Made by a program: the position numbers and the translations under genes | DNA from: Psychroserpens damuponensis | GTDB taxonomy: Bacteria > Bacteroidota > Bacteroidia > Flavobacteriales > Flavobacteriaceae | Reading direction: 5' to 3' | Length of the DNA: 64,000 nt | Assembly: GCF_000826655.1 (NCBI RefSeq) | Contig: NZ_JXJO01000019.1 | Location: 124,001 to 188,000 of the forward strand | Shown: one piece after another, positions 1-64,000 of the stretch | Layout of the letters: each line of letters opens with the position of its first letter | How positions within the stretch are numbered: the first letter of the stretch is position 1 | Notes under the pieces: generated by a model | What the model saw: only the letters and a program-made list of their open reading frames with translations | Database searches by the model: none | Told to the model about the DNA's origin: nothing

Positions 1-1
1 A

Positions 2-763
2 GATGAAGTATTTTTATTTCATTCGAGATTATCGTTTGCTATGAATTTAAAGCTTATTTCCCCTAGAGATATCGTAAACACAGTGATGAATTATTATAGA
101 AAATATGGCGAAAATATTGATATATCACAAGTTGAAGGTTTTGTAAGGCAAGTTATAGGTTGGCGAGAATATATGAGAGGTATGTATTGGGCTTTTATGC
201 CAGAGTACAAATCTAAAAACGAGTTGAACAATCATAATAAACTCGCCAACTTTTTTTGGACGGGAGCTACCAAAATGAATTGTTTAAGTCATGCCATAAA
301 TAATTCTTTAGATAATGGTTATGCACATCACATCCAACGCCTTATGATAACTGGTAATTATGCATTATTAACGCAAACACACCCAGACGAAGTTGATCAT
401 TGGTATTTAGGGATTTATGTTGATGCCATTGAGTGGGTTCAACTTACAAATACAAGAGGCATGAGTCAATTTGCAGATGGCGGAAAGATTGCAACAAAAC
501 CCTATGTTTCGTCTGGATCTTATATTAACAAAATGAGTAATTACTGCAAGGATTGTCATTATAATAAAGACAAAAAAATTGAAGATGACGCATGCCCTTT
601 TAATAGTTTATATTGGAATTTTTTAGATGATAAACGTGAGCAACTTAGTAAAAATTATAGAATGAGAATGATGTATAGTTTACTAGACAAAATGAATGCT
701 AACGATCTTCAAAATATTAAAAAGAAAGCACAACATATTATAGAACATCAAGATAAATACTAA
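2..763 (+). CDS. Iron-sulfur bacterial photolyase/cryptochrome (FeS-BCP, CryPro), 5' end missing
   Basis: The frame is open to the left window edge, so this is the C-terminal part of a longer gene; the ATG at 41 is internal. The visible part is the helical FAD-binding half of the PhrB-like family, whose members repair (6-4) photoproducts with FAD, a lumazine antenna and a [4Fe-4S] cluster. Four cysteines lie at spacings +88, +3 and +13 (CLSHAI ... CKDC ... CPF). To my knowledge these equal the spacings of the cluster ligands of Agrobacterium PhrB (350, 438, 441, 454). The family call is therefore firm, but the antenna-binding N-terminus is outside the window. A class I photolyase lies 3.6 kb downstream in the same light/oxidative-stress neighbourhood. 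Confidence 0.93.
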   Translation, partial: DEVFLFHSRLSFAMNLKLISPRDIVNTVMNYYRKYGENIDISQVEGFVRQVIGWREYMRGMYWAFMPEYKSKNELNNHNKLANFFWTGATKMNCLSHAINNSLDNGYAHHIQRLMITGNYALLTQTHPDEVDHWYLGIYVDAIEWVQLTNTRGMSQFADGGKIATKPYVSSGSYINKMSNYCKDCHYNKDKKIEDDACPFNSLYWNFLDDKREQLSKNYRMRMMYSLLDKMNANDLQNIKKKAQHIIEHQDKY

Positions 764-927
764 ATAGTGCTTACAGAAAGGACAGCAGGTACATCATATT
801 ATATTTATCTTAAAAACTGGTAATTTAACACAGTATCAACACCTAGAAAACACTTTTAAATACAGAAAACTCTTATAACTATGTTAATGTTTTGTTTAAG
901 CATATGTTTTTAATGTTAAACATTTTG

Positions 928-935
928 TAACTTTG
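928..935 (+). promoter_or_regulatory. Bacteroidota -7 element (TAACTTTG)
   Basis: TAACTTTG fits the -7 consensus TANNTTTG and sits 20 bases before the GTG start at 956. I see no clear TTTG at the expected -33 distance, so this is a half-supported promoter for the 956-1942 group. The rest of the 764-955 gap shows nothing else. Confidence 0.45.
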
Positions 936-955
936 ATTATAAGAAAAAAGTAGCT

Positions 956-1381
956 GTGATTTTAAACACCACACATTTAAATAAAGCCCATAAAATTACC
1001 ATATCAAAATTGGTAGGAAGTTCGTTCTCATTTATTAAATCAATACAAATGGGTGGCATTGGATCTAAGCGCATGATCATTGATAAAGTGAGTCCTAATT
1101 TACAGCAATATATTAATAAGGTATCAGATATAAACTATGCAAATATAGAGATGAGACCTAATGGAATATTAATTTATATCAATAAAGGACTTAATAGTTT
1201 CACTTGGATTATTCCTTTTTACCATTTAGTTATTTATAAAACCAATGGACTTAGTATTCATGCTCAAGGAAAATATATTAATTTTAAAAATAATAATATG
1301 TTTAAGGACAATAAAGTATTTATGTCTAAGCTCATGGATGCTAAAGTAAAATTTGATGAACGTTACAGTTTTCAATTTTAA
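956..1381 (+). CDS. Conserved hypothetical protein of the photolyase neighbourhood
   Basis: A 141-residue soluble protein that I cannot assign to a named domain. The start is GTG at 956, just downstream of a -7-like element; the next in-frame ATG would remove about 30 residues. The chain is rich in Ile, Lys and Asn, alternates short beta-like stretches, and has no signal peptide or membrane helix. It ends three bases before a TIGR03643/DUF2805 gene, so the two are surely co-transcribed. The link to photolyase genes suggests a light- or redox-stress role, but that is inference from position only. Confidence 0.7.
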   Translation: MILNTTHLNKAHKITISKLVGSSFSFIKSIQMGGIGSKRMIIDKVSPNLQQYINKVSDINYANIEMRPNGILIYINKGLNSFTWIIPFYHLVIYKTNGLSIHAQGKYINFKNNNMFKDNKVFMSKLMDAKVKFDERYSFQF

Positions 1382-1384
1382 TGT

Positions 1385-1657
1385 ATGAAATTAGATAGTA
1401 TTACGACAGATAGAATTATAGAAATGGCTTGGGAAGATCGAACCACATTTGAAGCAATTAAGTTTCAATTTGGTTTAAAAGAACAACAAGTTATTGAATT
1501 AATGCGCAGAGAAATGAAACCTAAAAGTTTCAAAATGTGGCGTAAACGTGTTCAAGGAAGAAAAACTAAGCACGAAAAATTAAGAGTTTTTCAAGAGGGA
1601 CGCTTTAAATGTACTAGACAAAAACAAATAACACAAAACTCTATTTCTAAACGATGA
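1385..1657 (+). CDS. TIGR03643 / DUF2805 family protein
   Basis: A 90-residue basic protein. The N-terminal half (about residues 5-60), with its IIEMAWEDRTTFEAI start and the REMKPKSFKMWRKRV stretch, is the DUF2805/TIGR03643 signature and looks like a helix-turn-helix-type fold. The tail is Lys/Arg rich. The family is found in marine bacteria near photolyase and cryptochrome genes, as here; its biochemical role is unknown to me. It starts three bases after the preceding gene. A nucleic-acid-binding role would fit the charge but is not demonstrated. Confidence 0.85.
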   Translation: MKLDSITTDRIIEMAWEDRTTFEAIKFQFGLKEQQVIELMRREMKPKSFKMWRKRVQGRKTKHEKLRVFQEGRFKCTRQKQITQNSISKR

Positions 1658-1717
1658 TTCTTGTTGATTAACAAATTCAAAATTTAGACATTACATAACC
1701 CTATTAATAATAAAAAT

Positions 1718-1942
1718 ATGGACCTAATAAAAAAAGCCTCAGAATTTGAGCAGCGAAAAATGAAATCGCTTTCAACTAGTGATCGTGTAAAAATTTCACG
1801 TGAAGCAAAATCCTTAATATTAGAATTAAATAAGATATATAAGGAAAAGAAAGATGAAAAAATCATGGATACAATGAAACGTATCACTGCAATTAAACGC
1901 AAAGTAGAAAAGCGCCTCAAAGGTGCGCCCTTAACAGCATAA
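1718..1942 (+). CDS. Small charged helical protein, hypothetical
   Basis: 74 residues, almost half of them Lys, Arg, Glu or Asp, predicted by eye to be one long helix or coiled coil (residues 5-65) with no Cys, signal peptide or membrane segment. It follows the DUF2805 gene by 60 bases and ends just before a strong terminator. I do not recognise the family. The ATG at 1718 is preceded by an AT-rich stretch typical of flavobacterial start regions. Confidence 0.6.
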   Translation: MDLIKKASEFEQRKMKSLSTSDRVKISREAKSLILELNKIYKEKKDEKIMDTMKRITAIKRKVEKRLKGAPLTA

Positions 1943-1966
1943 CATTAAAATTTTATAAATATTAGA

Positions 1967-2009
1967 GCGTAATAGCAAGCTAAATTAGCTATACTATTAC
2001 GCTTTTTTT
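1967..2009 (+). terminator. Rho-independent terminator or attenuator
   Basis: GCGTAATAG pairs perfectly with CTATTACGC (1967-1975 with 1994-2002); an inner AGCTA/TAGCT pair extends the hairpin, and seven T follow. It closes the 956-1942 group. The next gene starts only 19 bases after the T-run, so it may also act as an attenuator for that operon. Confidence 0.85.
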
Positions 2010-2028
2010 GTAAGCAAACATCTTTAAA

Positions 2029-2712
2029 ATGAACACATATATCGTTATAGGTGGTAGTAAAGGTATAGGCAAAGCCATTATAGAAACCCTTGTTGAGCAA
2101 AACAAAATTATTAATATTAGCCGTACAGCACCAGAGCAGGAACATCCAAATCTCACACATTACAACTGTGATATTTTAAATGATGACTTACCAGAAATTG
2201 ACACGGCAGATGGTTTGGTATATTGCCCAGGAAGCATCAATCTAAAACCTATAAAACGCTTAACTTTAGACGATTTTAGAAACGATTATGAAATTAATGT
2301 GATTGGTGCAGTTAAAGCAATACAACACTATTTAGGAATTATTAAAAACAGTAGTAATCCTTCAATTGTATTATTTAGCACAGTTGCTGCAAAATTAGGA
2401 ATGCCGTTTCATGCCAGTATAGCAGCCGCAAAATCAGGAGTTGAAGGTCTCGTTAAATCCTTAGGGGCAGAATTTGCGACTTCCATTAGGATTAATGCTA
2501 TTGCGCCTACCGTTACTAATACAGAGCTCGCTTCGAAATTGTTACGCAATGATAAGATGATTGAAAACATTACTGAACGTCACCCAATGAAGAAATTCTT
2601 ACAACCTAAAGATGTTGCAAATATGGCTGCATTTTTATTATCTGAAAAATCAAACACAATGTCTGGGCAAGTATTTGAAATGGATTGTGGTATCGTAAGT
2701 TTTAAATTATAA
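2029..2712 (+). CDS. Short-chain dehydrogenase/reductase family protein lacking the catalytic Tyr
   Basis: A 227-residue Rossmann-fold SDR. The NAD(P)-binding motif GGSKGIG is at residues 8-14, the structural Asn in NVIGA near 90, and Ser117 of the active-site tetrad in LFST. The usual YxxxK is replaced: Lys135 is present but the Tyr position is Ile131 (SIAAAK). It is therefore either a non-canonical reductase or a nucleotide-binding protein without classical SDR chemistry. It heads an operon (gaps of 28, 6, overlap, 6 and 15 bases) with glutathione peroxidase, DUF6435, TspO, SRPBCC and photolyase genes. Confidence 0.9.
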   Translation: MNTYIVIGGSKGIGKAIIETLVEQNKIINISRTAPEQEHPNLTHYNCDILNDDLPEIDTADGLVYCPGSINLKPIKRLTLDDFRNDYEINVIGAVKAIQHYLGIIKNSSNPSIVLFSTVAAKLGMPFHASIAAAKSGVEGLVKSLGAEFATSIRINAIAPTVTNTELASKLLRNDKMIENITERHPMKKFLQPKDVANMAAFLLSEKSNTMSGQVFEMDCGIVSFKL

Positions 2713-2740
2713 AATAAATCCATCCAAAATAGTTATCACC

Positions 2741-3253
2741 ATGTTATCTTCAAAAACTTATGCTTCGGAAACATCCAACTACCCTTCCATTTACGATATA
2801 AAAATAAATAGCTTAGCTGGTAAACCCTTATCAATTTCAGATTACAAAGGAAAACACATCCTTTTTGTTAATGTAGCTTCCAAATGTGGTTTCACCTCAC
2901 AATACAGCAAATTGCAAACCCTATATCAAACATATACCGATAATCTTGTAATTATTGGAGTGCCTTGTAATCAATTTGGTTCCCAAGAGCCTGGAGATTC
3001 TAAAGCTATTGAATCTTTTTGCCAAATTAATTATGGTGTCACATTTCCTATTACTGAAAAAATAGAGGTCAAAGGCTCTAATCAACACTCATTATACGAA
3101 TGGTTAACGCAAAAATCTAAGAATGGTGTGAAAAATTCTAAAGTAAAATGGAATTTTCAAAAGTACCTTTTAGATCCTGATGGACGTTTTATTGATTACT
3201 ACTATTCTATAACATCACCTACAAGTTCAAAAATCACAAAACACTTAAAATAA
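2741..3253 (+). CDS. Glutathione peroxidase family thiol peroxidase
   Basis: 170 residues of the GPx family, which reduces hydrogen and organic peroxides, in bacteria usually with thioredoxin as donor. The peroxidatic Cys49 lies in ASKCGFT; Gln82 in NQFGSQEP and the Trp-Asn of KWNF near residue 137 complete the catalytic tetrad. A further Cys at 76 (VPCNQ) may be a resolving or buried residue. The first 15 residues are not a convincing signal peptide, so I place it in the cytoplasm. Its place in the photolyase operon suits a photo-oxidative stress response. Confidence 0.93.
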   Translation: MLSSKTYASETSNYPSIYDIKINSLAGKPLSISDYKGKHILFVNVASKCGFTSQYSKLQTLYQTYTDNLVIIGVPCNQFGSQEPGDSKAIESFCQINYGVTFPITEKIEVKGSNQHSLYEWLTQKSKNGVKNSKVKWNFQKYLLDPDGRFIDYYYSITSPTSSKITKHLK

Positions 3254-3259
3254 AAAGAT

Positions 3260-3433
3260 ATGTTCGGTTTATTTAAAAAAACAACTGAGGTAGATAAACT
3301 TCAAAAAACTTACGAAAAACTCATGAAAGAGTGGCATGCACTATCTACAACCAATAGAGGTGAAAGCGATAAAAAATATGCCGAAGCACAACAAATTCAA
3401 GATCAAATTTTGAAACTTCAAAATAAATCTTGA
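3260..3433 (+). CDS. DUF6435 (Lacal_2735) family small protein
   Basis: 57 residues starting MFGLFKK and continuing with a charged helical hairpin (about residues 10-55) containing LSTTNRGESDKKYAEA. This pattern is the flavobacterial DUF6435/Lacal_2735 family, of unknown function. It begins six bases after the peroxidase stop, and its TGA overlaps the ATG of the TspO gene (TGATG), so it is translationally coupled within the operon. Confidence 0.85.
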   Translation: MFGLFKKTTEVDKLQKTYEKLMKEWHALSTTNRGESDKKYAEAQQIQDQILKLQNKS

Positions 3434-3894
3434 TGAAATTCTTTAAGCCATTTATTGTATTTTTAATCATCAACTTTGGAGCCTTAGGTCTTGGAAGTTT
3501 ACTGATGGCTAATGGCCCTAAAAGTTTATGGTATATTCAGCTTAACAAAGCGCCTTGGACACCAGACGGTTGGGTTTTTGGAGCCGCTTGGAGCATAATT
3601 ATGATTTTATTTTCGGTATATATGACTTTTCTCTATACGAGGAGAAAAACCAAAAAAGTAGCCGTGATGTTTACTATTCAATTCATTTTAAATGTAAGCT
3701 GGAACCTCTTATTTTTTAATCAAAAACTAATTCATGTCGCACTAGTAAATATCACATTGTTAACGATTATAATATGCGCATTTTTAGCCACTTATGCTAA
3801 AGATTTAAAATGGAAATCTTTACTTATTGTTCCCTATGTTTTATGGCTGTTTATAGCCACATCCTTAAACCTTTACATTTCCTTACATAATTAA
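3433..3894 (+). CDS. tspO: TspO/MBR family tryptophan-rich sensory protein
   Basis: 153 residues with five predicted membrane helices and the family signatures GPKSLWYIQLNKAPWTPDGWVFGAAW near residues 30-55 and FNVSWNLLFF-like W/N positions near 100. TspO binds porphyrins and related ligands and links tetrapyrrole status to oxidative or light stress. I chose the ATG at 3433, which overlaps the preceding stop; a TTG three bases upstream is also in frame. Co-location with peroxidase and photolyase supports a light-stress role. Confidence 0.93.
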   Translation: MKFFKPFIVFLIINFGALGLGSLLMANGPKSLWYIQLNKAPWTPDGWVFGAAWSIIMILFSVYMTFLYTRRKTKKVAVMFTIQFILNVSWNLLFFNQKLIHVALVNITLLTIIICAFLATYAKDLKWKSLLIVPYVLWLFIATSLNLYISLHN

Positions 3895-3900
3895 AAGCAT

Positions 3901-4368
3901 ATGAAAATTTACCGATTACATAAAAAGCAAAATTTACCTATTTCGATGAACACTGCATGGGATTTTCTATCAGACCCAAATAATTTAAAAACTATTACGC
4001 CAGATTATATGGGTTTTCATATTTTATCTGGAGCAGATCGTCCTATGTTTGCTGGTCAAATAATTCAATATATTGTAACACCTGTATTGGGTATAAAAAC
4101 TAAATGGGTTACAGAAATCACTCATAGTGTAGACCAACACTATTTTGTAGACGAACAACGATTTGGACCATACGCATTATGGCATCACAAACATTTTATT
4201 AAAGCGATTGATGGCGGTGTTGAAATGGAAGATATTATTGACTATAAAGTTCCCTTCGGAATCTTAGGTCAACTGGTTCACCCTATACTTGTGAAACCAA
4301 AGCTTGAAGAAATTTTTAACTATCGCACGAAAAAACTAGAAGAACTATTTGGAACTTACGACAACTAA
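3901..4368 (+). CDS. SRPBCC (START/Bet v1-like) family protein
   Basis: 155 residues of the SRPBCC fold, related to proteins labelled cell-division inhibitors next to TspO or photolyase genes. The N-terminal strand-helix (NTAWDFLSDPNNLKTITPDYMGF) and the C-terminal amphipathic helix (about 128-150) frame a hydrophobic pocket. No catalytic residues are evident; ligand binding is likely. It starts six bases after tspO and ends 15 bases before the photolyase. Confidence 0.85.
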   Translation: MKIYRLHKKQNLPISMNTAWDFLSDPNNLKTITPDYMGFHILSGADRPMFAGQIIQYIVTPVLGIKTKWVTEITHSVDQHYFVDEQRFGPYALWHHKHFIKAIDGGVEMEDIIDYKVPFGILGQLVHPILVKPKLEEIFNYRTKKLEELFGTYDN

Positions 4369-4383
4369 AATTTAACAAAACCC

Positions 4384-5688
4384 ATGAAGCAACCTCTAAG
4401 TATATTTTGGTTTAGACGCGATTTACGATTAGACGACAATGTTGGATTTTATGAAGCATTAAAAGGTGAACATCCAGTGTTACCTATTTTTATTTTTGAT
4501 TCTGAAATTTTAGATGATTTACCAAAAGATGATGCACGAGTTACATTTATCTATAACACACTTCAACACATGCGTTCTACACTTCAGGACCAGTATGACA
4601 GTAGTATCGCCATGTTTCATGGTAAACCATTAGAAATTTATAAACAATTGGTAAACGAGTATACTATTAGCCATGTGTATACTAATCACGACTATGAGCC
4701 CTATGCAATGGAGCGTGACAAAGAAATTGACAACTTTTTAAAAGAGCATAATATAAAATTTCACAGTTTTAAAGATCAGGTGATTTTTGAAAAAAATGAG
4801 ATTGTTAAAAGTGATGGTGATCCCTACAAAGTGTACACACCATATATGAAATTATGGAAATCTACGTTTAAGGATGTAGACTTAAAAATCTATTACACCA
4901 ACGACTACCTTGAAAATTTAGTAAAACACTCGCGTTTACCTAATTTGAGTTTAACTGATATTGGATTTAAAACCTCTAATCAAGAGATTGTAAATTATAC
5001 AGTAACGCCTACCCTTATTCAAGAGTATGAAAATACTCGTAATTTTCCTGCCAAAGATGCTACATCAAAACTAGGACCACATTTACGTTTTGGCACTGTA
5101 AGTATCCGTAAAATGGTAAAAAAAGCCATTTCCGAAGACAATGAAATTTTTTGGCAAGAATTAATTTGGAGAGAGTTTTTTATGCAAATCTTATGGCATT
5201 TTCCACATACGGCAAAAGACGCATTTAAACCCAAATACGACCGTATAGAATGGCGAAATAACGAAGACGAATTTAAATTATGGTGTGATGGTCAAACTGG
5301 CTATCCGCTTGTTGATGCTGGCATGAGACAATTAAATAAAACCGGGTTTATGCATAATAGAGTGCGTATGCTCGTTGGTAGCTTTCTCTGTAAGCATTTA
5401 CTTATAGATTGGCGTTGGGGAGAAGCCTATTTTGCCGAGAAACTTCATGATTATGACATGGCAAGTAATGTAGGAAACTGGCAATGGGTTGCTGGTTCTG
5501 GAGTTGATGCGTCACCATATTTTAGAATTTTTAATCCTACTACACAAATACAGAAGTTTGACAAAGACTTAAAGTACATCCAAAAATGGGTGCCAGAGTT
5601 TCAAGAACTCACCTATGCAAAACCTATGGTAGACCATAAAGAAGCTCGCGAGCGCTGTTTAAAGATTTACAAAGAAGCAGTTAGCTAA
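4384..5688 (+). CDS. phr: Deoxyribodipyrimidine photolyase (class I cryptochrome/photolyase family)
   Basis: 434 residues. Residues 1-130 form the antenna-binding alpha/beta domain (FWFRRDLRLDDN) and 190-430 the helical FAD domain with WREFFMQI, MHNRVRM and NWQWVAGSG...ASPYFRIFNP signatures. It repairs cyclobutane pyrimidine dimers with light and FADH-. The length is slightly shorter than E. coli PhrB but all FAD-binding blocks are present. It is the last gene of the operon beginning at 2029. With the FeS photolyase at the window edge, the organism encodes repair enzymes of two families in one neighbourhood. Confidence 0.95.
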   Translation: MKQPLSIFWFRRDLRLDDNVGFYEALKGEHPVLPIFIFDSEILDDLPKDDARVTFIYNTLQHMRSTLQDQYDSSIAMFHGKPLEIYKQLVNEYTISHVYTNHDYEPYAMERDKEIDNFLKEHNIKFHSFKDQVIFEKNEIVKSDGDPYKVYTPYMKLWKSTFKDVDLKIYYTNDYLENLVKHSRLPNLSLTDIGFKTSNQEIVNYTVTPTLIQEYENTRNFPAKDATSKLGPHLRFGTVSIRKMVKKAISEDNEIFWQELIWREFFMQILWHFPHTAKDAFKPKYDRIEWRNNEDEFKLWCDGQTGYPLVDAGMRQLNKTGFMHNRVRMLVGSFLCKHLLIDWRWGEAYFAEKLHDYDMASNVGNWQWVAGSGVDASPYFRIFNPTTQIQKFDKDLKYIQKWVPEFQELTYAKPMVDHKEARERCLKIYKEAVS

Positions 5689-5848
5689 AAAATATAAGTT
5701 TTATAATTGAAATTGTAAGAGTTATTATAAAATCTAGTCATAACATTGAAGATTCCTAACAAAATTATATCTAGTTCATTTTAGTTTACTAAATTACGTT
5801 CTTATTCGCGCAAATATTGATGCTCATCGTATAACATATCACTGCAAA

Positions 5849-6514
5849 ATGAAATTTAAAGTATTATTCTTATTAGTTCTAGTTTGTGTAAGTTGTAAAG
5901 ATGCTACTGAAAATACATTAGATGATTTAAAATCTGATAGGTTTGAATTACTTCCCGAACCTGACAACGCTGAAAAAGAAACGTTTTACAAGCATCTTAG
6001 ATTAACAAAATTTCTTGAAAACCCAATTGACTTACAGGAATTTAAATTAAAAAAAGGACAGTCCTTGAGTAGTGTTACCAACGGACTTGATTATCATTTT
6101 CAACCTGATATAAAAGACGCTTTATTTTATCGTTATGGAGCTTTTCCTTTTCAAAATTCAAAGGATAAAATTGCTCCTATAGATATCATTGTTTTTAAAC
6201 ACGGTATAAACAAACATAATTGGAATGATACCACCGAACTACTTATTGAATTTACAGTTTCTGGAAAAGACGATGATTTAAAGTCGGCAAACCTTGTGGG
6301 ATTAACGACAACAGAATTGGAATTACAATTTGGTTCAGATTACCAACTTTCAGATAACAAGATGGTGTATACTATGGGAAATAAAGCTTTAATAATCGAA
6401 CTACAAAATTCTAAAGTCACATGGTTTAAATACATTAAACTAAATACTGAAGATATTACTAATGAATTAATTAAACAGATATTAACCAACACCATAAATC
6501 ATCACAATAAATAA
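5849..6514 (+). CDS. Putative lipoprotein, hypothetical
   Basis: 221 residues beginning with a short lipoprotein signal (MKFKVLFLLVLVCVSC) whose Cys near residue 16 is followed by Lys-Asp, so export and lipidation are likely. The mature part has no domain I recognise; it contains mixed alpha/beta stretches and no further Cys. It is separated from the photolyase by 160 bases and faces murA across a shared terminator, so it is a single-gene unit. Confidence 0.8.
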   Translation: MKFKVLFLLVLVCVSCKDATENTLDDLKSDRFELLPEPDNAEKETFYKHLRLTKFLENPIDLQEFKLKKGQSLSSVTNGLDYHFQPDIKDALFYRYGAFPFQNSKDKIAPIDIIVFKHGINKHNWNDTTELLIEFTVSGKDDDLKSANLVGLTTTELELQFGSDYQLSDNKMVYTMGNKALIIELQNSKVTWFKYIKLNTEDITNELIKQILTNTINHHNK

Positions 6515-6556
6515 ATAAATAAATAATAGAACCGCAATACTACTTATTAAGATTGC

Positions 6557-6586
6557 ATAAAAAAACCTCGCAAAAGCGAGGTTTTT
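6557..6586. terminator. Bidirectional terminator between the lipoprotein gene and murA
   Basis: AAAAACCTCGC (6561-6571) pairs with GCGAGGTTTTT (6576-6586) around an AAAA loop, giving A-runs and T-runs on both sides. It serves the convergent genes on either side. A copy of the ATTTCCGAAG 10-mer follows at 6598. Confidence 0.9.
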
Positions 6587-6615
6587 AAGTATGTTACATT
6601 TCCGAAGTGAGACTT

Positions 6616-7932
6616 TTAATTCCCATCTACACGCGTAATTTTCGCACCAATAGCACGTAAACGCTCGTCTATATTTTCATAACCTCTATCTATTTGCTCA
6701 ATATTATGAATTGTAGACGTCCCTTTTGCTGATAATGCCGCAATTAATAAGGAAACACCTGCTCTAATATCTGGTGAAGTCATGGTTGTACCTTTAAGCG
6801 TCGATTTAAAATCGTGACCAATAACAGTTGCTCTATGTGGATCACAAAGTATGATTTTTGCTCCCATATCAATTAACTTATCTACGAAGAACAAACGACT
6901 CTCAAACATTTTTTGATGCACTACAGCACTTCCTCTTGCTTGTGTTAAAACAGTAAGAATAATACTAATTAAATCTGGCGTAAATCCTGGCCATGGTGCA
7001 TCACTTACTGTAAGTATTGAGCCATCAATGTAATTTGACACTTCATAACCGTTAACATGTGCAGGAATATGAATATCATCTCCTCGTTTTTCAACTGTAA
7101 TTCCTATTTTTCTAAATACGTTTGGAATTTGACCTAAATCGTCCCAGCTTACATTTGTAATGGTTAATTCACTTTTTGTCATAGCAGCAAGCCCTATCCA
7201 GCTTCCAATTTCAATCATATCTGGAAGCATTCTATGCTCTGTTCCTCCTAGAGAGTCTACACCTTCTATGATTAGCATATTAGATCCTACTCCACTTATT
7301 TTTGCTCCCATGCGGTTAAGCATTTTACACAATTGTTGCAAATAAGGTTCGCAAGCTGCGTTATAAATGGTGGTTGTTCCTTCTGCTAAAACGGCAGCCA
7401 TCACAATATTTGCTGTACCTGTAACAGAGGCCTCATCGAGAAGCATGTAGGTTCCTTTTAACTTATTGGCTTCAACACCGTAGAATAAATCTTCTTTATT
7501 GTATCTAAATTTGGCTCCTAAATTAATAAACCCTTCAAAGTGTGTGTCTAAACGACGACGACCAATTTTATCGCCTCCAGGTTTTGGTATGTATCCTTTA
7601 CCAAAACGAGCCAACAAAGGACCAACTATCATGATAGATCCTCTTAATCCTTTTCCGTCTTCCTTAAACTCGGCAGATTCTAAATATTTTAAATTAATAT
7701 CGTCTGCTTTAAATGTATAAGAGCCTTTACCAACCTTTTCAATTTTAACGCCTAACTTTTTGAGTAAGGCTATTAATTTATTGACGTCAATAATATCTGG
7801 GATGTTATCTATCCTTATGTCTTCGGCAGTTAGTAATACTGCACATAATATTTGTAAAGCTTCGTTTTTTGCGCCTTGAGGCTGGATTTTTCCTTTGAGT
7901 TGGTGACCTCCTTCAATTTTAAATGTTGCCAT
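6616..7932 (-). CDS. murA: UDP-N-acetylglucosamine 1-carboxyvinyltransferase MurA, Asp in place of the fosfomycin-binding Cys
   Basis: 438 residues, the usual MurA length; it transfers enolpyruvate from PEP to UDP-GlcNAc in the first committed step of peptidoglycan synthesis in the cytoplasm. The AKNEA motif (21-25) and the GSI..GPLLARFG block (about 98-111) are intact. The loop that reads PGGCAIG in E. coli reads PGGDKIG here, so the Cys115 equivalent is Asp121. That replacement is known from naturally fosfomycin-insensitive MurA enzymes. It lies nine bases downstream of a DUF4290 gene and is co-transcribed with it. Confidence 0.97.
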   Translation of the reverse strand: MATFKIEGGHQLKGKIQPQGAKNEALQILCAVLLTAEDIRIDNIPDIIDVNKLIALLKKLGVKIEKVGKGSYTFKADDINLKYLESAEFKEDGKGLRGSIMIVGPLLARFGKGYIPKPGGDKIGRRRLDTHFEGFINLGAKFRYNKEDLFYGVEANKLKGTYMLLDEASVTGTANIVMAAVLAEGTTTIYNAACEPYLQQLCKMLNRMGAKISGVGSNMLIIEGVDSLGGTEHRMLPDMIEIGSWIGLAAMTKSELTITNVSWDDLGQIPNVFRKIGITVEKRGDDIHIPAHVNGYEVSNYIDGSILTVSDAPWPGFTPDLISIILTVLTQARGSAVVHQKMFESRLFFVDKLIDMGAKIILCDPHRATVIGHDFKSTLKGTTMTSPDIRAGVSLLIAALSAKGTSTIHNIEQIDRGYENIDERLRAIGAKITRVDGN

Positions 7933-7941
7933 GAAGAGTAA

Positions 7942-8586
7942 TTAATAGCGTTTTCTGTTTCGGTTAGAGTTATTTTTTTTGTGATGCGATTTTTTATTAT
8001 TGGAGTATTTCTTTTTGTTTCGCATTAAAATGGTAGCATCTGTAAGATCTTCTTCACTTCCTTTTAAGTTGATTTTTCCTCCAGATAACTCATATAGATG
8101 ATTAAAAATCACGGCATCTTCAACAGTATCTTTATTCCAGTTAAGGAAACACTTTTTCATGTGATTAGCAATCGTATATGTTAAAGCTTCTTTTAATTCG
8201 CCATCTTCCCAAGTATTGGCCACATCAATCATGGTTTTTATATTGTTTCCGTAGAAACGATATTTAGGAAAGTTTTGAGGATACTTTAAAGGCTCTGGCC
8301 TTTCATTTAACTCTTCTTTTGTTGTTGTAGGATAAGGTGAGTCTGCATCTAATTCAAAATCTGAAATAATAAATAATTGATCCCACAATTTATGTTGAAA
8401 ATCTGGAACATCACGCAAATGCGGTTGCATGTTTCCCATTACATTTATAATGGATTTTGCAACTTTATTACGTTCTTCTTTTGTTGGTAATGCTTTGGCG
8501 TAATTAACCATTTTTTGCAAATGTCTTCCATACTCCGGAATAATCAAATGTTCACGCTCTGTGTTGTATTCTATGTCGTCTATCAA
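7942..8586 (-). CDS. DUF4290 domain-containing protein
   Basis: 214 residues, almost all alpha-helical, with a strongly basic tail (Lys/Arg/Asn/His rich from about 185). DUF4290 is a Bacteroidota family commonly found directly upstream of murA, as here, and its function is unknown. No signal peptide or membrane helix. The basic tail could bind nucleic acid or membrane surfaces; this is inference. The upstream gap 8587-8833 holds the promoter region and nothing else I can name. Confidence 0.9.
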   Translation of the reverse strand: MIDDIEYNTEREHLIIPEYGRHLQKMVNYAKALPTKEERNKVAKSIINVMGNMQPHLRDVPDFQHKLWDQLFIISDFELDADSPYPTTTKEELNERPEPLKYPQNFPKYRFYGNNIKTMIDVANTWEDGELKEALTYTIANHMKKCFLNWNKDTVEDAVIFNHLYELSGGKINLKGSEEDLTDATILMRNKKKYSNNKKSHHKKNNSNRNRKRY

Positions 8587-8833
8587 AATATAAGTTTGTG
8601 TAGTATTTGTGTGTCATGCATGAAGTACTTCTGCATATGTGCAAAATACAAAAAAATACTTATCTCAGGTTCTTTTTTATAAAAGTGACTAATTTTTTTA
8701 ACATTTAAAGTAAAATTAATGATGTTTTAATCATTTAAGGATGACTTTAAGCTAAATGCTGTTACGAGAAAAGCAAAAAAAGGAAGAACGACAACAACTA
8801 ATTTTTAGTGAATAGAAATTATGAGAGACGTTT

Positions 8834-9127
8834 TTATAGCGAAATAACTCCTTCTACTTGATCTGCCACTTCTTTATACTTCGTTATAACTGCATCTGGA
8901 TCTTTCATTTGTAAATTGATAGATATGCTTGTGTAAGTACCTTTACCCGATTCTTTAGTAGAAATCACAGCCCCTAAATTATCAAATAAATCTTCTATCG
9001 TCTTAATTTTTGAAGCTTCTGATGGCACAATAAATTTATAGAGGTATTCTGATGGCCAAGTCGCTGTTTCAGTGAGTTGTTCTTTTAATTTTTTATAAAA
9101 TTCTTCTGTTTTTTTAGATGTACTCAT
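8834..9127 (-). CDS. DUF493 (YbeD-like) family protein
   Basis: 97 residues with the ACT-like fold of the DUF493/YbeD family: a helix near 5-15, the core strand FIVPSEASKI, and the second half SINLQMKDPDAVITKYKEVADQVEGV. The family is a presumed small regulatory or ligand-binding protein. It is a single-gene unit with a TATCTTTG -7 element 41 bases upstream on the minus strand. Confidence 0.9.
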   Translation of the reverse strand: MSTSKKTEEFYKKLKEQLTETATWPSEYLYKFIVPSEASKIKTIEDLFDNLGAVISTKESGKGTYTSISINLQMKDPDAVITKYKEVADQVEGVISL

Positions 9128-9167
9128 AATTCTAATTTCCCTGTGTATCTTCTAGTGTGTTCTAAAA

Positions 9168-9175
9168 CAAAGATA
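9168..9175 (-). promoter_or_regulatory. -7 element for the DUF493 gene
   Basis: On the minus strand the bases read TATCTTTG, matching TANNTTTG, 41 bases before the ATG. The -33 region is weak. Confidence 0.45.
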
Positions 9176-9327
9176 CGGTTTCCTTTGTAGTTTACATTCT
9201 ATTTTTCACAGCTTTTTAACAGTTTTTACTTCGGAAATATGATCGCGTCACACGTTGTGATTTTAAAATAAAATGAGTTACAAAGCATCTTCAAGCTTTA
9301 AAGATTCGCAACGGAAGTATTAGGTAT

Positions 9328-9360
9328 AAAAAAAGCGACCTGAATTTCAGGTCGCTTTTT
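9328..9360 (-). terminator. Terminator of the S46 peptidase gene
   Basis: AAAAGCGACCTGA pairs with TCAGGTCGCTTTT around 9331-9357, flanked by A and T runs. It lies about 40 bases after the stop of the minus-strand peptidase gene; a copy of ATTTCCGAAG (9373) sits between the two. Confidence 0.9.
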
Positions 9361-9396
9361 GTAAATATTAAAATTTCCGAAGAACTTAATACTAGA

Positions 9397-11544
9397 TTAG
9401 TTTTCTACTATCGTTAGTTCGTCAACAATATGCTTAGCGTTTGAGTATTTATCAATTAACCAAAGTACATATCTAATGTCTACGTTAATGGTACGTTGTA
9501 AATCTTTATCAAAGATAACGTCTCCAGCCATAGCTTCAATGTTACCATCAAAAGCTAAACCTATTAATTCTCCTTTTCCGTTAATTACTGGTGAACCAGA
9601 ATTTCCTCCTGTGATATCGTTATCTGTTAAGAAATTTACAGGTAATTGGCCACGTTCGTTAGCATAACGACCATAATCTTTTTTCTCATAGATATCTAAC
9701 ATACTTTGGTCTAAATCAAACTCACTATCGTTTGGCTTATACTTTTTAATCATCCCTTGAAAGGTAGTATAGTTATTCTCATTAGCATCGTTTCTTTTAT
9801 CTGCTGGTAAAGCTCTTACTTTACCGTAAGATAAACGCAATGTAGAGTTTGCATCTGGATATTGAATAGCGCTTAAACCAGACTCACGTAAACCTTGAAC
9901 TAAGAGTCTATATGACTTTTCAAAATCATTTTCTGGTTGTACTAAACTTTCAGGACTTTCTCTATATTTATCTAATAATTGAGTTGATAATTTTAATAAA
10001 GGATCACTATCTAAAATAGCTTGATCTGGATATTGTAAATATGCCTCAACACCTTCTTGAGACGTAAATATACTTAACTCAAATGCTGCTTTTGTAAATG
10101 CTGTAAAGTCGTTATTATTAGCTTTACCAATTTCTGCTACCATCTCTGGTAATGGATAGTTAGATTTTGAAGCTAATAAGCCTAATTGCTTAGCAAATAC
10201 TTCTTCTTCTAAAGGCATGTAGTAATCTTTGTAAGAATCTGCAATTACAGCTTGTAATCTTGGCAACATATTTTTACGTTCTGCTTCGTTAGCTCCTGTA
10301 TATTGTTTTAAAGCAGCACCTAAACGGTAAGGTAAAATAGCAAATTTACTAGAGCGTAATATGCCTAATAAGTAGTTTCTTTGTTGTACTTGATCATTAG
10401 TTAATGCATAATAGCTATTAATGTTTTCAATCACATTTCCGTAGGTATCTCTATTTGCTTTTTTCTTTGCCCACTTTTGAAATTTATTTTCGGTTTTTGT
10501 CTTTTTCTCAACCGTTTCATGCTCAGTTAAAGCTGTAATCATACCACCTCTATTTTTCCAATAGTTTGCAATACCAGCATAAGCAGAAGCATACATTAAT
10601 CGTACTTCATCACTTTGATCCATGTATTTTTTCATCACATCCATACTTAATTTAGAGCCTTCAACCCAAGCAGGATATGCATATTTTACATTTTGCTCAA
10701 CACCTTGAGCTGGCATCCAACGGTTGGTACGTCCTGGATATCCTAAAATCATAGCAAAATCGTTTTCTTTAACACCATTAATATTTACTGGTAAATGGTA
10801 TTTTGCTTTTAATGGTACGTTAGCTGTAGAATATTCTGCTGGCTGACCATTTTCATCGGCATAAACTCTAAATAAAGAAAAATCACCAGTATGTCTTGGC
10901 CATTCCCAGTTATCTGTATCTCCACCGTATTTACCTACGTTTTCTGGAGGTGTACCTACTAAACGAACATCATTATAATCTTCATAAACAAAGTAGTAAA
11001 ACTCATTACCTTGATAGAAAGAACGTACAGAAACGGTATACTTTCCACCTTCGTTATTTTCTTGTTCAATTTTAGCAATCTCTTTGTTAATTGTTGCTTG
11101 ACGTTCTTTTTCGCTCATGTTATCATTTACAAGCGATAAAATACGTTTAGAAACATCATCCATTCTCACAAAAAAGCGAACGTATAGGCTTTCAGGCTTC
11201 ATTTCTTCTTTCATTGAACCTGCCCAAAATCCGTTTTTCAAGTGATTTTGTTCTGCTGTAGATAATTCTGCAATGGCACTATAACCACAGTGATGGTTTG
11301 TAAGTACCAGTCCGCTATCTGACACAATACTCGCAGTACAACCACCATTAAATTGCACAATAGCATCTTTTAAACTTTGATTATTTATACTGTAAATTTC
11401 TTCGGGAGTTAATTGTAAACCCATGGCTTGCATATCACGTTGATTTAAACGCTCTATATGCATTAAAAACCACATACCTTCATCTGCCATTGCCGACGAC
11501 AATGCGAAAATAAAAGCAAAAATTGTAAGGACTAATTTCTTCAT
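9397..11544 (-). CDS. S46 family dipeptidyl-peptidase, DPP7-type
   Basis: 715 residues with a signal peptide (about 1-20, ending SAMA). S46 peptidases release dipeptides from oligopeptides in the periplasm and feed amino-acid catabolism. The chymotrypsin-fold triad is visible: His84/85 in LTNHHCGY, an Asp in HTGDFSLF near 220, and Ser649 in GGNSGSP. The specificity position 18 residues after the Ser is Gly667 (AFDGN). Arg there marks DPP11 (Asp/Glu specific) and Gly marks DPP7 (hydrophobic P1), so I call it DPP7-type. Single-gene unit with its own terminator. Confidence 0.95.
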   Translation of the reverse strand: MKKLVLTIFAFIFALSSAMADEGMWFLMHIERLNQRDMQAMGLQLTPEEIYSINNQSLKDAIVQFNGGCTASIVSDSGLVLTNHHCGYSAIAELSTAEQNHLKNGFWAGSMKEEMKPESLYVRFFVRMDDVSKRILSLVNDNMSEKERQATINKEIAKIEQENNEGGKYTVSVRSFYQGNEFYYFVYEDYNDVRLVGTPPENVGKYGGDTDNWEWPRHTGDFSLFRVYADENGQPAEYSTANVPLKAKYHLPVNINGVKENDFAMILGYPGRTNRWMPAQGVEQNVKYAYPAWVEGSKLSMDVMKKYMDQSDEVRLMYASAYAGIANYWKNRGGMITALTEHETVEKKTKTENKFQKWAKKKANRDTYGNVIENINSYYALTNDQVQQRNYLLGILRSSKFAILPYRLGAALKQYTGANEAERKNMLPRLQAVIADSYKDYYMPLEEEVFAKQLGLLASKSNYPLPEMVAEIGKANNNDFTAFTKAAFELSIFTSQEGVEAYLQYPDQAILDSDPLLKLSTQLLDKYRESPESLVQPENDFEKSYRLLVQGLRESGLSAIQYPDANSTLRLSYGKVRALPADKRNDANENNYTTFQGMIKKYKPNDSEFDLDQSMLDIYEKKDYGRYANERGQLPVNFLTDNDITGGNSGSPVINGKGELIGLAFDGNIEAMAGDVIFDKDLQRTINVDIRYVLWLIDKYSNAKHIVDELTIVEN

Positions 11545-11763
11545 ATTTTATTGTTTTTTTTATAGGCATAAAATTACGACTTAAAGTACTTTTTATGACT
11601 TCGGAAATGTTAAAAAAACCTTAATTCAGGAGTTATGGAGACGATTAAAAGTAATCATTGAGATGCAACAGTTTAACAAAATTCCCCTAATTTTAAACTA
11701 GAAACCTTAATATTTCCCACTTACAATGGTATTCGTTAAATTTACAGCCTAAACATTGCCAAA

Positions 11764-12303
11764 TTGAACACAAAAAAAATTGTTATTACTGGTGGACCAG
11801 GAACAGGAAAATCATCAATTATAAATGAATTAATCTCTAGAGACTATACATGTTTTGAAGAAGTTTCGAGACAAGTCACTTTAGAAGCTAGACAAAACGG
11901 TGTTGAACAACTTTTTTTAACAGAACCACTGTTATTTAGTGAGCTACTTTTAAAAGCGAGAACGCAACAGTATATTGATACTACAACCACAAAGAAAGAG
12001 ATAGTATTTTTAGACAGAGGTTTACCAGATGTTTTAGCCTATATGGATTATGCCAAAAGTGATTATCCGCAACATTTTACAGATGTTTGCAATACACATA
12101 GTTATGATAAGGTATTTGTATTGGCGCCATGGCAAGAGATTTTTGTAAGTGATAGTGAACGCTATGAAAATTTTGATCAAGCTGTAGAGATTCACCACTC
12201 TCTATTAGACACATACCAACGTTTTGGTTATGAATTAATTGATGTTCCTTTTGATAGCATTGCCAATAGAGCTACTTTTATTTTAGACCATTTAAAACTC
12301 TAG
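11764..12303 (+). CDS. AAA family ATPase (AAA_28, NadR-like P-loop protein)
   Basis: 179 residues starting at TTG 11764; I see no in-frame ATG before the P-loop. Walker A is GGPGTGKSS near residues 9-17, and DRGLPDV near 86 looks like the Walker B/lid region of the NadR-like AAA_28 group. It is probably a small-molecule kinase; the substrate is unknown. The stop TAG is followed immediately by the ATG of recQ, so the two are coupled. The 11545-11763 gap separates it from the divergent peptidase. Confidence 0.85.
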   Translation: MNTKKIVITGGPGTGKSSIINELISRDYTCFEEVSRQVTLEARQNGVEQLFLTEPLLFSELLLKARTQQYIDTTTTKKEIVFLDRGLPDVLAYMDYAKSDYPQHFTDVCNTHSYDKVFVLAPWQEIFVSDSERYENFDQAVEIHHSLLDTYQRFGYELIDVPFDSIANRATFILDHLKL

Positions 12304-14208
12304 ATGGCGCATCCCATAAACATATTAGAACAATACTGGAATCACACGTCATTTAGACCATACCAAGAAGAGATTATTAATTCGGTTTTAGAACATAATG
12401 ACACCTTTGCGTTGTTACCAACAGGTGGAGGAAAATCTATATGCTTCCAAATTCCTGCGCTTATACAAGACGGTATTTGTATTGTGATTTCACCTTTGGT
12501 GGCCTTGATGAAAGATCAAGTGAATAGTCTCAAAGAAAAAGGGATTAAAGCCATGGCAATTACCAGTGGTATAAAATATAGTGAGTTGGATACACTTCTT
12601 GATAATTGTATCTACGGAAATTATAAATTTTTATACCTCTCGCCCGAACGATTACAACAAGACATCGTTAAGCAACGTATAGAGCAAATGAACGTCAATC
12701 TCATTGCTGTTGATGAAGCGCATTGTATTAGTCAATGGGGAAATGATTTTAGACCAGCTTATAAAAACATAACCATTTTAAGACAGCTTCAACCGCATGT
12801 AAATGTCATTGCTTTAACTGCAACAGCAAAACCAGAGGTTATTGAAGAAACGATTAAAGCATTAGACTTTATTGCACCTAAGGTTTTTAAAGCCTCTTTT
12901 ACTAGACCTAATATCTCATATCAAGTTTTACATAGTGAAGATAAAATCTATGATTTAGAGCAACAGTTAAAAACACACCAAGGCTCCTCTATAATTTATG
13001 TGAGAAGTAGGAAAATGAGTATCCAAATCCATAATATTTTAGAGAAAAAAGGCTTTAGCTCAACATTTTTTCATGGTGGAATTCCAACTAAAGATAAAAC
13101 TGACCGACTTAACCAATGGATGCATAACCAAAAAGAAATTATGGTTGCCACAACGGCTTTTGGTATGGGAATTGACAAACCCGATGTTAAAACCGTTATA
13201 CATATTAATTTACCCGAAAGTCTAGAAAGTTATTACCAAGAAGCAGGTCGTGTTGGACGAAATAATGAAGATGCTTTTGCTATTTTACTAACTAACAAAT
13301 CTGATGAACAGGCTTTAAAGAATCAGTTTCTAAAAAGTTTGCCTACTCTAGAAGAACTTAAATTGATGTATAGAAAGCTCTGTAACTATTTTCAAATCTC
13401 TTATGGAGAAGGTGAGCAAACCACACATCACTTTAGCTTTAGTAATTTTTGTACAACTTATCAATTTAAAAGCTCTAAAGCATTTAATGCACTTCAGTTA
13501 TTAGATAGAAATAGTATTATTAAATTATCTCAACAATTTAATTATAAAACCAAACTTCAGTTTATTGTTAGTAATGCGAGCCTGTTTTCATATATAGAGA
13601 CGCACTCGCCATACAATATTGTCATCAAAACTATTTTGAGAACTTATGGTGGCATTTTTGAACATCAATTAGCTATAAATTTAACATTAATAGCAAATAA
13701 ATCTTCGGTTTCTGAAAAACAAATCATTGCCATTTTACATCAATTACATAAAGATGGTATTGTAGATTTTTTATATTCTAATACAGACTCTGAGGTCTTG
13801 TTTTTGCAACCCAGAGAAGACGATAAAACAATTAATAGAATTGCAAACGTAGTAGAACATCAACAACAATTAAAACGCACACAAATAGATGCTGTTTTAC
13901 AATACATAGCTAATAATGATGTTTGTAAAAATAAACAGCTTCTACACTACTTTGGTGAAACCACTAAGACCAATTGCGGTAGTTGCTCAGTGTGCATGAA
14001 AAATAATATTTCCGAAGAGAACAAAGACATAAAAACTATAATTACACAAATTATTTTAGCCTTAGAGCACCAGCCAATGAGTTCTAGACAATTAGCACTA
14101 CAATTGGCGCTTACCAAAGAGACTGTTTTAGAAACATTACAGCTACTTTTAGAGCGTGAGATTATAGAATTAACAGTTGGGAACAGCTATAAAATAAAAC
14201 AAACATGA
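12304..14208 (+). CDS. recQ: RecQ family ATP-dependent DNA helicase
   Basis: 634 residues. Helicase motifs: FALLPTGGGKS (I), VDEAHCISQWGNDFRP (II), TATAKP (III), ATTAFGMGIDKPDVKTVIH (V) and YYQEAGRVGR (VI). A zinc-binding Cys group (C-x16-C-x2-C-x2-C) lies near residues 540-563. The C-terminal tail looks like a winged-helix/HTH rather than an HRDC domain. It unwinds DNA 3'-5' in recombinational repair. It is coupled to the upstream ATPase and overlaps fmt by four bases (ATGA). Confidence 0.95.
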   Translation: MAHPINILEQYWNHTSFRPYQEEIINSVLEHNDTFALLPTGGGKSICFQIPALIQDGICIVISPLVALMKDQVNSLKEKGIKAMAITSGIKYSELDTLLDNCIYGNYKFLYLSPERLQQDIVKQRIEQMNVNLIAVDEAHCISQWGNDFRPAYKNITILRQLQPHVNVIALTATAKPEVIEETIKALDFIAPKVFKASFTRPNISYQVLHSEDKIYDLEQQLKTHQGSSIIYVRSRKMSIQIHNILEKKGFSSTFFHGGIPTKDKTDRLNQWMHNQKEIMVATTAFGMGIDKPDVKTVIHINLPESLESYYQEAGRVGRNNEDAFAILLTNKSDEQALKNQFLKSLPTLEELKLMYRKLCNYFQISYGEGEQTTHHFSFSNFCTTYQFKSSKAFNALQLLDRNSIIKLSQQFNYKTKLQFIVSNASLFSYIETHSPYNIVIKTILRTYGGIFEHQLAINLTLIANKSSVSEKQIIAILHQLHKDGIVDFLYSNTDSEVLFLQPREDDKTINRIANVVEHQQQLKRTQIDAVLQYIANNDVCKNKQLLHYFGETTKTNCGSCSVCMKNNISEENKDIKTIITQIILALEHQPMSSRQLALQLALTKETVLETLQLLLEREIIELTVGNSYKIKQT

Positions 14209-15155
14209 GAGATCCATTAAAAATAGTATTTATGGGTACGCCAGATTTTGCGGTTGCTACCTTAAAAACATTAGTAGACAATAACTATGATGTGGTTGGA
14301 GTAATCACAGCTCCTGATAAACCTGCAGGTCGCGGAAGAAAACTAAACGAATCTGCTGTAAAGAAATATGCTGTAGCGCAAAATTTAACCGTTTTGCAAC
14401 CCACAAACCTCAAACATCCAGATTTTTTAAAAGCGCTTGATACTTTAAATGCAAATCTTCAAATTATTGTAGCCTTTAGAATGTTACCAAAGGTGGTTTG
14501 GGATATGCCAAAATATGGGACGTTTAATTTACACGCTTCTCTTCTACCAAATTATAGAGGTGCAGCTCCAATACATTGGGCTATTGTAAACGGAGAAAAG
14601 GTAACAGGTGTTACTACATTTTTTATTGACGAAAAAATTGATACAGGAGCTATTATATTACAAGAAGCTATTGCTGTGCTAGATAATGAAACTGTTGGCA
14701 CATTACATGATAAATTAATGGAATTAGGAAGTCATTTAGTTATTAAAACGGTAGACTTAATTCAAGAAGGTGAAGTTAAAACGACTATACAGCCAAAAAT
14801 AGACGATTTAAAAACAGCTTATAAACTTAATAAGGATAATTGTAAAATTGATTGGACATTAGATTTAGACACCATTTATAATAAAATACGCGGTTTAAAT
14901 CCGTTTCCTGCTGCTTGGTGTTATTTAGAAAACAATAATGAACAACTAAGTATTAAAATTTTTGGAATAGAAAAAGAGGCATATTCTCATAATTTAGAAC
15001 CTGGAACCCTAGACATATCAAAACAAGCATTAAAAGTTGCTGTTAAAGGAGGTTTTATTATCATAAATGAAATTCAACTTCCAGGAAAGCGAAAAATGGA
15101 TGTAAAATCTTTACGCAATGGATATGAATTTAACAAGACGGCAAAAATGCTCTAA
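14205..15155 (+). CDS. fmt: Methionyl-tRNA formyltransferase
   Basis: 316 residues, usual length. It formylates initiator Met-tRNA with 10-formyl-THF. The N-terminal FMGTPDFAV, the catalytic block NLHASLLPNYRGAAPIHW (Asn and His) and the Asp of EKIDTGAI are all present, with the C-terminal OB-like domain from about 210. Its ATG overlaps the recQ stop, forming a three-gene operon with the AAA ATPase. Confidence 0.97.
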   Translation: MRDPLKIVFMGTPDFAVATLKTLVDNNYDVVGVITAPDKPAGRGRKLNESAVKKYAVAQNLTVLQPTNLKHPDFLKALDTLNANLQIIVAFRMLPKVVWDMPKYGTFNLHASLLPNYRGAAPIHWAIVNGEKVTGVTTFFIDEKIDTGAIILQEAIAVLDNETVGTLHDKLMELGSHLVIKTVDLIQEGEVKTTIQPKIDDLKTAYKLNKDNCKIDWTLDLDTIYNKIRGLNPFPAAWCYLENNNEQLSIKIFGIEKEAYSHNLEPGTLDISKQALKVAVKGGFIIINEIQLPGKRKMDVKSLRNGYEFNKTAKML

Positions 15156-15259
15156 AACCCTTATATACATTGATATAATGGAAAAACCCGATGAAATACA
15201 TTCCTTTATTAACAAATAGTCTAAGTTATTAACAAATATCCGTATTTCCCTTGCTATTA

Positions 15260-15290
15260 CTTGCGTAGATGGATTATACGTATAATTTTG
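15260..15290 (+). promoter_or_regulatory. Promoter of the HU gene
   Basis: CTTG ending at 15263, a 19-base spacer and TAATTTTG at 15283-15290 match the Bacteroidota -33/-7 promoter. Transcription would begin near 15297, leaving a leader of about 55 bases before the ATG at 15353. Confidence 0.75.
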
Positions 15291-15352
15291 TGTATGGATT
15301 TAACAAAAAAGGTTAACCCAACTATTTTTTTAACAATTTAAAATATAATTTT

Positions 15353-15625
15353 ATGAACAAAACAGATTTAATCAACGGAATGGCTGAAAATGCTGGAATT
15401 ACCAAAGCAGCAGCTAAGAAAGCATTAGATTCATTATTAGTTGATATCGAAGGTTCTTTACAAAAAGGTAACAGAGTATCTTTAGTAGGATTCGGTTCTT
15501 GGTCAGTTTCTAGAAGATCTGCAAGAGAAGGAAGAAACCCTCAAACAGGAAAAACGATTCAGATTAAAGCGAAAAACGTAGTAAAGTTTAAAGCTGGTTC
15601 TGATTTAAGTGGTGCTGTAAACTAG
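15353..15625 (+). CDS. hup: HU family DNA-binding protein
   Basis: 90 residues, complete HU fold: helical dimerisation N-terminus (NKTDLINGMAENAGITK), the strand GFGSWSVSRRSAREGRNPQTG with the DNA-intercalating Pro of RNPQTG, and KFKAGSDL at the end. It is an abundant nucleoid protein that bends DNA. Strong promoter and terminator flank it, as expected for a highly expressed single gene. It could also serve as host factor for the island recombinase nearby. Confidence 0.97.
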   Translation: MNKTDLINGMAENAGITKAAAKKALDSLLVDIEGSLQKGNRVSLVGFGSWSVSRRSAREGRNPQTGKTIQIKAKNVVKFKAGSDLSGAVN

Positions 15626-15646
15626 TATTTCTTAAAATAGATTACG

Positions 15647-15675
15647 AAAAGCTCACTTTAAAAGTGGGCTTTTTT
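15647..15675 (+). terminator. Terminator of the HU gene
   Basis: AAAAGCTCACTTT (15647-15659) pairs with AAAGTGGGCTTTT (15661-15673) with one G-U pair and runs into T6. Confidence 0.9.
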
Positions 15676-15754
15676 GATGATATTATATTACATAATAACA
15701 CTTTTTGTAGGTTTTTAACAAAATATGTCATAGTTTTAGTTTAGATATCACAAT

Positions 15755-16318
15755 ATGATGATTACTTCAAAGCCCAAAAAAGGACATCTTTTAATTGCCG
15801 AACCTTCCATTATAGGAGACATATCCTTTAATAGGTCTGTTATATTATTAGCAGATAATAATAAAGAAGGCTCTATTGGTTTTATTTTAAATAAACCTTT
15901 AGACTATACACTTCATGATCTTATCCCAGAAACCAAAGCTAATTTCAAAGTTCACAATGGAGGTCCTGTAGAACAAGACAATTTATACTTTATACATCAA
16001 GTACCAGAGCTCATACCTGACAGTATAGAAATCTCTAATGGTGTATTTTGGGGAGGCAATTTTGAAATCGTATTAGAATTACTAAAAACCAATAGTTTAA
16101 AAGACTCAGATATTCGGTTTTTTCTTGGGTATTCTGGATGGGAACCCGACCAACTTGATCATGAATTAGCATCTAACGCTTGGATTGTCTCTGAGAACAT
16201 TTATAAAAACCAACTCATAGACAAATGCTGTGGTACCTTTTGGAAAGAAAAAATGTTAGAACTAGGAGGCGATTATTCTCTATGGTCTAATGCACCAGAA
16301 AACCCTAGTTATAACTAA
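15755..16318 (+). CDS. YqgE/AlgH family protein
   Basis: 187 residues of the YqgE/AlgH family. Signatures: KGHLLIAEPSI at the start, SIGFILNKPL, and HNGGPVEQDNLYFIH in the middle, and RFFLGYSGWEPDQLDHELASNAW near 130-155. The biochemical function is not established. It ends three bases before the convergent aminotransferase gene, without a visible terminator between them. Confidence 0.95.
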   Translation: MMITSKPKKGHLLIAEPSIIGDISFNRSVILLADNNKEGSIGFILNKPLDYTLHDLIPETKANFKVHNGGPVEQDNLYFIHQVPELIPDSIEISNGVFWGGNFEIVLELLKTNSLKDSDIRFFLGYSGWEPDQLDHELASNAWIVSENIYKNQLIDKCCGTFWKEKMLELGGDYSLWSNAPENPSYN

Positions 16319-16321
16319 CCA

Positions 16322-17167
16322 CTAAGACAACCTCAACTTCGTATTTAGACGTTTCAAAATATCTTCGGAAATTTTAGTATCGAATCCCTTTTTGCGATAT
16401 TTTAAAATAGGTTGAATTCCAACGATAACATTAGTGATAAATAACTCATCAGCTTTTTGAAGTTCAAAAGGAGAAATTGAAGTTTCTTCAATTGTATAAT
16501 CACCAGAATTAACAATGACTTCAATAATTTGTTTTCTCATGATTCCATTTAAGCAACCATCTTCAATAGGAGGCGTTTTTATATGCTCTCCAGATACAAG
16601 AAATAAATTACCATTTAAAGCCTCAACCACACTTTTATTAGTATTTAGCAACAAACAATTATCAAGTAAATTCTCTTGAGCATAAATACTACCAAGTACA
16701 TTAATAGCCTTATTGTTCGTTTTTAAAGTTGATAATAAGCCAGGAGCCACAAAATAATCTTTGTACAAGTCTACCAAATAATGTTCATCTTTAGGAATGG
16801 TATAAAAATCAAGTGCTGCTTTTTCTACAACAATGGCGTAGTTAATCGTTTTGTGTATTGGAAGATATTTACCTAAATCTCCTCTATCAACATTAAGCCT
16901 AACTCTTGCTGTAGATTTTGCTAAACCATTAACGTTAATTGTTTTTAAAATTTCTTGCTCAAGAAATTCCATTGTAAAGTTCATTGGTATATCCATGCGC
17001 ATAATACGCATAGAAGCCATTAATCTAAAGTAATGATCTTCCCAAAATAAAATTTTGCCATGTACTACTTTGAGGGTTTCAAATAAAGCATCACCATATT
17101 TATAACCTCTATTTTCCGAAGAAACAAAAGGTGTATTTTCAACAAGTTCACCGTTAAAATTTATCAT
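16322..17167 (-). CDS. Class IV aminotransferase (PLP-dependent)
   Basis: 281 residues from the ATG at 17167. An upstream in-frame ATG at 17197 lies inside a terminator hairpin and is rejected. The fold-type IV signature is clear: YKYGDALFETLKV near the N-terminus, the PLP Lys in STLKTNNKAI, and ALNGNLFLV with DGCLNGIMR towards the C-terminus. The family includes branched-chain aminotransferases, aminodeoxychorismate lyase and D-amino acid aminotransferase; with no biosynthetic neighbours I do not choose, though size and the KTNN motif lean to the PabC/Dat side. Confidence 0.88.
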   Translation of the reverse strand: MINFNGELVENTPFVSSENRGYKYGDALFETLKVVHGKILFWEDHYFRLMASMRIMRMDIPMNFTMEFLEQEILKTINVNGLAKSTARVRLNVDRGDLGKYLPIHKTINYAIVVEKAALDFYTIPKDEHYLVDLYKDYFVAPGLLSTLKTNNKAINVLGSIYAQENLLDNCLLLNTNKSVVEALNGNLFLVSGEHIKTPPIEDGCLNGIMRKQIIEVIVNSGDYTIEETSISPFELQKADELFITNVIVGIQPILKYRKKGFDTKISEDILKRLNTKLRLS

Positions 17168-17195
17168 AAAAAAAGTCTCGATTTTTAGTCGAGAC
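17168..17195 (-). terminator. Terminator directly before the aminotransferase start codon
   Basis: On the minus strand GTCTCGA (17195-17189) pairs with TCGAGAC (17181-17175) around a 7-base loop and is followed by seven T that touch the ATG at 17167. It ends the START-like gene transcript and leaves no room for a separate promoter of the aminotransferase. Confidence 0.85.
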
Positions 17196-17224
17196 AAATA
17201 TAAAATTAATAAAAGATATGACGT

Positions 17225-17617
17225 CTAGGCAGAACCTAAAACTTGCTTCAAACTTGAAATTTGATTCGTCCAAAGCATTTTTACTTCTTCTATTTCATCA
17301 TCTTCAGCAAAATCTGTTACCATGATAGATACATCTTTCGTGATTTCATCAACCTGTATTTTAATTTCAAAATAGTTAGATGAGCCATCTTCATCATCTT
17401 CTAGCCATCTAAACTTAATACGTTCACCACTTTTTTTACTTAATAGTTTGGCTGTTTCTTCACTTCCATCCCACATAAACTTAAATAATTCTCCACGAGA
17501 ATTAACATTATCAGCAAACCATTCAGATAAACCTGAAGGTGTTGATATATATTGATATAAAAGTTGAGGCGATGCATGAATTACGAACTCCATCTCAATT
17601 TTAACTTTGTCTTCCAT
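17225..17617 (-). CDS. START-like domain-containing protein
   Basis: 130 residues of a START/SRPBCC-like Bacteroidota family: VIHASPQLLYQYISTPSGLSEWFADNV at the N-terminus, acidic middle, and a C-terminal helix (MLWTNQISSLKQVLG). Probably binds a hydrophobic ligand or partner protein; no enzyme motif. Upstream of the aminotransferase on the same strand, separated by a terminator. Confidence 0.85.
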   Translation of the reverse strand: MEDKVKIEMEFVIHASPQLLYQYISTPSGLSEWFADNVNSRGELFKFMWDGSEETAKLLSKKSGERIKFRWLEDDEDGSSNYFEIKIQVDEITKDVSIMVTDFAEDDEIEEVKMLWTNQISSLKQVLGSA

Positions 17618-17701
17618 AGGTATAATATTATGTTGTCAATATATACAATTAAAGTTGAGTTTTATACTAAATACGAAAAAAAATAATTTGATCATTTTAT
17701 G

Positions 17702-17732
17702 TTTGCTCACATTAATATTGTTTTTATATTTG
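17702..17732 (+). promoter_or_regulatory. Promoter of the tRNA-Met gene
   Basis: TTTG (17702-17705), 19 bases, TATATTTG (17725-17732): an exact match to the Bacteroidota consensus. The expected start is near 17739, about 35 bases before the mature tRNA. It is also the only promoter I can see upstream of the integrase. Confidence 0.85.
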
Positions 17733-17774
17733 CACCCTCATAAAGGTAGCCTTTGCTACTTATGTTATGATTAT

Positions 17775-17848
17775 GGCGAGGTAGCTCAGTTGGTTAGAGC
17801 GTTGGATTCATAACCCAGAGGTCACGAGTTCAAATCTCGTTCTCGCTA
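17775..17848 (+). tRNA. tRNA-Met (anticodon CAT), island integration site
   Basis: A 74-base cloverleaf: acceptor GGCGAGG/TCTCGCT with terminal G-U pairs, D-arm GCTC...GAGC, anticodon loop TTCATAA, T-arm ACGAG/CTCGT with TTCAAAT loop, discriminator A. CCA is not encoded. The pair closing the anticodon loop is A-C. A CAT anticodon could also be a lysidine-modified tRNA-Ile, but the body fits elongator Met. The 3' half is duplicated in degenerate form at 51675-51719. Confidence 0.93.
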
Positions 17849-17850
17849 CA
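17806..17850 (+). repeat. attL: 3' half of the tRNA gene
   Basis: This 45-base stretch matches 51675-51719 at 39 of 45 positions. It covers the anticodon loop to the tRNA 3' end and is the inferred recombination target of the neighbouring integrase. Confidence 0.8.
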
Positions 17851-17870
17851 ACTCTTAATTAGTTACAATC

Positions 17871-17902
17871 AAACGGTTTAGTTCACTCTAAACCGTTTTT
17901 TT
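17871..17902 (+). terminator. Terminator between tRNA and integrase
   Basis: AAACGGTTTAG (17871-17881) pairs with CTAAACCGTTT (17888-17898) around TTCACT and is followed by a T-run that ends at the integrase ATG (17903). It is island-borne, replacing the chromosomal tRNA terminator now found at 51724-51755. Confidence 0.85.
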
Positions 17903-19264
17903 ATGATTACATTTAACGACTTTATTACTAATGAACACGATTTAGAACACGATTCGGAACACGATTTGGCACACAAAAAAGATTTTTCACCTCCTAAAAT
18001 TTACAACGCGAATGGCGATTTAACTAAGCGTTGGTATGTTTATTTTTCTTATCGCGATCCTAAAAGCGGCAAACTTGTTCGTCAAAAAAATATTTATGGA
18101 ACGGCTAATTCCTTTAAAACAAAGGAAGATCGACTTGCTTTGCTCTCTCGTTATAGGAGACGATTATTAAAATTACTTCAGCAAGGTTTTAATCCAACTA
18201 TTGATAATACTGAATATTATCATTTTCAGTTAAATGAAAAGAAAAAAGCTGATACTTTGAACACGAAAGTGAACACAGCTCCAAAAAAGCCAGAAAAACA
18301 ACTAGAAAAGCGACTAGAAGAGCAACCAGAGACAACCGTTACTAGTGTTGAAGAAGTAGGCATGCCAACGAGAGAAGCTCTTGATTATAGTTTAAAAATT
18401 AAAGAAAAACAGATAAGTAGTAGATCATTGAAAGATTATGAGTACTCAACAAATAGTTTAGTAAAGTGGTTAGCAGACCATAGACCAAAAATTAAAACGA
18501 TACAACAGGTTGATAAAAAAGCTATGTTAGATTATTTAAATGCTGTTTTAATAAGATCGAGTGCTAGAAATCGAAATAATTACCGACTCAACCTGAGTAG
18601 CCTTTTTCAAACCTTAGAAGATAATGAAGTCATTAATTCTAATCCTGTTAAAAAGATTCCTGCGTTACGTAGTATTCCGAAGAGAAATAAATCATACACT
18701 AGTGAAGAGCATATCAAAATATTTAATTACTTAAAAAGTGAAGATCCTATCCTACTACTCTACATAAAATTTATAAGCTATAATTTATTACGACCTGTAG
18801 AAGTATGTAGGTTGAGAGTTAAAGATGTTAATATTAAGGACAAAACATTACAGTTTAAAGCAAAGAATAGTCCGTTGAAGATAAAACTCATTCCTAAAAT
18901 CATATTAGATGAGTTGCCAGATTTATCGAAATTAAAACCAGATGCATTTTTATTTACTCCAATAAAAATTGGTGGAGAATGGGACACTACAGATATTAAT
19001 AAAAGTAATTATTTCTCTAAACGTTTTAAAACTGTTGTGAAGGATCACTTTAAATTAGATAAAGATCAAACCTTATATAGTTTTAGACATACTTTCATTA
19101 CAATCTTATACCAATCTCTTGTAAAAAACTCAACACCTCATGCTGCGAAAAGTGAATTGATGGGAATTACTGGACATTCTACAATGACTGCATTAGAAAA
19201 GTATTTAAGAGATATTGACGCTGTTTTACCTAAGGATTATTCTAAACATTTGAATCATGACTAA
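17903..19264 (+). CDS. Tyrosine recombinase / site-specific integrase
   Basis: 453 residues. An N-terminal arm-binding-like region (WYVYFSYRDPKSGKLVRQKN, about 35-60), a SAM-like core-binding domain (about 160-260) and the catalytic domain (from about 270). Catalytic residues: Arg in LLRPVEVCRLR, R/H in YSFRHTF, His in TGHSTM and the nucleophile Tyr in ALEKYLRDI. The N-terminal EHDLEHDSEHDLAHKK run is the translation of DNA iterons. It starts at the T-run of a terminator and its last 8 bases overlap the next gene. It should integrate and excise the island at the tRNA. Confidence 0.93.
   Translation: MITFNDFITNEHDLEHDSEHDLAHKKDFSPPKIYNANGDLTKRWYVYFSYRDPKSGKLVRQKNIYGTANSFKTKEDRLALLSRYRRRLLKLLQQGFNPTIDNTEYYHFQLNEKKKADTLNTKVNTAPKKPEKQLEKRLEEQPETTVTSVEEVGMPTREALDYSLKIKEKQISSRSLKDYEYSTNSLVKWLADHRPKIKTIQQVDKKAMLDYLNAVLIRSSARNRNNYRLNLSSLFQTLEDNEVINSNPVKKIPALRSIPKRNKSYTSEEHIKIFNYLKSEDPILLLYIKFISYNLLRPVEVCRLRVKDVNIKDKTLQFKAKNSPLKIKLIPKIILDELPDLSKLKPDAFLFTPIKIGGEWDTTDINKSNYFSKRFKTVVKDHFKLDKDQTLYSFRHTFITILYQSLVKNSTPHAAKSELMGITGHSTMTALEKYLRDIDAVLPKDYSKHLNHD
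17933..17980 (+). repeat. 12-base iterons, left cluster (inside integrase 5' end)
   Basis: Four units in phase: GAACACGATTTA, GAACACGATTCG, GAACACGATTTG and degenerate GCACACAAAAAA. The same units recur at 18259-18282, 46137-46148 and 51574-51621. Their position near both ends suits arm-type sites for the recombinase. Confidence 0.75.
18259..18282 (+). repeat. 12-base iterons, second left cluster
   Basis: GAACACGAAAGT followed by GAACACAGCTCC, in the integrase coding region. The first resembles GAACACGAAACT and the second GAACACAGCGAA, the outer units of the right-end cluster. Confidence 0.65.
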
Positions 19265-19940
19265 TATCTCTCAAATTATTGTTAAGAATCTAACAAAATG
19301 CTATATATTTTATTTGCCTAGGACTATACAGCCTACGGTTGAAGGTTCTTATTTAAAAAATATTATACCTGATGAGGGTTACGATTCAATTCTATTTTAT
19401 GATAACCAAGGAAAATCAATGACCTCTGGTATTGAAGACATCATCTTAATCAATATTTTAGGTAAAGAGCGTATTTTGAAAATGAATTTAGTCACATTAT
19501 TAGAAGCACAATCTTCGATTAGTAAGGCTGCTTTTAATATCATTTTAGAAGACTATCAAAATCAAATAGAATTGCATAAAAATGCGACCTCTTGGATGTA
19601 TGAGAATATCAAGGTTGTTTTTCCAAATATTGAGGATGTATTTATTAGCGCATTTAAAATTCAAGCCAATCATTTTAATGTCCATTGCTCTCAAATACAT
19701 GAACATTTTCGCTTTATCAAACAGGAAGATAAAGTTTTAAAACATTTAAAGTCTACATCATTTAGTTCGGAAGTTAAGTCGGTAAAACTAGATCAATTAC
19801 AATTTCAAAAACCACAGAACCCAACTTCAACTTCAATTTCAACTTCAACTCCTATTTCAATTCCGAAGAAAAAAAGAGTGATTACTGATGAAGAAATAGA
19901 TGCGTTTTTGTTGGAATCAGTTTTTAGTGTCAAATTGTAA
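19257..19940 (+). CDS. Hypothetical protein coupled to the integrase
   Basis: 227 residues overlapping the integrase by eight bases, so translationally coupled. No domain recognised. The first 170 residues look alpha/beta; a Ser/Thr/Pro-rich linker (about 190-210) precedes a basic PKKKRV and a short acidic tail. Position suggests a helper of integration or excision or a directionality factor, but it is larger than a typical Xis and has no clear HTH. Confidence 0.75.
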   Translation: MTNISQIIVKNLTKCYIFYLPRTIQPTVEGSYLKNIIPDEGYDSILFYDNQGKSMTSGIEDIILINILGKERILKMNLVTLLEAQSSISKAAFNIILEDYQNQIELHKNATSWMYENIKVVFPNIEDVFISAFKIQANHFNVHCSQIHEHFRFIKQEDKVLKHLKSTSFSSEVKSVKLDQLQFQKPQNPTSTSISTSTPISIPKKKRVITDEEIDAFLLESVFSVKL

Positions 19941-20028
19941 ATTATATAGCATAATAGTGTTGCTAATTGTTGTAATTTGAAGTAAAATGATTAATTTAGC
20001 ATAAAACAAACGTTTATTTTACGCAAAA

Positions 20029-20463
20029 ATGGAAGACACAAAATTTTACACTTGTGCGTATTGTTATAAGGAATTTGAGCCAAAACGACGTCGTGTACAG
20101 AAATATTGTAGCGATACTTGTAGATCTAAAGCCTATCATTCTCGTAAAACAAAAGTGCAATCTCCAGATTCTAAATCGGCAGAACTCACTGTTCCAAATG
20201 ATATCCCTACTCCGAAAAGAGAAAACATGTCTATGGCTGGTGTTGGAAATGCTGCTGCCGGAACTTTGGCTGCAAACGCCATAAAATCACTCTTGACTAA
20301 AGAGTCTAATAAACCTGCAACAAAGGGTGATTTAACTCAACTATTAGAAAAACTGAATAACAGGTATCATTTGGTAACTAATATGCAACCTAATTTTAGA
20401 GGTGAATATCCGTATTATGATTTGGTGGATGGTGTTTTGGTTTATTTGAGAGTTAATTCTTGA
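20029..20463 (+). CDS. Small zinc-finger protein, hypothetical
   Basis: 144 residues. An N-terminal zinc-ribbon-like motif CxYCxKxF...YCSDTCRSKAYHSRK (Cys at about 9, 12, 27 and 31) resembles the short treble-clef fingers of mobile-element proteins. An Ala/Gly-rich segment (VGNAAAGTLAANAI, about 72-86) and an acidic helical part follow. Same strand as the integrase with an 88-base gap. Likely nucleic-acid or protein binding; function unknown. Confidence 0.75.
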   Translation: MEDTKFYTCAYCYKEFEPKRRRVQKYCSDTCRSKAYHSRKTKVQSPDSKSAELTVPNDIPTPKRENMSMAGVGNAAAGTLAANAIKSLLTKESNKPATKGDLTQLLEKLNNRYHLVTNMQPNFRGEYPYYDLVDGVLVYLRVNS

Positions 20464-20481
20464 ATAAAAACATCAATACTT

Positions 20482-20841
20482 TTAATTAATCACTTCATTC
20501 TGCGTCCCGATTCTAAAACAGGTCTCTTCACCTAGATATTGCGGATTACCATGCTTCTCTGACCAAAAGCCTTCTAAGATATCTTGAGATATACATTTAT
20601 AAACAACAACACCTTTGAAAACGGCATCGTTATCTCCTACATAATTAAAATTAATGACTAATATATTGTTTTTGAAAAAACCGTTTCCAAATTGTATTTG
20701 ACTGTTGTTAATGAGCCATTCTGCATTGACACGAAGGTTTTCGTCTAGGCTCAAGGTTAGTGTTCCTTTGTAGGTAGATGATTCTTCGTTTTGGTTAATT
20801 CCTTTGATGTTGTAGGTTCCTGGGAGTTGGGTTATTTGCAT
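20482..20841 (-). CDS. Hypothetical beta-rich protein
   Basis: 119 residues that look like a small beta-barrel or lipocalin-like fold: a GTYNIKG start, repeated strands, and a final GFWSEKHGNPQYLGEETCFRI. No signal peptide, no catalytic motif. It converges on the zinc-finger gene with an 18-base gap. Function unknown. Confidence 0.65.
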   Translation of the reverse strand: MQITQLPGTYNIKGINQNEESSTYKGTLTLSLDENLRVNAEWLINNSQIQFGNGFFKNNILVINFNYVGDNDAVFKGVVVYKCISQDILEGFWSEKHGNPQYLGEETCFRIGTQNEVIN

Positions 20842-20875
20842 TTGTTCTGTCGCTTTTATATCCTCAATAAGTCAT

Positions 20876-21517
20876 TTAATGTATTATTTCTATTATCTCA
20901 ACTAATTCAACATATTTTTCAGGCATACCAATTTCTTCGAAATAATTTTCTACTAAATATGGTGGAAATCCTCTAATTTCGGAATACGTCAAATTTGATA
21001 TTTTTAAAAACTCTTGAAGCTGAGGAATATGCTTTATCTGATAACTTAATTTCTTATGGTGCATTCCTGGCAACATTGCAATATGCTTTTGTTTTATTGG
21101 ATGTAATATTTGCCATTTCTTATCTGTCCATTTATCCATAGCTATTATCACATCTCCCATTGTTGGGTATTTAGGTAAGTTTAGAAACTTTTGATATTTA
21201 TTTTTAAATGTATTTCTACTGGTACCAAAAAATTTATAGACTAATTCATTATCAATTATATCTGGAATATACTCATCCAATTTATTTGAAATCTCTTCAA
21301 TAGTAATTGTTTTATGAGGTCTGTCAGGAGAAATATCTAACCAATTGGACTTATACATTGCATAGATTAATGCGTTTCGTGTAGAATTAAACTTATCTCC
21401 AAATACACCTCCACAAATGAAAACCGAAAGCATTTGCCCTCGGTTTTTCCAACGATGTCCAGGCTGCATTAAAACCTGCTCAAATTCTACTATTGTAAGT
21501 TGATTCCTTTTTGGCAC
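20876..21517 (-). CDS. Hypothetical protein downstream of an SMP-like small gene
   Basis: About 213 residues from a GTG at 21517, four bases after the stop of the preceding small gene; the frame stays open to 21616, where it overlaps that gene, and an ATG lies at 21466. The protein is helical with GHRWKNRGQMLSVFICGGVFGD near the start and a TSRNTFKNKYQKF segment that could be a DNA-binding helix. No known domain. With the upstream gene it forms a two-gene unit beside hsdR. Confidence 0.6.
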   Translation of the reverse strand: MPKRNQLTIVEFEQVLMQPGHRWKNRGQMLSVFICGGVFGDKFNSTRNALIYAMYKSNWLDISPDRPHKTITIEEISNKLDEYIPDIIDNELVYKFFGTSRNTFKNKYQKFLNLPKYPTMGDVIIAMDKWTDKKWQILHPIKQKHIAMLPGMHHKKLSYQIKHIPQLQEFLKISNLTYSEIRGFPPYLVENYFEEIGMPEKYVELVEIIEIIH

Positions 21518-21521
21518 TACT

Positions 21522-21662
21522 TTATTTAGTTTTAGAATTTCTTGCCGCAGCACTTGTTGCTCTGGCTGCAAATGAACCCTTAGAAACTGATCCGTTCCCT
21601 GATTTTGCCGTTGCACTTGTAATTCTTGAGGCAGCGCTTGTTGTCATTTTTGATTTACTCAT
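21522..21662 (-). CDS. Small Ser/Ala/Thr-rich protein (seed-maturation-protein-like)
   Basis: 46 residues from the ATG at 21662 (an upstream ATG at 21716 gives an unlikely 18-residue extension). The sequence starts MSKSKMTTSAASRITSA and continues with SVSKGSFAARATSAAARN, a pattern reminiscent of plant SMP-type repeats and of small proteins I associate with bacterial genomic islands. The overlapping frame on the same strand is less protein-like. Function unknown. Confidence 0.6.
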   Translation of the reverse strand: MSKSKMTTSAASRITSATAKSGNGSVSKGSFAARATSAAARNSKTK

Positions 21663-21794
21663 TTTATTATAATTTAAAAGTTTATAAGGCAAATTTATAT
21701 TAGTTAAATTATACATTTCTAGATATTGACGTTTTGTAAGATATTTAGAACTTTTACAATGTAATTTGTATGAAAACTATCCTTTATTCTTGAC

Positions 21795-24700
21795 TTATTT
21801 ATACTTCTTAAAATTCTCTGCCTGTTCAAAAATTTCTTTAAAAACCTCATCTTTTGTAATTGGAGGATACCCATTTTCTGCTAGCAGAATTATTAAGTCT
21901 ACTTTTAGTTCTGCCTTGATATCATCCCGTTGGTTCCAGTCTGTGTATTTTGTTTTATCATCTACTACTTTTTTCACTTCTTTAGCCAAGTGAATTAATT
22001 TTTCTTCTGGATAATCAAAATCATATTTATGCGCAATGGCTTTTAGTATATCATAGAATGCTTTTTCTTCAAAGTTAATACCCATATCTTGAAATGATTC
22101 TTTTTCTTTTCTCATTTCATGATACAAGTCTATAATCTCGTCTGTAAAATCTTCAAGCACGTTACTTTGCAATATATCCTGCTCACTGCGCTCATTATAT
22201 TTATCGACTATACTTTTAAACTTTTTAGAGAAGTCAACCCCTTGCATTTTATTGGTTTTCTTTAGCGCATCAATAGCTTTTAATAATAACTGTTGTAGTA
22301 ATTTAATTTTGGTGTTTGGCAGTTTAATTTTTTCAATTTTTGCCAAATAGGCTTCATCAAAAATATCTATTTCTGTTTGTTGGTCATCGCCCAATTTAAA
22401 AATCTCTTCTACACCATCGCTTAACAAGGCTTCTTTAATCATTTCACGCACTCTTGCGTTCATTTGTGCTGTATCTGGCGCATTACCTTTTGTAAGTTTA
22501 AAAACGATAGAACGAATGGCTAAATAAAAGTGAATATGGTCTTTTTGAAGCTCTGTAAATGCATTGGCACCACAACAAATATCATAAGCTGCTTTTAAGC
22601 GTTTTACAATATTCATAAAACGTGTTTCTATATTTTTTGTACGCTGTACAAACTCTGCTCCTTTATTTAAGCACTCTAATTGTTTACTGCCTTCTCCTGA
22701 AAAATAATTGGTAGCATCAAATTTATGAAACAATCTAGCCAGCAAATCTAATTGGTCTTTAACCACTACAATGGAAGTTTGAATGTCTTCAAAATTCTGG
22801 CCATCTACAGCAGAATACTGCTTTAAGGCTAGATTCATTTGTTTTTTAAAGCCAATATAATCTACTACCAAACCTTTAGATTTAGACTTATACTTTCTGT
22901 TGACTCTAGAAATGGTTTGTATTAAATTATGTTGTTGTATGGGTTTGTCAATATACATGGTATCTAAAAATGGCACATCAAAACCAGTTAACCACATATC
23001 TACCACAATAGCAATTTTAAAATTAGACTTTTCGCTTTTAAATTGTCTATCTAATTCTTTTCTATCGTCTTTTGTACCCAGTAAATCGTACATTTCTTTT
23101 GGGTCGTCTTTACCACGCGTCATTATCATTTTAATGCGCTCCATAGGTTTTATCTCCTTTTTCTCTTTTTCGGTAAGTGTGGAGCCCTCTTCAAACGCTT
23201 TTACTTCTGCCCATTCTGGACGTAAAGCAATAATTTCTTTATATAAATGAAATGCTATGGGTCTAGAGCTACACACAAACAAGGATTTCCCTTTTAGGGT
23301 TGCGCCTTCTGTTATTCTGGTTTCATAATGTTTTACAAAATCTTCTGCAACTGCTTTTAAACGATCTGGATCGCCAATAATAGCGTTCATGTTAGCAGAC
23401 GCTTTTTTACTTTCTTCTATTTGATAATCATTAGCACCTTCCTCTGCGCACAATCTATAATACTCTTCTATTTCGTATAATTTCTTATTCTCTAATAACA
23501 CTTTAGCAGCTCTACCTTCATACACAATACGAACCGTAATTTCATCTTTTTCAGATTCTGTCATGGTGTAAGAATCGATGATATCTCCAAACACATTTAA
23601 TGTAGCATCAATTGGTGTACCTGTAAAACCAACATAAGTTGCATTTGGTAAGGAATCGTGCAAATATTTTGCAAAACCGTAGGTCTTTTTTACACCATCT
23701 TCGGTTACTGTAACTTTTTGGTCTAGGTTTATTTGGCTACGGTGTGCTTCGTCTGAAATACAAATAACATTTGTTCTATCGGTTAGTACATCTAAGTCTT
23801 CTGTAAATTTGTGTATGGTAGTTAAAAATACGCCACCACTTTTACGGTTTTGAAGCAATTCTTTTAATTCGCTTCTGCTTTGTACTCTAATAATATTATT
23901 ATCGCCAACATATTCTTTAGCATTCGTAAATTGCCCTGATAACTGGTCGTCTAAATCTGTACGGTCTGTAATAATTATAAGTGTTGGGCTTTTAAAATGT
24001 GGACTTCTCATTAAAAGTCTTGACAAAAACAACATGGTGTAACTTTTACCACAACCTGTAGCACCAAAGTAAGTACCTCCTTTACCATCTCCTTTTGGTT
24101 TTTGGTGTTGCTTTATATTTTCTAACAACTTTGTTGCTGCATAGTATTGCGGATAACGACAAACAATTTTTAACTCGTGTTTGTTAGAATCTGGAAAGTA
24201 TATAAAGTTATGTATTACCTCACGAAGTCTGTTTTTATTAAACAAACCTTGTATCATGGTGTACATACTATTTATACCATCTACTTCCTTGTCTACACCC
24301 AATACTTTACGCCATGCATAATAAAACTCGTAGTTAGAAAAAAACGAGCCCATTTTACTGTTAACACCATCACTAATCACGCAAAATGCATTGTATTTAA
24401 AAAGCTCTGGAATATCGCGTCTGTACCGTGTGGTTAATTGCACATAGGCATCATGTATGGTTGTATTTTCACGTATTGCTGTTTTAAACTCAAAGACTAC
24501 TAAAGGTAAACCATTTATGTACAAAATACCATCTGGAATACGCTTTTCGTACCCATAAATTTCTAATTGGTTTACTATTTTGTAAGTGTTGTTATCTAAC
24601 TTGGAATAATCTACAAGATGAATATATAAGTCTTTTTTAGAACGGTCTTCTCGCTCTAACTGAAAGCCATTACATACCAATTTCATGATTTGTTTGTTAG

Positions 24701-24935
24701 ATTCATATAGATCAGAAGCACTAAAAACTTCTAACTTTCTAATGATACTTTGTATCTCATTATCGGTTAGGTTATCGCTTTCATATTGGCTTTGTAAATA
24801 GTTCTTTATATCGGCTTTTATAAGTACTTCACTATCACCACGAACAATGGTATTTCCTAACACATGAGGAATCCTTTCGTTACCTAATAACTCTATAAAA
24901 ACGTTTTCTAATTGTGCTTCTGTGAATTTGCTCAT
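21795..24935 (-). CDS. hsdR: Type I restriction endonuclease subunit R
   Basis: 1046 residues, normal HsdR size. The N-terminal nuclease domain has the PD-(D/E)XK core (PDGILYINGLPLVVFEFKT, about 133-151). The SF2 translocase follows with Walker A GATGCGKS (about 291-298), DEAH near 393 and the VGFTGTP block; the C-terminal helical part binds HsdM. It cuts unmodified DNA after ATP-driven translocation. It is the last gene of an eight-gene operon, separated from hsdM/hsdS by about 6.4 kb of accessory genes. Confidence 0.96.
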   Translation of the reverse strand: MSKFTEAQLENVFIELLGNERIPHVLGNTIVRGDSEVLIKADIKNYLQSQYESDNLTDNEIQSIIRKLEVFSASDLYESNKQIMKLVCNGFQLEREDRSKKDLYIHLVDYSKLDNNTYKIVNQLEIYGYEKRIPDGILYINGLPLVVFEFKTAIRENTTIHDAYVQLTTRYRRDIPELFKYNAFCVISDGVNSKMGSFFSNYEFYYAWRKVLGVDKEVDGINSMYTMIQGLFNKNRLREVIHNFIYFPDSNKHELKIVCRYPQYYAATKLLENIKQHQKPKGDGKGGTYFGATGCGKSYTMLFLSRLLMRSPHFKSPTLIIITDRTDLDDQLSGQFTNAKEYVGDNNIIRVQSRSELKELLQNRKSGGVFLTTIHKFTEDLDVLTDRTNVICISDEAHRSQINLDQKVTVTEDGVKKTYGFAKYLHDSLPNATYVGFTGTPIDATLNVFGDIIDSYTMTESEKDEITVRIVYEGRAAKVLLENKKLYEIEEYYRLCAEEGANDYQIEESKKASANMNAIIGDPDRLKAVAEDFVKHYETRITEGATLKGKSLFVCSSRPIAFHLYKEIIALRPEWAEVKAFEEGSTLTEKEKKEIKPMERIKMIMTRGKDDPKEMYDLLGTKDDRKELDRQFKSEKSNFKIAIVVDMWLTGFDVPFLDTMYIDKPIQQHNLIQTISRVNRKYKSKSKGLVVDYIGFKKQMNLALKQYSAVDGQNFEDIQTSIVVVKDQLDLLARLFHKFDATNYFSGEGSKQLECLNKGAEFVQRTKNIETRFMNIVKRLKAAYDICCGANAFTELQKDHIHFYLAIRSIVFKLTKGNAPDTAQMNARVREMIKEALLSDGVEEIFKLGDDQQTEIDIFDEAYLAKIEKIKLPNTKIKLLQQLLLKAIDALKKTNKMQGVDFSKKFKSIVDKYNERSEQDILQSNVLEDFTDEIIDLYHEMRKEKESFQDMGINFEEKAFYDILKAIAHKYDFDYPEEKLIHLAKEVKKVVDDKTKYTDWNQRDDIKAELKVDLIILLAENGYPPITKDEVFKEIFEQAENFKKYK

Positions 24936-24951
24936 TTTAACTATAACTAAC

Positions 24952-25974
24952 TTAGTTCTCTAAATATAACTCTTTTGTAGAAGTTATATGAGGCTCTTTA
25001 ATTTCTCTAAAATCTATTTCTTGTTCTAACACAATTGCTGCTATGCTTATTAAGACATTTATTCCATGTGTGCTATCTGGGTTTTTAATTCCTAAATACA
25101 TCTGCTCAGACCAAGAACTTCCAACCTCAACATTTGCTGCTATAATATTTTCTCTTGTACCAATAGGAAAATGCCTAAAAGCTCCTTTATTTAAAAAAAT
25201 ACTATTATTAGTATGATCTAATAAATACACATCACAATAATTTGCTCCTGGAGGATTACCCAATTGTTCAATTGCAAATCCTAAAGTTCCAGTTTCATCA
25301 ATTAATTTACTTAAATCTGCAACTAAATTAATTTGACTCGATGTACTTTCTACTTTTGTATTATCTCTAAAAGAAGATACTGTATAATACCATTTTAAAG
25401 TATTAATAGGTAAATTAAAAGGTAAAACTACTCTAGATTTTCCGCCTTTAAACATGGCATTAGAACCACTATTCACATAGAAATGTTGGTTTGTATGAAT
25501 ATCTTTCACCTTGTAAGCTTCGCTTTTAACAAAGCGTTCTTGTCTTGTTGTATAAGTCGTATCTGTTAATGTACGTTCTTTAACTGTTGTATTAAATGAA
25601 ATTAAACCTTCCGTTGCAGGAATTCTATCTATTTTAAATTTACAAATACGTCTTGCTAATGACGAGTTTTCAAAATTAAAAATATAGATCCCTGTTTGCT
25701 TTATGGTTATCTCTTTTTCTTCTATTTTAATGATATTAAACTCTGAGTAAACTTTAGAGGCACGATACTCTAAAACTTCAAAGTTTTTTAACTTTTTCCC
25801 TCTTTCTTCGGAATAACTAATAATTATTTTATCTCCTTCTGCAAAACCATACATCATTTGATATGTTGACATGGCTGTCATTCTAAAATTTAAATCCACC
25901 ACATTTATGGGATTTGTTTCTGCTTTTAATTGGATTGAAAATGTAAGTAATAATAGTAGGTAAATTTGTTTCAT
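24952..25974 (-). CDS. Secreted protein of unknown function inside the RM operon
   Basis: 340 residues with a clear Sec signal peptide (about 1-18, MKQIYLLLLLTFSIQLKAE). The N-terminal half is beta-rich and its TGIYIFNFENSS segment recalls GOLD/emp24-like beta-sandwiches, a weak resemblance. No catalytic motif. It lies 18 bases after the DUF262 gene and 16 before hsdR, so it is co-transcribed with cytoplasmic restriction genes, which is odd. The product should act in the periplasm or outside the cell. Confidence 0.8.
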   Translation of the reverse strand: MKQIYLLLLLTFSIQLKAETNPINVVDLNFRMTAMSTYQMMYGFAEGDKIIISYSEERGKKLKNFEVLEYRASKVYSEFNIIKIEEKEITIKQTGIYIFNFENSSLARRICKFKIDRIPATEGLISFNTTVKERTLTDTTYTTRQERFVKSEAYKVKDIHTNQHFYVNSGSNAMFKGGKSRVVLPFNLPINTLKWYYTVSSFRDNTKVESTSSQINLVADLSKLIDETGTLGFAIEQLGNPPGANYCDVYLLDHTNNSIFLNKGAFRHFPIGTRENIIAANVEVGSSWSEQMYLGIKNPDSTHGINVLISIAAIVLEQEIDFREIKEPHITSTKELYLEN

Positions 25975-25992
25975 CTTTTATATTTTAAAGCC

Positions 25993-28491
25993 TTAATTTA
26001 ATTTAGAAATAGAATCCTTTATTGCGTTTTCAAATTTGGGTAAATTATTAATGATAAACTCATTCATTTTCCCCCAATCATTAGGTTCAAATAAATTAAC
26101 ATCTTGCAGTTCAAATTTAATACGGCTCATTTTATGTTCTAAAAATTCTTGCCAAACTAATGGTTTACCAAAAGTATTCTCAATTAACTCTTTATCTTTT
26201 AGTAACTGATTAAAATAGTTCTTATTTCTTTCTTTGTTAGATGAAGATATATTTAATTCGACTCTTACATACGTACCTGTGACGGCTAACAAATAGGATA
26301 AACCACTAATTCCCGCACCTGCGCCTATCCAATTATCTTTTGATGGGCTAATATTCTCAAAAAGCGTGGTGTCTTTTATAAGCGGTAACACTTGTTGCCA
26401 ATACTTTTTTCTAATAGAAAAACGACTTGGTTCTGTATCTTCACTTTTATATCTTACGATTAGCTCATCTTCAAGTTCAAACAAAGTCAATAATCGTTTT
26501 AAGATATTAAATTTTGTTCTGCTATCAATATTATACTCCACATAATAACCATTTAGTATTTCGCCTGATGCTCTAAAATCATCTGGGTTTCTAGTTATTT
26601 TTAATACATCTTGGTTATTAAGAAGAAGCTGCGTATTTTTTTTGTACAAACTTTTTATAACATAATAATACATGTTAGCAATAACATTTTCTTCAATCTT
26701 ATTGTCTTCAAAAATAAAATAGTCTAAGTTTTTATTTGTTGGACTCTCAGCTACAAAAATATTTTGCTCTACTGTAGTGTTGATATCTGGTATTTCCGCT
26801 TTTGGATATTCCCAAATCTTTAAAAACCTATTATAGATAATTTCAAAACGCACTTTATATTCTGCAATATTCCAGTTGTCTAGTGTTTTCAAATGAGCGT
26901 TTAACCACAATCTACTAAATTGGTAGCCTTGTTCTCCTCCATTCTTATTCATGTCTTTTTTCTCTAAAAAGACTTTATTGCTTAACGCTCCGTTATTGCC
27001 AGACAATGTTAAGTTGGCAATAGTATTTAATCGTTTTTCTTTAAAGGTAAAGTAATCTTCTTGTGAGAGTGATACACTCCAATCTTCATGTGGGTTTCTT
27101 GGAAAAATATGTTCTATTGTAATGTTTTCGTTAGAGGTATCTACATATTCGCGATTGTTAAAATTCTCAATCATTTCGAACATGTAATTTCTATTCTTTG
27201 CTTGAATGTTATATAAGTCTCTATCCTTTAAAGCGGTTCTTAAATCTTCATCTGTTGGGAATTTAGAACTTCCTCTTTTCTTAATTAATGAAATTTCTAT
27301 AGAGTTATAATAATCTTCAACATCTACATCTGCATACAACGCCATAAAGATTTTGTTTAATGCACTTGTAGGTAATCCCACAATAAATCTTCGCCAGGTA
27401 TAGCTTTGTATAAGCTTTAGTATTTTAATTAGCTCTTGCTTCTCTATAATACCGTTTTCCTTGTCTTCAAACACTTGAAGCAAAAACGGAAATGCTACAT
27501 TTATTTCTAATCTACTTATATATTCTAATTCTTTTCTAAGGTTAGCATCTGCAACATGGCTTGGGTTTATAAAACGTTTATAATGCGCAGATAATGATTT
27601 TATATTTTCTAATTCTTGTTGATAGGCTTCATCTTTCTTGTTTTGATAAAGCTTTTTAAACTCTGCATATACCTTATTTTTGTTAGGTATCTTTTTGTTT
27701 TTTAAAGTCAAATAATCTCTAATATAATCTGAAACCATAGACTTTTGCTTTACTAAGTCTTTGGCATTTTCTTCTATAGGGTTCCATATTTGCTCAAACA
27801 CACGGTTTTGGTCTTTGGGCTCTAAATCCATTAGAATAAAATTTCTAATTAAATCGGATTGTGATAACTCTAAACCTGTAGAGTTAAGACTCTCAAAAAT
27901 ACGTTGTGGATCGTCTTTATCTCTTTCTAAAGAAATCTCAACAAATATTAAGCGTTTTAAACCATTTTTAATAATCTCAAAAGTGTCTTTTGTAATTATG
28001 GTTCTAAAGAAATTATAATTTTCAATCACATTAGAATAACCACCAAATTCGTTTTCTGTAGCATTCATTATGGCTTTAAAGGCTAATGAGTTTTGGTCTG
28101 TTTGTTTTAATTTTAACTTGCTCGATTCTTGCTCTACATATTGGTTGGTTAAATACCAATTATAAAGTCTTTCAGCATCGCCTCTTAGGTTATTTTCCTT
28201 CGCAAACCTGTACAAAGCAACATATAGAATATTAATTGTAGTTAAACGTTGTTGACCATCTATTATTACCAATTCTTTTACTTCACTTGTACTATAAACA
28301 CCTTCATGAATGAATACAATACTACCAATAAAATGTGTACCTCTTTGGTCTGATTCTACAGCAATAATATCGTTAATTAACTCTTTACACTCCTTTGTAC
28401 TCCAGTCGTAATTACGTTGATATACTGGTATTACAAACTGTACATTAGATGCTTGTAAAAACTTATTAATTGGTTCTTCGGTTGCTTTCAT
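25993..28491 (-). CDS. DUF262-DUF1524-DUF4268 protein (GmrSD-like)
   Basis: 832 residues with three domains. DUF262 (ParB/Srx-like, about 1-230) has YQRNYDW and the nucleotide-handling DGQQR (78-82). DUF1524 (His-Me finger nuclease, about 440-560) has TIEHIFPRNP with His near 461 and a downstream NTIANLTLSG. The C-terminal region (about 670-830) resembles DUF4268. GmrSD proteins are NTP-dependent type IV enzymes that cut modified phage DNA. It is 15 bases from the preceding gene, so cells would carry cutting activity for unmodified (type I) and possibly modified (type IV) DNA in one operon. Confidence 0.9.
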   Translation of the reverse strand: MKATEEPINKFLQASNVQFVIPVYQRNYDWSTKECKELINDIIAVESDQRGTHFIGSIVFIHEGVYSTSEVKELVIIDGQQRLTTINILYVALYRFAKENNLRGDAERLYNWYLTNQYVEQESSKLKLKQTDQNSLAFKAIMNATENEFGGYSNVIENYNFFRTIITKDTFEIIKNGLKRLIFVEISLERDKDDPQRIFESLNSTGLELSQSDLIRNFILMDLEPKDQNRVFEQIWNPIEENAKDLVKQKSMVSDYIRDYLTLKNKKIPNKNKVYAEFKKLYQNKKDEAYQQELENIKSLSAHYKRFINPSHVADANLRKELEYISRLEINVAFPFLLQVFEDKENGIIEKQELIKILKLIQSYTWRRFIVGLPTSALNKIFMALYADVDVEDYYNSIEISLIKKRGSSKFPTDEDLRTALKDRDLYNIQAKNRNYMFEMIENFNNREYVDTSNENITIEHIFPRNPHEDWSVSLSQEDYFTFKEKRLNTIANLTLSGNNGALSNKVFLEKKDMNKNGGEQGYQFSRLWLNAHLKTLDNWNIAEYKVRFEIIYNRFLKIWEYPKAEIPDINTTVEQNIFVAESPTNKNLDYFIFEDNKIEENVIANMYYYVIKSLYKKNTQLLLNNQDVLKITRNPDDFRASGEILNGYYVEYNIDSRTKFNILKRLLTLFELEDELIVRYKSEDTEPSRFSIRKKYWQQVLPLIKDTTLFENISPSKDNWIGAGAGISGLSYLLAVTGTYVRVELNISSSNKERNKNYFNQLLKDKELIENTFGKPLVWQEFLEHKMSRIKFELQDVNLFEPNDWGKMNEFIINNLPKFENAIKDSISKLN

Positions 28492-28506
28492 TGGTTATAG
28501 CGTGTT

Positions 28507-29079
28507 TTATTTAATAGTCTTTTCTGGAATGTTTAACTCAATATTATAAGTTTTACAAAACGCTGAAAAATCTTGTAATTGTTTTAAAGCATCATCTTGT
28601 GTAAAGAATTTTTCTAAAGCATAATTCTTAAACACTAAAGTATTATCTTCTGAAGTACCTTCGCTTGCTTTTGTAGATGCTGTCATAGTATCAAAAGATT
28701 TATTCAAATCTCCTGCAACCAATATTAATTCTGTTTTTGAATCTTCAACTGCTTTAAACTGTTCAATTTCTAATGCATGTATTTTATTCTCCTCTGTAGA
28801 CTCGTAAAAACCAGAATCGTTTTTTAATATTACCGAAAATTGGATTGGGTTTTTATCGTCTTTACCTTCAAATCTAAAATCATAGCAATACATATATATC
28901 CAATCCCAAGCCCAATTATTTAAACTAGTACCTGCTTTAGAACTAAATAATGGTCTTCCTTTTTTATAGGGGAAATCATAGGTTTCACCAATAAACTTCA
29001 TTAAGTCTAATATTCGTCTTTGGTAATCATATAATAATCTGTACGCTTTACGGACTTCTAATGTTAAATTATCTTCCAT
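28507..29079 (-). CDS. Hypothetical protein coupled to a PD-(D/E)XK nuclease
   Basis: 190 residues with no domain I know. It begins with a long helix (KAYRLLYDYQRRILDLMKFIGE) followed by an aromatic-rich stretch (NNWAWDWIYMYCYDF, about 53-67). It overlaps the end of the nuclease gene by 11 bases, so the two are translationally coupled and may form a complex. No signal peptide or membrane segment. Confidence 0.8.
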   Translation of the reverse strand: MEDNLTLEVRKAYRLLYDYQRRILDLMKFIGETYDFPYKKGRPLFSSKAGTSLNNWAWDWIYMYCYDFRFEGKDDKNPIQFSVILKNDSGFYESTEENKIHALEIEQFKAVEDSKTELILVAGDLNKSFDTMTASTKASEGTSEDNTLVFKNYALEKFFTQDDALKQLQDFSAFCKTYNIELNIPEKTIK

Positions 29080-29752
29080 ACTTTTTTGTTTTAAAACTAT
29101 TTATGGCTTTAGTATTTATATTATAAATTTCACAATCTTGTAACCATAGTTTTTGATGAAAGCCATGCATGGCAAATGCATTAATTATATCCTCTAATAG
29201 AAACAAAGTAGGTTTCTGACTTGGTATGTTTTGCTCTAAGTAACTTTTATAAATACCATCTACACTTTTTAGTAAACTCGTCCAATTTGTTTTAGATTGT
29301 AATACTTTAATACCTGCAATATTAAATTCTTCTTTTACACAAGTATCAATCAATCCACCAACCTGTAACAAATACACGGTATTCTCTTTATCTTCATACT
29401 CATTTAAATACGCCTTAATTTCTTTTTTTAATTGACCATCCGACTGTTGATTACTGTCATTACGTTTGGCCTCTATAATTAAATCAAAATCTTTAAAACG
29501 CATAAACAAATCTGGCTCAACATATTTACTATTATTAGCATCATACTTTCCTTTTGCTTGCCATTTTGCCCAATACTGCATTTCTAAAACTTCACCACAA
29601 TAAGATGGTAATTGGTCTTGGTGTAAGGCTTGTTTTAAAATGTGCCAAAACAAATCTGTTGGTAAATATTTGAGTAAATCAAACACAGATGCTGTTAAAC
29701 TATCTTCGCAGATAGTTAAACTTCCCTTACCGTATTTGAAATAGGATATCAT
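29069..29752 (-). CDS. PD-(D/E)XK nuclease-like protein
   Basis: 227 residues. EPDLFMRFKDFDLIIEAK (79-96) gives the PD...ExK core with Pro80-Asp81 and Glu94/Lys96, followed by a strand (NTVYLLQVGG). The fold is that of restriction-type nucleases. Its start overlaps the stop of the reverse transcriptase gene (ATGA) and its end overlaps the next gene, so RT, nuclease and helical protein form one coupled block. A DNA- or cDNA-cutting role with the RT is inference. Confidence 0.82.
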   Translation of the reverse strand: MISYFKYGKGSLTICEDSLTASVFDLLKYLPTDLFWHILKQALHQDQLPSYCGEVLEMQYWAKWQAKGKYDANNSKYVEPDLFMRFKDFDLIIEAKRNDSNQQSDGQLKKEIKAYLNEYEDKENTVYLLQVGGLIDTCVKEEFNIAGIKVLQSKTNWTSLLKSVDGIYKSYLEQNIPSQKPTLFLLEDIINAFAMHGFHQKLWLQDCEIYNINTKAINSFKTKKYGR

Positions 29753-31347
29753 TTTTTACCAAATAGATTATTAATAGTTGGTAATATTATTGCTGGTAAG
29801 CAACCTCTACGAACTGGCACTAAAAATTTACTCCTAAAGTCTTCATCTATAAAAGACAACTTATCTAGTTTCATTTGTTTAAAATTATCTTTCAATTTAG
29901 TGTTAGGTAAAACTTCATAGATGAATAACCAGAATTTATCGAATTCAACTTTACTTAAATCCTCTGCTTTGGTTTTGAATACTCTTACTCCACCTCCTTG
30001 TTTTAACGTGTATAAATACAATAAAAGCATAGCCATACAATCTTCTCTATCTAAAATTTCAGTAGTATAATATTTATCTAATAAAATATCATATTTTAAA
30101 GCTAAAAAGAGCACATAACTTGTTGCTTCTGGAATATTTTTTTGAAAACTATAATCTAAAATATCATCTAAAAGTTCTTTAATTTGCGCTTTTGAATAAT
30201 TAAAAGGTTGCAATAAATACTCATCAACATAAGGCAATAAATATGGATATAATAATATTAAATGATGTAATCTTTTAAAATAAAATGTTCTTGCATGAGC
30301 GCCTAAATATTTACTTGAAATTATTTTAATAGCATAACTTAAAATTGCTGAATTTTCTTTTTCAGATTTCATTAAATCAAGCGTTAAATCTAAAAACGAA
30401 CGCAATTCTGCTATTTTTAAAACGTGCTTACCTTCTTTGGTTACTATTTCCGGGAAGTGAAAAGCTTTAAGTTTACGAAGCCAAGTTTCGGCTAATGAAA
30501 ATGGCAAAGTTAATATTTCAGATTTTTTATGATTTAGTGATAATTCAAACTTTTTTAATTCTATTGACAAATCAATAAAAAACTGTTCTGCATCGTTGTA
30601 TGTTTCTACATAACACGTATAATCATCGATGTATCTTGTAAAGCGATATCCTTTGTTCTCCATTTCTAAATCAATAGCCACTAGAACAATTTCTGATATT
30701 AAGTTTGAAGTATGAGGACCAATTAGAATTCCATTGGTTTCATTATTTTTAATTTTACGGCTTAATTCGTCGTATTTGTTAAACCATTCATTTTTAAAAG
30801 CAGGCTTCGATTTTAATTTTGCTTCTTTTTTGCCAACTAAAGCCCAAGAAATTGAATGTGAATAAATGCTAGGATAACAATTAGAAATATCTGCTTTTGC
30901 AATAAAATTACTTCTAATTAATAAATCATTTTCTGGAAAACCATCATCATCAAAATTTTTATAATTCATTTCGAATAATGAATGTTTGTCTATCATTTTT
31001 CTTAAATGAACTCTACTTACTTTATGCGTTTGGTTTTCTGTTTTGTCCTTAAAGTAATTTTGCGTTTTACTCCATTCTTTAGCAATAAACTGACATAAAA
31101 GAGCGTAACCAAAAGGATGAGGAATAGCCAACAAACGAGGAACATTAATGTTTCTCATATTTTCATAACTCACATAATCATAATTCCTTTTGGTATTAAA
31201 CACTGGTGTATTAGTTACAACATAGTCATAAAATGGCTTACTGGTTAAAAAAGGTGGTATTTTGTTAGGAAACAATCCATAACCTAGTAAACCTTCAAGA
31301 ATTTCAGCATCAATAAAATCTGTAATATGTTCGTGGTATGACTTCAT
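29749..31347 (-). CDS. Reverse transcriptase of the UG/Abi type, within a type I RM operon
   Basis: 532 residues. RT palm motifs: AKADISNCYPSIYSHS (motif A with an Asp), GILIGPHTSNLISEI (motif B), RYIDDYTCYV (motif C, YIDD at 239-242) and LSLNHKKSEIL (motif D). The region after about 310 is alpha-helical without thumb/X, endonuclease or maturase domains, as in Abi and unknown-group (UG) defence RTs. It starts four bases after hsdS and overlaps the nuclease gene, leaving no room for a retron RNA. I cannot assign a DRT subtype. Confidence 0.88.
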   Translation of the reverse strand: MKSYHEHITDFIDAEILEGLLGYGLFPNKIPPFLTSKPFYDYVVTNTPVFNTKRNYDYVSYENMRNINVPRLLAIPHPFGYALLCQFIAKEWSKTQNYFKDKTENQTHKVSRVHLRKMIDKHSLFEMNYKNFDDDGFPENDLLIRSNFIAKADISNCYPSIYSHSISWALVGKKEAKLKSKPAFKNEWFNKYDELSRKIKNNETNGILIGPHTSNLISEIVLVAIDLEMENKGYRFTRYIDDYTCYVETYNDAEQFFIDLSIELKKFELSLNHKKSEILTLPFSLAETWLRKLKAFHFPEIVTKEGKHVLKIAELRSFLDLTLDLMKSEKENSAILSYAIKIISSKYLGAHARTFYFKRLHHLILLYPYLLPYVDEYLLQPFNYSKAQIKELLDDILDYSFQKNIPEATSYVLFLALKYDILLDKYYTTEILDREDCMAMLLLYLYTLKQGGGVRVFKTKAEDLSKVEFDKFWLFIYEVLPNTKLKDNFKQMKLDKLSFIDEDFRSKFLVPVRRGCLPAIILPTINNLFGKK

Positions 31348-31351
31348 AATC

Positions 31352-32521
31352 TTAAACTACTTCTGTTTTAGTTTCTAGTCTTGACATTTTGGAAAGAAGT
31401 AGATTCAAAAGTACTTCCAGTTTAGAATTAATATTTGAATTTAATACTTTAAATGATTGTATTGAAGCAATTTTATTTTCAAAAAATTCAAGTATATCCT
31501 CATTTGGAATCTCTTTAGATATTTCGTGTATATCATTCCGATTTAAAGTAGGTACTGCTGAACCTGCTCCAAGTTCTTTTAAATTAATAGTTCTTAGAAA
31601 ATATAAAGAATAAAAAGGTGTAGCTTTTTTAAATTTTTTAATATAAAGACTTGTATTTAAAGGCCAACAAGGTTTATCGTAATAGAAAAGCTCACCTAAC
31701 GAACCACTTCTTCCTGTGATTATAGTTGGCTTATCAAACTTGAATTTATTATGATATTCTGCAATTCCTGTTGATGCAAAAATTGGATATTTCCCTTTAA
31801 TTCTCAATCGAGATGGTAAATCGTGACCTCTTTGAAAAGTAAACATATCACCTATGACACCTATTTCCCAACCCAAAGGAATCTCCAAATCCAATTCCTC
31901 ATTATAAACCATCTCACCACCAGAAGATTTATAAGGTTTACCTTCTGCATTAGGAAACTCAAAATCTACAAACCAATGTTTGTACAAGGCTTGTGCAGTC
32001 TCTTCTAATTTTTGGTTTAGGTTTTCGTTAAGTTTTATACGGTTGACAATGGTGTTGTATTCTGCTACTATTTCGTTTTGTTTTTCTATGGATGGGATTG
32101 GTAGTTCTACTTCTCCTAATTCGTCCCATTTAAAACCTCCTCTAATTGCACTATCGCATCTAAAATCTGCATATCTATCAAATTCAGGTCTTCTAAACCA
32201 CATCATTAAATATTCTGGATTTAGAATAGTTTCATCAATTACTTTAAAAACTGTGTAAGCAGGTGATACAATTATTAAATCATCACTATTTTGATGTACG
32301 ACAGGTAATCTGTGCACTCGAATAACTGACATAAAATCACAAGCAAAATGATTTTTAGGCACCAATTTATACTTGGATAAATCTACACCAACAATATTAG
32401 AAGTAGAATCTCTAAATTCTTTGGTCATACTTAACCCTTTAAGGTTAGTTGTTTCTAGATTCCTGTTTCTTATGTCAACTCTAGTTATGTAATCGCCAAG
32501 TAATTTATAATTTGATTTCAT
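31352..32521 (-). CDS. hsdS: Type I restriction-modification specificity subunit S
   Basis: 389 residues: two target-recognition domains (about 1-150 and 215-345) separated and closed by conserved helices (KQNEIVAEYNTIVNRIKLN ... ALYKHWFVDFEFP). The pattern is the usual HsdS layout at the short end of its size range. It sets the DNA sequence recognised by the complex. It overlaps hsdM by 17 bases and is followed after four bases by the RT gene. Confidence 0.95.
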   Translation of the reverse strand: MKSNYKLLGDYITRVDIRNRNLETTNLKGLSMTKEFRDSTSNIVGVDLSKYKLVPKNHFACDFMSVIRVHRLPVVHQNSDDLIIVSPAYTVFKVIDETILNPEYLMMWFRRPEFDRYADFRCDSAIRGGFKWDELGEVELPIPSIEKQNEIVAEYNTIVNRIKLNENLNQKLEETAQALYKHWFVDFEFPNAEGKPYKSSGGEMVYNEELDLEIPLGWEIGVIGDMFTFQRGHDLPSRLRIKGKYPIFASTGIAEYHNKFKFDKPTIITGRSGSLGELFYYDKPCWPLNTSLYIKKFKKATPFYSLYFLRTINLKELGAGSAVPTLNRNDIHEISKEIPNEDILEFFENKIASIQSFKVLNSNINSKLEVLLNLLLSKMSRLETKTEVV

Positions 32522-34070
32522 AACCTAAATTTTTAAACACGTTTAGTAATTCAGTTTTAGATTGTGCTTCTTCTTTTAACAAGTCTGCAAATTCCGTTTG
32601 TAAAATTTGCATCTTCTCCTCAAAATTGATGTTTTCGTCACGGTTTACAAACTCAATATATTTACTTGGCACAAGAGAATAGTCTTTTTTCTGAATTTCT
32701 TCAATAGAAGCCGAATAACAATATTCTGGTATATCTTTATATTCTTTTTCATTTTGCTGCCAATCGTGATAAGTTTCACTAGCTCTTTTAATTTCATATT
32801 GAGAAAACTGAATGTATTTTTTTTCAAAAGGAATACCAACCTGTCTTAAATCCATAAATAGAATTTCGTCTTCTCGGTTTCGGTAGTTTTTTTCAACATT
32901 GTTAAGCTTTACTTGACGCTCTTTTTTATTGTTGTTAATAATCCAAAGGGTTACCGAAATATCTGTGGTATAAAACAAGTTACGTGGTAGGATTAAAATA
33001 GCTTCCACCAATTTATTTTCGATCAGTTTTTTACGAATGTCGTATTCGGTTCCGCCACCAGATAAAGCACCATTGGCCAATATAAAACCAGCCACTCCGT
33101 TTTCTGAGAGTTTAGAGACCATATTCAATATCCAACCGTAATTGGCGTTACCTGTTTGTGGTACCTCGTAACCTCGCCAACGTGGATCGTCTAATAACTC
33201 ATCTGAGGCTCTCCATGCTTTTTGGTTAAATGGTGGATTTGCCATTATGTAATCTGCCTTTAAATCTGGGTGTTGGTCTTTGGCAAAGGTGTCTGCTGGT
33301 ACATCGCCTAAATTGGCAGATATACCACGAATGGCAAGGTTCATTTTTGCAAGCTTGTAAGTGGTAGCTGTGTATTCTTGCCCATAAATAGAAACGTCTT
33401 TTTTGTTACCGTTGTGGCTGTCTATAAATTTCATAGACTGTACAAACATACCACCAGAACCACAGGCTGGATCGTAAATTTTACCTTTGTAAGGTTCTAT
33501 AAGTTCAGCAATAAGGTTAACGATGCTTTTTGGGGTGTAGAATTCGCCTTTACCCTTACCCTCTGCTATGGCAAACTTGCTTAAAAAATACTCGTACACG
33601 CGACCAACTATATCTTGTTGTTGGTCTTTTAGCGTGTCTATATTGTTAATGGTATCTAGTAAAGCAGCTAGTTTACTCACGTCCATATTTAGGCGTGAAA
33701 AGTAATTGTCTGGTAAGGCACCTTTAAGCGATGGATTGTTTTTTTCTACGGTGTATAAAGCGGTATCTATTTTTAGTGCAATATCGTCTTGTTTGGCATT
33801 GGCAATAATGTAGCTCCAACGGGATTCCTCAGTTAAGTAGAATACATTATTTTGAGCGTAAAATTCTACCATGTCGATAAACTTTTCTTTACCATCATCA
33901 ATTAATTCTTGACGACGCTTTTGGAATTTATCGCTGGCGAACTTTAGGAATATTAAACCGAGTACAACGTGTTTGTATTCTGAGGATTCTACGGTACCGC
34001 GAAGTTTATTTGCCGAGTCCCATAGGGTTTCTTCTATGGATTTTGTTTTTTTTGTGGTTTTTTTGGCCAT
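32505..34070 (-). CDS. hsdM: Type I restriction-modification N6-adenine methyltransferase subunit M
   Basis: 521 residues from the ATG at 34070 (MAKKTTKKTK); an upstream ATG at 34121 adds 17 unlikely residues. The HsdM helical N-domain (SIEETLWDSANKLRG ... YKHVVLGLIFLKFASDKF) is followed by the SAM motif DPACGSGGMF and the catalytic NPPF (YIMANPPFNQKAW). It methylates adenines in the HsdS target. First RM gene of the operon; the PH-domain gene lies 59 bases upstream. Confidence 0.96.
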   Translation of the reverse strand: MAKKTTKKTKSIEETLWDSANKLRGTVESSEYKHVVLGLIFLKFASDKFQKRRQELIDDGKEKFIDMVEFYAQNNVFYLTEESRWSYIIANAKQDDIALKIDTALYTVEKNNPSLKGALPDNYFSRLNMDVSKLAALLDTINNIDTLKDQQQDIVGRVYEYFLSKFAIAEGKGKGEFYTPKSIVNLIAELIEPYKGKIYDPACGSGGMFVQSMKFIDSHNGNKKDVSIYGQEYTATTYKLAKMNLAIRGISANLGDVPADTFAKDQHPDLKADYIMANPPFNQKAWRASDELLDDPRWRGYEVPQTGNANYGWILNMVSKLSENGVAGFILANGALSGGGTEYDIRKKLIENKLVEAILILPRNLFYTTDISVTLWIINNNKKERQVKLNNVEKNYRNREDEILFMDLRQVGIPFEKKYIQFSQYEIKRASETYHDWQQNEKEYKDIPEYCYSASIEEIQKKDYSLVPSKYIEFVNRDENINFEEKMQILQTEFADLLKEEAQSKTELLNVFKNLGYEIKL

Positions 34071-34129
34071 TAAGTGTATTTTTTGAACTTTAAAAATAGG
34101 TTTAATTATAATGTTGTTCAAGTAATGTA

Positions 34130-34507
34130 CTACATTACTTTTTCAGCCAAATATTTCTGTACTTCGTAAACATCAATACTCTTATTAAACTTTTTACTTA
34201 CCGATGGGATGTCTTCGCTTGAAATCCATATTTTTAATTCGGCATCTAGATCGAAAGTACCTGATGTTTCTAAAGAGAAACGAGAAATACTTTTATAGGG
34301 CATTGACTTATATTCTACTTTACTGCCCGTAATTCCTTGCACATCGATTAATATTAAGCGTTTGTTGGTAAACATAAACACATCTCTAAAAAGTTTGAAG
34401 CCTAATTCTATTTGTTCGTTAGCGGTTAATAATCGTGCATATTTTGTAGTTAATTGTTCGGTAGAGGCTTGGCTTGCGTTACCTAATATTTTATTTAGTA
34501 GTCCCAT
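34130..34507 (-). CDS. Bacterial PH-domain protein
   Basis: 125 residues: an N-terminal helix (MGLLNKILGNASQAS) and a PH-like fold of the bPH family (RDVFMFTNKRLILIDVQG ... YKSMPYKSISRFSLE), ending in a helix. Such proteins bind membranes or partner proteins. The gene precedes hsdM on the same strand and follows the secreted-protein gene by 13 bases. A decayed copy lies at 37371-37595 on the other side of hipBA. Confidence 0.85.
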   Translation of the reverse strand: MGLLNKILGNASQASTEQLTTKYARLLTANEQIELGFKLFRDVFMFTNKRLILIDVQGITGSKVEYKSMPYKSISRFSLETSGTFDLDAELKIWISSEDIPSVSKKFNKSIDVYEVQKYLAEKVM

Positions 34508-34520
34508 TTCTAATTATATT

Positions 34521-35240
34521 TTATTCTTCTTCAAAAAAGAAGTCATGAATTTTTATAATATCTCCTCGTCCTATTTGAACGAGATCTTTTGTTTCTTTTA
34601 AGAAAATCCCTAAGGATCTTTCATTATATAATAATTTCATTTCAGAAGAATAATCTGTAACCACATACATATCTCCTTCTAATTTAAAGAAAGGAATGAC
34701 TAGTTTGCTTTTTACTTTCACACCCTTGTTAACTACTTTACCTTCTTTTAAAATAGAAATAATATCACTCTCATTACTTTCGCTTGATGCTACTTTCACA
34801 TAAGCAACCATCATGTTCATCCACTCAGTATCATCAATGAGATACCATTTTACTTTTTCGAAATCAATACCATATTCACTAATCCATCCACGACTAGTAA
34901 AACCAAATAATACTTGCTTTTTCCCATCTAATTCTGGTTTATCTCCTGCCGTAAAGGCTTGTATTTTGAATGAAATCACAGAAGTTGAAGACATATCTTT
35001 CACTTTTTTGCCATCAAAATCTAAAGTTTTTAAAGAAAAGCTTGAAAGCTCAGGCTTATTAGTTAATACCCATTGTGTAGCAGTGAGTTCGGCTTGTTCT
35101 TTCATTTGCTCTACAGCTGCCACTCCTGCTCCTATAGCCAAAAGCCCTCCTAATACAGCCTCTGCTCCATTATTCTGTGAAGCACTTAGTTTTGGAAATA
35201 AAAATGTAATTGTAAAAAGGCAAAAAGCTAGTTTTTTCAT
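34521..35240 (-). CDS. Secreted hypothetical protein at the head of the RM operon
   Basis: 239 residues with a signal peptide (about 1-20, ending KLSAS) and a following Gly/Ala-rich hydrophobic stretch (GLLAIGAGVAAV) that may anchor it. The rest is beta-rich with no recognised domain. It precedes the PH-domain gene by 13 bases. Together the first two genes suggest an envelope-linked prelude to the RM operon; that link is inference. Confidence 0.8.
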   Translation of the reverse strand: MKKLAFCLFTITFLFPKLSASQNNGAEAVLGGLLAIGAGVAAVEQMKEQAELTATQWVLTNKPELSSFSLKTLDFDGKKVKDMSSTSVISFKIQAFTAGDKPELDGKKQVLFGFTSRGWISEYGIDFEKVKWYLIDDTEWMNMMVAYVKVASSESNESDIISILKEGKVVNKGVKVKSKLVIPFFKLEGDMYVVTDYSSEMKLLYNERSLGIFLKETKDLVQIGRGDIIKIHDFFFEEE

Positions 35241-35299
35241 TGTAAAGTTTTAATTAATGCATAAGGCTTGAACTACTTCTAAAAGAAGTAATTAAACAG

Positions 35300-35536
35300 C
35301 TAACATACCTTTAAATTGAATACATACATTACGGATTTCCGTAGAGTACATAAATTATTAATGTTATTGCATCTGCAACTAGTATTTTTAGTCTTACGTT
35401 TATAACGCTTCTCTGCTTGAGTCTTACCTGTACTTTGAGTAGCTGTAGCTTTAAGAAGGCGTTTATTATGTGTTTTAGGTGTTATTGCATTGTTTGCTGT
35501 AATTTAAGCTGACTCTTTTATTTCTTCACTACTCAT
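35300..35536 (-). pseudogene. Possible decayed small basic-protein gene
   Basis: Within the 35241-35622 gap the minus strand has ATG at 35536, ten codons (MSSEEIKESA), a TAA, and then an open Lys/Arg/Thr-rich frame (KTQAEKRYKRKTKN ... CRC) to a TAG at 35300. This could be a small gene broken by one stop, or chance. Nothing else gene-like is in the gap, which also holds an operator-like palindrome and the hipBA promoter. Confidence 0.3.
35330..35343. promoter_or_regulatory. Palindrome TACGG-ATTT-CCGTA before the RM operon
   Basis: Perfect 5-base arms with a 4-base spacer, 90 bases upstream of the first gene of the RM operon. The same palindrome recurs at 43168 and 45125 and in one-sided forms at 37991, 42270 and 42395. 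It is a candidate site for the response regulator encoded at 42425. Confidence 0.55.
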
Positions 35537-35550
35537 ATTAAGTTATTTTT

Positions 35551-35619
35551 TAAATTTGTATCACAAAAAGGACATTATATGCATTTATTTGCTTTATTGA
35601 CCTGTTTATAGTACATTTG
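35551..35619 (+). promoter_or_regulatory. Candidate promoters of hipBA
   Basis: Two -7 matches: TAAATTTG at 35551-35558, with a weak -33, and TTTG (35588-35591) - 20 bases - TACATTTG (35612-35619), a full match. The second would start transcription at about the ATG (35623), giving a leaderless message; the first leaves a leader of about 58 bases. Confidence 0.5.
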
Positions 35620-35622
35620 AGT

Positions 35623-35937
35623 ATGGAAGATAAATATTACGGTTATTCCGATAAAGAGTTAATACGAAAATGGGGAGAAAAACTTAGCTCATTACGTGTA
35701 AAGGCTGGATTATCTCAAACTGAATTAGCCCAAAAAACTGGTATGAGTAGAAGTTCTATAGCAGGTATTGAAAAAGGGAGGAATTTCTCGATAGCTTCAC
35801 TAATTTCAATTTCTCGATCACTTGAATTATTGGATGAATTTGAATTCTTTCTAAAAAATGAAGCGTATGAATTAACTCCCATGGAAATTTATGAAAAAGA
35901 AAAAAAGAAGAGAAAAAGAGGAGGATATAAAAAATGA
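35623..35937 (+). CDS. hipB: HipB-type antitoxin, XRE family regulator
   Basis: 104 residues from the ATG at 35623 (a TTG six bases upstream is also in frame). An XRE helix-turn-helix (KLSSLRVKAGLSQTELAQKTGMSRSSIAGIEKG, about 18-50) and a very basic tail. It should neutralise HipA and repress its own operon. The stop overlaps the hipA ATG (ATGA), a typical antitoxin-toxin arrangement. Confidence 0.9.
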   Translation: MEDKYYGYSDKELIRKWGEKLSSLRVKAGLSQTELAQKTGMSRSSIAGIEKGRNFSIASLISISRSLELLDEFEFFLKNEAYELTPMEIYEKEKKKRKRGGYKK

Positions 35938-37220
35938 ATCTATTAGAAGTAATTATCTGGAAAAACCTTGTAGGCGTACTTATTTGGAATGAAACAAAAA
36001 AAACAAGCACTTTTGAATACGCAAATAGTTTTATTCGAAGTGAAATTGAATTGTCTCCCATAATAAACCCTACATCAAAGAAAATAATCTCTTCTGTTCA
36101 AAAACTAGAGTATTCTAGTGACGGTAGTTTAGTATTTAACACAAATAAAGGGCTTCCTCTCTTTATATCAGATTCATTACCTGATAAATTTGGTACTGAA
36201 TTATTCTCAAAATATCTCGAGAAAGAAGGTAGGAACTATAGAGATCTTTCACCTATAGAAAAATTAGCTTATATAGGAAATAGAGGAATGGGAGCACTTG
36301 AATTTAAACCTGCTAAACATAAACAAACGCGTACTAAAATATTAAACTTAAAAAAACTAAATGAACTTTCAATATCACTGCTAAAAAATGAACCTGTTGC
36401 TAATATTGATGATATGGCAAACCTTTTCCATATAGGAACATCTCCTGGAGGAGCTCAACCAAAAGTTTTAATTAATATTGATAAGAAGACAGGTGACATT
36501 TATAGAGGTGACAACTTACCTTCAAAGAATCAAGATAGTTGGATTTTAAAATTCAATAGAGATATAGGTTTAGACTCTGATAAAGAAAGAGGTAAAATCG
36601 AATATGCATATTACCTCATGGCAAAAGAATCTAAAATTATCATTATGGATTCAGAATTAAAGGAATTTGAAAATGATTATTACTTTATGACCAAAAGATT
36701 TGATCGCATTGATGGACGCAAACTTCATACTCAGACTTTACACGCATTTGCTGGTATGAATTTCAAATTGCCCAACACTTATTCTTATGAACAAATATTT
36801 ACCATATTAAATAAAATGAAATTAGACTATTCTTCAAAAGAACAATTATTTAAAATAATGGTTTTCAATGTAATTGGTCGAAATGTAGATGACCATACTA
36901 AAAATTTCGGATTTAATATGAAAGAAAATGGAGAATGGAATTTATCTCCAGCATATGATTTAACATTTAGTTATAACGAAAACTTTAATAGAATTACGCC
37001 ACATTTTCTCTCGATAAATGGTAAAAATAAAGACTTTACCTTAAATGACATTCTTCATGTAGCAGAAGAGTATTCTATCAAAAATCCAAAAAGAATAATT
37101 AATGAAATAAATCAAAGTTTTCTCAATTGGAGAAAAATTGCGAAAGATTTAAATATTTCAAAAAAGACCACTGATTATATAGCCAGTAAATTAAAAACCA
37201 TTCCATATAAAGTAAAATAA
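35934..37220 (+). CDS. hipA: HipA-type serine/threonine kinase toxin
   Basis: 428 residues. N-terminal HipA couple domain (about 1-110), the Gly-rich GTSPGGAQPKVL loop near 164-175, the catalytic-loop NVIGRNVDDHTKNFGF near 310-325 and the DFG-like SPAYDLTFSY after it. HipA toxins phosphorylate aminoacyl-tRNA synthetases or related targets and slow growth. All kinase blocks are present, so it is probably active. It serves either island stability or phage-induced dormancy. Confidence 0.93.
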   Translation: MNLLEVIIWKNLVGVLIWNETKKTSTFEYANSFIRSEIELSPIINPTSKKIISSVQKLEYSSDGSLVFNTNKGLPLFISDSLPDKFGTELFSKYLEKEGRNYRDLSPIEKLAYIGNRGMGALEFKPAKHKQTRTKILNLKKLNELSISLLKNEPVANIDDMANLFHIGTSPGGAQPKVLINIDKKTGDIYRGDNLPSKNQDSWILKFNRDIGLDSDKERGKIEYAYYLMAKESKIIIMDSELKEFENDYYFMTKRFDRIDGRKLHTQTLHAFAGMNFKLPNTYSYEQIFTILNKMKLDYSSKEQLFKIMVFNVIGRNVDDHTKNFGFNMKENGEWNLSPAYDLTFSYNENFNRITPHFLSINGKNKDFTLNDILHVAEEYSIKNPKRIINEINQSFLNWRKIAKDLNISKKTTDYIASKLKTIPYKVK

Positions 37221-37370
37221 CTACGTGTATAATCAATTGCTAGTTCTGTGTGTACTCAGAAAAACCTACGAATTTTCCTTTAGTTCGTTTTTGTTTACTA
37301 ACATAGTCTTAGCCAGCCCGATTGAACCATATACGAACATGATATCTGCATTAGAATTTGCTTTAGTAAT

Positions 37371-37595
37371 TTATCGTGTATGTTCACAAATGCTACAAGC
37401 AGTGTAACCTAATGCTATAGCTTTATCAAAAGTCAATTCTTTTTTAGAATATTTTACTTTACTGCCAGTGACTCCATGAACATCTATAAGTATTAAGCGT
37501 TTGCTGGTAAACATAAACACATCCCTAAAAACTTAAACAGAGTTCTATGTTGAAGCTTGACTTGCGTTGCCTAGTATTTTATTTAGTAGTCCCAT
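37371..37595 (-). pseudogene. Broken PH-domain gene copy, fused to a Cys-containing tail
   Basis: From the ATG at 37595 the minus strand repeats the start of the PH-domain gene at 34507 (MGLLNKILGNASQAST), then hits a stop; about 70 bases of the original are lost or altered, and FMFTSKRLILIDVHG ... GSKVKYS follows in another stretch. It runs into KAIALGYTACSICEHTR, a tail like the Cys-pair of Ada-type metal-binding domains. The rest of the 37221-37637 gap shows no intact gene. Confidence 0.8.
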
Positions 37596-37637
37596 TGTCA
37601 GTTTTTCTTATTTAAGCTAGGTTCTTTTTACAACTAG

Positions 37638-37871
37638 TTAAATACCTTTTTTGATTGTAACATATTCTCCTAGTTTAACTCCTTTATTGATTTCGGCAAA
37701 ATATGTTTCTGATATCTTAGCTGCTTTAGCAATTTCTTTCTTATTAAACTTACTTTTTTTAATTTCTTGGGCGTATTTGATCCCGAAGACATGTATCATT
37801 GCTGTTTTATGCCCTTTTGGTGCTTCTTCGCACATTTTATTTAATGCTGCTCCTAGTTGGTTTATCGTCAT
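37638..37871 (-). CDS. HTH-like small protein
   Basis: 77 residues of a Bacteroidota family with a helix-turn-helix-like C-half (FNKKEIAKAAKISETYFAEINKGVKL). The N-half (QLGAALNKMCEEAPKGHKTAMIHVFGIKYAQEI) is the recognisable family motif. Probably a DNA-binding regulator. A half-conserved TACGG-type palindrome lies about 120 bases upstream (37991-38004). Confidence 0.75.
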   Translation of the reverse strand: MTINQLGAALNKMCEEAPKGHKTAMIHVFGIKYAQEIKKSKFNKKEIAKAAKISETYFAEINKGVKLGEYVTIKKGI

Positions 37872-37990
37872 GTTAATTTTATATTTAAATTTAAAAGTTT
37901 AATTAGCTGAATTATGAATAAAGATTAGAGCTCAATCGGAAATATTTTAACCTCCTGAGGGAAATTTAAAATAATATTGGGATATTTTAT

Positions 37991-38004
37991 TGTGGGAAAC
38001 CGTA
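37991..38004. promoter_or_regulatory. Degenerate palindrome TGTGG-GAAA-CCGTA
   Basis: One perfect CCGTA arm and one degenerate arm, between the HTH-like gene and the 38030 gene. A weak member of the TACGG-N4-CCGTA set. Confidence 0.3.
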
Positions 38005-38029
38005 ATAATGAGATTATATATGAGAGAAA

Positions 38030-38734
38030 TTAATTCTTCATCATGATTTCAATCATTTCAGCCCATATTTTGTATTTATTTTCAAATTCAGGTACATAAT
38101 TTTTATATAAGTCTGTTATGACCTTAATATCATGTTGAATTTTAAAAATTTTATTGAGTTGATTTAGCACTAGGCTTCTTTCCCCATTATCCATTCCGTT
38201 TTCATCTAAATTAGGAATTTCTAGATTAGGCATTTGCTTTTTAAAACATGTTATCATTTCTTGTAAAGCGCCACTGCTAATTAATTTAAAGGAATTGTTC
38301 TCTATTATGTAATAATCTTGATAGAACTCATCACAATCCAAAAACTTAAAACAGGCATAACATGTATAAAAGTAATTAACGCGACTAAACACTTCAAATG
38401 GATAATTTTCGATGGTCACTGAATCTCCATCACGCAAAAAAGAATCTGCAAAAATGAAATAATTATTAGTTTGGTCATATATATACGCACTTACAATTGT
38501 GCAACAATGTGCACCGCCTGAATAAGATTGTGTAAACAAATATTTATTTTCATTTATTTCTACAAATGTATGAAATGAAATACTTTCATTTTCATTTAAA
38601 AACTCATTAATTTCAAGAATTTGTTTCACTCCGTTTTCTACCTTTTTAACGAAGTAATCATTGTCGTTTTGAGTAAATGCTGAATTACAAAATAAAATAA
38701 TAAGAACTTGAAAAATTGTTTTTTTTAAGTACAT
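38030..38734 (-). CDS. Secreted hypothetical protein
   Basis: 234 residues with a signal peptide (about 1-22, ending SAFTQ). The mature part is alpha/beta with several Cys, including a paired Cys in GGAHCCTI near 76 and YTCYACFKFLDC near 125-137, suggesting disulfides or metal binding. No named domain. It follows the DNase I-like gene by 13 bases and is probably co-transcribed with it. Confidence 0.75.
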   Translation of the reverse strand: MYLKKTIFQVLIILFCNSAFTQNDNDYFVKKVENGVKQILEINEFLNENESISFHTFVEINENKYLFTQSYSGGAHCCTIVSAYIYDQTNNYFIFADSFLRDGDSVTIENYPFEVFSRVNYFYTCYACFKFLDCDEFYQDYYIIENNSFKLISSGALQEMITCFKKQMPNLEIPNLDENGMDNGERSLVLNQLNKIFKIQHDIKVITDLYKNYVPEFENKYKIWAEMIEIMMKN

Positions 38735-38747
38735 AATAATACCAATT

Positions 38748-39590
38748 TTAGTTTAAATCAATAGTAAACTCTAAATAAACAGGTAAATGATCAGAAATCA
38801 GTCTTGCTGCTTTTAAATTTTCGCAAGCCCTTATGTAATTTAATACACCAGAAGTCTTAAATTGTAATTCCTTGGAATAATAAATATTATCAATACTGTG
38901 ACTAAGATACTTCCCAAAAGCACATTTACGCTTTAGTGTCGTTTTAGAGTTTTCAATTGCTGATTTAAAACCACTTTGGTATAAATCATCCCAAATTTCA
39001 TGTTTTTCATTTAAGTTAAAATCTCCTACGATTAATAGCTTATCTGTATTTAATCGTTCTTGATAATTTTTAAAATGAACAATTTCTAATTCAGGATTAT
39101 CGTCGTGCTTTCGTGAGTGAAAATTGACAACATGAAACTTATAACCTGTACTTTTTTCCTTAAATTCTGCGATATACGGTTCTCTAACTATTTCTTCAGC
39201 TAACTCCTCATCTAAATAAGCGCGTCCTTGCATATCTATTTTACTCGTTTTCCATAAATAAGCATAGCGTTCACTCATATAAGCAGATGGACTATTTGTT
39301 GGATCACTTATTCTGTAATCCCACTTTGCTCCTTTTCTATTTAGCTCATCGGCAATTTGAGCTACTTTTTGAGCACCAGCTGGATCTTTGGCTACAACTT
39401 CTTGAATGGCTACGATATCATAATTTTTAAGAACATTTACGATGAAAGCAATTTCAGTGTGGTCTTTAGATTGTCCTAGGTCTTGGATGTTCCAAGTGAT
39501 TAGTTTTATACTTTCAACGCTCTGAGATTCTAAGTTATTTGAAAAGTTAAGAAACGTAAAAAATAAGCCTAAAAAAAGTAGTTTTCTCAT
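38748..39590 (-). CDS. Secreted endonuclease/exonuclease/phosphatase (DNase I-like) protein
   Basis: 280 residues with a signal peptide (about 1-22). EEP signature residues are present: TWNIQDLG (Asn), AIQEV (Glu), VNFHSRKH (His), GDFNLN (Asp/Asn) and SDHLP (Asp-His) near the end. The closest functional pictures are DNase I-like nucleases. It would act outside the cytoplasm. It is followed by the Cys-rich secreted protein gene, and preceded by the vWA-lipoprotein operon 50 bases upstream. Confidence 0.88.
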   Translation of the reverse strand: MRKLLFLGLFFTFLNFSNNLESQSVESIKLITWNIQDLGQSKDHTEIAFIVNVLKNYDIVAIQEVVAKDPAGAQKVAQIADELNRKGAKWDYRISDPTNSPSAYMSERYAYLWKTSKIDMQGRAYLDEELAEEIVREPYIAEFKEKSTGYKFHVVNFHSRKHDDNPELEIVHFKNYQERLNTDKLLIVGDFNLNEKHEIWDDLYQSGFKSAIENSKTTLKRKCAFGKYLSHSIDNIYYSKELQFKTSGVLNYIRACENLKAARLISDHLPVYLEFTIDLN

Positions 39591-39640
39591 TAACTAAAAT
39601 TTACAATTATATTCATATAAAATTTAAAAACATATTAAAA

Positions 39641-40552
39641 TTATTCTTGAAACATATAGTCTTGAATTACTTTATCCATATTAGCAGGTAAGTTAGCTAA
39701 TTTAATCTCAAATTGTTTGACGTTCATTTGTGTTAACCAATCCTTCCAGTATTTAAAAATAACATCTTGTTCGTAATCATTTTTCTTATTTGGATTTATC
39801 CCCAAGACTAAAACCTCTAAATCCTTTAAATCATCTTGTCTGATTATAAAACCGAAATTCTCAGTTTCCATTCTCTCTTTCCAATTTGACTTATTAAGCT
39901 TATTATTACGAATTTCTTGTGGGGTTAAATAAGAAGATAAATTTTTTTCTTTAATTTTTACATCCTCATGAAATAAATAACCATCGGTTAAAATCACCAA
40001 AATATTTCTATAATCTTCTTCAATACAAAAATCTTCGACTTTATTTTTAAAAAAGCCCCAAACATCTGAACCAACATAATTATTATCATTTATTGCTGAA
40101 TGATAAATCTCCTTAGCAATACTATCATATAAATTCGAAGTCTGCTTAATATATTCTTTCTTTGCATTGTCTTTAGTAAACGACATATTTAATAATTGCA
40201 TTTTACTATTTAGTTCTCCATCCCCAGGTTCGGGCTCTATAAACAATTGAATATGGTCCTTAATTTTAATACTCTTTTTGTTTCTCAAATGCCACTCAAA
40301 ACTTTTCACTACAGAGTGTATATAGCCTAAATCTCTTTCATAATATTCCATCGCAGGGTTAGGATACTTAATTGGATTAATTCTATCAGATAAATCTAAA
40401 AGGATACTTACATTTAAATTGGGTCTATTGGATGAAAGTTTAATTGTTGGTTCATCGATTTCTAGAGGTAAATCTATATTAACCTCTTCTTTATCCTTTT
40501 TACATGATAATACAGTTACAATAATTAAAAATATTAAAACTTTAATTTTCAT
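39641..40552 (-). CDS. vWA-like lipoprotein
   Basis: 303 residues with a lipoprotein signal (lipobox VLSC, Cys about 17, then KKDKEE). The core has SILLDLSDRI (MIDAS-like DxS) near 50-60 and NILVILTDGYL near 185-195, the two hallmark strands of a von Willebrand A fold; the DxSxS motif is imperfect. It lies six bases after a membrane coiled-coil gene and two genes after a TerB gene, forming a three-gene operon. Confidence 0.8.
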   Translation of the reverse strand: MKIKVLIFLIIVTVLSCKKDKEEVNIDLPLEIDEPTIKLSSNRPNLNVSILLDLSDRINPIKYPNPAMEYYERDLGYIHSVVKSFEWHLRNKKSIKIKDHIQLFIEPEPGDGELNSKMQLLNMSFTKDNAKKEYIKQTSNLYDSIAKEIYHSAINDNNYVGSDVWGFFKNKVEDFCIEEDYRNILVILTDGYLFHEDVKIKEKNLSSYLTPQEIRNNKLNKSNWKERMETENFGFIIRQDDLKDLEVLVLGINPNKKNDYEQDVIFKYWKDWLTQMNVKQFEIKLANLPANMDKVIQDYMFQE

Positions 40553-40558
40553 CTCTTG

Positions 40559-41827
40559 TTAGTTTGTTATTTTATATAATCTTCCTTCGTAATCTTCATT
40601 ATCAATATCATGTTCTTTTAAATGTCTTAATTCTTCTTCTTGACATTTAGATAGCAATTGCTCTCTTCTATTTAAGCCATCAAAATTATCTGCGATAGCT
40701 AAAAACCATCCCTTTACATATTCTGCATGGTAAGTCAAATAGTGTTTATTTGAAAAAACAAATCCATCAATGGTACGTTGTAAATCAACTACCTCTCCTT
40801 CTAATCCAACTATTTCTTCTTTAATTGGATTTAATTTTTGAATTAATTTAGAAATATTTAATTCACTATTTCTAATATCCTCCCTCTTGCTCATGATAAA
40901 AGTTTTTATCTTATCAAAATTGTCGTATTCTTTCATAATAAAATCAAATACTAATCCCCAAATTATATATACTACAAATCCAGCAAAAATAATTCCCCAA
41001 AACTCAACTGTTGAAAATGCTATAGACAAGTCGAAATTTGGAGAGTCTGGTGTTTTTTGAATTTCGTATATTTTTTTTTCAATTTGATAAGCCAATATAG
41101 CATCAAAAACAAATGTTACGGCGAATAACAAAGTTACTTTCACATAAGAAAGCCAGTTTTTATGCTTTAAAAACATATGAACCAGATAACCTAAACCCAT
41201 GAATGCAAATGGAATTGTAGCTACAAACACACCCTCTAACCAACCGTCTAACATCGCTTTAGAAAGTGAGTTACCGTCAAATATTGCAGCAGATAATTCA
41301 TCTGTATCAAAACTTTTAAAAAATGCGGAGAAAGATGCAGATATGTAGAATACCAGTAAATAAAAAGTAATAGGAATTAGGACAGCTAAACCAAGATAAA
41401 ATTGTGCTTTTGGTTTCTTATCAACTTCTAACCCATACTTTTCTGGCACTCTTTTTACCTCTACCATATCATTTCTAAGTACAATAATTTTTTGCTCAAC
41501 TGCTGCAATAGCCTCCTCTAATAAACCGAGTGCTGTTTTTCGTTTTTTCAATTCAGTCTCTACTCTACCTTTTTCATCTAAATAAGGTGCTTTCAGTTCC
41601 TTTTGCAAATTTTCATTCTCTCTACATTTTCCCTTATAATCCATATAAACATTTTCCAAACATGCTTTAAATATTTTAGCATCGCCTTCAGCTTGCTTGG
41701 AAGATCCATACCCACTCTCAAAAAAGGTTAATTTGTCACTCTTAATATCCTTCTCTTTATCAACTAGTTTATTATCTGTCTTTAACTCTTTATTTTTTAG
41801 GGTGAAAATTTTTTTTAATGTACTCAT
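40559..41827 (-). CDS. Four-helix membrane protein with flanking coiled coils
   Basis: 422 residues. A soluble N-terminal part (about 1-145) ends in a long coiled coil (residues 60-125); four membrane helices lie near 143-170, 195-220, 228-248 and 270-295; a second coiled coil (about 310-355) and a helical tail follow. No named domain. It starts two bases after the TerB gene and should sit in the inner membrane as the link between cytoplasmic TerB and the periplasmic lipoprotein. Confidence 0.8.
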   Translation of the reverse strand: MSTLKKIFTLKNKELKTDNKLVDKEKDIKSDKLTFFESGYGSSKQAEGDAKIFKACLENVYMDYKGKCRENENLQKELKAPYLDEKGRVETELKKRKTALGLLEEAIAAVEQKIIVLRNDMVEVKRVPEKYGLEVDKKPKAQFYLGLAVLIPITFYLLVFYISASFSAFFKSFDTDELSAAIFDGNSLSKAMLDGWLEGVFVATIPFAFMGLGYLVHMFLKHKNWLSYVKVTLLFAVTFVFDAILAYQIEKKIYEIQKTPDSPNFDLSIAFSTVEFWGIIFAGFVVYIIWGLVFDFIMKEYDNFDKIKTFIMSKREDIRNSELNISKLIQKLNPIKEEIVGLEGEVVDLQRTIDGFVFSNKHYLTYHAEYVKGWFLAIADNFDGLNRREQLLSKCQEEELRHLKEHDIDNEDYEGRLYKITN

Positions 41828-41829
41828 TG

Positions 41830-42222
41830 CTATTCTTTTAAAAGTTCTACAAGTTTATACTTAGGTAATTGCTCCTTTGCATGAGACAATAGAAATTTTG
41901 ATAACTCTTCAATATTCTCATCTAGAAAACCAAATTTCAGACAATACTTTCTTAAAGTTATTCTTTCGTCTTCTGTAACAATGTTATCTGCCCATATCAT
42001 CAAGGCTAAATCATATAAATATTCTATTTTTTCTTCTAAGCTCTCTGGGACACATGTATTATGAGAGGGATTTAGAAGAATATTATCTAATTGATCTTTA
42101 GTCACACCTCTTTCTTCTGCAAATCTGTATAACATTTGCATTTCTAAAACATCAAAATTATCATCTGAAAAGGCCATTTGATATAGTCTTAAAAAATGAC
42201 TTTTTAATTCGGTTGAAATCAT
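41830..42222 (-). CDS. TerB-like domain protein
   Basis: 130 residues from the ATG at 42222; an upstream in-frame ATG would overlap a palindrome and is rejected. TerB features: LYQMAFSDDNFDVLEMQMLYRFAEERGV with the acidic loop and, in the second half, LMIWADNIVTEDERITLRKYC. TerB-like proteins bind metal and couple membrane complexes to stress systems. It heads a TerB / membrane coiled-coil / vWA-lipoprotein operon. No TerC or TerD is present, so this is not a tellurite operon. Confidence 0.88.
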   Translation of the reverse strand: MISTELKSHFLRLYQMAFSDDNFDVLEMQMLYRFAEERGVTKDQLDNILLNPSHNTCVPESLEEKIEYLYDLALMIWADNIVTEDERITLRKYCLKFGFLDENIEELSKFLLSHAKEQLPKYKLVELLKE

Positions 42223-42269
42223 ATTTTTTTTATTTACTTCAAACTTAAATCCATTAAAAGATATAACCT

Positions 42270-42283
42270 TACGGGAAACCATA
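42270..42283. promoter_or_regulatory. Palindrome TACGG-GAAA-CCATA before the TerB operon
   Basis: One mismatch from TACGG-N4-CCGTA, 48 bases upstream of the TerB start and directly after the terminator of the upstream regulator gene; ideally placed for an activator site. Confidence 0.5.
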
Positions 42284-42325
42284 ATTACAAAAAAAAAGAG
42301 GCTCACAGTGATGCTTGCCTCTTTT
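42284..42325 (-). terminator. Terminator of the kinase/regulator operon
   Basis: AAAAGAGGC (42294-42302) pairs with GCCTCTTTT (42317-42325); on the minus strand the hairpin is followed by a long T-run. It separates the response regulator gene from the TerB operon. Confidence 0.85.
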
Positions 42326-42394
42326 CAAATTCTCCCTAATTTGATGATTAATATAATAACCACACAATTTTACATAAATAATTACTAGGTATTT

Positions 42395-42408
42395 TACTGT
42401 TTCCCGTA
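42395..42408. promoter_or_regulatory. Palindrome TACTG-TTTC-CCGTA
   Basis: Second TACGG-N4-CCGTA-like site upstream of the TerB operon, with one degenerate arm, between the regulator gene and its terminator. Confidence 0.4.
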
Positions 42409-42424
42409 TTCGTATACTTCTTTT

Positions 42425-43090
42425 TTAAATCAACCCTAAATCCTTAACAATAGCCACGAGATGTATAGCGTTATTGGCTTTAAATTGAATACGTAGTTTA
42501 TTTAGTTTTTTCTCAATAGAACTTAAGCTACTCGGAGATATATTATTATTTTTAAGAGAAACACTAATTTCATCTTGAGATAAACCATTGGAGAGAAGTT
42601 TGAGGAGATTTATATCAAAATCGTCTATTTCTAAACTAGTTTTTTTACTCAATGCAGCTGCTACTTGCGGAGACACAAAGATATCTTCATTATGCACTGC
42701 CTCTATAGCTTTCCCTAGCTCTATTAAGCCTCTTCTTCCTTTACATACATAGGCATTTGCTTTATGATCATTCATTAAAAGTCTTACTTTTTGTAAACGA
42801 TCTTCTACCGAGTAAATAATTATTTTAAGTTCTGGATATTCTTGTTTTAAAGCTATAACAAGCTCTTCTCCAGATCTAAAATTTTGTTCTCTATAATCTT
42901 TTACAAATGATAAATCAGTTATCAATAAGTCATATGGTGTTTGATCTAAATATCCTTTTTTTATTTTTAAATAGGCATCATCACAGTACTGTACTTGTTG
43001 AACTGTTTTAGCACGCATACTTTCTAAAACGGTTAAAACCCCTTGATTAATACTACCTAGATCATCGGACACTAAAACTTTATTAAACAT
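42425..43090 (-). CDS. Response regulator with C-terminal HTH
   Basis: 221 residues. Receiver domain (about 1-125) with acidic Asp9-Asp10, phosphoacceptor Asp59 in LLITDLSF, Ser near 96 and Lys near 117. The C-terminal NarL/LuxR-like HTH (about 150-215: LLKLLSNGLSQDEISVSLKNNNISPSSLSSIEKKLNKLR) is somewhat divergent. It lies three bases after a TPR histidine kinase gene. Candidate binding sites are the TACGG-N4-CCGTA palindromes. Confidence 0.9.
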   Translation of the reverse strand: MFNKVLVSDDLGSINQGVLTVLESMRAKTVQQVQYCDDAYLKIKKGYLDQTPYDLLITDLSFVKDYREQNFRSGEELVIALKQEYPELKIIIYSVEDRLQKVRLLMNDHKANAYVCKGRRGLIELGKAIEAVHNEDIFVSPQVAAALSKKTSLEIDDFDINLLKLLSNGLSQDEISVSLKNNNISPSSLSSIEKKLNKLRIQFKANNAIHLVAIVKDLGLI

Positions 43091-43093
43091 AGC

Positions 43094-44779
43094 TTAAATT
43101 AATATATTTACTTGAAAACCTTTATTATTGCTTGTTTCAAAAGTAATTGTTCCATTTATAGATTTTATACGGTTTTCCGTATTCTGTAAACCATTATGCT
43201 TTTTCAGGTCACTACCTATTCCATTATCCTTATAATTGATGCTTATTTTCTTATTTACATTATTAAAAAGCAGAACCACAATAGATGCTTGGCTATGCTT
43301 TTTCATATTAGTCATTAATTCTTGTAGTACGCGATAAATTGCTATTTTTTTTATTTCAGAGAGAGCTTCCCAATCAATCGTTCCTATATCTTTAGTAATA
43401 ACTTGTACAGTATTACTTTTATAACTTAACAATAAATCTGCTATTACAGACTGGAAGTCTTGGGTCGTATAAATAGCACTTGTTTCCTTAGAAATATCTC
43501 TCGTTTTTGTATAAATACTTTCTAAATCATCTAAAACGTCTTCATTCTTATTTGCATTATCTTGCATTTTAATCATCACCTGATATACATCGTTGGCTAC
43601 TTCGTCATGAACCTTTTTTGAAATTCTAGTTTCGGTGTGATACACCTCTTGAAGTTTTTCTTTTTTATGCTTTGATCGCATATAAATAACAACAAAAACT
43701 GCGGAAACGAGAATAAGAATTCCAACAAAAAGATAGGATGATTTTAGTCTTTTCTGCTGCTCATTATCCAATTCAATTGTTTTTAACTTCAGTTCATTAT
43801 CTTTTGCTAACCGTTCTTGTTTTTCAAATCCATACTTTTTTGCTGCATAACTGTTTTGAAGATTTAAGTTCACATCATTTAAACTATCCATCAACTTAGT
43901 ATAACGTTGAACATTAACATTCGTATTGAGCTGCATCAACAATGATAATGATTCACGTTCATACGGAATATTCCCAATAGATTTTGCCAATTCATTTGCT
44001 TTAACTGCATAGTTATTAGCATTTTTATAGTCTTCCCTATCTTGATAATACTCACTAATTTTTAAATAGCTGTCACATATGCCATTATTATAACCAACTT
44101 TCCTTCTTAATAATAATGCTTTTTTCAAACTATCTAAACCAGAAGAATTATCCAATTTTGATAAAGTCATTCCAATATTATTCAAGGATCTAGCTATCTT
44201 TTTTTTGTCACTTGTAATTAAATTAGTTCTGTGTACCTGAATAAAGGTTTCTAGAGCTTTTTGATAATTTGTTTGTTCATAAGAAATAAGTCCTATGTTA
44301 TTAAGAATAGTATTATGATGTTTAGGATTTTGCTGTAATTGAAGAGCCACTTTGTAATACTTTAAAGCACTGGGATAATCTTTTAATTCATTATAAACAC
44401 GACCTAAATGATTATTTAAACCTACCCTATTCTCTAATGTAACAGCGTTTTCAATACTAAAATTGTCATTAAATTCTAGAGCAGATGCTGCTGTAGACTC
44501 ACTATCATGCAATAAGCCTAAATCAAACTGTATCATTGCTTGATATCTCAAATTATAAATCACATTTAGCGTGTCTTTATTCTTTAAACTTCTTTCGTTA
44601 CGCTGTTTAAAAAACACATACGAATTTGTGAGATCTTCACTAGTGTCTGGTTGAAAGACCAGTGTTCTATAATAAGATAAACTGTCTACCTCTTGACCAT
44701 GTACGATATTAGTTGAAATCAACATGATTGCATACACGAAAAAATAAAAAAAGAGGAATGAAAATTTACATGACTTCAT
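43094..44779 (-). CDS. TPR-containing sensor histidine kinase
   Basis: 561 residues: signal peptide or first membrane helix (about 8-28), periplasmic TPR repeats (about 90-290), a coiled coil, a membrane helix (about 345-365), a HisKA_3-type box with His391 (KKVHDEVANDVYQ) and a C-terminal ATPase domain ending DNGIGSD...GLQNTENRI. It should sense an extracytoplasmic signal and phosphorylate the regulator encoded next to it. One perfect TACGG-N4-CCGTA palindrome lies inside its 3' coding part (43168-43181). Confidence 0.92.
   Translation of the reverse strand: MKSCKFSFLFFYFFVYAIMLISTNIVHGQEVDSLSYYRTLVFQPDTSEDLTNSYVFFKQRNERSLKNKDTLNVIYNLRYQAMIQFDLGLLHDSESTAASALEFNDNFSIENAVTLENRVGLNNHLGRVYNELKDYPSALKYYKVALQLQQNPKHHNTILNNIGLISYEQTNYQKALETFIQVHRTNLITSDKKKIARSLNNIGMTLSKLDNSSGLDSLKKALLLRRKVGYNNGICDSYLKISEYYQDREDYKNANNYAVKANELAKSIGNIPYERESLSLLMQLNTNVNVQRYTKLMDSLNDVNLNLQNSYAAKKYGFEKQERLAKDNELKLKTIELDNEQQKRLKSSYLFVGILILVSAVFVVIYMRSKHKKEKLQEVYHTETRISKKVHDEVANDVYQVMIKMQDNANKNEDVLDDLESIYTKTRDISKETSAIYTTQDFQSVIADLLLSYKSNTVQVITKDIGTIDWEALSEIKKIAIYRVLQELMTNMKKHSQASIVVLLFNNVNKKISINYKDNGIGSDLKKHNGLQNTENRIKSINGTITFETSNNKGFQVNILI
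43168..43181. promoter_or_regulatory. Palindrome TACGG-TTTT-CCGTA inside the kinase gene
   Basis: Perfect copy of the 14-base palindrome, identical to that at 45125. It lies in coding sequence about 80 bases before the regulator start codon, where it could feed back on regulator expression. Confidence 0.4.
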
Positions 44780-44811
44780 TCCTCAAAAATATAACTATTT
44801 TTAGTTTTCTA

Positions 44812-44967
44812 CTATAGTCCTGGAGGATTCGGTGGTGGTGGCGGAATATGTTCTCCCTCATCACAACAAGCCTGAGGCTCAAGTTCATTTACAATTTCGT
44901 CTGGTGTGCAAGATGAAAAATTGACTCCAATAAAAAACAATGCTATTATGTATAATAATTTTTTCAT
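44812..44967 (-). CDS. Small proline-tailed lipoprotein
   Basis: 51 residues: lipoprotein signal (MKKLLYIIALFFIGVNFSSC, Cys at 20), an acidic linker with a Cys pair (PQACCDEGEH) and a tail of prolines (IPPPPPNPPGL). Small lipoproteins of this kind occur beside TPR kinases in Bacteroidota and could be ligands or modulators of the sensor. It lies 32 bases upstream of the kinase gene on the same strand and is probably its operon partner. Confidence 0.75.
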   Translation of the reverse strand: MKKLLYIIALFFIGVNFSSCTPDEIVNELEPQACCDEGEHIPPPPPNPPGL

Positions 44968-45326
44968 AATTTAAAATTTTGCAAAAGGATGACTGTTTGA
45001 GAGTTCTCAAATTTTGTTAAAAGCCATGCTTTTAGATTATAATTTCAGTGATATTGGGAAGTAAGAAAGCGTATAGTAATTGTTAAGTAATGCTTCCCAT
45101 TTTTCAATGCATAACATCTCACTTTACGGTTTTCCGTATTAATCAACTTAATACTTTAGTTATGTTAGCTAGCCATAACTATAATTGATTATGAAGCAAA
45201 TAAAAGAAGATTAATTTTTTAAGAATGGAAAGTTATAAGTAAGTATATGGTAACCATTTGGAAAAATAATTCCATCAATTTTCCACTAAAAAACTTTAAC
45301 TTGAAAAACAAAAAAACCAACTCAAA
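44968..45326. promoter_or_regulatory. Divergent regulatory region with three inverted repeats
   Basis: No gene is visible in this 359-base gap. It contains TTTGAGA-GT-TCTCAAA (44996-45011), the perfect TACGG-TTTT-CCGTA (45125-45138) and AGTTATG...CATAACT (45158-45180, 9-base loop). It separates the kinase operon from the divergent 45327 gene and probably controls both. Confidence 0.55.
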
Positions 45327-46112
45327 ATGCATAAAGAAGTAGTAATTGAGGCTTTTCTAAAAGCTAAAGAAAACGAAGAAAAAAAAGGTATTAGAGCGCC
45401 TTCCAATCATCGATTATCTATAGTTCTATCAGCTTATATTACTGAAGAAATGAAATTCTCTTTTGGAGAAAGAAGTTTAAAAAACTACTATAATGACGCA
45501 CTAGAATTCGAAAATACTAATGAAGACATCAACATTTCCCATCTTAAAGTTCTTAACGGTCTTTGTAAATATTTGGGCTATATAAATTATGAGGATTATG
45601 TTTTAAGTCAGAAAAAAGATGATCATAAAGAAGAAGATGATATCACATATATAAATGAAGATGGAGAATCTACGACAGTTACTAAAATAAAAAGTAAAAG
45701 ATTATTTGCATGGTTTAGTAATGCTTCGGCTTTTAATAAATTTTTACTATTATTCATATCTACTATTACATTAGTAATCATAATTTTTACTATAGGTATT
45801 ATCATAGGTGAACAAACAAGATGGATGGTATGGCAAGAAGATCATTACGTCGAAGTCGATTTTGATACAGAAAAATATAAAGTCAATCAACTTAAACTAT
45901 ATAAAGAAGATCGCATAAACCTATTTAAAAAAGTATCTACCGACTGTAGTGAAACAAAATTTTTTAATAATGATGGTAGTGTCAATATTTGGTATGGGAA
46001 AAACAAAAATAAGGAATTAGAGTATTTCACTGATCTTGGATTACATCCAGAAACAGGAAAAACACTGAAACCCATTACTCAATATATGATTAATAAATAT
46101 ATCTGTAATTAA
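45327..46112 (+). CDS. Single-pass membrane protein with a conserved cytoplasmic N-domain
   Basis: 261 residues. The N-domain (about 1-95: SIVLSAYITEEMKFSFGERSLKNYY ... LNGLCKYLGYINYEDYV) is a helical module I associate with many Bacteroidota membrane proteins; no enzyme motif. One membrane helix (about 143-167), then a short extracytoplasmic part with two Cys. It is divergent from the kinase operon and shares its control region, so it may be a target or accessory of that system. Confidence 0.75.
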   Translation: MHKEVVIEAFLKAKENEEKKGIRAPSNHRLSIVLSAYITEEMKFSFGERSLKNYYNDALEFENTNEDINISHLKVLNGLCKYLGYINYEDYVLSQKKDDHKEEDDITYINEDGESTTVTKIKSKRLFAWFSNASAFNKFLLLFISTITLVIIIFTIGIIIGEQTRWMVWQEDHYVEVDFDTEKYKVNQLKLYKEDRINLFKKVSTDCSETKFFNNDGSVNIWYGKNKNKELEYFTDLGLHPETGKTLKPITQYMINKYICN

Positions 46113-46120
46113 TTTATATT

Positions 46121-46200
46121 ATTACTAACAAAAAGTGAACACGATCAATAATAAAACAAAAACACTTTTTTCAGGTAGTTAGAGACTAAAAATCGGCTTA
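46121..46200 (+). repeat. Internal copy of the island right-end module
   Basis: ATTACTAACAAAAAGTGAACACGA at its start, TTTTTCAGGTAGTTA in the middle and AATCGGCTT at the end match the module at 51558-51670 in the same order and orientation. It has one iteron (46137-46148) where the right end has four. No clear tRNA fragment follows. Confidence 0.7.
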
Positions 46201-46369
46201 AATAAACTCAATACTTATTGAGACGTAGTTCTAATATATGATTGATATAAAATGATTCAAATATGGTATATTCAAGTTAAATTAGCAGGGAAAACACTAA
46301 TTAAGACTCTAAGCTTTAAGTAGAATAATTATAGAAGCACACAAATATTGTAATAGAGGTTTAACAGAA

Positions 46370-49300
46370 TTATCCTCTTTCAAACCTCAACTTAGGCAAA
46401 ACCACCTTATATTCTTTATCCTCATCTCTATCATACCAATACACCAAATAAGCCACATTTCCGCATGATAATTGATAACCACCTTTTATGAAATTGTCAT
46501 ACTTTTTTGACATAAAGGCTTTTGAAAACAACAATACATTTCTACACTCATTATTTGCTAATCCTAAAGCCTCGTTATCAGCAAACTGAACAATGTTTTT
46601 TATTAGTTCCTCGCCAGATTTAAGAGTCCTAATTACATTTACTGTTTTATGATACTTTTGAGACTTTAAATAAATGTCTTTATGTCCTAATATTAATTCG
46701 AAATGTTTTGGCAGTTCAGTTGTGCCCTCAAATTTAATAATACTCAGTTCTTGAGTATTAAAGTCATCAAAAAAGTTTGAATTACAATGAATTTGTAAAC
46801 TAAATTTCGCTCTAGAACAGCCTACATATACTACTCGCTTTGATTCCGCATTGCTGAAATCATAATCCTCTAATAGCAAATACACATGATCAAATTCTTT
46901 TCCTTTAGACTTATGCATGGTAGCTATTATGATAGCATTAGAATCTGGATCAATAGCATCTTCCATTCTAATTTCTCGAATGTACTCATACCAATCTATA
47001 ATCTGTTTTTGACTTTTAAAATTTAATTCAAATTTTTCAATAATTTTCAAGCAAATTTCAAAATGTATACTTGAATTATGCTCATTTATAAAATGATCTT
47101 TGGCTGATTCCCACTGATTATTAAATATTAAACCTGCATCATTTATATTAAGTTTAAGGTTATTTGTAAATGTTCTTAACTCATATAGATGATCTAAACT
47201 AAATCCTTCCAATCCAGTAATAAGTCGTGTTCTCTGACCTAGTTCTCTTAAAAATGTATTTAACATTAGGGCTTGCTTATTCGTTCTAACGAGTATCGCT
47301 CTTGTTCCTGCATAATTATCTTGAACAACATGCTCTGCTAATGATTTTTCGAGATAAGAGGCGTGATACCGAATAAGTTTTATATTAGATGTTGAACTTT
47401 TTTCAATAGGCTCTAATTCAAGAGTTTTTAATCGGTTCGGTATTTTTTGAAGTAACGTATTATTAAAGGTCACAATATGAGAATTACTTCTGTAGTTTTT
47501 AATTAAAGCGTATAGTGTGGCATTATACTTCCTTTTAAACTCCATCATGTTTTTATTAGACGACCCTCTAAATCCATAAATATTTTGATCGTCATCGCCT
47601 ACAGCAATCACTCTAATGTTTTTTGCTTTACTAATTATAGTTTGCACAAGTTGCCACTCTACATCATTTACATCTTGAAATTCATCTAGAAGCAATACAC
47701 TTTTGTTAATAATAGACGAAATATCAATCTCTTTATTATGAATAGCTGTTATACAATCTTGAATAACATTTTCTGATTTTTTTAAATCTCCTAATTGCCC
47801 TAATAGCTGAAAGCAGAATCCGTGAAACGTGGTAATCTTTATAAGTCCAGAATATTCTGGCACTAATTTTCTCGCTCTCGCTCTAAATTCTAATGATGCG
47901 GCTTTAGAAAACGTAAGCATTAAAAATTGCTCTGGTTTAATATCCTCTAAAAGCAATAAGCTAGCTATTTTATGAACCAGCACTTTTGTTTTACCACTTC
48001 CTGGTCCTGCTAAAACTAAAATATTATCAGATTTATTATCATCAACAATTTTGCGCTGATCAACATCTAATTCTCCTGCTATTTCTCTAAATCGTTCTGG
48101 TGTTAATGGTCTGCTTATTTCCATTTTACGTCTAGGAAAATATTTGGCTATAAATTCTTCATAAGGCTGACTGAAATAATCATTAACATAGGTTAAGGCC
48201 GATTCGTAATTTTGCAGCCTGCGTTTAGCATATTCTCCTACAATATGTATTTGTTGCGTTTTGTGGTTATAGTGTTGCCCCATTTTATCGAAGTTCTCTA
48301 ACGTGAACCTTGGGAGAGAATTATCAATCTCTTCAATATTTAACTTGTTATAAGACACCATAAATCCACCTTCCAACTTTATTGATTTTATCTGATTTAA
48401 AAACAATAAAGTTTTCTCATATCGCTTAATATCTTCTTCTTTTATTTGTCCGAATAATTGATTTGAATTTTTAAGATCTAACATCGAAAAACTTACAGGC
48501 AAATCTTTTTTGTTTTCAGTTATTCGTTTTTTTTCTTGCTTTAAATAAAACTTCTCGAGTAACTCATAAACATCTAATGTTAAATCATGCCTCCAACTAA
48601 TATCATCGTTTAGTGACTGGTAACCCCTTATTTTAATCTGGTATAAGTCATTTTCTCTATCCACACGTTTTTTAGAAACAAAACCTCTTATTTCCCAATA
48701 GTTGAGAATATTCCTAAGTTCATGTATTTCAGATTTTACCTCCAAATCATTAATAGTTTGATTTAGCTGTCGCATAGAAATTTTAATGTCATTTTTTAAA
48801 ACCTCATGCATTGCCTTTTCAATTTTCCGAAAACGCTCTAATGTTTTTTTCGAACCTTTTTCAGATTGAGTTAGATTTATAAATGCTGTTAAATCCTTAG
48901 CATCTCCCAATATTTTAAGATCTCGTAAGATATCAATGACATTTCGAATTTCGTATAGGTTTAACCCTGTTCTGTCCGCTAAATAATCAATTCTACATTC
49001 ATCATCTTTAACTATTCTTTGAAGAACTTTTGAACAATGTTCTATTTGCTTTTCAGTTATAGTTTTACTTTTGTGGATTTTTTCTAGAGCTTTACCTAAA
49101 TTAGGAACCAATAAGCTATCAGCAAAAACTACAGAAGAATTCTGCTTTCGTTTTAAAAACCCTTGATCTTCTAGCGCTGCAACTGAAGTCCTAACTCTTG
49201 TTTCTAATTCTTGTATTTCAGTATCCCAACCTGCTCTTTGAGCAATTTCTAAGGCAGAATTACTTATTTTTTTTGTGGTTCTATATTTTGATAAATTCTT

Positions 49301-51184
49301 AAGCGCTTGCCATATTTGCTGAATCTCCTTCTGATTGATTTTTGTTTGCTGTAATAAACTGAAATGCTTATTTAAATCCTGTTCATTAAATAGAATGTAA
49401 CACTTTGCTTGAATTTTTTCATCTCTACCAGCACGTCCAGCTTCTTGAACATAATTTTCTAAAGAATCGGATATATTATAATGAATTACAGATTTTACAT
49501 CGTCTTTATCCACTCCCATACCAAATGCAGATGTTGCTACGATGATATCTTTATCATTCTCCATAAACCAATCCATGTGATCTTTCTTTACATCCTTATC
49601 CAGCTTTCCATGAAAATAAGTAGAATTGAATCCTGCCTCTTCTAATAAACCATGTATCTCTTCTACTCTTTTGGTTCTTGAAGCATAAATAATTGCAGGT
49701 TTTTCACAATCATCTATCAACGTTAGTAAGGAGTTCATTTTATGTTTAGGGTCTTGAACATCTATGACTTCATACCTCAAATTGGTTCTTCCAGCTCTCG
49801 TAACAAATTCGTTTAAGTCTAGATTAAGCTTTGCTTTAAAATATTTTTTAATATCCTCTATAACCTGTGGCTTTGCAGTAGCTGTAAAACAAGACACAGG
49901 TATTTTTCCATATAATTTATCCTCTTCCAGTCCTAAGATAAAATCTGTTATGTACAAGTAGTCTACTCTAAAATCTTGTCCCCAAGATGAGAAACAGTGC
50001 GCTTCATCTATAACGAATCGAGCTATGGAGCGCTGTTTTAAGATTCTCAAAATTGTGGGTGAACGTAAAGATTCGGGAGAAAGATATAAAAGTTGTACAT
50101 CTCCATCTTCAACTCTATTTAGAGCATCTTGTCTTTCTAAAGGTGATAATAATCCATTAATTGCGACTGCCTTAGTAATATCAAATCGTTTCTCTAAATT
50201 CTCTACTTGATCTTTCATCAAAGACACTAATGGTGAAATGACTACGGTTAATTGACGAGACAAAGAACCTTTCATTAAAGCTGGCAATTGAAAAGTCAAT
50301 GACTTCCCTCCTCCTGTAGGAAATACAGCAACGAAAGAACTTGAAGTTAACCCTGCTCTTACCGTCCTTTCTTGTATGCTCACTTCTTCATCTGGATCAA
50401 AACTTCTAAAATCCTCATAGCCAAAGTAGCGATGTAATGCTTTTTTAGGATTTAAATTAGAATTACAGTATTTGCAACTTTCACGACCACAAAACTTAAA
50501 TCTAATGTCATTTAAAATATTCTGGGCTTTAGGTTTTGTTTTACTCACCCAATAGGATAAAACAGATTTATCTTCTTTAGTATTAATTAAGGCAAATGCG
50601 TACGCTAATTCAATAGGATAATCACTTACAAATTGAAAAATATCAGCGCTATCACAAATTTTATTTTGAAATAAATTAGCTATTTCAATAACTGGATTAA
50701 TATTAGTGCTTTGAAAATTCATAACATCTAAAAAACCAGAATAGGCTTTAAAACCAGATAAAAGACTTGCGTAGATTTGTTGTATGTTTTTCTCTAGCTC
50801 ATGAAATCGATTCAATTCGTCAATCAACAATTGTTTAGTTAATTTACAATCGGACAATGGATTATTATAATCACTATCATTTACTATTTTATAACCTTTT
50901 ACAAGTTTGTGATAAGGATTATCAGTAAATAATAATGGCGACCAAAGTAGTGTGTCAATTATTTTTTTATACTTGAAAATTTCATTCCCTAATACATTTT
51001 CCAATAAAGGAATATCGTGAGCAACTATATTATGTCCACAGATATATTCTGCTTGATTAATCCAGTCTTCAAGCTTTGAAAGTTTACTTTCATGTAATTC
51101 TTGTCCATGGAAAAGAGCACCAACATCTTTTATTTTACCCTGTTTGGTGGTTTCAATGTCTATATATAGAATTTTATTGATCAT
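46370..51184 (-). CDS. DnaQ-like exonuclease - RecQ helicase - UvrD/Rep helicase fusion
   Basis: 1604 residues in one frame. Residues 1-130: DEDD exonuclease with Asp9-Glu11 (YIDIETT), CGHNIVAHDIPLL and a late Asp. About 260-640: RecQ core with FPTGGGKS (about 290), DEAHCFSSWGQDFR and SLENYVQEAGRAGRD. About 640-960: winged-helix or helical linkers. About 1040-1530: SF1 UvrD/Rep helicase with GPGSGKT (about 1060), LLDEFQDVN, VGDDDQNIYGFRG and TMHKSKGKEFDHVYL. All motifs look intact. It would degrade or remodel DNA. It is monocistronic and sits between the two right-end modules of the island. Confidence 0.93.
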   Translation of the reverse strand: MINKILYIDIETTKQGKIKDVGALFHGQELHESKLSKLEDWINQAEYICGHNIVAHDIPLLENVLGNEIFKYKKIIDTLLWSPLLFTDNPYHKLVKGYKIVNDSDYNNPLSDCKLTKQLLIDELNRFHELEKNIQQIYASLLSGFKAYSGFLDVMNFQSTNINPVIEIANLFQNKICDSADIFQFVSDYPIELAYAFALINTKEDKSVLSYWVSKTKPKAQNILNDIRFKFCGRESCKYCNSNLNPKKALHRYFGYEDFRSFDPDEEVSIQERTVRAGLTSSSFVAVFPTGGGKSLTFQLPALMKGSLSRQLTVVISPLVSLMKDQVENLEKRFDITKAVAINGLLSPLERQDALNRVEDGDVQLLYLSPESLRSPTILRILKQRSIARFVIDEAHCFSSWGQDFRVDYLYITDFILGLEEDKLYGKIPVSCFTATAKPQVIEDIKKYFKAKLNLDLNEFVTRAGRTNLRYEVIDVQDPKHKMNSLLTLIDDCEKPAIIYASRTKRVEEIHGLLEEAGFNSTYFHGKLDKDVKKDHMDWFMENDKDIIVATSAFGMGVDKDDVKSVIHYNISDSLENYVQEAGRAGRDEKIQAKCYILFNEQDLNKHFSLLQQTKINQKEIQQIWQALKNLSKYRTTKKISNSALEIAQRAGWDTEIQELETRVRTSVAALEDQGFLKRKQNSSVVFADSLLVPNLGKALEKIHKSKTITEKQIEHCSKVLQRIVKDDECRIDYLADRTGLNLYEIRNVIDILRDLKILGDAKDLTAFINLTQSEKGSKKTLERFRKIEKAMHEVLKNDIKISMRQLNQTINDLEVKSEIHELRNILNYWEIRGFVSKKRVDRENDLYQIKIRGYQSLNDDISWRHDLTLDVYELLEKFYLKQEKKRITENKKDLPVSFSMLDLKNSNQLFGQIKEEDIKRYEKTLLFLNQIKSIKLEGGFMVSYNKLNIEEIDNSLPRFTLENFDKMGQHYNHKTQQIHIVGEYAKRRLQNYESALTYVNDYFSQPYEEFIAKYFPRRKMEISRPLTPERFREIAGELDVDQRKIVDDNKSDNILVLAGPGSGKTKVLVHKIASLLLLEDIKPEQFLMLTFSKAASLEFRARARKLVPEYSGLIKITTFHGFCFQLLGQLGDLKKSENVIQDCITAIHNKEIDISSIINKSVLLLDEFQDVNDVEWQLVQTIISKAKNIRVIAVGDDDQNIYGFRGSSNKNMMEFKRKYNATLYALIKNYRSNSHIVTFNNTLLQKIPNRLKTLELEPIEKSSTSNIKLIRYHASYLEKSLAEHVVQDNYAGTRAILVRTNKQALMLNTFLRELGQRTRLITGLEGFSLDHLYELRTFTNNLKLNINDAGLIFNNQWESAKDHFINEHNSSIHFEICLKIIEKFELNFKSQKQIIDWYEYIREIRMEDAIDPDSNAIIIATMHKSKGKEFDHVYLLLEDYDFSNAESKRVVYVGCSRAKFSLQIHCNSNFFDDFNTQELSIIKFEGTTELPKHFELILGHKDIYLKSQKYHKTVNVIRTLKSGEELIKNIVQFADNEALGLANNECRNVLLFSKAFMSKKYDNFIKGGYQLSCGNVAYLVYWYDRDEDKEYKVVLPKLRFERG

Positions 51185-51557
51185 AATTTCGAGTGATTAT
51201 AAAAAGCAACCACTCTATTCATGGAGTTAAAATTAGCGACTTTGATAAAGCATGTTAAAAATTCTTATCAATTTAAAATAATTATCACAAACTGCGGAAT
51301 CACAATTCAGTAATGAAAATATATGCTAATAATTTATGAGGGAGAGCTTAAAGATAGAAAAAGCTCATACGCTACAAAAGGAAAGTTGAAATATTTTCTA
51401 TAGTTTAGTATTCGAGTTTTATAATAACTATATTAAAGTATGACTTACGCTGTATGACCACAAGTAAAATTACAGTAATTAAAATTTTATTGAATACTCA
51501 AATAATTAAAAATAAACATGGTAGACTCAAAAAATTTAACGTAATTTGATTCATAAT

Positions 51558-51670
51558 AATACTAACAAAAAGTGAACACGAAACTGAACACGATTTGGAA
51601 CACGATTAAGAACACAGCGAAAAATAATAAACTGATTTTCAGGTAGTTAAAAATCTTAAAATTGGCTTTT
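51558..51670 (+). repeat. Right-end module with four 12-base iterons
   Basis: Units GAACACGAAACT, GAACACGATTTG, GAACACGATTAA and GAACACAGCGAA are in phase at 51574-51621, followed by TTTTCAGGTAGTTA and AATTGGCTTTT before attR. The rest of the 51185-52020 gap, apart from attR, the terminator and one ATTTCCGAAG copy at 51906, shows no gene. Confidence 0.75.
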
Positions 51671-51674
51671 TAAA

Positions 51675-51719
51675 ATTCATAACTCAGAGGTTACGAGTTG
51701 AAATCTCGTTCTCATCACA
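51675..51719 (+). repeat. attR: degenerate copy of the tRNA-Met 3' half
   Basis: 39 of 45 bases match 17806-17850; three changes lie within the arms and three in the last seven bases. It lacks the 5' half and cannot fold as a tRNA. It marks the right boundary of the island. Confidence 0.85.
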
Positions 51720-51723
51720 TTAA

Positions 51724-51755
51724 AAAAAACCTAAAACTAACGTTTTAGGTTTTTT
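51724..51755 (+). terminator. Displaced chromosomal tRNA terminator
   Basis: AAAACCTAAAAC (51726-51737) pairs with GTTTTAGGTTTT (51742-51753) around TAAC and is followed by T. It directly follows attR, where the terminator of the tRNA gene would have been before island integration. Confidence 0.85.
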
Positions 51756-52020
51756 ATTGTTTTTATGTAAAAACATGCATTAAAGCATTAACATATGTAA
51801 AATAAAAAAAGTGTTTTGGGGCTTTACTTTAAAGTAATTCAACTCTAAGAAAGTTGCATAAAACTCTTCACAAAAACGGTCTATCAACAAACAATACAAA
51901 CACCTATTTCCGAAGATAATTCAGTAAAAATATTGCAAAAAAATATTCCATATCGAAATATGGAATATTATAGTAGTTAGAACTCAATACGTTCAAATAT
52001 TATATGAATTCAATAAAGGT

Positions 52021-53340
52021 TTACTGTTTTATAATTCTAAAACTGTGTTGACCTGTTTCTGAAGTTAAAGAAACAATATAAGGTCCTGCTGCAAGTGATG
52101 AAACATCTAAACGTAAATGAGTTGATAACGTTTTCTCTGCATATACTTTTTGACCTAAAACATTAGTAATTGTAACATTACTCAAGTTAGAATTATAATC
52201 TACATGTAACACATTTTTAGTAGGAATTGGATAAACAGTCAAAGCGTTTAAATCAAATTCATTAACACTAAGCGCTTCAATGGATAGTGTAAAATCCAAG
52301 GCTTGACCAAAACCAGAAAAAACCCCTTGACCAAAGGGATTAAATTGTATACCACATGGGTTAATCTCTGCAGGAGAGTCTGAATCCTGATATGTTTTTG
52401 TTATTCTAATACGTGTATCTCCAATAACAGCATTTGCTGGTACCATAATATCTAAACTCACAAAAACATTATCATTTCCTGTAGAATTAGTAATAGTGCC
52501 TACGGAGTAAATTTCGCCAGTATCATCTAATATATCATTTTGATTCCAATCTATAAAAGCAACAATATCCGTATCAAAAGGACCTACCGTATTTCCCTTT
52601 ACTGCAATGGTATAGGTTTCTCCTGGTGTAACATTAACATGTGTTTCAGTTTCATCAACTAACACAGAGCTAGTATCCGTATTTGAAATTGTTGTTCCTG
52701 CAAAACTAACTTCTGTAATTTCTTCTACAGTTACATTTCCTGCATCTGTGATGTTGCAATATGGCTCTGGAAACTCAAGAGCTTCTTCTACCTCTAATGT
52801 AAAATCTAAAGCCTGCCCAAAACCAGAAAAAACACCTTGACCAAAGGGATTAAACTGTATACCACAAGGGTTAATCTCTGCAGGAGAATCTGGGTCCTGG
52901 TACGTTTTTGTAATTCTAATTCTGGTGGTTCCAATAACTGCATTGGCAGGAACTGCAATATCTAAAGCAACTGAAACACTATCATCTCCAGTAGAATTAG
53001 AAATTGTACCTACATTATAAATTTCGCCAGCATCATCTAAAATATCATTTTGATTCCAATCTATAAATGCCACAATATCGTTATCAAAAGGACCTTCGGT
53101 ATTCCCTTGTACTACAATCGTGTATATGTCATCTACTCTTAAATTAGCTATGGTTGTTGTTTCATTTACCAATACCGAAGTTACATCTGTATTAGTAATA
53201 CTCGATCCTGCAAAATTAACAGTTGTAATTTCTTCAACTGTAACGTTGCTAGAATCTGTGATATCACAATACGGACTAGGAAAATTTTGAGCTTGCATAC
53301 CAAAAGATAATAGAGCAATTGCGAGAGTAATTTTTTTCAT
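52021..53340 (-). CDS. T9SS-sorted protein with two GEVED domains
   Basis: 439 residues: signal peptide (about 1-17), two long near-identical modules (about 22-185 and 190-355), each containing VAFIDWNQNDILDD, RIRITKTYQD and NPCGIQFNPFGQGVFSGFGQALDFTL, as in GEVED domains, and a C-terminal type A sorting domain (about 365-439: LTVYPIPTKNVLHVDY ... FRIIKQ). The protein should be exported through the type IX system to the cell surface. The internal duplication is recent by sequence identity. Binding target unknown. Confidence 0.92.
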   Translation of the reverse strand: MKKITLAIALLSFGMQAQNFPSPYCDITDSSNVTVEEITTVNFAGSSITNTDVTSVLVNETTTIANLRVDDIYTIVVQGNTEGPFDNDIVAFIDWNQNDILDDAGEIYNVGTISNSTGDDSVSVALDIAVPANAVIGTTRIRITKTYQDPDSPAEINPCGIQFNPFGQGVFSGFGQALDFTLEVEEALEFPEPYCNITDAGNVTVEEITEVSFAGTTISNTDTSSVLVDETETHVNVTPGETYTIAVKGNTVGPFDTDIVAFIDWNQNDILDDTGEIYSVGTITNSTGNDNVFVSLDIMVPANAVIGDTRIRITKTYQDSDSPAEINPCGIQFNPFGQGVFSGFGQALDFTLSIEALSVNEFDLNALTVYPIPTKNVLHVDYNSNLSNVTITNVLGQKVYAEKTLSTHLRLDVSSLAAGPYIVSLTSETGQHSFRIIKQ

Positions 53341-53393
53341 AAATGTTTAGAGTTTTGGTTGAAATCTAAAGTTATGAAATTAAATGGGATCCC

Positions 53394-53471
53394 TACGGAA
53401 ATGTGCCTTTTTAACACTATTGCATTAGATAATGAAAATTGGCCAAATTGGAATTCTACAGCACATTTCCG
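53394..53471. repeat. Inverted repeat CGGAAATGTGC ... GCACATTTCCG
   Basis: Perfect 11-base arms (53394-53404 and 53461-53471) 56 bases apart in the gap between the PorP/SprF gene and the GEVED gene. The right arm overlaps one copy of ATTTCCGAAG (53465). It may form a large hairpin at the 3' end of the PorP message. Confidence 0.6.
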
Positions 53472-53497
53472 AAGAAATAATATTTACAAAAGAGCTT

Positions 53498-54502
53498 TTA
53501 GCGCTTACGTTGCCGATTTCGCTTACAATATTTACACTCTGAAAGGAAGGTTAACGAGAACTCATAAACACCTCCTGTGTTGCCGATTTTGGAAACATTA
53601 TGATCGTAAGAAACACCAAATCTAAAACTAGAATACTCCATCCCTAAAAACCCATTTACAGAGGTGACGAGATGTCTATTTTTTGAGTTTTTTGCCGGAT
53701 TTGTTGCTGCAGTAACACCAACCAAAAATTGATCTAATTGAAATAATGGCCCTAGATCTAAACGATCAAATTGCCCTTGACGTAAATAATTGGTAGTGAT
53801 TAATACTTTAGAATCATCATTTAAAAACGGAAAACGATACGTAGCATGAAGTGAAATTAGCATATCTAGTTTAGAATTCTCACCTTCTACAAACGATACA
53901 TCTGGCCTATTGATATGCTTTGCCGAAGCTCCAAACCAATAAGAAATATCGTTATTATTTTCTATACGCTCAAACACTACTCCTGTAGAAAAATCCATGA
54001 AAAAGAAATTGCGTGTATTATTTCCTAAAGGATCTACAGATACCGGATTTATAACTCCTGTGTTGATGTTTAATTGATCTCCTAACGTGAGGTTTCTAAA
54101 TCGGTTATTTTTATTCCCCACGCCAACTTCTATTCCTGGTCTAAAATACCATTGATCTGCAATTCTAAAACGCTGTGCATAATTAACATTAAACTGAAAA
54201 AAATTATAATTATTAAACGATTCTCGTTGCCAATGTGCATTGATCCCTACACCAAATGCCAAACGGTTACCCTCAAAAGATTGATTTACAAATGCGTATT
54301 GGGTATTGATATTTAAGTCTAATCCTGGCCATTGCATTCTGCTCAACATGCCTGCATAAACCCTACCGTTATCTTCAAAACCTGTAAATCCAGGATTTAA
54401 AGTGATTGGCATATTATTAGATTGTGTAAAAATTGGATCTTGAGCGTTTACAGTACAACTCATAAAAACCAAAGCAAATATGATAGTGTGTTTTAAGTTC
54501 AT
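53498..54502 (-). CDS. PorP/SprF family type IX secretion membrane protein
   Basis: 334 residues: signal peptide (about 1-20, ending VNAQ) and an outer-membrane beta-barrel with the family start DPIFTQSNNMPITLNPGFTG and YAQRFRI strands. PorP/SprF proteins assist export or anchoring of giant adhesins through the type IX system. It starts five bases after the adhesin gene, a pairing typical for SprB/SprF-like modules. Confidence 0.95.
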   Translation of the reverse strand: MNLKHTIIFALVFMSCTVNAQDPIFTQSNNMPITLNPGFTGFEDNGRVYAGMLSRMQWPGLDLNINTQYAFVNQSFEGNRLAFGVGINAHWQRESFNNYNFFQFNVNYAQRFRIADQWYFRPGIEVGVGNKNNRFRNLTLGDQLNINTGVINPVSVDPLGNNTRNFFFMDFSTGVVFERIENNNDISYWFGASAKHINRPDVSFVEGENSKLDMLISLHATYRFPFLNDDSKVLITTNYLRQGQFDRLDLGPLFQLDQFLVGVTAATNPAKNSKNRHLVTSVNGFLGMEYSSFRFGVSYDHNVSKIGNTGGVYEFSLTFLSECKYCKRNRQRKR

Positions 54503-54507
54503 GTGAG

Positions 54508-57500
54508 TTATTTAATAGTTACAAAAACACCGTCTTTTTCTATCGCATCACCATAAAAGGTTTTTGCTGTAAACGTGTAATAATAGTTTCCATTTTCGGC
54601 TAGTTCATCGTTTATGGTGCCATTCCATCCTATCAGACTTTCGAGATCTTCTTCATAAAACACCAAACTTCCCCATGTATCGTATACTCTAAATTCTAAA
54701 GTATTTAATCCCATATATTTGGGCACGAAAAAATCATTTAAACTATCTTCATTTGGTGTAAAAGCATTTGGAAACATCAATTTATATCCTTCTTCTACAA
54801 TAAGTGTTACAACCTGCTCATACACACAACCAAAAGGATAAGTGACGGTTTGTGTTACAACATAATTACCAACTGCTGTGTAAGTATGAATTGGGTTTTC
54901 TTCTGCGGAAAATGTGCCATCTCCAAAATTCCAAAGGATACTTTCAAAATTGCCTGTTGACGTATTTGTAAATTCTATTGGATCATGAATGGAGTAAATT
55001 CCAAAATTAGTAAAACCAACAGAAGACACCTCAAAATCTGGCTGCCCAAATACAGGAATATCTACGTTTAAACTATAGGTAACACTACAACCTAAACTAT
55101 CAACAACATCTAATATGACCAATCCATTTTCACTAGTAGTCATCTGCTCATTATTAACTCCACTTACCGTTCCGCTAGACCAGTTATAAGCAAATGGTGG
55201 CACGCCTCCTGAGGCCTGAGCAATAAAGAGTTGATTAATGCTTTGCTCATCACAATCAACCTCAGACTGCACATCTACGATAACTGCAAGTGGTTCAAAA
55301 CGCTCTATCGTCCAACTTCCTGAGGTTTCACAACCGTTAGCATCTGTAACTTGAGCTGTATAAGAATTTGGCGGACTATTATTTAAGTCTTCAGTGATTT
55401 CTCCATTAGACCACACAACATTAAAAGGAGGTGTTCCTCCTTGAATTAATAAATTAATGGCTCCACTGTTAGTATCATCGCAATCAAGTGCATTTGTAAC
55501 ATTCGCAGATACAACTAAAGGTGCAATATCAAAAATGGTAAAACTCTCTTCTATGGTACAAGGTGCTGCATCTGTAATAGTCACAGTATAAGTTCCTGGA
55601 GCAAGATTATTGCGCTCGGTTCCTGCGGTTGGGTCATCATTCCAAACTAAATCTACTGGTGCAATGCCGCCAACAAAATTAAGCATAATACTTGCATCAT
55701 TTTCACCTGAACATGATAGTTGCGTCACCACTGGATCTATTAAAAATACAGCTGGCTCATCAATTATTACTGGAAAATCTTTAATGCAATTTTCAGCATC
55801 TGTAATAGTAATTATGTAGGTTCCTCCTGTAAGATTGGTTTGATTATTTCCTGTTCCTAAATTACTCCATGCCACTTGATAAGGACCAACTCCTCCAGAA
55901 ATTGAGTTAATGGTAATAGAGCCATCATTATTTCCATAGCATTCTATTTCTGTTGTGGTCACATTAATAGCAATTTCAGTATTTTGTACAATTTCAACTT
56001 CCAGCGTATCTGTACAATTAGAAGCATCTGTAACTGTGACACTATAAATTCCTGCAACTAAATTTTCAATATTTTGGTTATCACTTGTAAATCCATTAGG
56101 TCCTGTCCAAGAAAACACATAATCTAATCGACCACCTGTAGCATTAATACTAATGGCTCCTGTGTTATCTCCAAAACATAATACATTGGTTTTAGTATCT
56201 AAAGTAACGTCTAGAATATCTGGTTCTACAATGCTAAACGTTTGTGATATCGGTCCGCAATTATGATCATCAGTTACAGAAACCACATACACTCCTGGCT
56301 CTAAACTATCTAAATCTTCATTACCAGAAAATGGCAATCCATCTAGAGTCCAATTATAAGTATAGGGTAATGTACCACCTGCAATATCAATACTAATCTC
56401 GCCATCATCTGCTCCAAAACACGAAATGGTTTCAGGATCAAAAGTTACTGCACTAAATTCTAAAATATCAGGTTCTGTTATCGTAAACGTTTCAGAAAAA
56501 GGACAACCACCATCATCAATAATATTAAGAGTATATGTACCTTCACTTAGATTAAAAAGATCTTCATCTGTACTTGTATAAGCATTTGGACCAGTCCATA
56601 AAATATTATAAGGATTTCCTCCGGAAAACGGCACGCCTCCAACAATCGTAATTTCTATGGACGCATCGTTAGACTCAAAACAACTATTATTGGTAAGTTG
56701 TGATGTTATCGAAATAGACGGATTTACAGTCACAACCACTTCAAAATTAGCACCAACGCAATTTCCAGATGTAGGTGTTACAGTATATGTTACAGTCCCA
56801 GGATTGGTGGTTGTATTAGTCAATAATTGCGAAATGCTTGTTTGAGCAACTAATTCTTCCGAAGCACCAGTAACACTTCCTGCAGGATTTATAATTGGTG
56901 TAGACCAAGTATACGTTGTATTTATTGGCACACTATCTCCATTGGTTTCATCTGGAATATGCTCAAATACATTTCCGCTACAAATTAATTCTGCACCATC
57001 ACTAATATATGGTGTTTCATTAACGATGATTTCAGCAACATCTGACACAATTTCAGAACAGCCTCCAGCATTTAAGGTAATTATACAGTAGTAAAACGTT
57101 GTACCAACTACTGAAACATCTGGACTATAGCTTGCTGTAGTTTCACCTGCAATTGCAGTTCCAGATGTAACATCATTTACTGTATTCTCATACCATTGAT
57201 ATGTTGGTGAACCTGCGCCATTAGTATAAGCGACAACTAAATCTGCGGAAGATTCTCCTAAGCATAATTCATCAGATAATGGCTGATTTGTAAATTGTGC
57301 TGCAGCCGTAACTTCAACTTCACAAACAAGACTTACCACTTCACAACCCGAAACATCTTGTGTAATCACACAGTAATAATAAAATGTACCAACCGTTGCT
57401 GTTGGAGGCGAAAACGTACTCGACGTTTCTCCTGCTATTGCCGTTCCTCCTACATTACTATTAATTGTATTAGAGTACCATTGATAAGATATAATTCCTA

Positions 57501-60375
57501 ATCCTCCTGAATTAACCACTTCTAAATCTGTTGGAATTGTACTTTGACACAAACTTTGATATGCAATAGGTTGCAGGTCCACAATTGGATCATCCACAAC
57601 AATAACTTCGGAAATAGAACTCAATAAGCTAGAGCAGCCATTTGCACCATAATCAATCTCAACATAAAAATAGTAATTACCTGTAGCTGTAAATACTGGA
57701 GGTGAATAGGTACTGTTGGTTGCTCCTGAAATTAATGTTCCGCCTGTGGTAGAGTTTGTTGTATTAGAAAACCATTGATACATAGGGTTTCCTGCACCTC
57801 CAGAAACTGTAATAGACAGTTCATTTGACGTACCATCAATACAAATAGATTGTGTTGCTATAGGCTGTGTATCGATTTGAGACTCCTCTTTAATTTCTAT
57901 TAACGCAGTATCTGAACTAATTTCATTACAACCACCTGTAGAAAACGTAATGACTACATAATAATAAACATCTCCTACAGTATCTGTTGGAGGAGCATAT
58001 GTTGACGAAGTGGCTCCTGCAATCGCAGTTCCAGTGGTGGTATTGTCAATTGTATTTTGATACCATTGGTAATTTGGTGTTCCAGCACCTTGATAAGAAA
58101 CGGACAAATTTGGAGTGGTTCCGTTGAGGCAAATTGCATCAGATATGGGTTGAAAAGTCACTAATGGTGCTGGTTCTACTGTGATTATAAACACTACAGG
58201 ATCACCTTCACAACCATCAATATCTGGAACTACTGTATATATTAAATCAATTGGATTAGTTGTCGTATTTATTAAGATTTGGGCTGGTATTTCATTATTT
58301 GTACCAAATGAAAAGTAACCTGTTAATCCTACAGGATCATTGCTCGTCCACGTATAAGTTGTAGTTGTATTATCTGATGTTAAATTAATAGCTGTAGTTG
58401 TCGCTCCAGAACAAATAGTTTGATTCACATCTGTATTGGTAATCGTTGGAGCTTCATTTATAGAAAAAGTATCTGTGACTGTATCTGTTCCGCAATCATT
58501 TGTAACACTTAATGTTATTGTATAATTTCCTGCTATTGCATAATTAATGGTTCCTGGATCTAGCGTGTTAGCACTAGCTGGAGTTCCTCCTGGAAAAGAC
58601 CAGTTATAAATTATCGTTTCCGAAGAGGGAGCACACGTATCTACAATTGCTGTTGGATTAATATCTCCTGGTCCGCAACCATCACTAACATCATTTATGG
58701 AAATTTCTGGAGGCTGCTTAACTTCAATAGTTTGAGACGTTGTAAAATCTCCACAAGAATTTGTAGCAGTTAATACTAGTTCATAAGTTCCGGCTGTATC
58801 AAAACTGAAAGATGGACTTACTGAATTTTCATCACTCCCATTTGTAAAACTCCACTGTTCTGGTGTTGTTCCACAATTTGTAGCTGAATAATTAACTTCC
58901 CATAGATATTCTGGCGTTTCACAAGAGGTTGATTCATCTGTAGTATTAGATGTTGTTAGGTTTAAAGGACCACAACCTTCCGAAGTATTTAGAGAAAAAA
59001 CAGGCACCAAATCATCTTCAACACAAATGGTTTTGACAATCGTATCTGCACCACACCTATTACCTGTGTTTAACGTTACAGTGTATGTTCCCAATTGTGT
59101 AAAATTAACACATAAATTATCTGTTCCTGTACTCCATAAATTAGGATCACTTAATCCAAAGTCATTCCCCAAACTTCCAGAAGTAATTGTGTAACCTGTT
59201 GCAGGAGAAATGTCCCATATAATGTTTGGGCTCGTATCACAAGAACTGCCTAATCCGTTATTTTCTTCGCCAATAGACGTGTTGGTTAAACAAATTTGTG
59301 TGTTAATACATGCTGTTTCGGGTGCATCAAAATCTGCTTCTGGAGCAATAGACACATAAATGGGAACAACACCAACAGAAGAAGCACTACAAGGGTTTGA
59401 AGCTACAATAATTGCCGAAAATGAATTTTGATAAGAATTTGTACCATCTGAACTCGTTGTATCACATGAAGATGTTGAAAATGTATGCGTGATACTTGTA
59501 GGTGGTGGATGAGAAAATGTTTGAGGTGCAGAGCCATCATTAAATGTCACTGTATATGTAGTTCCCGGTGGATTATTATCTGTTCCTGTGATTGGAAATG
59601 TCAACGGACTAGAATTACATATATCTGTATTTCCTGGGTTACCTAGAGATACAGCTGGATTAGAGCCTACAAAAACAGTATAATTTGTAGTTCTATCGCA
59701 CCCATTACTCGCTTCAATAGTGTATACAAGATTATAAATTCCAACATCATATGTATGTGTAGTACTTGACCAAGTAGTTTCATTAAAATCTGGAGAGCCA
59801 TCTCCCCAACTTATATTATAATTCGTATTTAAGGAACCTGTACTTGAAGTGTTTGTAAATGTAAAAGTTGTTGTTTGATTTGTACAATCTCTAAATACAG
59901 GTATACCTTCAAATGTGGTTCCAGCTCCAGTTCCTCCTATTGACGTATCTGGTGATGGTAAAATTTGAATTTGTACGCTCTCATTAATTATATCAACAGT
60001 AGCTGTATTATCTTCTACGGAAATGAGATTGTAAGTGTATGTTCCACTAGCATTTGTATTTACCGTAACCGTTACCGAATTGTTATTACCTGTGGTCATA
60101 ACAGTTTGATCTACTCCATTATTGATATTATAGGTAAATATATAAGGTACTGTTCCTCCAGAACCTGTGAAGGTCACTGTAGGAGCTGGTGTATCATATT
60201 GACATATTTGCGTTGCTGATATTGAAATTGTAGCATCAGAAACTGCCAACCGAGCGCTATCAATTAATACAACATTTTTGGTAAATTCAATAAGCTTTTT
60301 TTTAACAACATGTGCATATGTTATACTCAATAAAAAAAAAGTTATGAATAATACTAGAGGGTACTTTTTTATCAT
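54508..60375 (-). CDS. Giant adhesin with PKD/Ig-like and SprB-type repeats and a gliding-type C-terminal domain
   Basis: 1955 residues: N-terminal signal/membrane helix, Cys-rich PKD-like repeats (about 50-620), five Ig-like modules with QWYxNT and GTAIAGxTSSTYxPP (about 720-1120), about eight SprB-type repeats with CFG-DDG-GGTxPYxYxW (about 1210-1770), a PKD domain (NFGDGTFSAEENPIHTY) and a type B gliding-motility C-terminal domain (LMFPNAFTPNEDSLNDFF ... FVTIK). It should be displayed on the surface by the adjacent PorP/SprF. Role: adhesion or gliding; ligand unknown. Confidence 0.93.
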   Translation of the reverse strand: MIKKYPLVLFITFFLLSITYAHVVKKKLIEFTKNVVLIDSARLAVSDATISISATQICQYDTPAPTVTFTGSGGTVPYIFTYNINNGVDQTVMTTGNNNSVTVTVNTNASGTYTYNLISVEDNTATVDIINESVQIQILPSPDTSIGGTGAGTTFEGIPVFRDCTNQTTTFTFTNTSSTGSLNTNYNISWGDGSPDFNETTWSSTTHTYDVGIYNLVYTIEASNGCDRTTNYTVFVGSNPAVSLGNPGNTDICNSSPLTFPITGTDNNPPGTTYTVTFNDGSAPQTFSHPPPTSITHTFSTSSCDTTSSDGTNSYQNSFSAIIVASNPCSASSVGVVPIYVSIAPEADFDAPETACINTQICLTNTSIGEENNGLGSSCDTSPNIIWDISPATGYTITSGSLGNDFGLSDPNLWSTGTDNLCVNFTQLGTYTVTLNTGNRCGADTIVKTICVEDDLVPVFSLNTSEGCGPLNLTTSNTTDESTSCETPEYLWEVNYSATNCGTTPEQWSFTNGSDENSVSPSFSFDTAGTYELVLTATNSCGDFTTSQTIEVKQPPEISINDVSDGCGPGDINPTAIVDTCAPSSETIIYNWSFPGGTPASANTLDPGTINYAIAGNYTITLSVTNDCGTDTVTDTFSINEAPTITNTDVNQTICSGATTTAINLTSDNTTTTYTWTSNDPVGLTGYFSFGTNNEIPAQILINTTTNPIDLIYTVVPDIDGCEGDPVVFIITVEPAPLVTFQPISDAICLNGTTPNLSVSYQGAGTPNYQWYQNTIDNTTTGTAIAGATSSTYAPPTDTVGDVYYYVVITFSTGGCNEISSDTALIEIKEESQIDTQPIATQSICIDGTSNELSITVSGGAGNPMYQWFSNTTNSTTGGTLISGATNSTYSPPVFTATGNYYFYVEIDYGANGCSSLLSSISEVIVVDDPIVDLQPIAYQSLCQSTIPTDLEVVNSGGLGIISYQWYSNTINSNVGGTAIAGETSSTFSPPTATVGTFYYYCVITQDVSGCEVVSLVCEVEVTAAAQFTNQPLSDELCLGESSADLVVAYTNGAGSPTYQWYENTVNDVTSGTAIAGETTASYSPDVSVVGTTFYYCIITLNAGGCSEIVSDVAEIIVNETPYISDGAELICSGNVFEHIPDETNGDSVPINTTYTWSTPIINPAGSVTGASEELVAQTSISQLLTNTTTNPGTVTYTVTPTSGNCVGANFEVVVTVNPSISITSQLTNNSCFESNDASIEITIVGGVPFSGGNPYNILWTGPNAYTSTDEDLFNLSEGTYTLNIIDDGGCPFSETFTITEPDILEFSAVTFDPETISCFGADDGEISIDIAGGTLPYTYNWTLDGLPFSGNEDLDSLEPGVYVVSVTDDHNCGPISQTFSIVEPDILDVTLDTKTNVLCFGDNTGAISINATGGRLDYVFSWTGPNGFTSDNQNIENLVAGIYSVTVTDASNCTDTLEVEIVQNTEIAINVTTTEIECYGNNDGSITINSISGGVGPYQVAWSNLGTGNNQTNLTGGTYIITITDAENCIKDFPVIIDEPAVFLIDPVVTQLSCSGENDASIMLNFVGGIAPVDLVWNDDPTAGTERNNLAPGTYTVTITDAAPCTIEESFTIFDIAPLVVSANVTNALDCDDTNSGAINLLIQGGTPPFNVVWSNGEITEDLNNSPPNSYTAQVTDANGCETSGSWTIERFEPLAVIVDVQSEVDCDEQSINQLFIAQASGGVPPFAYNWSSGTVSGVNNEQMTTSENGLVILDVVDSLGCSVTYSLNVDIPVFGQPDFEVSSVGFTNFGIYSIHDPIEFTNTSTGNFESILWNFGDGTFSAEENPIHTYTAVGNYVVTQTVTYPFGCVYEQVVTLIVEEGYKLMFPNAFTPNEDSLNDFFVPKYMGLNTLEFRVYDTWGSLVFYEEDLESLIGWNGTINDELAENGNYYYTFTAKTFYGDAIEKDGVFVTIK

Positions 60376-60733
60376 AAATCAATGGTAATTAATTCTTTGC
60401 GGCTTTAAATATAATTTAATTACTGTAATATGTGCATCAATTAATGCTAATTTTATGTGATGATTTTAAAAACTTGATTCACCGCATTTATATACTTTAA
60501 AACTTATCATTCTATAAATTAACTAGAATTAGATTATTAATGCAATACCCATTAGAAGGGATATACTATCTCCATAATGTACACGCAATAATTTGCAAGT
60601 TTATTCATTCAAATTTTGAAACAAATGTTAAATTTTGCATTTCATCGGTTTTTTATGCGCTTTATGGATGTTTGTTTAAATAAATTAATATATTGCGCCA
60701 TTATTAATTGATATAATTCAGAAACCCAAACTG
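60376..60733. promoter_or_regulatory. Divergent intergenic region, no gene
   Basis: 358 bases between the adhesin operon and the carboxypeptidase gene. It is AT-rich and must hold promoters for both, but I find no exact TTTG/TANNTTTG pair, repeat or small gene. Confidence 0.4.
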
Positions 60734-63700
60734 ATGAAAAAAACTACTTATTTATTTGTGTTATTATTTATGGTCGCTCAAATATCTTTAGCTCAAGATA
60801 TTTACAAGCGCGTTACCATTAATAATATTGACGCTACTGTTGTTGAAATCCTAGATAATAGTGGTATTGACATGACCTGCGGTGCTTTGTTTTTAGATGA
60901 CAAATTGCAAATTGAATTAAGCGAAGTCGAACTCCAAAGCCTATCCAATCAAGGTGTAGGCTATACTGTTTTAATTGATAATCTTACAGAGTTTTATAGT
61001 AAACGAGCAACACAAGATCTTCCAAAAGCACGTTTACAATTAGAGCAAGAAAAGCAAATGTCTCAACACAATGCTAGATACAGTGTAAGTGAACTTTTAA
61101 ATAATGTAGGTCAATATGATGAGTGTAATGAAATAGATTGGGCAACACCAGTAAACTGGAATTTAAACCCAAACAGTGCGCCTAATTCATTTGGAGGCTG
61201 CCTAACTTATGCTCAAGTGCTTCAAGAATTAGATGATATGCGTTCGCTGTATCCAAATCTAATATCTGCAAGAGCCGATGCTTCACCAACCAATCAAACC
61301 ACCTACGAAGGACGTACTATTTGGTATATTAGAATTTCAGATAATCCAGATGTAGATGAAGCTGGAGAGCCAGAAACCCTATACCAATCGTTAATTCACT
61401 CAAGAGAGTCGGCTACCGTAATGAATCAATTATATTTCATGTGGTATCTTTTAGAAAATTACGATACAGATCCAGCCATTAGAAACCTAGTGAATAACCA
61501 AGCCTTATATTTTATACCAGTATTTAATCCAGATGGTTTTGTGTACAATCAAACCCAAGCACCTAATGGAGGCGGATTACAACGTAAAAACAGAAATGAT
61601 TCTGCTTCAAACTCTTGTAGCACTTATCTTGACGGTATTGACCTTAACAGGAACTCAGCATATTACTGGGGAAATGGTGGGTCTACAACAAATCCATGTA
61701 GTGACACCTATATGGGAACAGGACCCTTTTCAGAAAATGAAACACAAATTATGCGTGATTTCTTTGTACAATATGATTTTGAATTGGCTTTAAATCACCA
61801 CTCTTATAAAAATGCAATGCTTCATGCTTATGCAGGAACAAACATTGCCAACCCAAGACCAGACGAATACTCAAAATACAATCATGATATGACCTATTAT
61901 AATAGGTATGCTCACGGACCAAGTACCTCTATTAGTTCACTTAATAGTGGTAATATGAATGATTGGATGCTTGGAGGACCAGCAGGCACAAGCGCAAATG
62001 GTACACCAACAGGTACAGGGTCTGGTAAAGAAACATTAGCATGGACACCAGAAAACGGATTACTTTCAGAACAAGGACCAACAGGTAGTGGGTTTTGGCC
62101 AGCACCTTCAAACTTTTTACCGATTGCTAAACGTGCCATGCGTATGAATTTTTTAGCCGCCTATTTTAGTGGTAAATACGGAAAATTGCACGATTTAAAC
62201 CAAAGCGATATCACAGCAACTTCAGGAAATCTAGAATTTGGAATAGAAAACCTCGGACAAAAAGCTTCAGATTTTACAGTAACAATAACAGCAGTTTCAG
62301 CAAATATTACAATTCCTGGCGCTACAAATTCAATAACCGAAAGCTTTACAGCTGCTCAAGTATTAGACCAGCGATTTGTTAGTATTCCTTATACATTAGA
62401 TGGCGGAATTCAAGCCGATGATGAGATAGAGTTTAAAGTTGTATTCACAAACAACTATGCCTCAGATAATGTTTTATACGAAGCCAATATTAAAAAAACA
62501 TACGCACCAACAAATGTCATTTTTGATGATGCCACAGATAATTTATCAAATTGGACAGCAATAGGATCAGGTGGTTCATGGAGTACAACAACAGATGCAT
62601 ACCCAAATTCAGCAGGTGCTTCAGCCATTAGATCAAATGCATCCATACCATATAATGATAATCAAGCTAACGGTATTCAATTAACAAATCCAGTTAACTT
62701 AACAGGTGTATCCACAGCACTCGTTCAGTTTTATGCAAAATGGGATTTAGAACGTAGTTTTGATTATGTACAATTAGAAGCCTCTCTAGACGCGAGCTCA
62801 TGGACACCACTTTGTGGGAAATTCACAAAACCTGGTGCTCCAGATGATAATAATACCTATTCAGGAAAAGGCTCAGCAGATAATGATTTTCAACCCGATG
62901 GAGAACCCTTATATGATGGTGATACTCAAGACAGATGGTATATGGAAGAAATTGTGATTGACGCTTCAAATAACTCCATGTTTTCTCAACAAAGCAACGT
63001 ATACTTTAGATTCGTCTTTTTTACAGATTCATCAAACCGAGAAGATTCATATTATAATGTAGATTTTGAAGGGTTTACTTTTGATGATTTTAAAATCACA
63101 GAGATTAAGATTCCTTGTGTTAATAGCGTGCCAACCAATGTTTCTGTAAGCTCAATTACAGCATCTGCAGCTTATATAACTTGGGATGTTGTACCATCAG
63201 CAACCTATGATTTAAGATACAGAGAAACTAGTACAACATCTTGGACAGACGTTTTAGATCTAACCACAAACACGTACACTATAACCGGTTTAAATAACTT
63301 AACAACATATGAGGTTCAAGTACGTACAAAATGTACAGCATCAACATCTGCTTATTCAACATCTGAAGTCTTTACAACTCTCGATGCTTGCTTAGATGGC
63401 ACCATTTCAACATTTCCATACACGCAAGGTTTTGAAAACAATACAGCATTCACAAACGAATGGAAACAAGGTGTCAATGCTACCGATGATGATATTGATT
63501 GGACACGAGATAGTGGAGGAACAACATCTAGTAATACAGGACCATCAACTGGTTCTGGATCCATGTGGTATGTATATACAGAAGCCTCAACAAATGTTAC
63601 TCCTGAAGGAAGTCCACAAAAAACAGCAATCATAACTAGTGATTGTATAGATTTCACAAACTGGGAAAATGCTAAAATTAGTTTTGATTACCACATGTAT

Positions 63701-64000
63701 GGCGCAGATTTAGGGAGTTCTACAGAAAACCCTATAGCAACAGGTTATATCGCTTTAGAAGTAAGTGATGATGACGGATTAAACTTTACAACAGAAACCA
63801 TCATCAATGATGACAGCCAAAACTCATGGAAAACAGCTACAGATATTGATTTATCTGCCTATGATGGTAAAATTGTTCTCATCAGGTTTAGAGGTGTAAC
63901 AGGAAGCTCTTGGAGTAGTGATATGGCACTTGATAATATAAATATTGAGGCAGACCCTGTGACAGGATCTGATTCGCCAGTGGCTGTATGTCAAAACATT
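60734..64000 (+). CDS. Secreted M14 zinc carboxypeptidase with Fn3 and MAM-like domains, 3' end outside the window
   Basis: 1089 residues are visible and the frame is open at the window end. Signal peptide about 1-20 (ending SLAQ). The M14 domain (about 130-500) shows His222-x-x-Glu225 (IHSRESA), NPDGF, DLNRN and His355/356 (ALNHHSY) as zinc and substrate residues, and a catalytic Glu region. Then a beta-sandwich region, a fibronectin III domain (about 797-875: VPTNVSVSSITASAAYITW ... TYEVQVRTKC) and a MAM-like domain (about 885-1080). A T9SS sorting domain is expected beyond the window. Extracellular protein digestion is the likely role. Confidence 0.92.
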   Translation, partial: MKKTTYLFVLLFMVAQISLAQDIYKRVTINNIDATVVEILDNSGIDMTCGALFLDDKLQIELSEVELQSLSNQGVGYTVLIDNLTEFYSKRATQDLPKARLQLEQEKQMSQHNARYSVSELLNNVGQYDECNEIDWATPVNWNLNPNSAPNSFGGCLTYAQVLQELDDMRSLYPNLISARADASPTNQTTYEGRTIWYIRISDNPDVDEAGEPETLYQSLIHSRESATVMNQLYFMWYLLENYDTDPAIRNLVNNQALYFIPVFNPDGFVYNQTQAPNGGGLQRKNRNDSASNSCSTYLDGIDLNRNSAYYWGNGGSTTNPCSDTYMGTGPFSENETQIMRDFFVQYDFELALNHHSYKNAMLHAYAGTNIANPRPDEYSKYNHDMTYYNRYAHGPSTSISSLNSGNMNDWMLGGPAGTSANGTPTGTGSGKETLAWTPENGLLSEQGPTGSGFWPAPSNFLPIAKRAMRMNFLAAYFSGKYGKLHDLNQSDITATSGNLEFGIENLGQKASDFTVTITAVSANITIPGATNSITESFTAAQVLDQRFVSIPYTLDGGIQADDEIEFKVVFTNNYASDNVLYEANIKKTYAPTNVIFDDATDNLSNWTAIGSGGSWSTTTDAYPNSAGASAIRSNASIPYNDNQANGIQLTNPVNLTGVSTALVQFYAKWDLERSFDYVQLEASLDASSWTPLCGKFTKPGAPDDNNTYSGKGSADNDFQPDGEPLYDGDTQDRWYMEEIVIDASNNSMFSQQSNVYFRFVFFTDSSNREDSYYNVDFEGFTFDDFKITEIKIPCVNSVPTNVSVSSITASAAYITWDVVPSATYDLRYRETSTTSWTDVLDLTTNTYTITGLNNLTTYEVQVRTKCTASTSAYSTSEVFTTLDACLDGTISTFPYTQGFENNTAFTNEWKQGVNATDDDIDWTRDSGGTTSSNTGPSTGSGSMWYVYTEASTNVTPEGSPQKTAIITSDCIDFTNWENAKISFDYHMYGADLGSSTENPIATGYIALEVSDDDGLNFTTETIINDDSQNSWKTATDIDLSAYDGKIVLIRFRGVTGSSWSSDMALDNINIEADPVTGSDSPVAVCQNI

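Follow-up and report, generated by a model that had tools for sequence, protein, structure and literature searches.

Why does a type I RM operon carry a reverse transcriptase (RT) and a nuclease between its hsdS and hsdR genes? The operon lies on contig NZ_JXJO01000019.1 of Psychroserpens damuponensis (Flavobacteriaceae), of which a stretch of 64,000 nucleotides, here called the window, was analysed. A sequence-only reading of the window had proposed that a UG/Abi-type RT with its own nuclease forms an abortive second layer, in a system not yet described. We consider it highly probable that the locus is a type I RM operon whose hsdS–hsdR interval is a cargo slot holding several separately acting defences. 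Its parts and their arrangement are of kinds already known, and it is an informative example, not a new system.

Gene content and layout of the operon

All eight ORFs are open on the minus strand (21795..34070), in the order hsdM–hsdS–RT–nuclease–190 aa protein–GmrSD/DUF4268 protein–secreted-type protein–hsdR (Table 1). As the sequence-only reading had it, neighbouring genes overlap or are at most 18 bp apart. By their coordinates, hsdM and hsdS overlap by 17 bp, hsdS and the RT are 4 bp apart, the RT and the nuclease overlap by 4 bp (ATGA), and the nuclease overlaps the 190 aa protein by 11 bp; the three junctions from there on to hsdR are gaps of 15, 18 and 16 bp. Eight terminator-like hairpins were found in 20500–35700, all on the plus strand and none on the operon strand. 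This gives little weight to co-transcription, since 5.8 (sd 2.4) hairpins are expected by chance. A search for an attachment site, using the 3′ half of tRNA-Met and the bases that follow it, found no exact copy of at least 14 bases in the window.

Table 1. Features of the operon and its cargo slot (window coordinates).
Feature	Coordinates	Strand	Evidence
hsdR, type I endonuclease/translocase, right border of slot	21795..24935	-	NCBIfam TIGR00348, 469 bits (cut-off 284.55)
Cargo slot between hsdS and hsdR	24936..31351	-	Slot census and homology breakpoints
Secreted-type protein, 340 aa	24952..25974	-	N-terminus signal-peptide-like by eye
GmrSD_N + GmrSD_C + DUF4268 protein, 832 aa, type IV-like restriction candidate	25993..28491	-	Pfam GmrSD_N 2.8e-36, GmrSD_C 1.3e-16, DUF4268 8.1e-32
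PDC-M15B, 190 aa, predicted alpha/beta, constant downstream neighbour of M15A	28507..29079	-	PADLOC PDC-M15B 1.1e-55
PDC-M15A, PD-(D/E)XK nuclease by motif, 227 aa	29069..29752	-	PADLOC PDC-M15A 8.8e-74
Drt4-like (UG15-type) RT, 532 aa, YIDD intact	29749..31347	-	PADLOC Drt4 2.7e-196
hsdS, type I specificity subunit, left border of slot	31352..32521	-	PADLOC Specificity_I 3.4e-70
hsdM, type I N6-adenine methyltransferase subunit	32505..34070	-	Pfam N6_Mtase 5.3e-100, HsdM_N 1.8e-22; PADLOC MTase_I 1.5e-146

Family searches of the window matched HsdM, HsdS, HsdR, the RT (RVT_1) and the three domains of the 832 aa protein (GmrSD_N, GmrSD_C and DUF4268). The three hsd genes form a type I RM system, being open in one cluster with their catalytic motifs present by eye (DPACGSGG and NPPF in HsdM; GCGKS, DEAH and PD...EFK in HsdR). 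In a mechanical list of ORFs, hsdM begins with a TTG at 34121. The ATG at 34070, the end given by the sequence-only reading, is the likely start, because homology to a related operon (L001) begins there, at the ATG of that operon's hsdM.

In PADLOC, the GmrSD/DUF4268 protein also matched Orf5 (1.6e-128) and HEC-06 (1e-52). The 340 aa protein had no match at E<=0.1 in three family libraries and none in viral contigs; relatives were found in 17 of the 299 family genomes searched, its own included. Of the twelve neighbourhoods read for this protein, eight have a chromosomal setting in common, in which inspection by eye showed no evident defence genes.

The reverse transcriptase

The RT matched the PADLOC Drt4 profile (PDLC02178) at full length, with 651.5 bits over residues 1–505. 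Among the best 25 of 52 families, the next DRT class was Drt6, at 288.2 bits (3.3e-86). A PDB chain labelled UG15, another name for Drt4, also matched (5.2e-58). YIDD, read directly from the translation, is intact as previously claimed, as is motif A (ADISNCY), and D153, D241 and D242 are invariant in all six aligned RTs. A defence RT of the UG/Abi type does, then, sit between hsdS and hsdR, on the evidence of profile and position. Against the NCBIfam Drt4 equivalog (NF041749), however, it scored 424.9 bits, below the cut-off of 450. For this reason we call it Drt4-like and not a Drt4 equivalent, and its biochemistry may differ from that of characterised Drt4. It further differs from Drt4 in its site inside a type I RM operon and in an extra C-terminal tail. 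This tail of about 27 residues is the source of the ATGA overlap with the nuclease; the overlap is present as reported, but the tail is missing in the two closest aligned relatives (504 aa each).

Reviews describe Drt4 itself as acting through one gene, with a phage DNA-binding protein as the trigger. By their account, it synthesizes single-stranded DNA without a template, and a phage protein makes this product toxic and shields it from exonucleases during infection.

The M15A–M15B pair

The nuclease and the 190 aa protein are a gene A match followed directly by a gene B match to PDC-M15, a PADLOC phage defence candidate. Both genes, their order and their overlap agree with that candidate and the gene content shows no visible difference; the adjoining RT is peculiar to the window locus. 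The M15A motif PD-x(12)-ExK (P80 D81 ... E94 K96) is invariant in seven of seven aligned sequences. A low-confidence predicted model (pLDDT 62.6) had McrC of McrBC as its best match (E=2.4e-4), and because of this pLDDT the nuclease call leans on the motif and not on McrC. The 190-residue protein had been called helical: its predicted model (mean pLDDT 69.7) does have one long helix, but beta-strands as well. With this model, a PDB fold search for a known fold gave no match at E<=0.001. A literature search for 'PDC-M15' found no paper using the name and no experiment on it.

The RT and the pair occur apart

M15B lay directly downstream of M15A in all eleven full-length M15A loci, and a Drt4-type RT was near M15A in one, being absent nearby in the other ten. 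In one M15AB locus (L001), the place of the window's RT is taken by an OLD-like ATPase together with a 172 aa ORF. A Vibrio plasmid (L104) reads hsdM–hsdS–Fic–M15A–M15B–hsdR, a conjugative plasmid (L103) carries the pair with no hsd gene recognised nearby, and two more copies are on viral-collection contigs (L075, L081). M15A had no match in a control set of 14 named genomes. Two weak matches were set aside: a partial 25-bit match in a 448 aa frame without M15B (L044), and one at 0.00058 to a protein that is a CBASS cyclase (L068).

The Drt4 profile matched 39 of the 299 family genomes at 0.001 and four at 1e-50 or better, own genome included, and only these four were followed from that search. 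A further run at 1e-50 gave 7 of 395, again with the own genome, and the 14 control genomes gave three matches at 0.001 and none at 1e-50. The RT matched 211 plasmid records, of which the best was opened, and nine phage records, which were left unopened and none of which spans 80 per cent of the query. A Drt4 match in Pseudoalteromonas (L102) is without annotation there.

Sixteen Drt4-family loci were followed. Recognisable hsd genes were present in two and M15AB in one; the other fifteen lack M15AB, and no neighbour common to the loci was seen by eye, several contigs being short (L069, 8.1 kb; L071, 5.9 kb; L080, broken off within the RT). In these counts a neighbour was named when it resembled one of the window's proteins, and hsd or nuclease genes that have diverged far may therefore have escaped notice. 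The closest RT relative compared lies in the hsdS–hsdR interval of a related operon in which M15AB is absent; the order in L046 is hsdM–hsdS–AbiU-like–RT–hsdR, without the pair.

Since neither partner retains the other in the further loci followed, we reject the idea of an RT with its own nuclease. The sequence-only reading had itself held that its proposal would lose ground if the RT fell in a known DRT class already described with these neighbours, or if the RT/nuclease block occurred in one genome only. This is in part what we found: the RT is in or next to a known class, Drt4, and no other genome searched had the RT/nuclease block.

A cargo slot in related operons

With HsdR as query, 43 of the 299 family genomes matched at E<=1e-100, and 24 matches reached at least 60 per cent identity. 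Three of the 24 were omitted from the slot census, two at contig edges (G146, G022) and one without an hsdS match at a contig end (L054). Of the 21 slots that the HsdR search yielded in readable form (the window and L046 included), 19 carry cargo, meaning one ORF or more in the hsdS–hsdR interval, and two are empty (L064, L066). L001, reached through the M15A search, is a further cargo-bearing locus beyond this census.

The cargo differs between operons. GajA and GajB of Gabija lie in one slot (L053; 3.7e-214 and 1.7e-222) and are found in L057 too, and L068 has a CBASS set of effector, cyclase, E1/E2 and JAB. Other slots carry AbiEi/ii (L049), ThsB (L050), SIR2-HerA (L060) and weak matches to KwaA/KwaB (L063). 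PADLOC matches at the set limits were obtained for 23 of the 26 slot proteins scanned, which had been chosen by eye as likely defence genes from 68 slot ORFs. The sole slot ORF of L065 is not defence-like by eye.

The borders are modular. Homology between L001 and the window resumes at the M15A start (29752), stops at 28484 and resumes again at the hsdR start (24935). On the right, it restarts at or next to the hsdR start codon in each operon compared (L001, 24935; L049, 24936; L050, 24940), and on the left L050 keeps the final ~47 bases of hsdS. Judged from the census and these borders, the hsdS–hsdR gap is an exchangeable slot for cargo.

Discussion

Embedded defences of this kind have precedents. 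In Campylobacter, another host group, type I RM operons carry additional ORFs in the hsdS–hsdR interval, the rlo genes (R-linked ORFs); the accessible text names no RT among them (PMC5183652). A type I RM operon encloses a separate defence in three other cases: DarTG2 in a type I RM island of EPEC, where it lies precisely in the hsdS–hsdR interval, TgvAB in the RM cluster of Vibrio VPI-2, and PrrC in EcoprrI (PMC12255303, PMC11411939, PMC12707154). The cargo there is different, and the window operon combines several units, with an RT among them. AbiA and AbiK, also UG/Abi-type RTs but of other classes, are found near RM genes, with no hsdS–hsdR position given in the accessible text (PMC8934634). 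Our literature search, with subscription papers mostly outside its reach, did not find a Drt4 RT described between hsdS and hsdR. The claim of an undescribed system thus holds for the exact gene set, as far as the searches reach, but not for defence genes between hsdS and hsdR as such.

Under the cargo-slot reading, the slot would hold at least three separate defence units, namely the Drt4-like RT, M15A–M15B and a GmrSD-type modification-dependent nuclease with DUF4268, together with the secreted-type protein, all probably expressed from the RM transcript. We infer the expression, activity and triggers of these genes as follows. HsdMSR would cut unmethylated phage DNA, and modified DNA, having escaped HsdR, would be cut by GmrSD. 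The RT would make template-free single-stranded DNA that becomes toxic once a phage protein shields it, and the cell would stop; M15AB would cut nucleic acid upon some trigger. Since Drt4 and PrrC are both called abortive in reviews, an abortive second layer is plausible; it is possible that any of the slot defences senses RM failure.

PrrC suggests a tighter arrangement, in which the RM complex silences the embedded RT, with or without M15AB, and phage inhibition of restriction fires it. PrrC, whose gene belongs to a type IC RM locus, is set off by inhibition of RM (PMC12707154). The RT lies likewise within a type I RM operon, and two operons, with 73 per cent identity between their HsdR proteins, have a Drt4-like RT in the hsdS–hsdR slot. 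Yet in 14 of the 16 followed Drt4-family loci, similarity to the window's hsd genes revealed no counterpart, and the reviews' Drt4 is a single gene that answers to a phage protein. Many defence systems of the types found in these slots are also known elsewhere without RM, which we count against such control, and we regard it as unlikely. It is very unlikely, in our judgement, that the slot is selected for systems acting on HsdMSR failure and its cargo wired to the RM complex, with the RT and the McrC-like pair as a two-step backup in which the pair would sense or remove the RT's DNA until a phage interferes.

The RT, M15A and M15B might also be one system, M15A being co-translated with the RT and degrading its random DNA until a phage blocks this, or being DNA-guided. 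The four-base overlap fits such coupling, as does the protection of Drt4 DNA from exonucleases noted above. Set against this, the overlap depends on the tail that the closest relatives lack, one of eleven M15AB loci has a Drt4-type RT nearby, one of sixteen followed Drt4 loci has M15AB, and the joint block was seen in no other genome searched; we regard the proposal as very unlikely. The independent occurrence of the two is nevertheless compatible with their cooperating in the window operon.

On the cargo-slot reading, a Drt4-like RT and M15AB join the cargo of type I RM operons. In Flavobacteriaceae-type genomes, one hsd lineage keeps an hsdS–hsdR slot into which complete defence systems of unrelated kinds are taken up. 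Searches for new defence genes could readily start from this slot, and the operon is a natural setting in which to ask about mutual backup among embedded systems.

Gene content of the operon

The sequence-only reading had proposed eight operon genes in the order hsdM–hsdS–reverse transcriptase (RT)–nuclease–190 aa protein–GmrSD-type gene–secreted-type protein–hsdR. All eight ORFs are open and lie in that order. hsdM, hsdS, RT, the GmrSD_N/C+DUF4268 gene and hsdR score strongly in Pfam, PADLOC and NCBIfam taken together, and under PADLOC naming the nuclease is PDC-M15A and the 190 aa protein PDC-M15B (M15A and M15B below). The secreted-type protein (340 aa) matched no family in these databases at E ≤ 0.1. 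Eight of the twelve relatives read share their chromosomal surroundings, which by eye hold no evident defence genes; in locus L099 a relative directly adjoins a weak KwaA/KwaB (Kiwa-like) pair. Between 20500 and 35700 no terminator-like hairpins were found on the operon strand; eight lie on the opposite strand (chance expectation 5.8, both strands).

Immediately upstream of hsdM lies a gene for a bacterial PH-domain protein. Homology between L049 and the window is unbroken from there via hsdM into hsdS, so this gene may travel with the operon. Also upstream, on the opposite strand, an HTH gene overlaps a HipA gene (HipA_C 3e-43), by layout a putative HipBA-like toxin-antitoxin pair. An ORF of 453 aa begins 54 bp past tRNA-Met and matches phage integrase below threshold (24.9 bits against a cut-off of 27.1), so the operon may be part of an island; a search of the window found no copy of the tRNA-Met end. 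The two same-genus genomes of the family sample gave no HsdR match at E ≤ 1e-100, and thus the operon itself is variable within the genus.

Locations of neighbouring features and PADLOC matches in hsdS–hsdR slots
Feature	Locus	Position (strand)	Source
453 aa ORF	window	17775-19264 (+)	
PH-domain gene	window	34130-34507 (-)	
HTH and HipA genes	window	35617-37220 (+)	
M15A-M15B in viral contig	L075	7956-9303 (+)	
340 aa protein relative and KwaA/KwaB	L099	7817-10346 (-)	
GajA+GajB	L053, L057 slots		PADLOC
CBASS four-gene set	L068 slot		PADLOC
AbiEi/ii	L049 slot		PADLOC
ThsB	L050 slot		PADLOC
SIR2-HerA	L060 slot		PADLOC
OLD-like	L001, L058 slots		PADLOC
AbiU-like	L046 slot		PADLOC
PifA-like	L067 slot		PADLOC
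KwaA/B, weak match	L063 slot		PADLOC

The reverse transcriptase and the nuclease pair

Searched against UG and DRT profiles, the RT was best matched by Drt4 in PADLOC (PDLC02178; 651.5 bits, residues 1-505), followed by Drt6 (288.2 bits) and UG30 (206.6), yet it scored just below the NCBIfam Drt4 cut-off (424.9 against 450 bits). A solved chain labelled UG15 matches it at 5.2e-58, and the catalytic aspartates are invariant in all six aligned relatives. Judged by these profiles, the RT is Drt4-like. According to reviews, Drt4 is a single-gene system that synthesises single-stranded DNA of random sequence without a template, and a DNA-binding protein of the phage shields this DNA during infection (PMC13213688, PMC13314766). 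The closest relative compared (L046, 48% identity) lies in the order hsdM–hsdS–AbiU-like–RT–hsdR, last in its slot where the window RT is first.

The PD...ExK motif of M15A is invariant in 7/7 aligned sequences, and a low-confidence predicted structure best resembles McrC (E=2.4e-4); no structure in the PDB matched the fold of M15B at E ≤ 0.001. M15A profile matches occur in six of 299 family-sample genomes (own included; one, L044, was a partial match and dropped) and two of 395 phylum-sample genomes (own included), with 2/72,556 plasmid records by tblastn. M15B directly follows M15A in all eleven full-length loci (window, L001, L040-L043, L045, L075, L081, L103, L104). Three loci (the window, L001 and the Vibrio rumoiensis plasmid L104) have the pair in the hsdS–hsdR interval; in L041 and L042 it adjoins hsdM-like genes, with an hsdR-like gene too in L042. 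No hsd genes were recognised near it in L040, L043, L045 or L103, the last a conjugative plasmid. L075 and L081 are viral-collection contigs; since the L075 pair sits between terminase- and portal-looking ORFs (by eye), phages may carry it.

That the RT has its own nuclease, as earlier proposed, did not hold up. A Drt4-type RT is near M15AB only in the window (1/11), and M15AB is present at one of sixteen Drt4-family loci, some on short contigs (window, L046-L048, L069-L074, L076-L080, L102; taken from genome matches with E ≤ 1e-50, from five viral contigs and from the top-scoring plasmid record). Two of these sixteen have hsd genes recognised by similarity to the window's. Moreover, the RT/M15A ATGA overlap rests on ~27 C-terminal RT residues that are missing from the aligned L046 and L069 RTs. 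Thus RT–nuclease coupling looks local, while M15A–M15B coupling is constant across the loci compared; of the three-gene block sought in genomes, the nuclease and 190 aa protein recur together, and among the loci followed a Drt4-type RT joins them only in the window.

A modular cargo slot

The window HsdR matched 43/299 family genomes at E ≤ 1e-100, with 24 matches at 60% identity or more. The slot census covered the window, L046 and 20 further of these 24 matches, leaving out G146 and G022 (contig edges); L054 lacked an hsdS match where its contig ends and was unreadable. Among the 21 slots that could be read, the window's among them, 19 hold cargo; L064 and L066 hold none. L001, found via M15A and outside this count, adds another cargo-bearing slot. 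Slots outside the window hold 68 ORFs, from which 26 proteins were chosen by eye as likely defence genes; 23 of these 26 had a PADLOC match (limits 1e-20, 1e-10, 1e-3). A small uncharacterised family (169-178 aa) recurs in four slots (L001, L050, L051, L053), its L001 copy having no PADLOC match at 1e-10. Another family (437-504 aa, AlbA_2-like by eye) is in six (L051, L055, L059, L060, L061, L062), is 149 aa in L062 and several times adjoins hsdR.

The HsdRs of L049 and L050 share 94% and 93% identity with the HsdR of the window, yet the cargo of both loci is wholly different from that of the window. Nucleotide homology breaks at, or immediately beside, the hsdR start in both, also at the hsdS end in L050, and at the M15A and hsdR starts in L001. 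These breaks coincide with gene borders; the borders are modular.

Precedents and proposed action

Published work describes R-linked ORFs between hsdR and hsdS in Campylobacter (PMC5183652), DarTG2 between hsdS and hsdR in EPEC (PMC12255303), TgvAB embedded within a Vibrio RM cluster (PMC11411939), PrrC embedded in EcoprrI (PMC12707154), and AbiA encoded alongside RM genes in one operon, as well as AbiK (pSRQ800), which seemingly forms part of an RM locus (PMC8934634); PDC candidates themselves stem from a 'guilt-by-embedding' approach (PMC12988326). The window locus therefore belongs to a known kind of arrangement. No report of Drt4 in the hsdS–hsdR slot was found in the literature searched.

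By analogy with PrrC, an embedded system could act as a guard of RM. Many slot systems are known elsewhere without RM, and their number weakens this idea. Alongside the observed gene content, motifs, modular borders and independent occurrence, we propose that the RM transcript would express several defences with different targets. HsdMSR would act on unmethylated DNA and the GmrSD type on modified DNA, the RT would be an abortive, DNA-making defence, and M15AB would be a nuclease pair providing a further defence on the same transcript.
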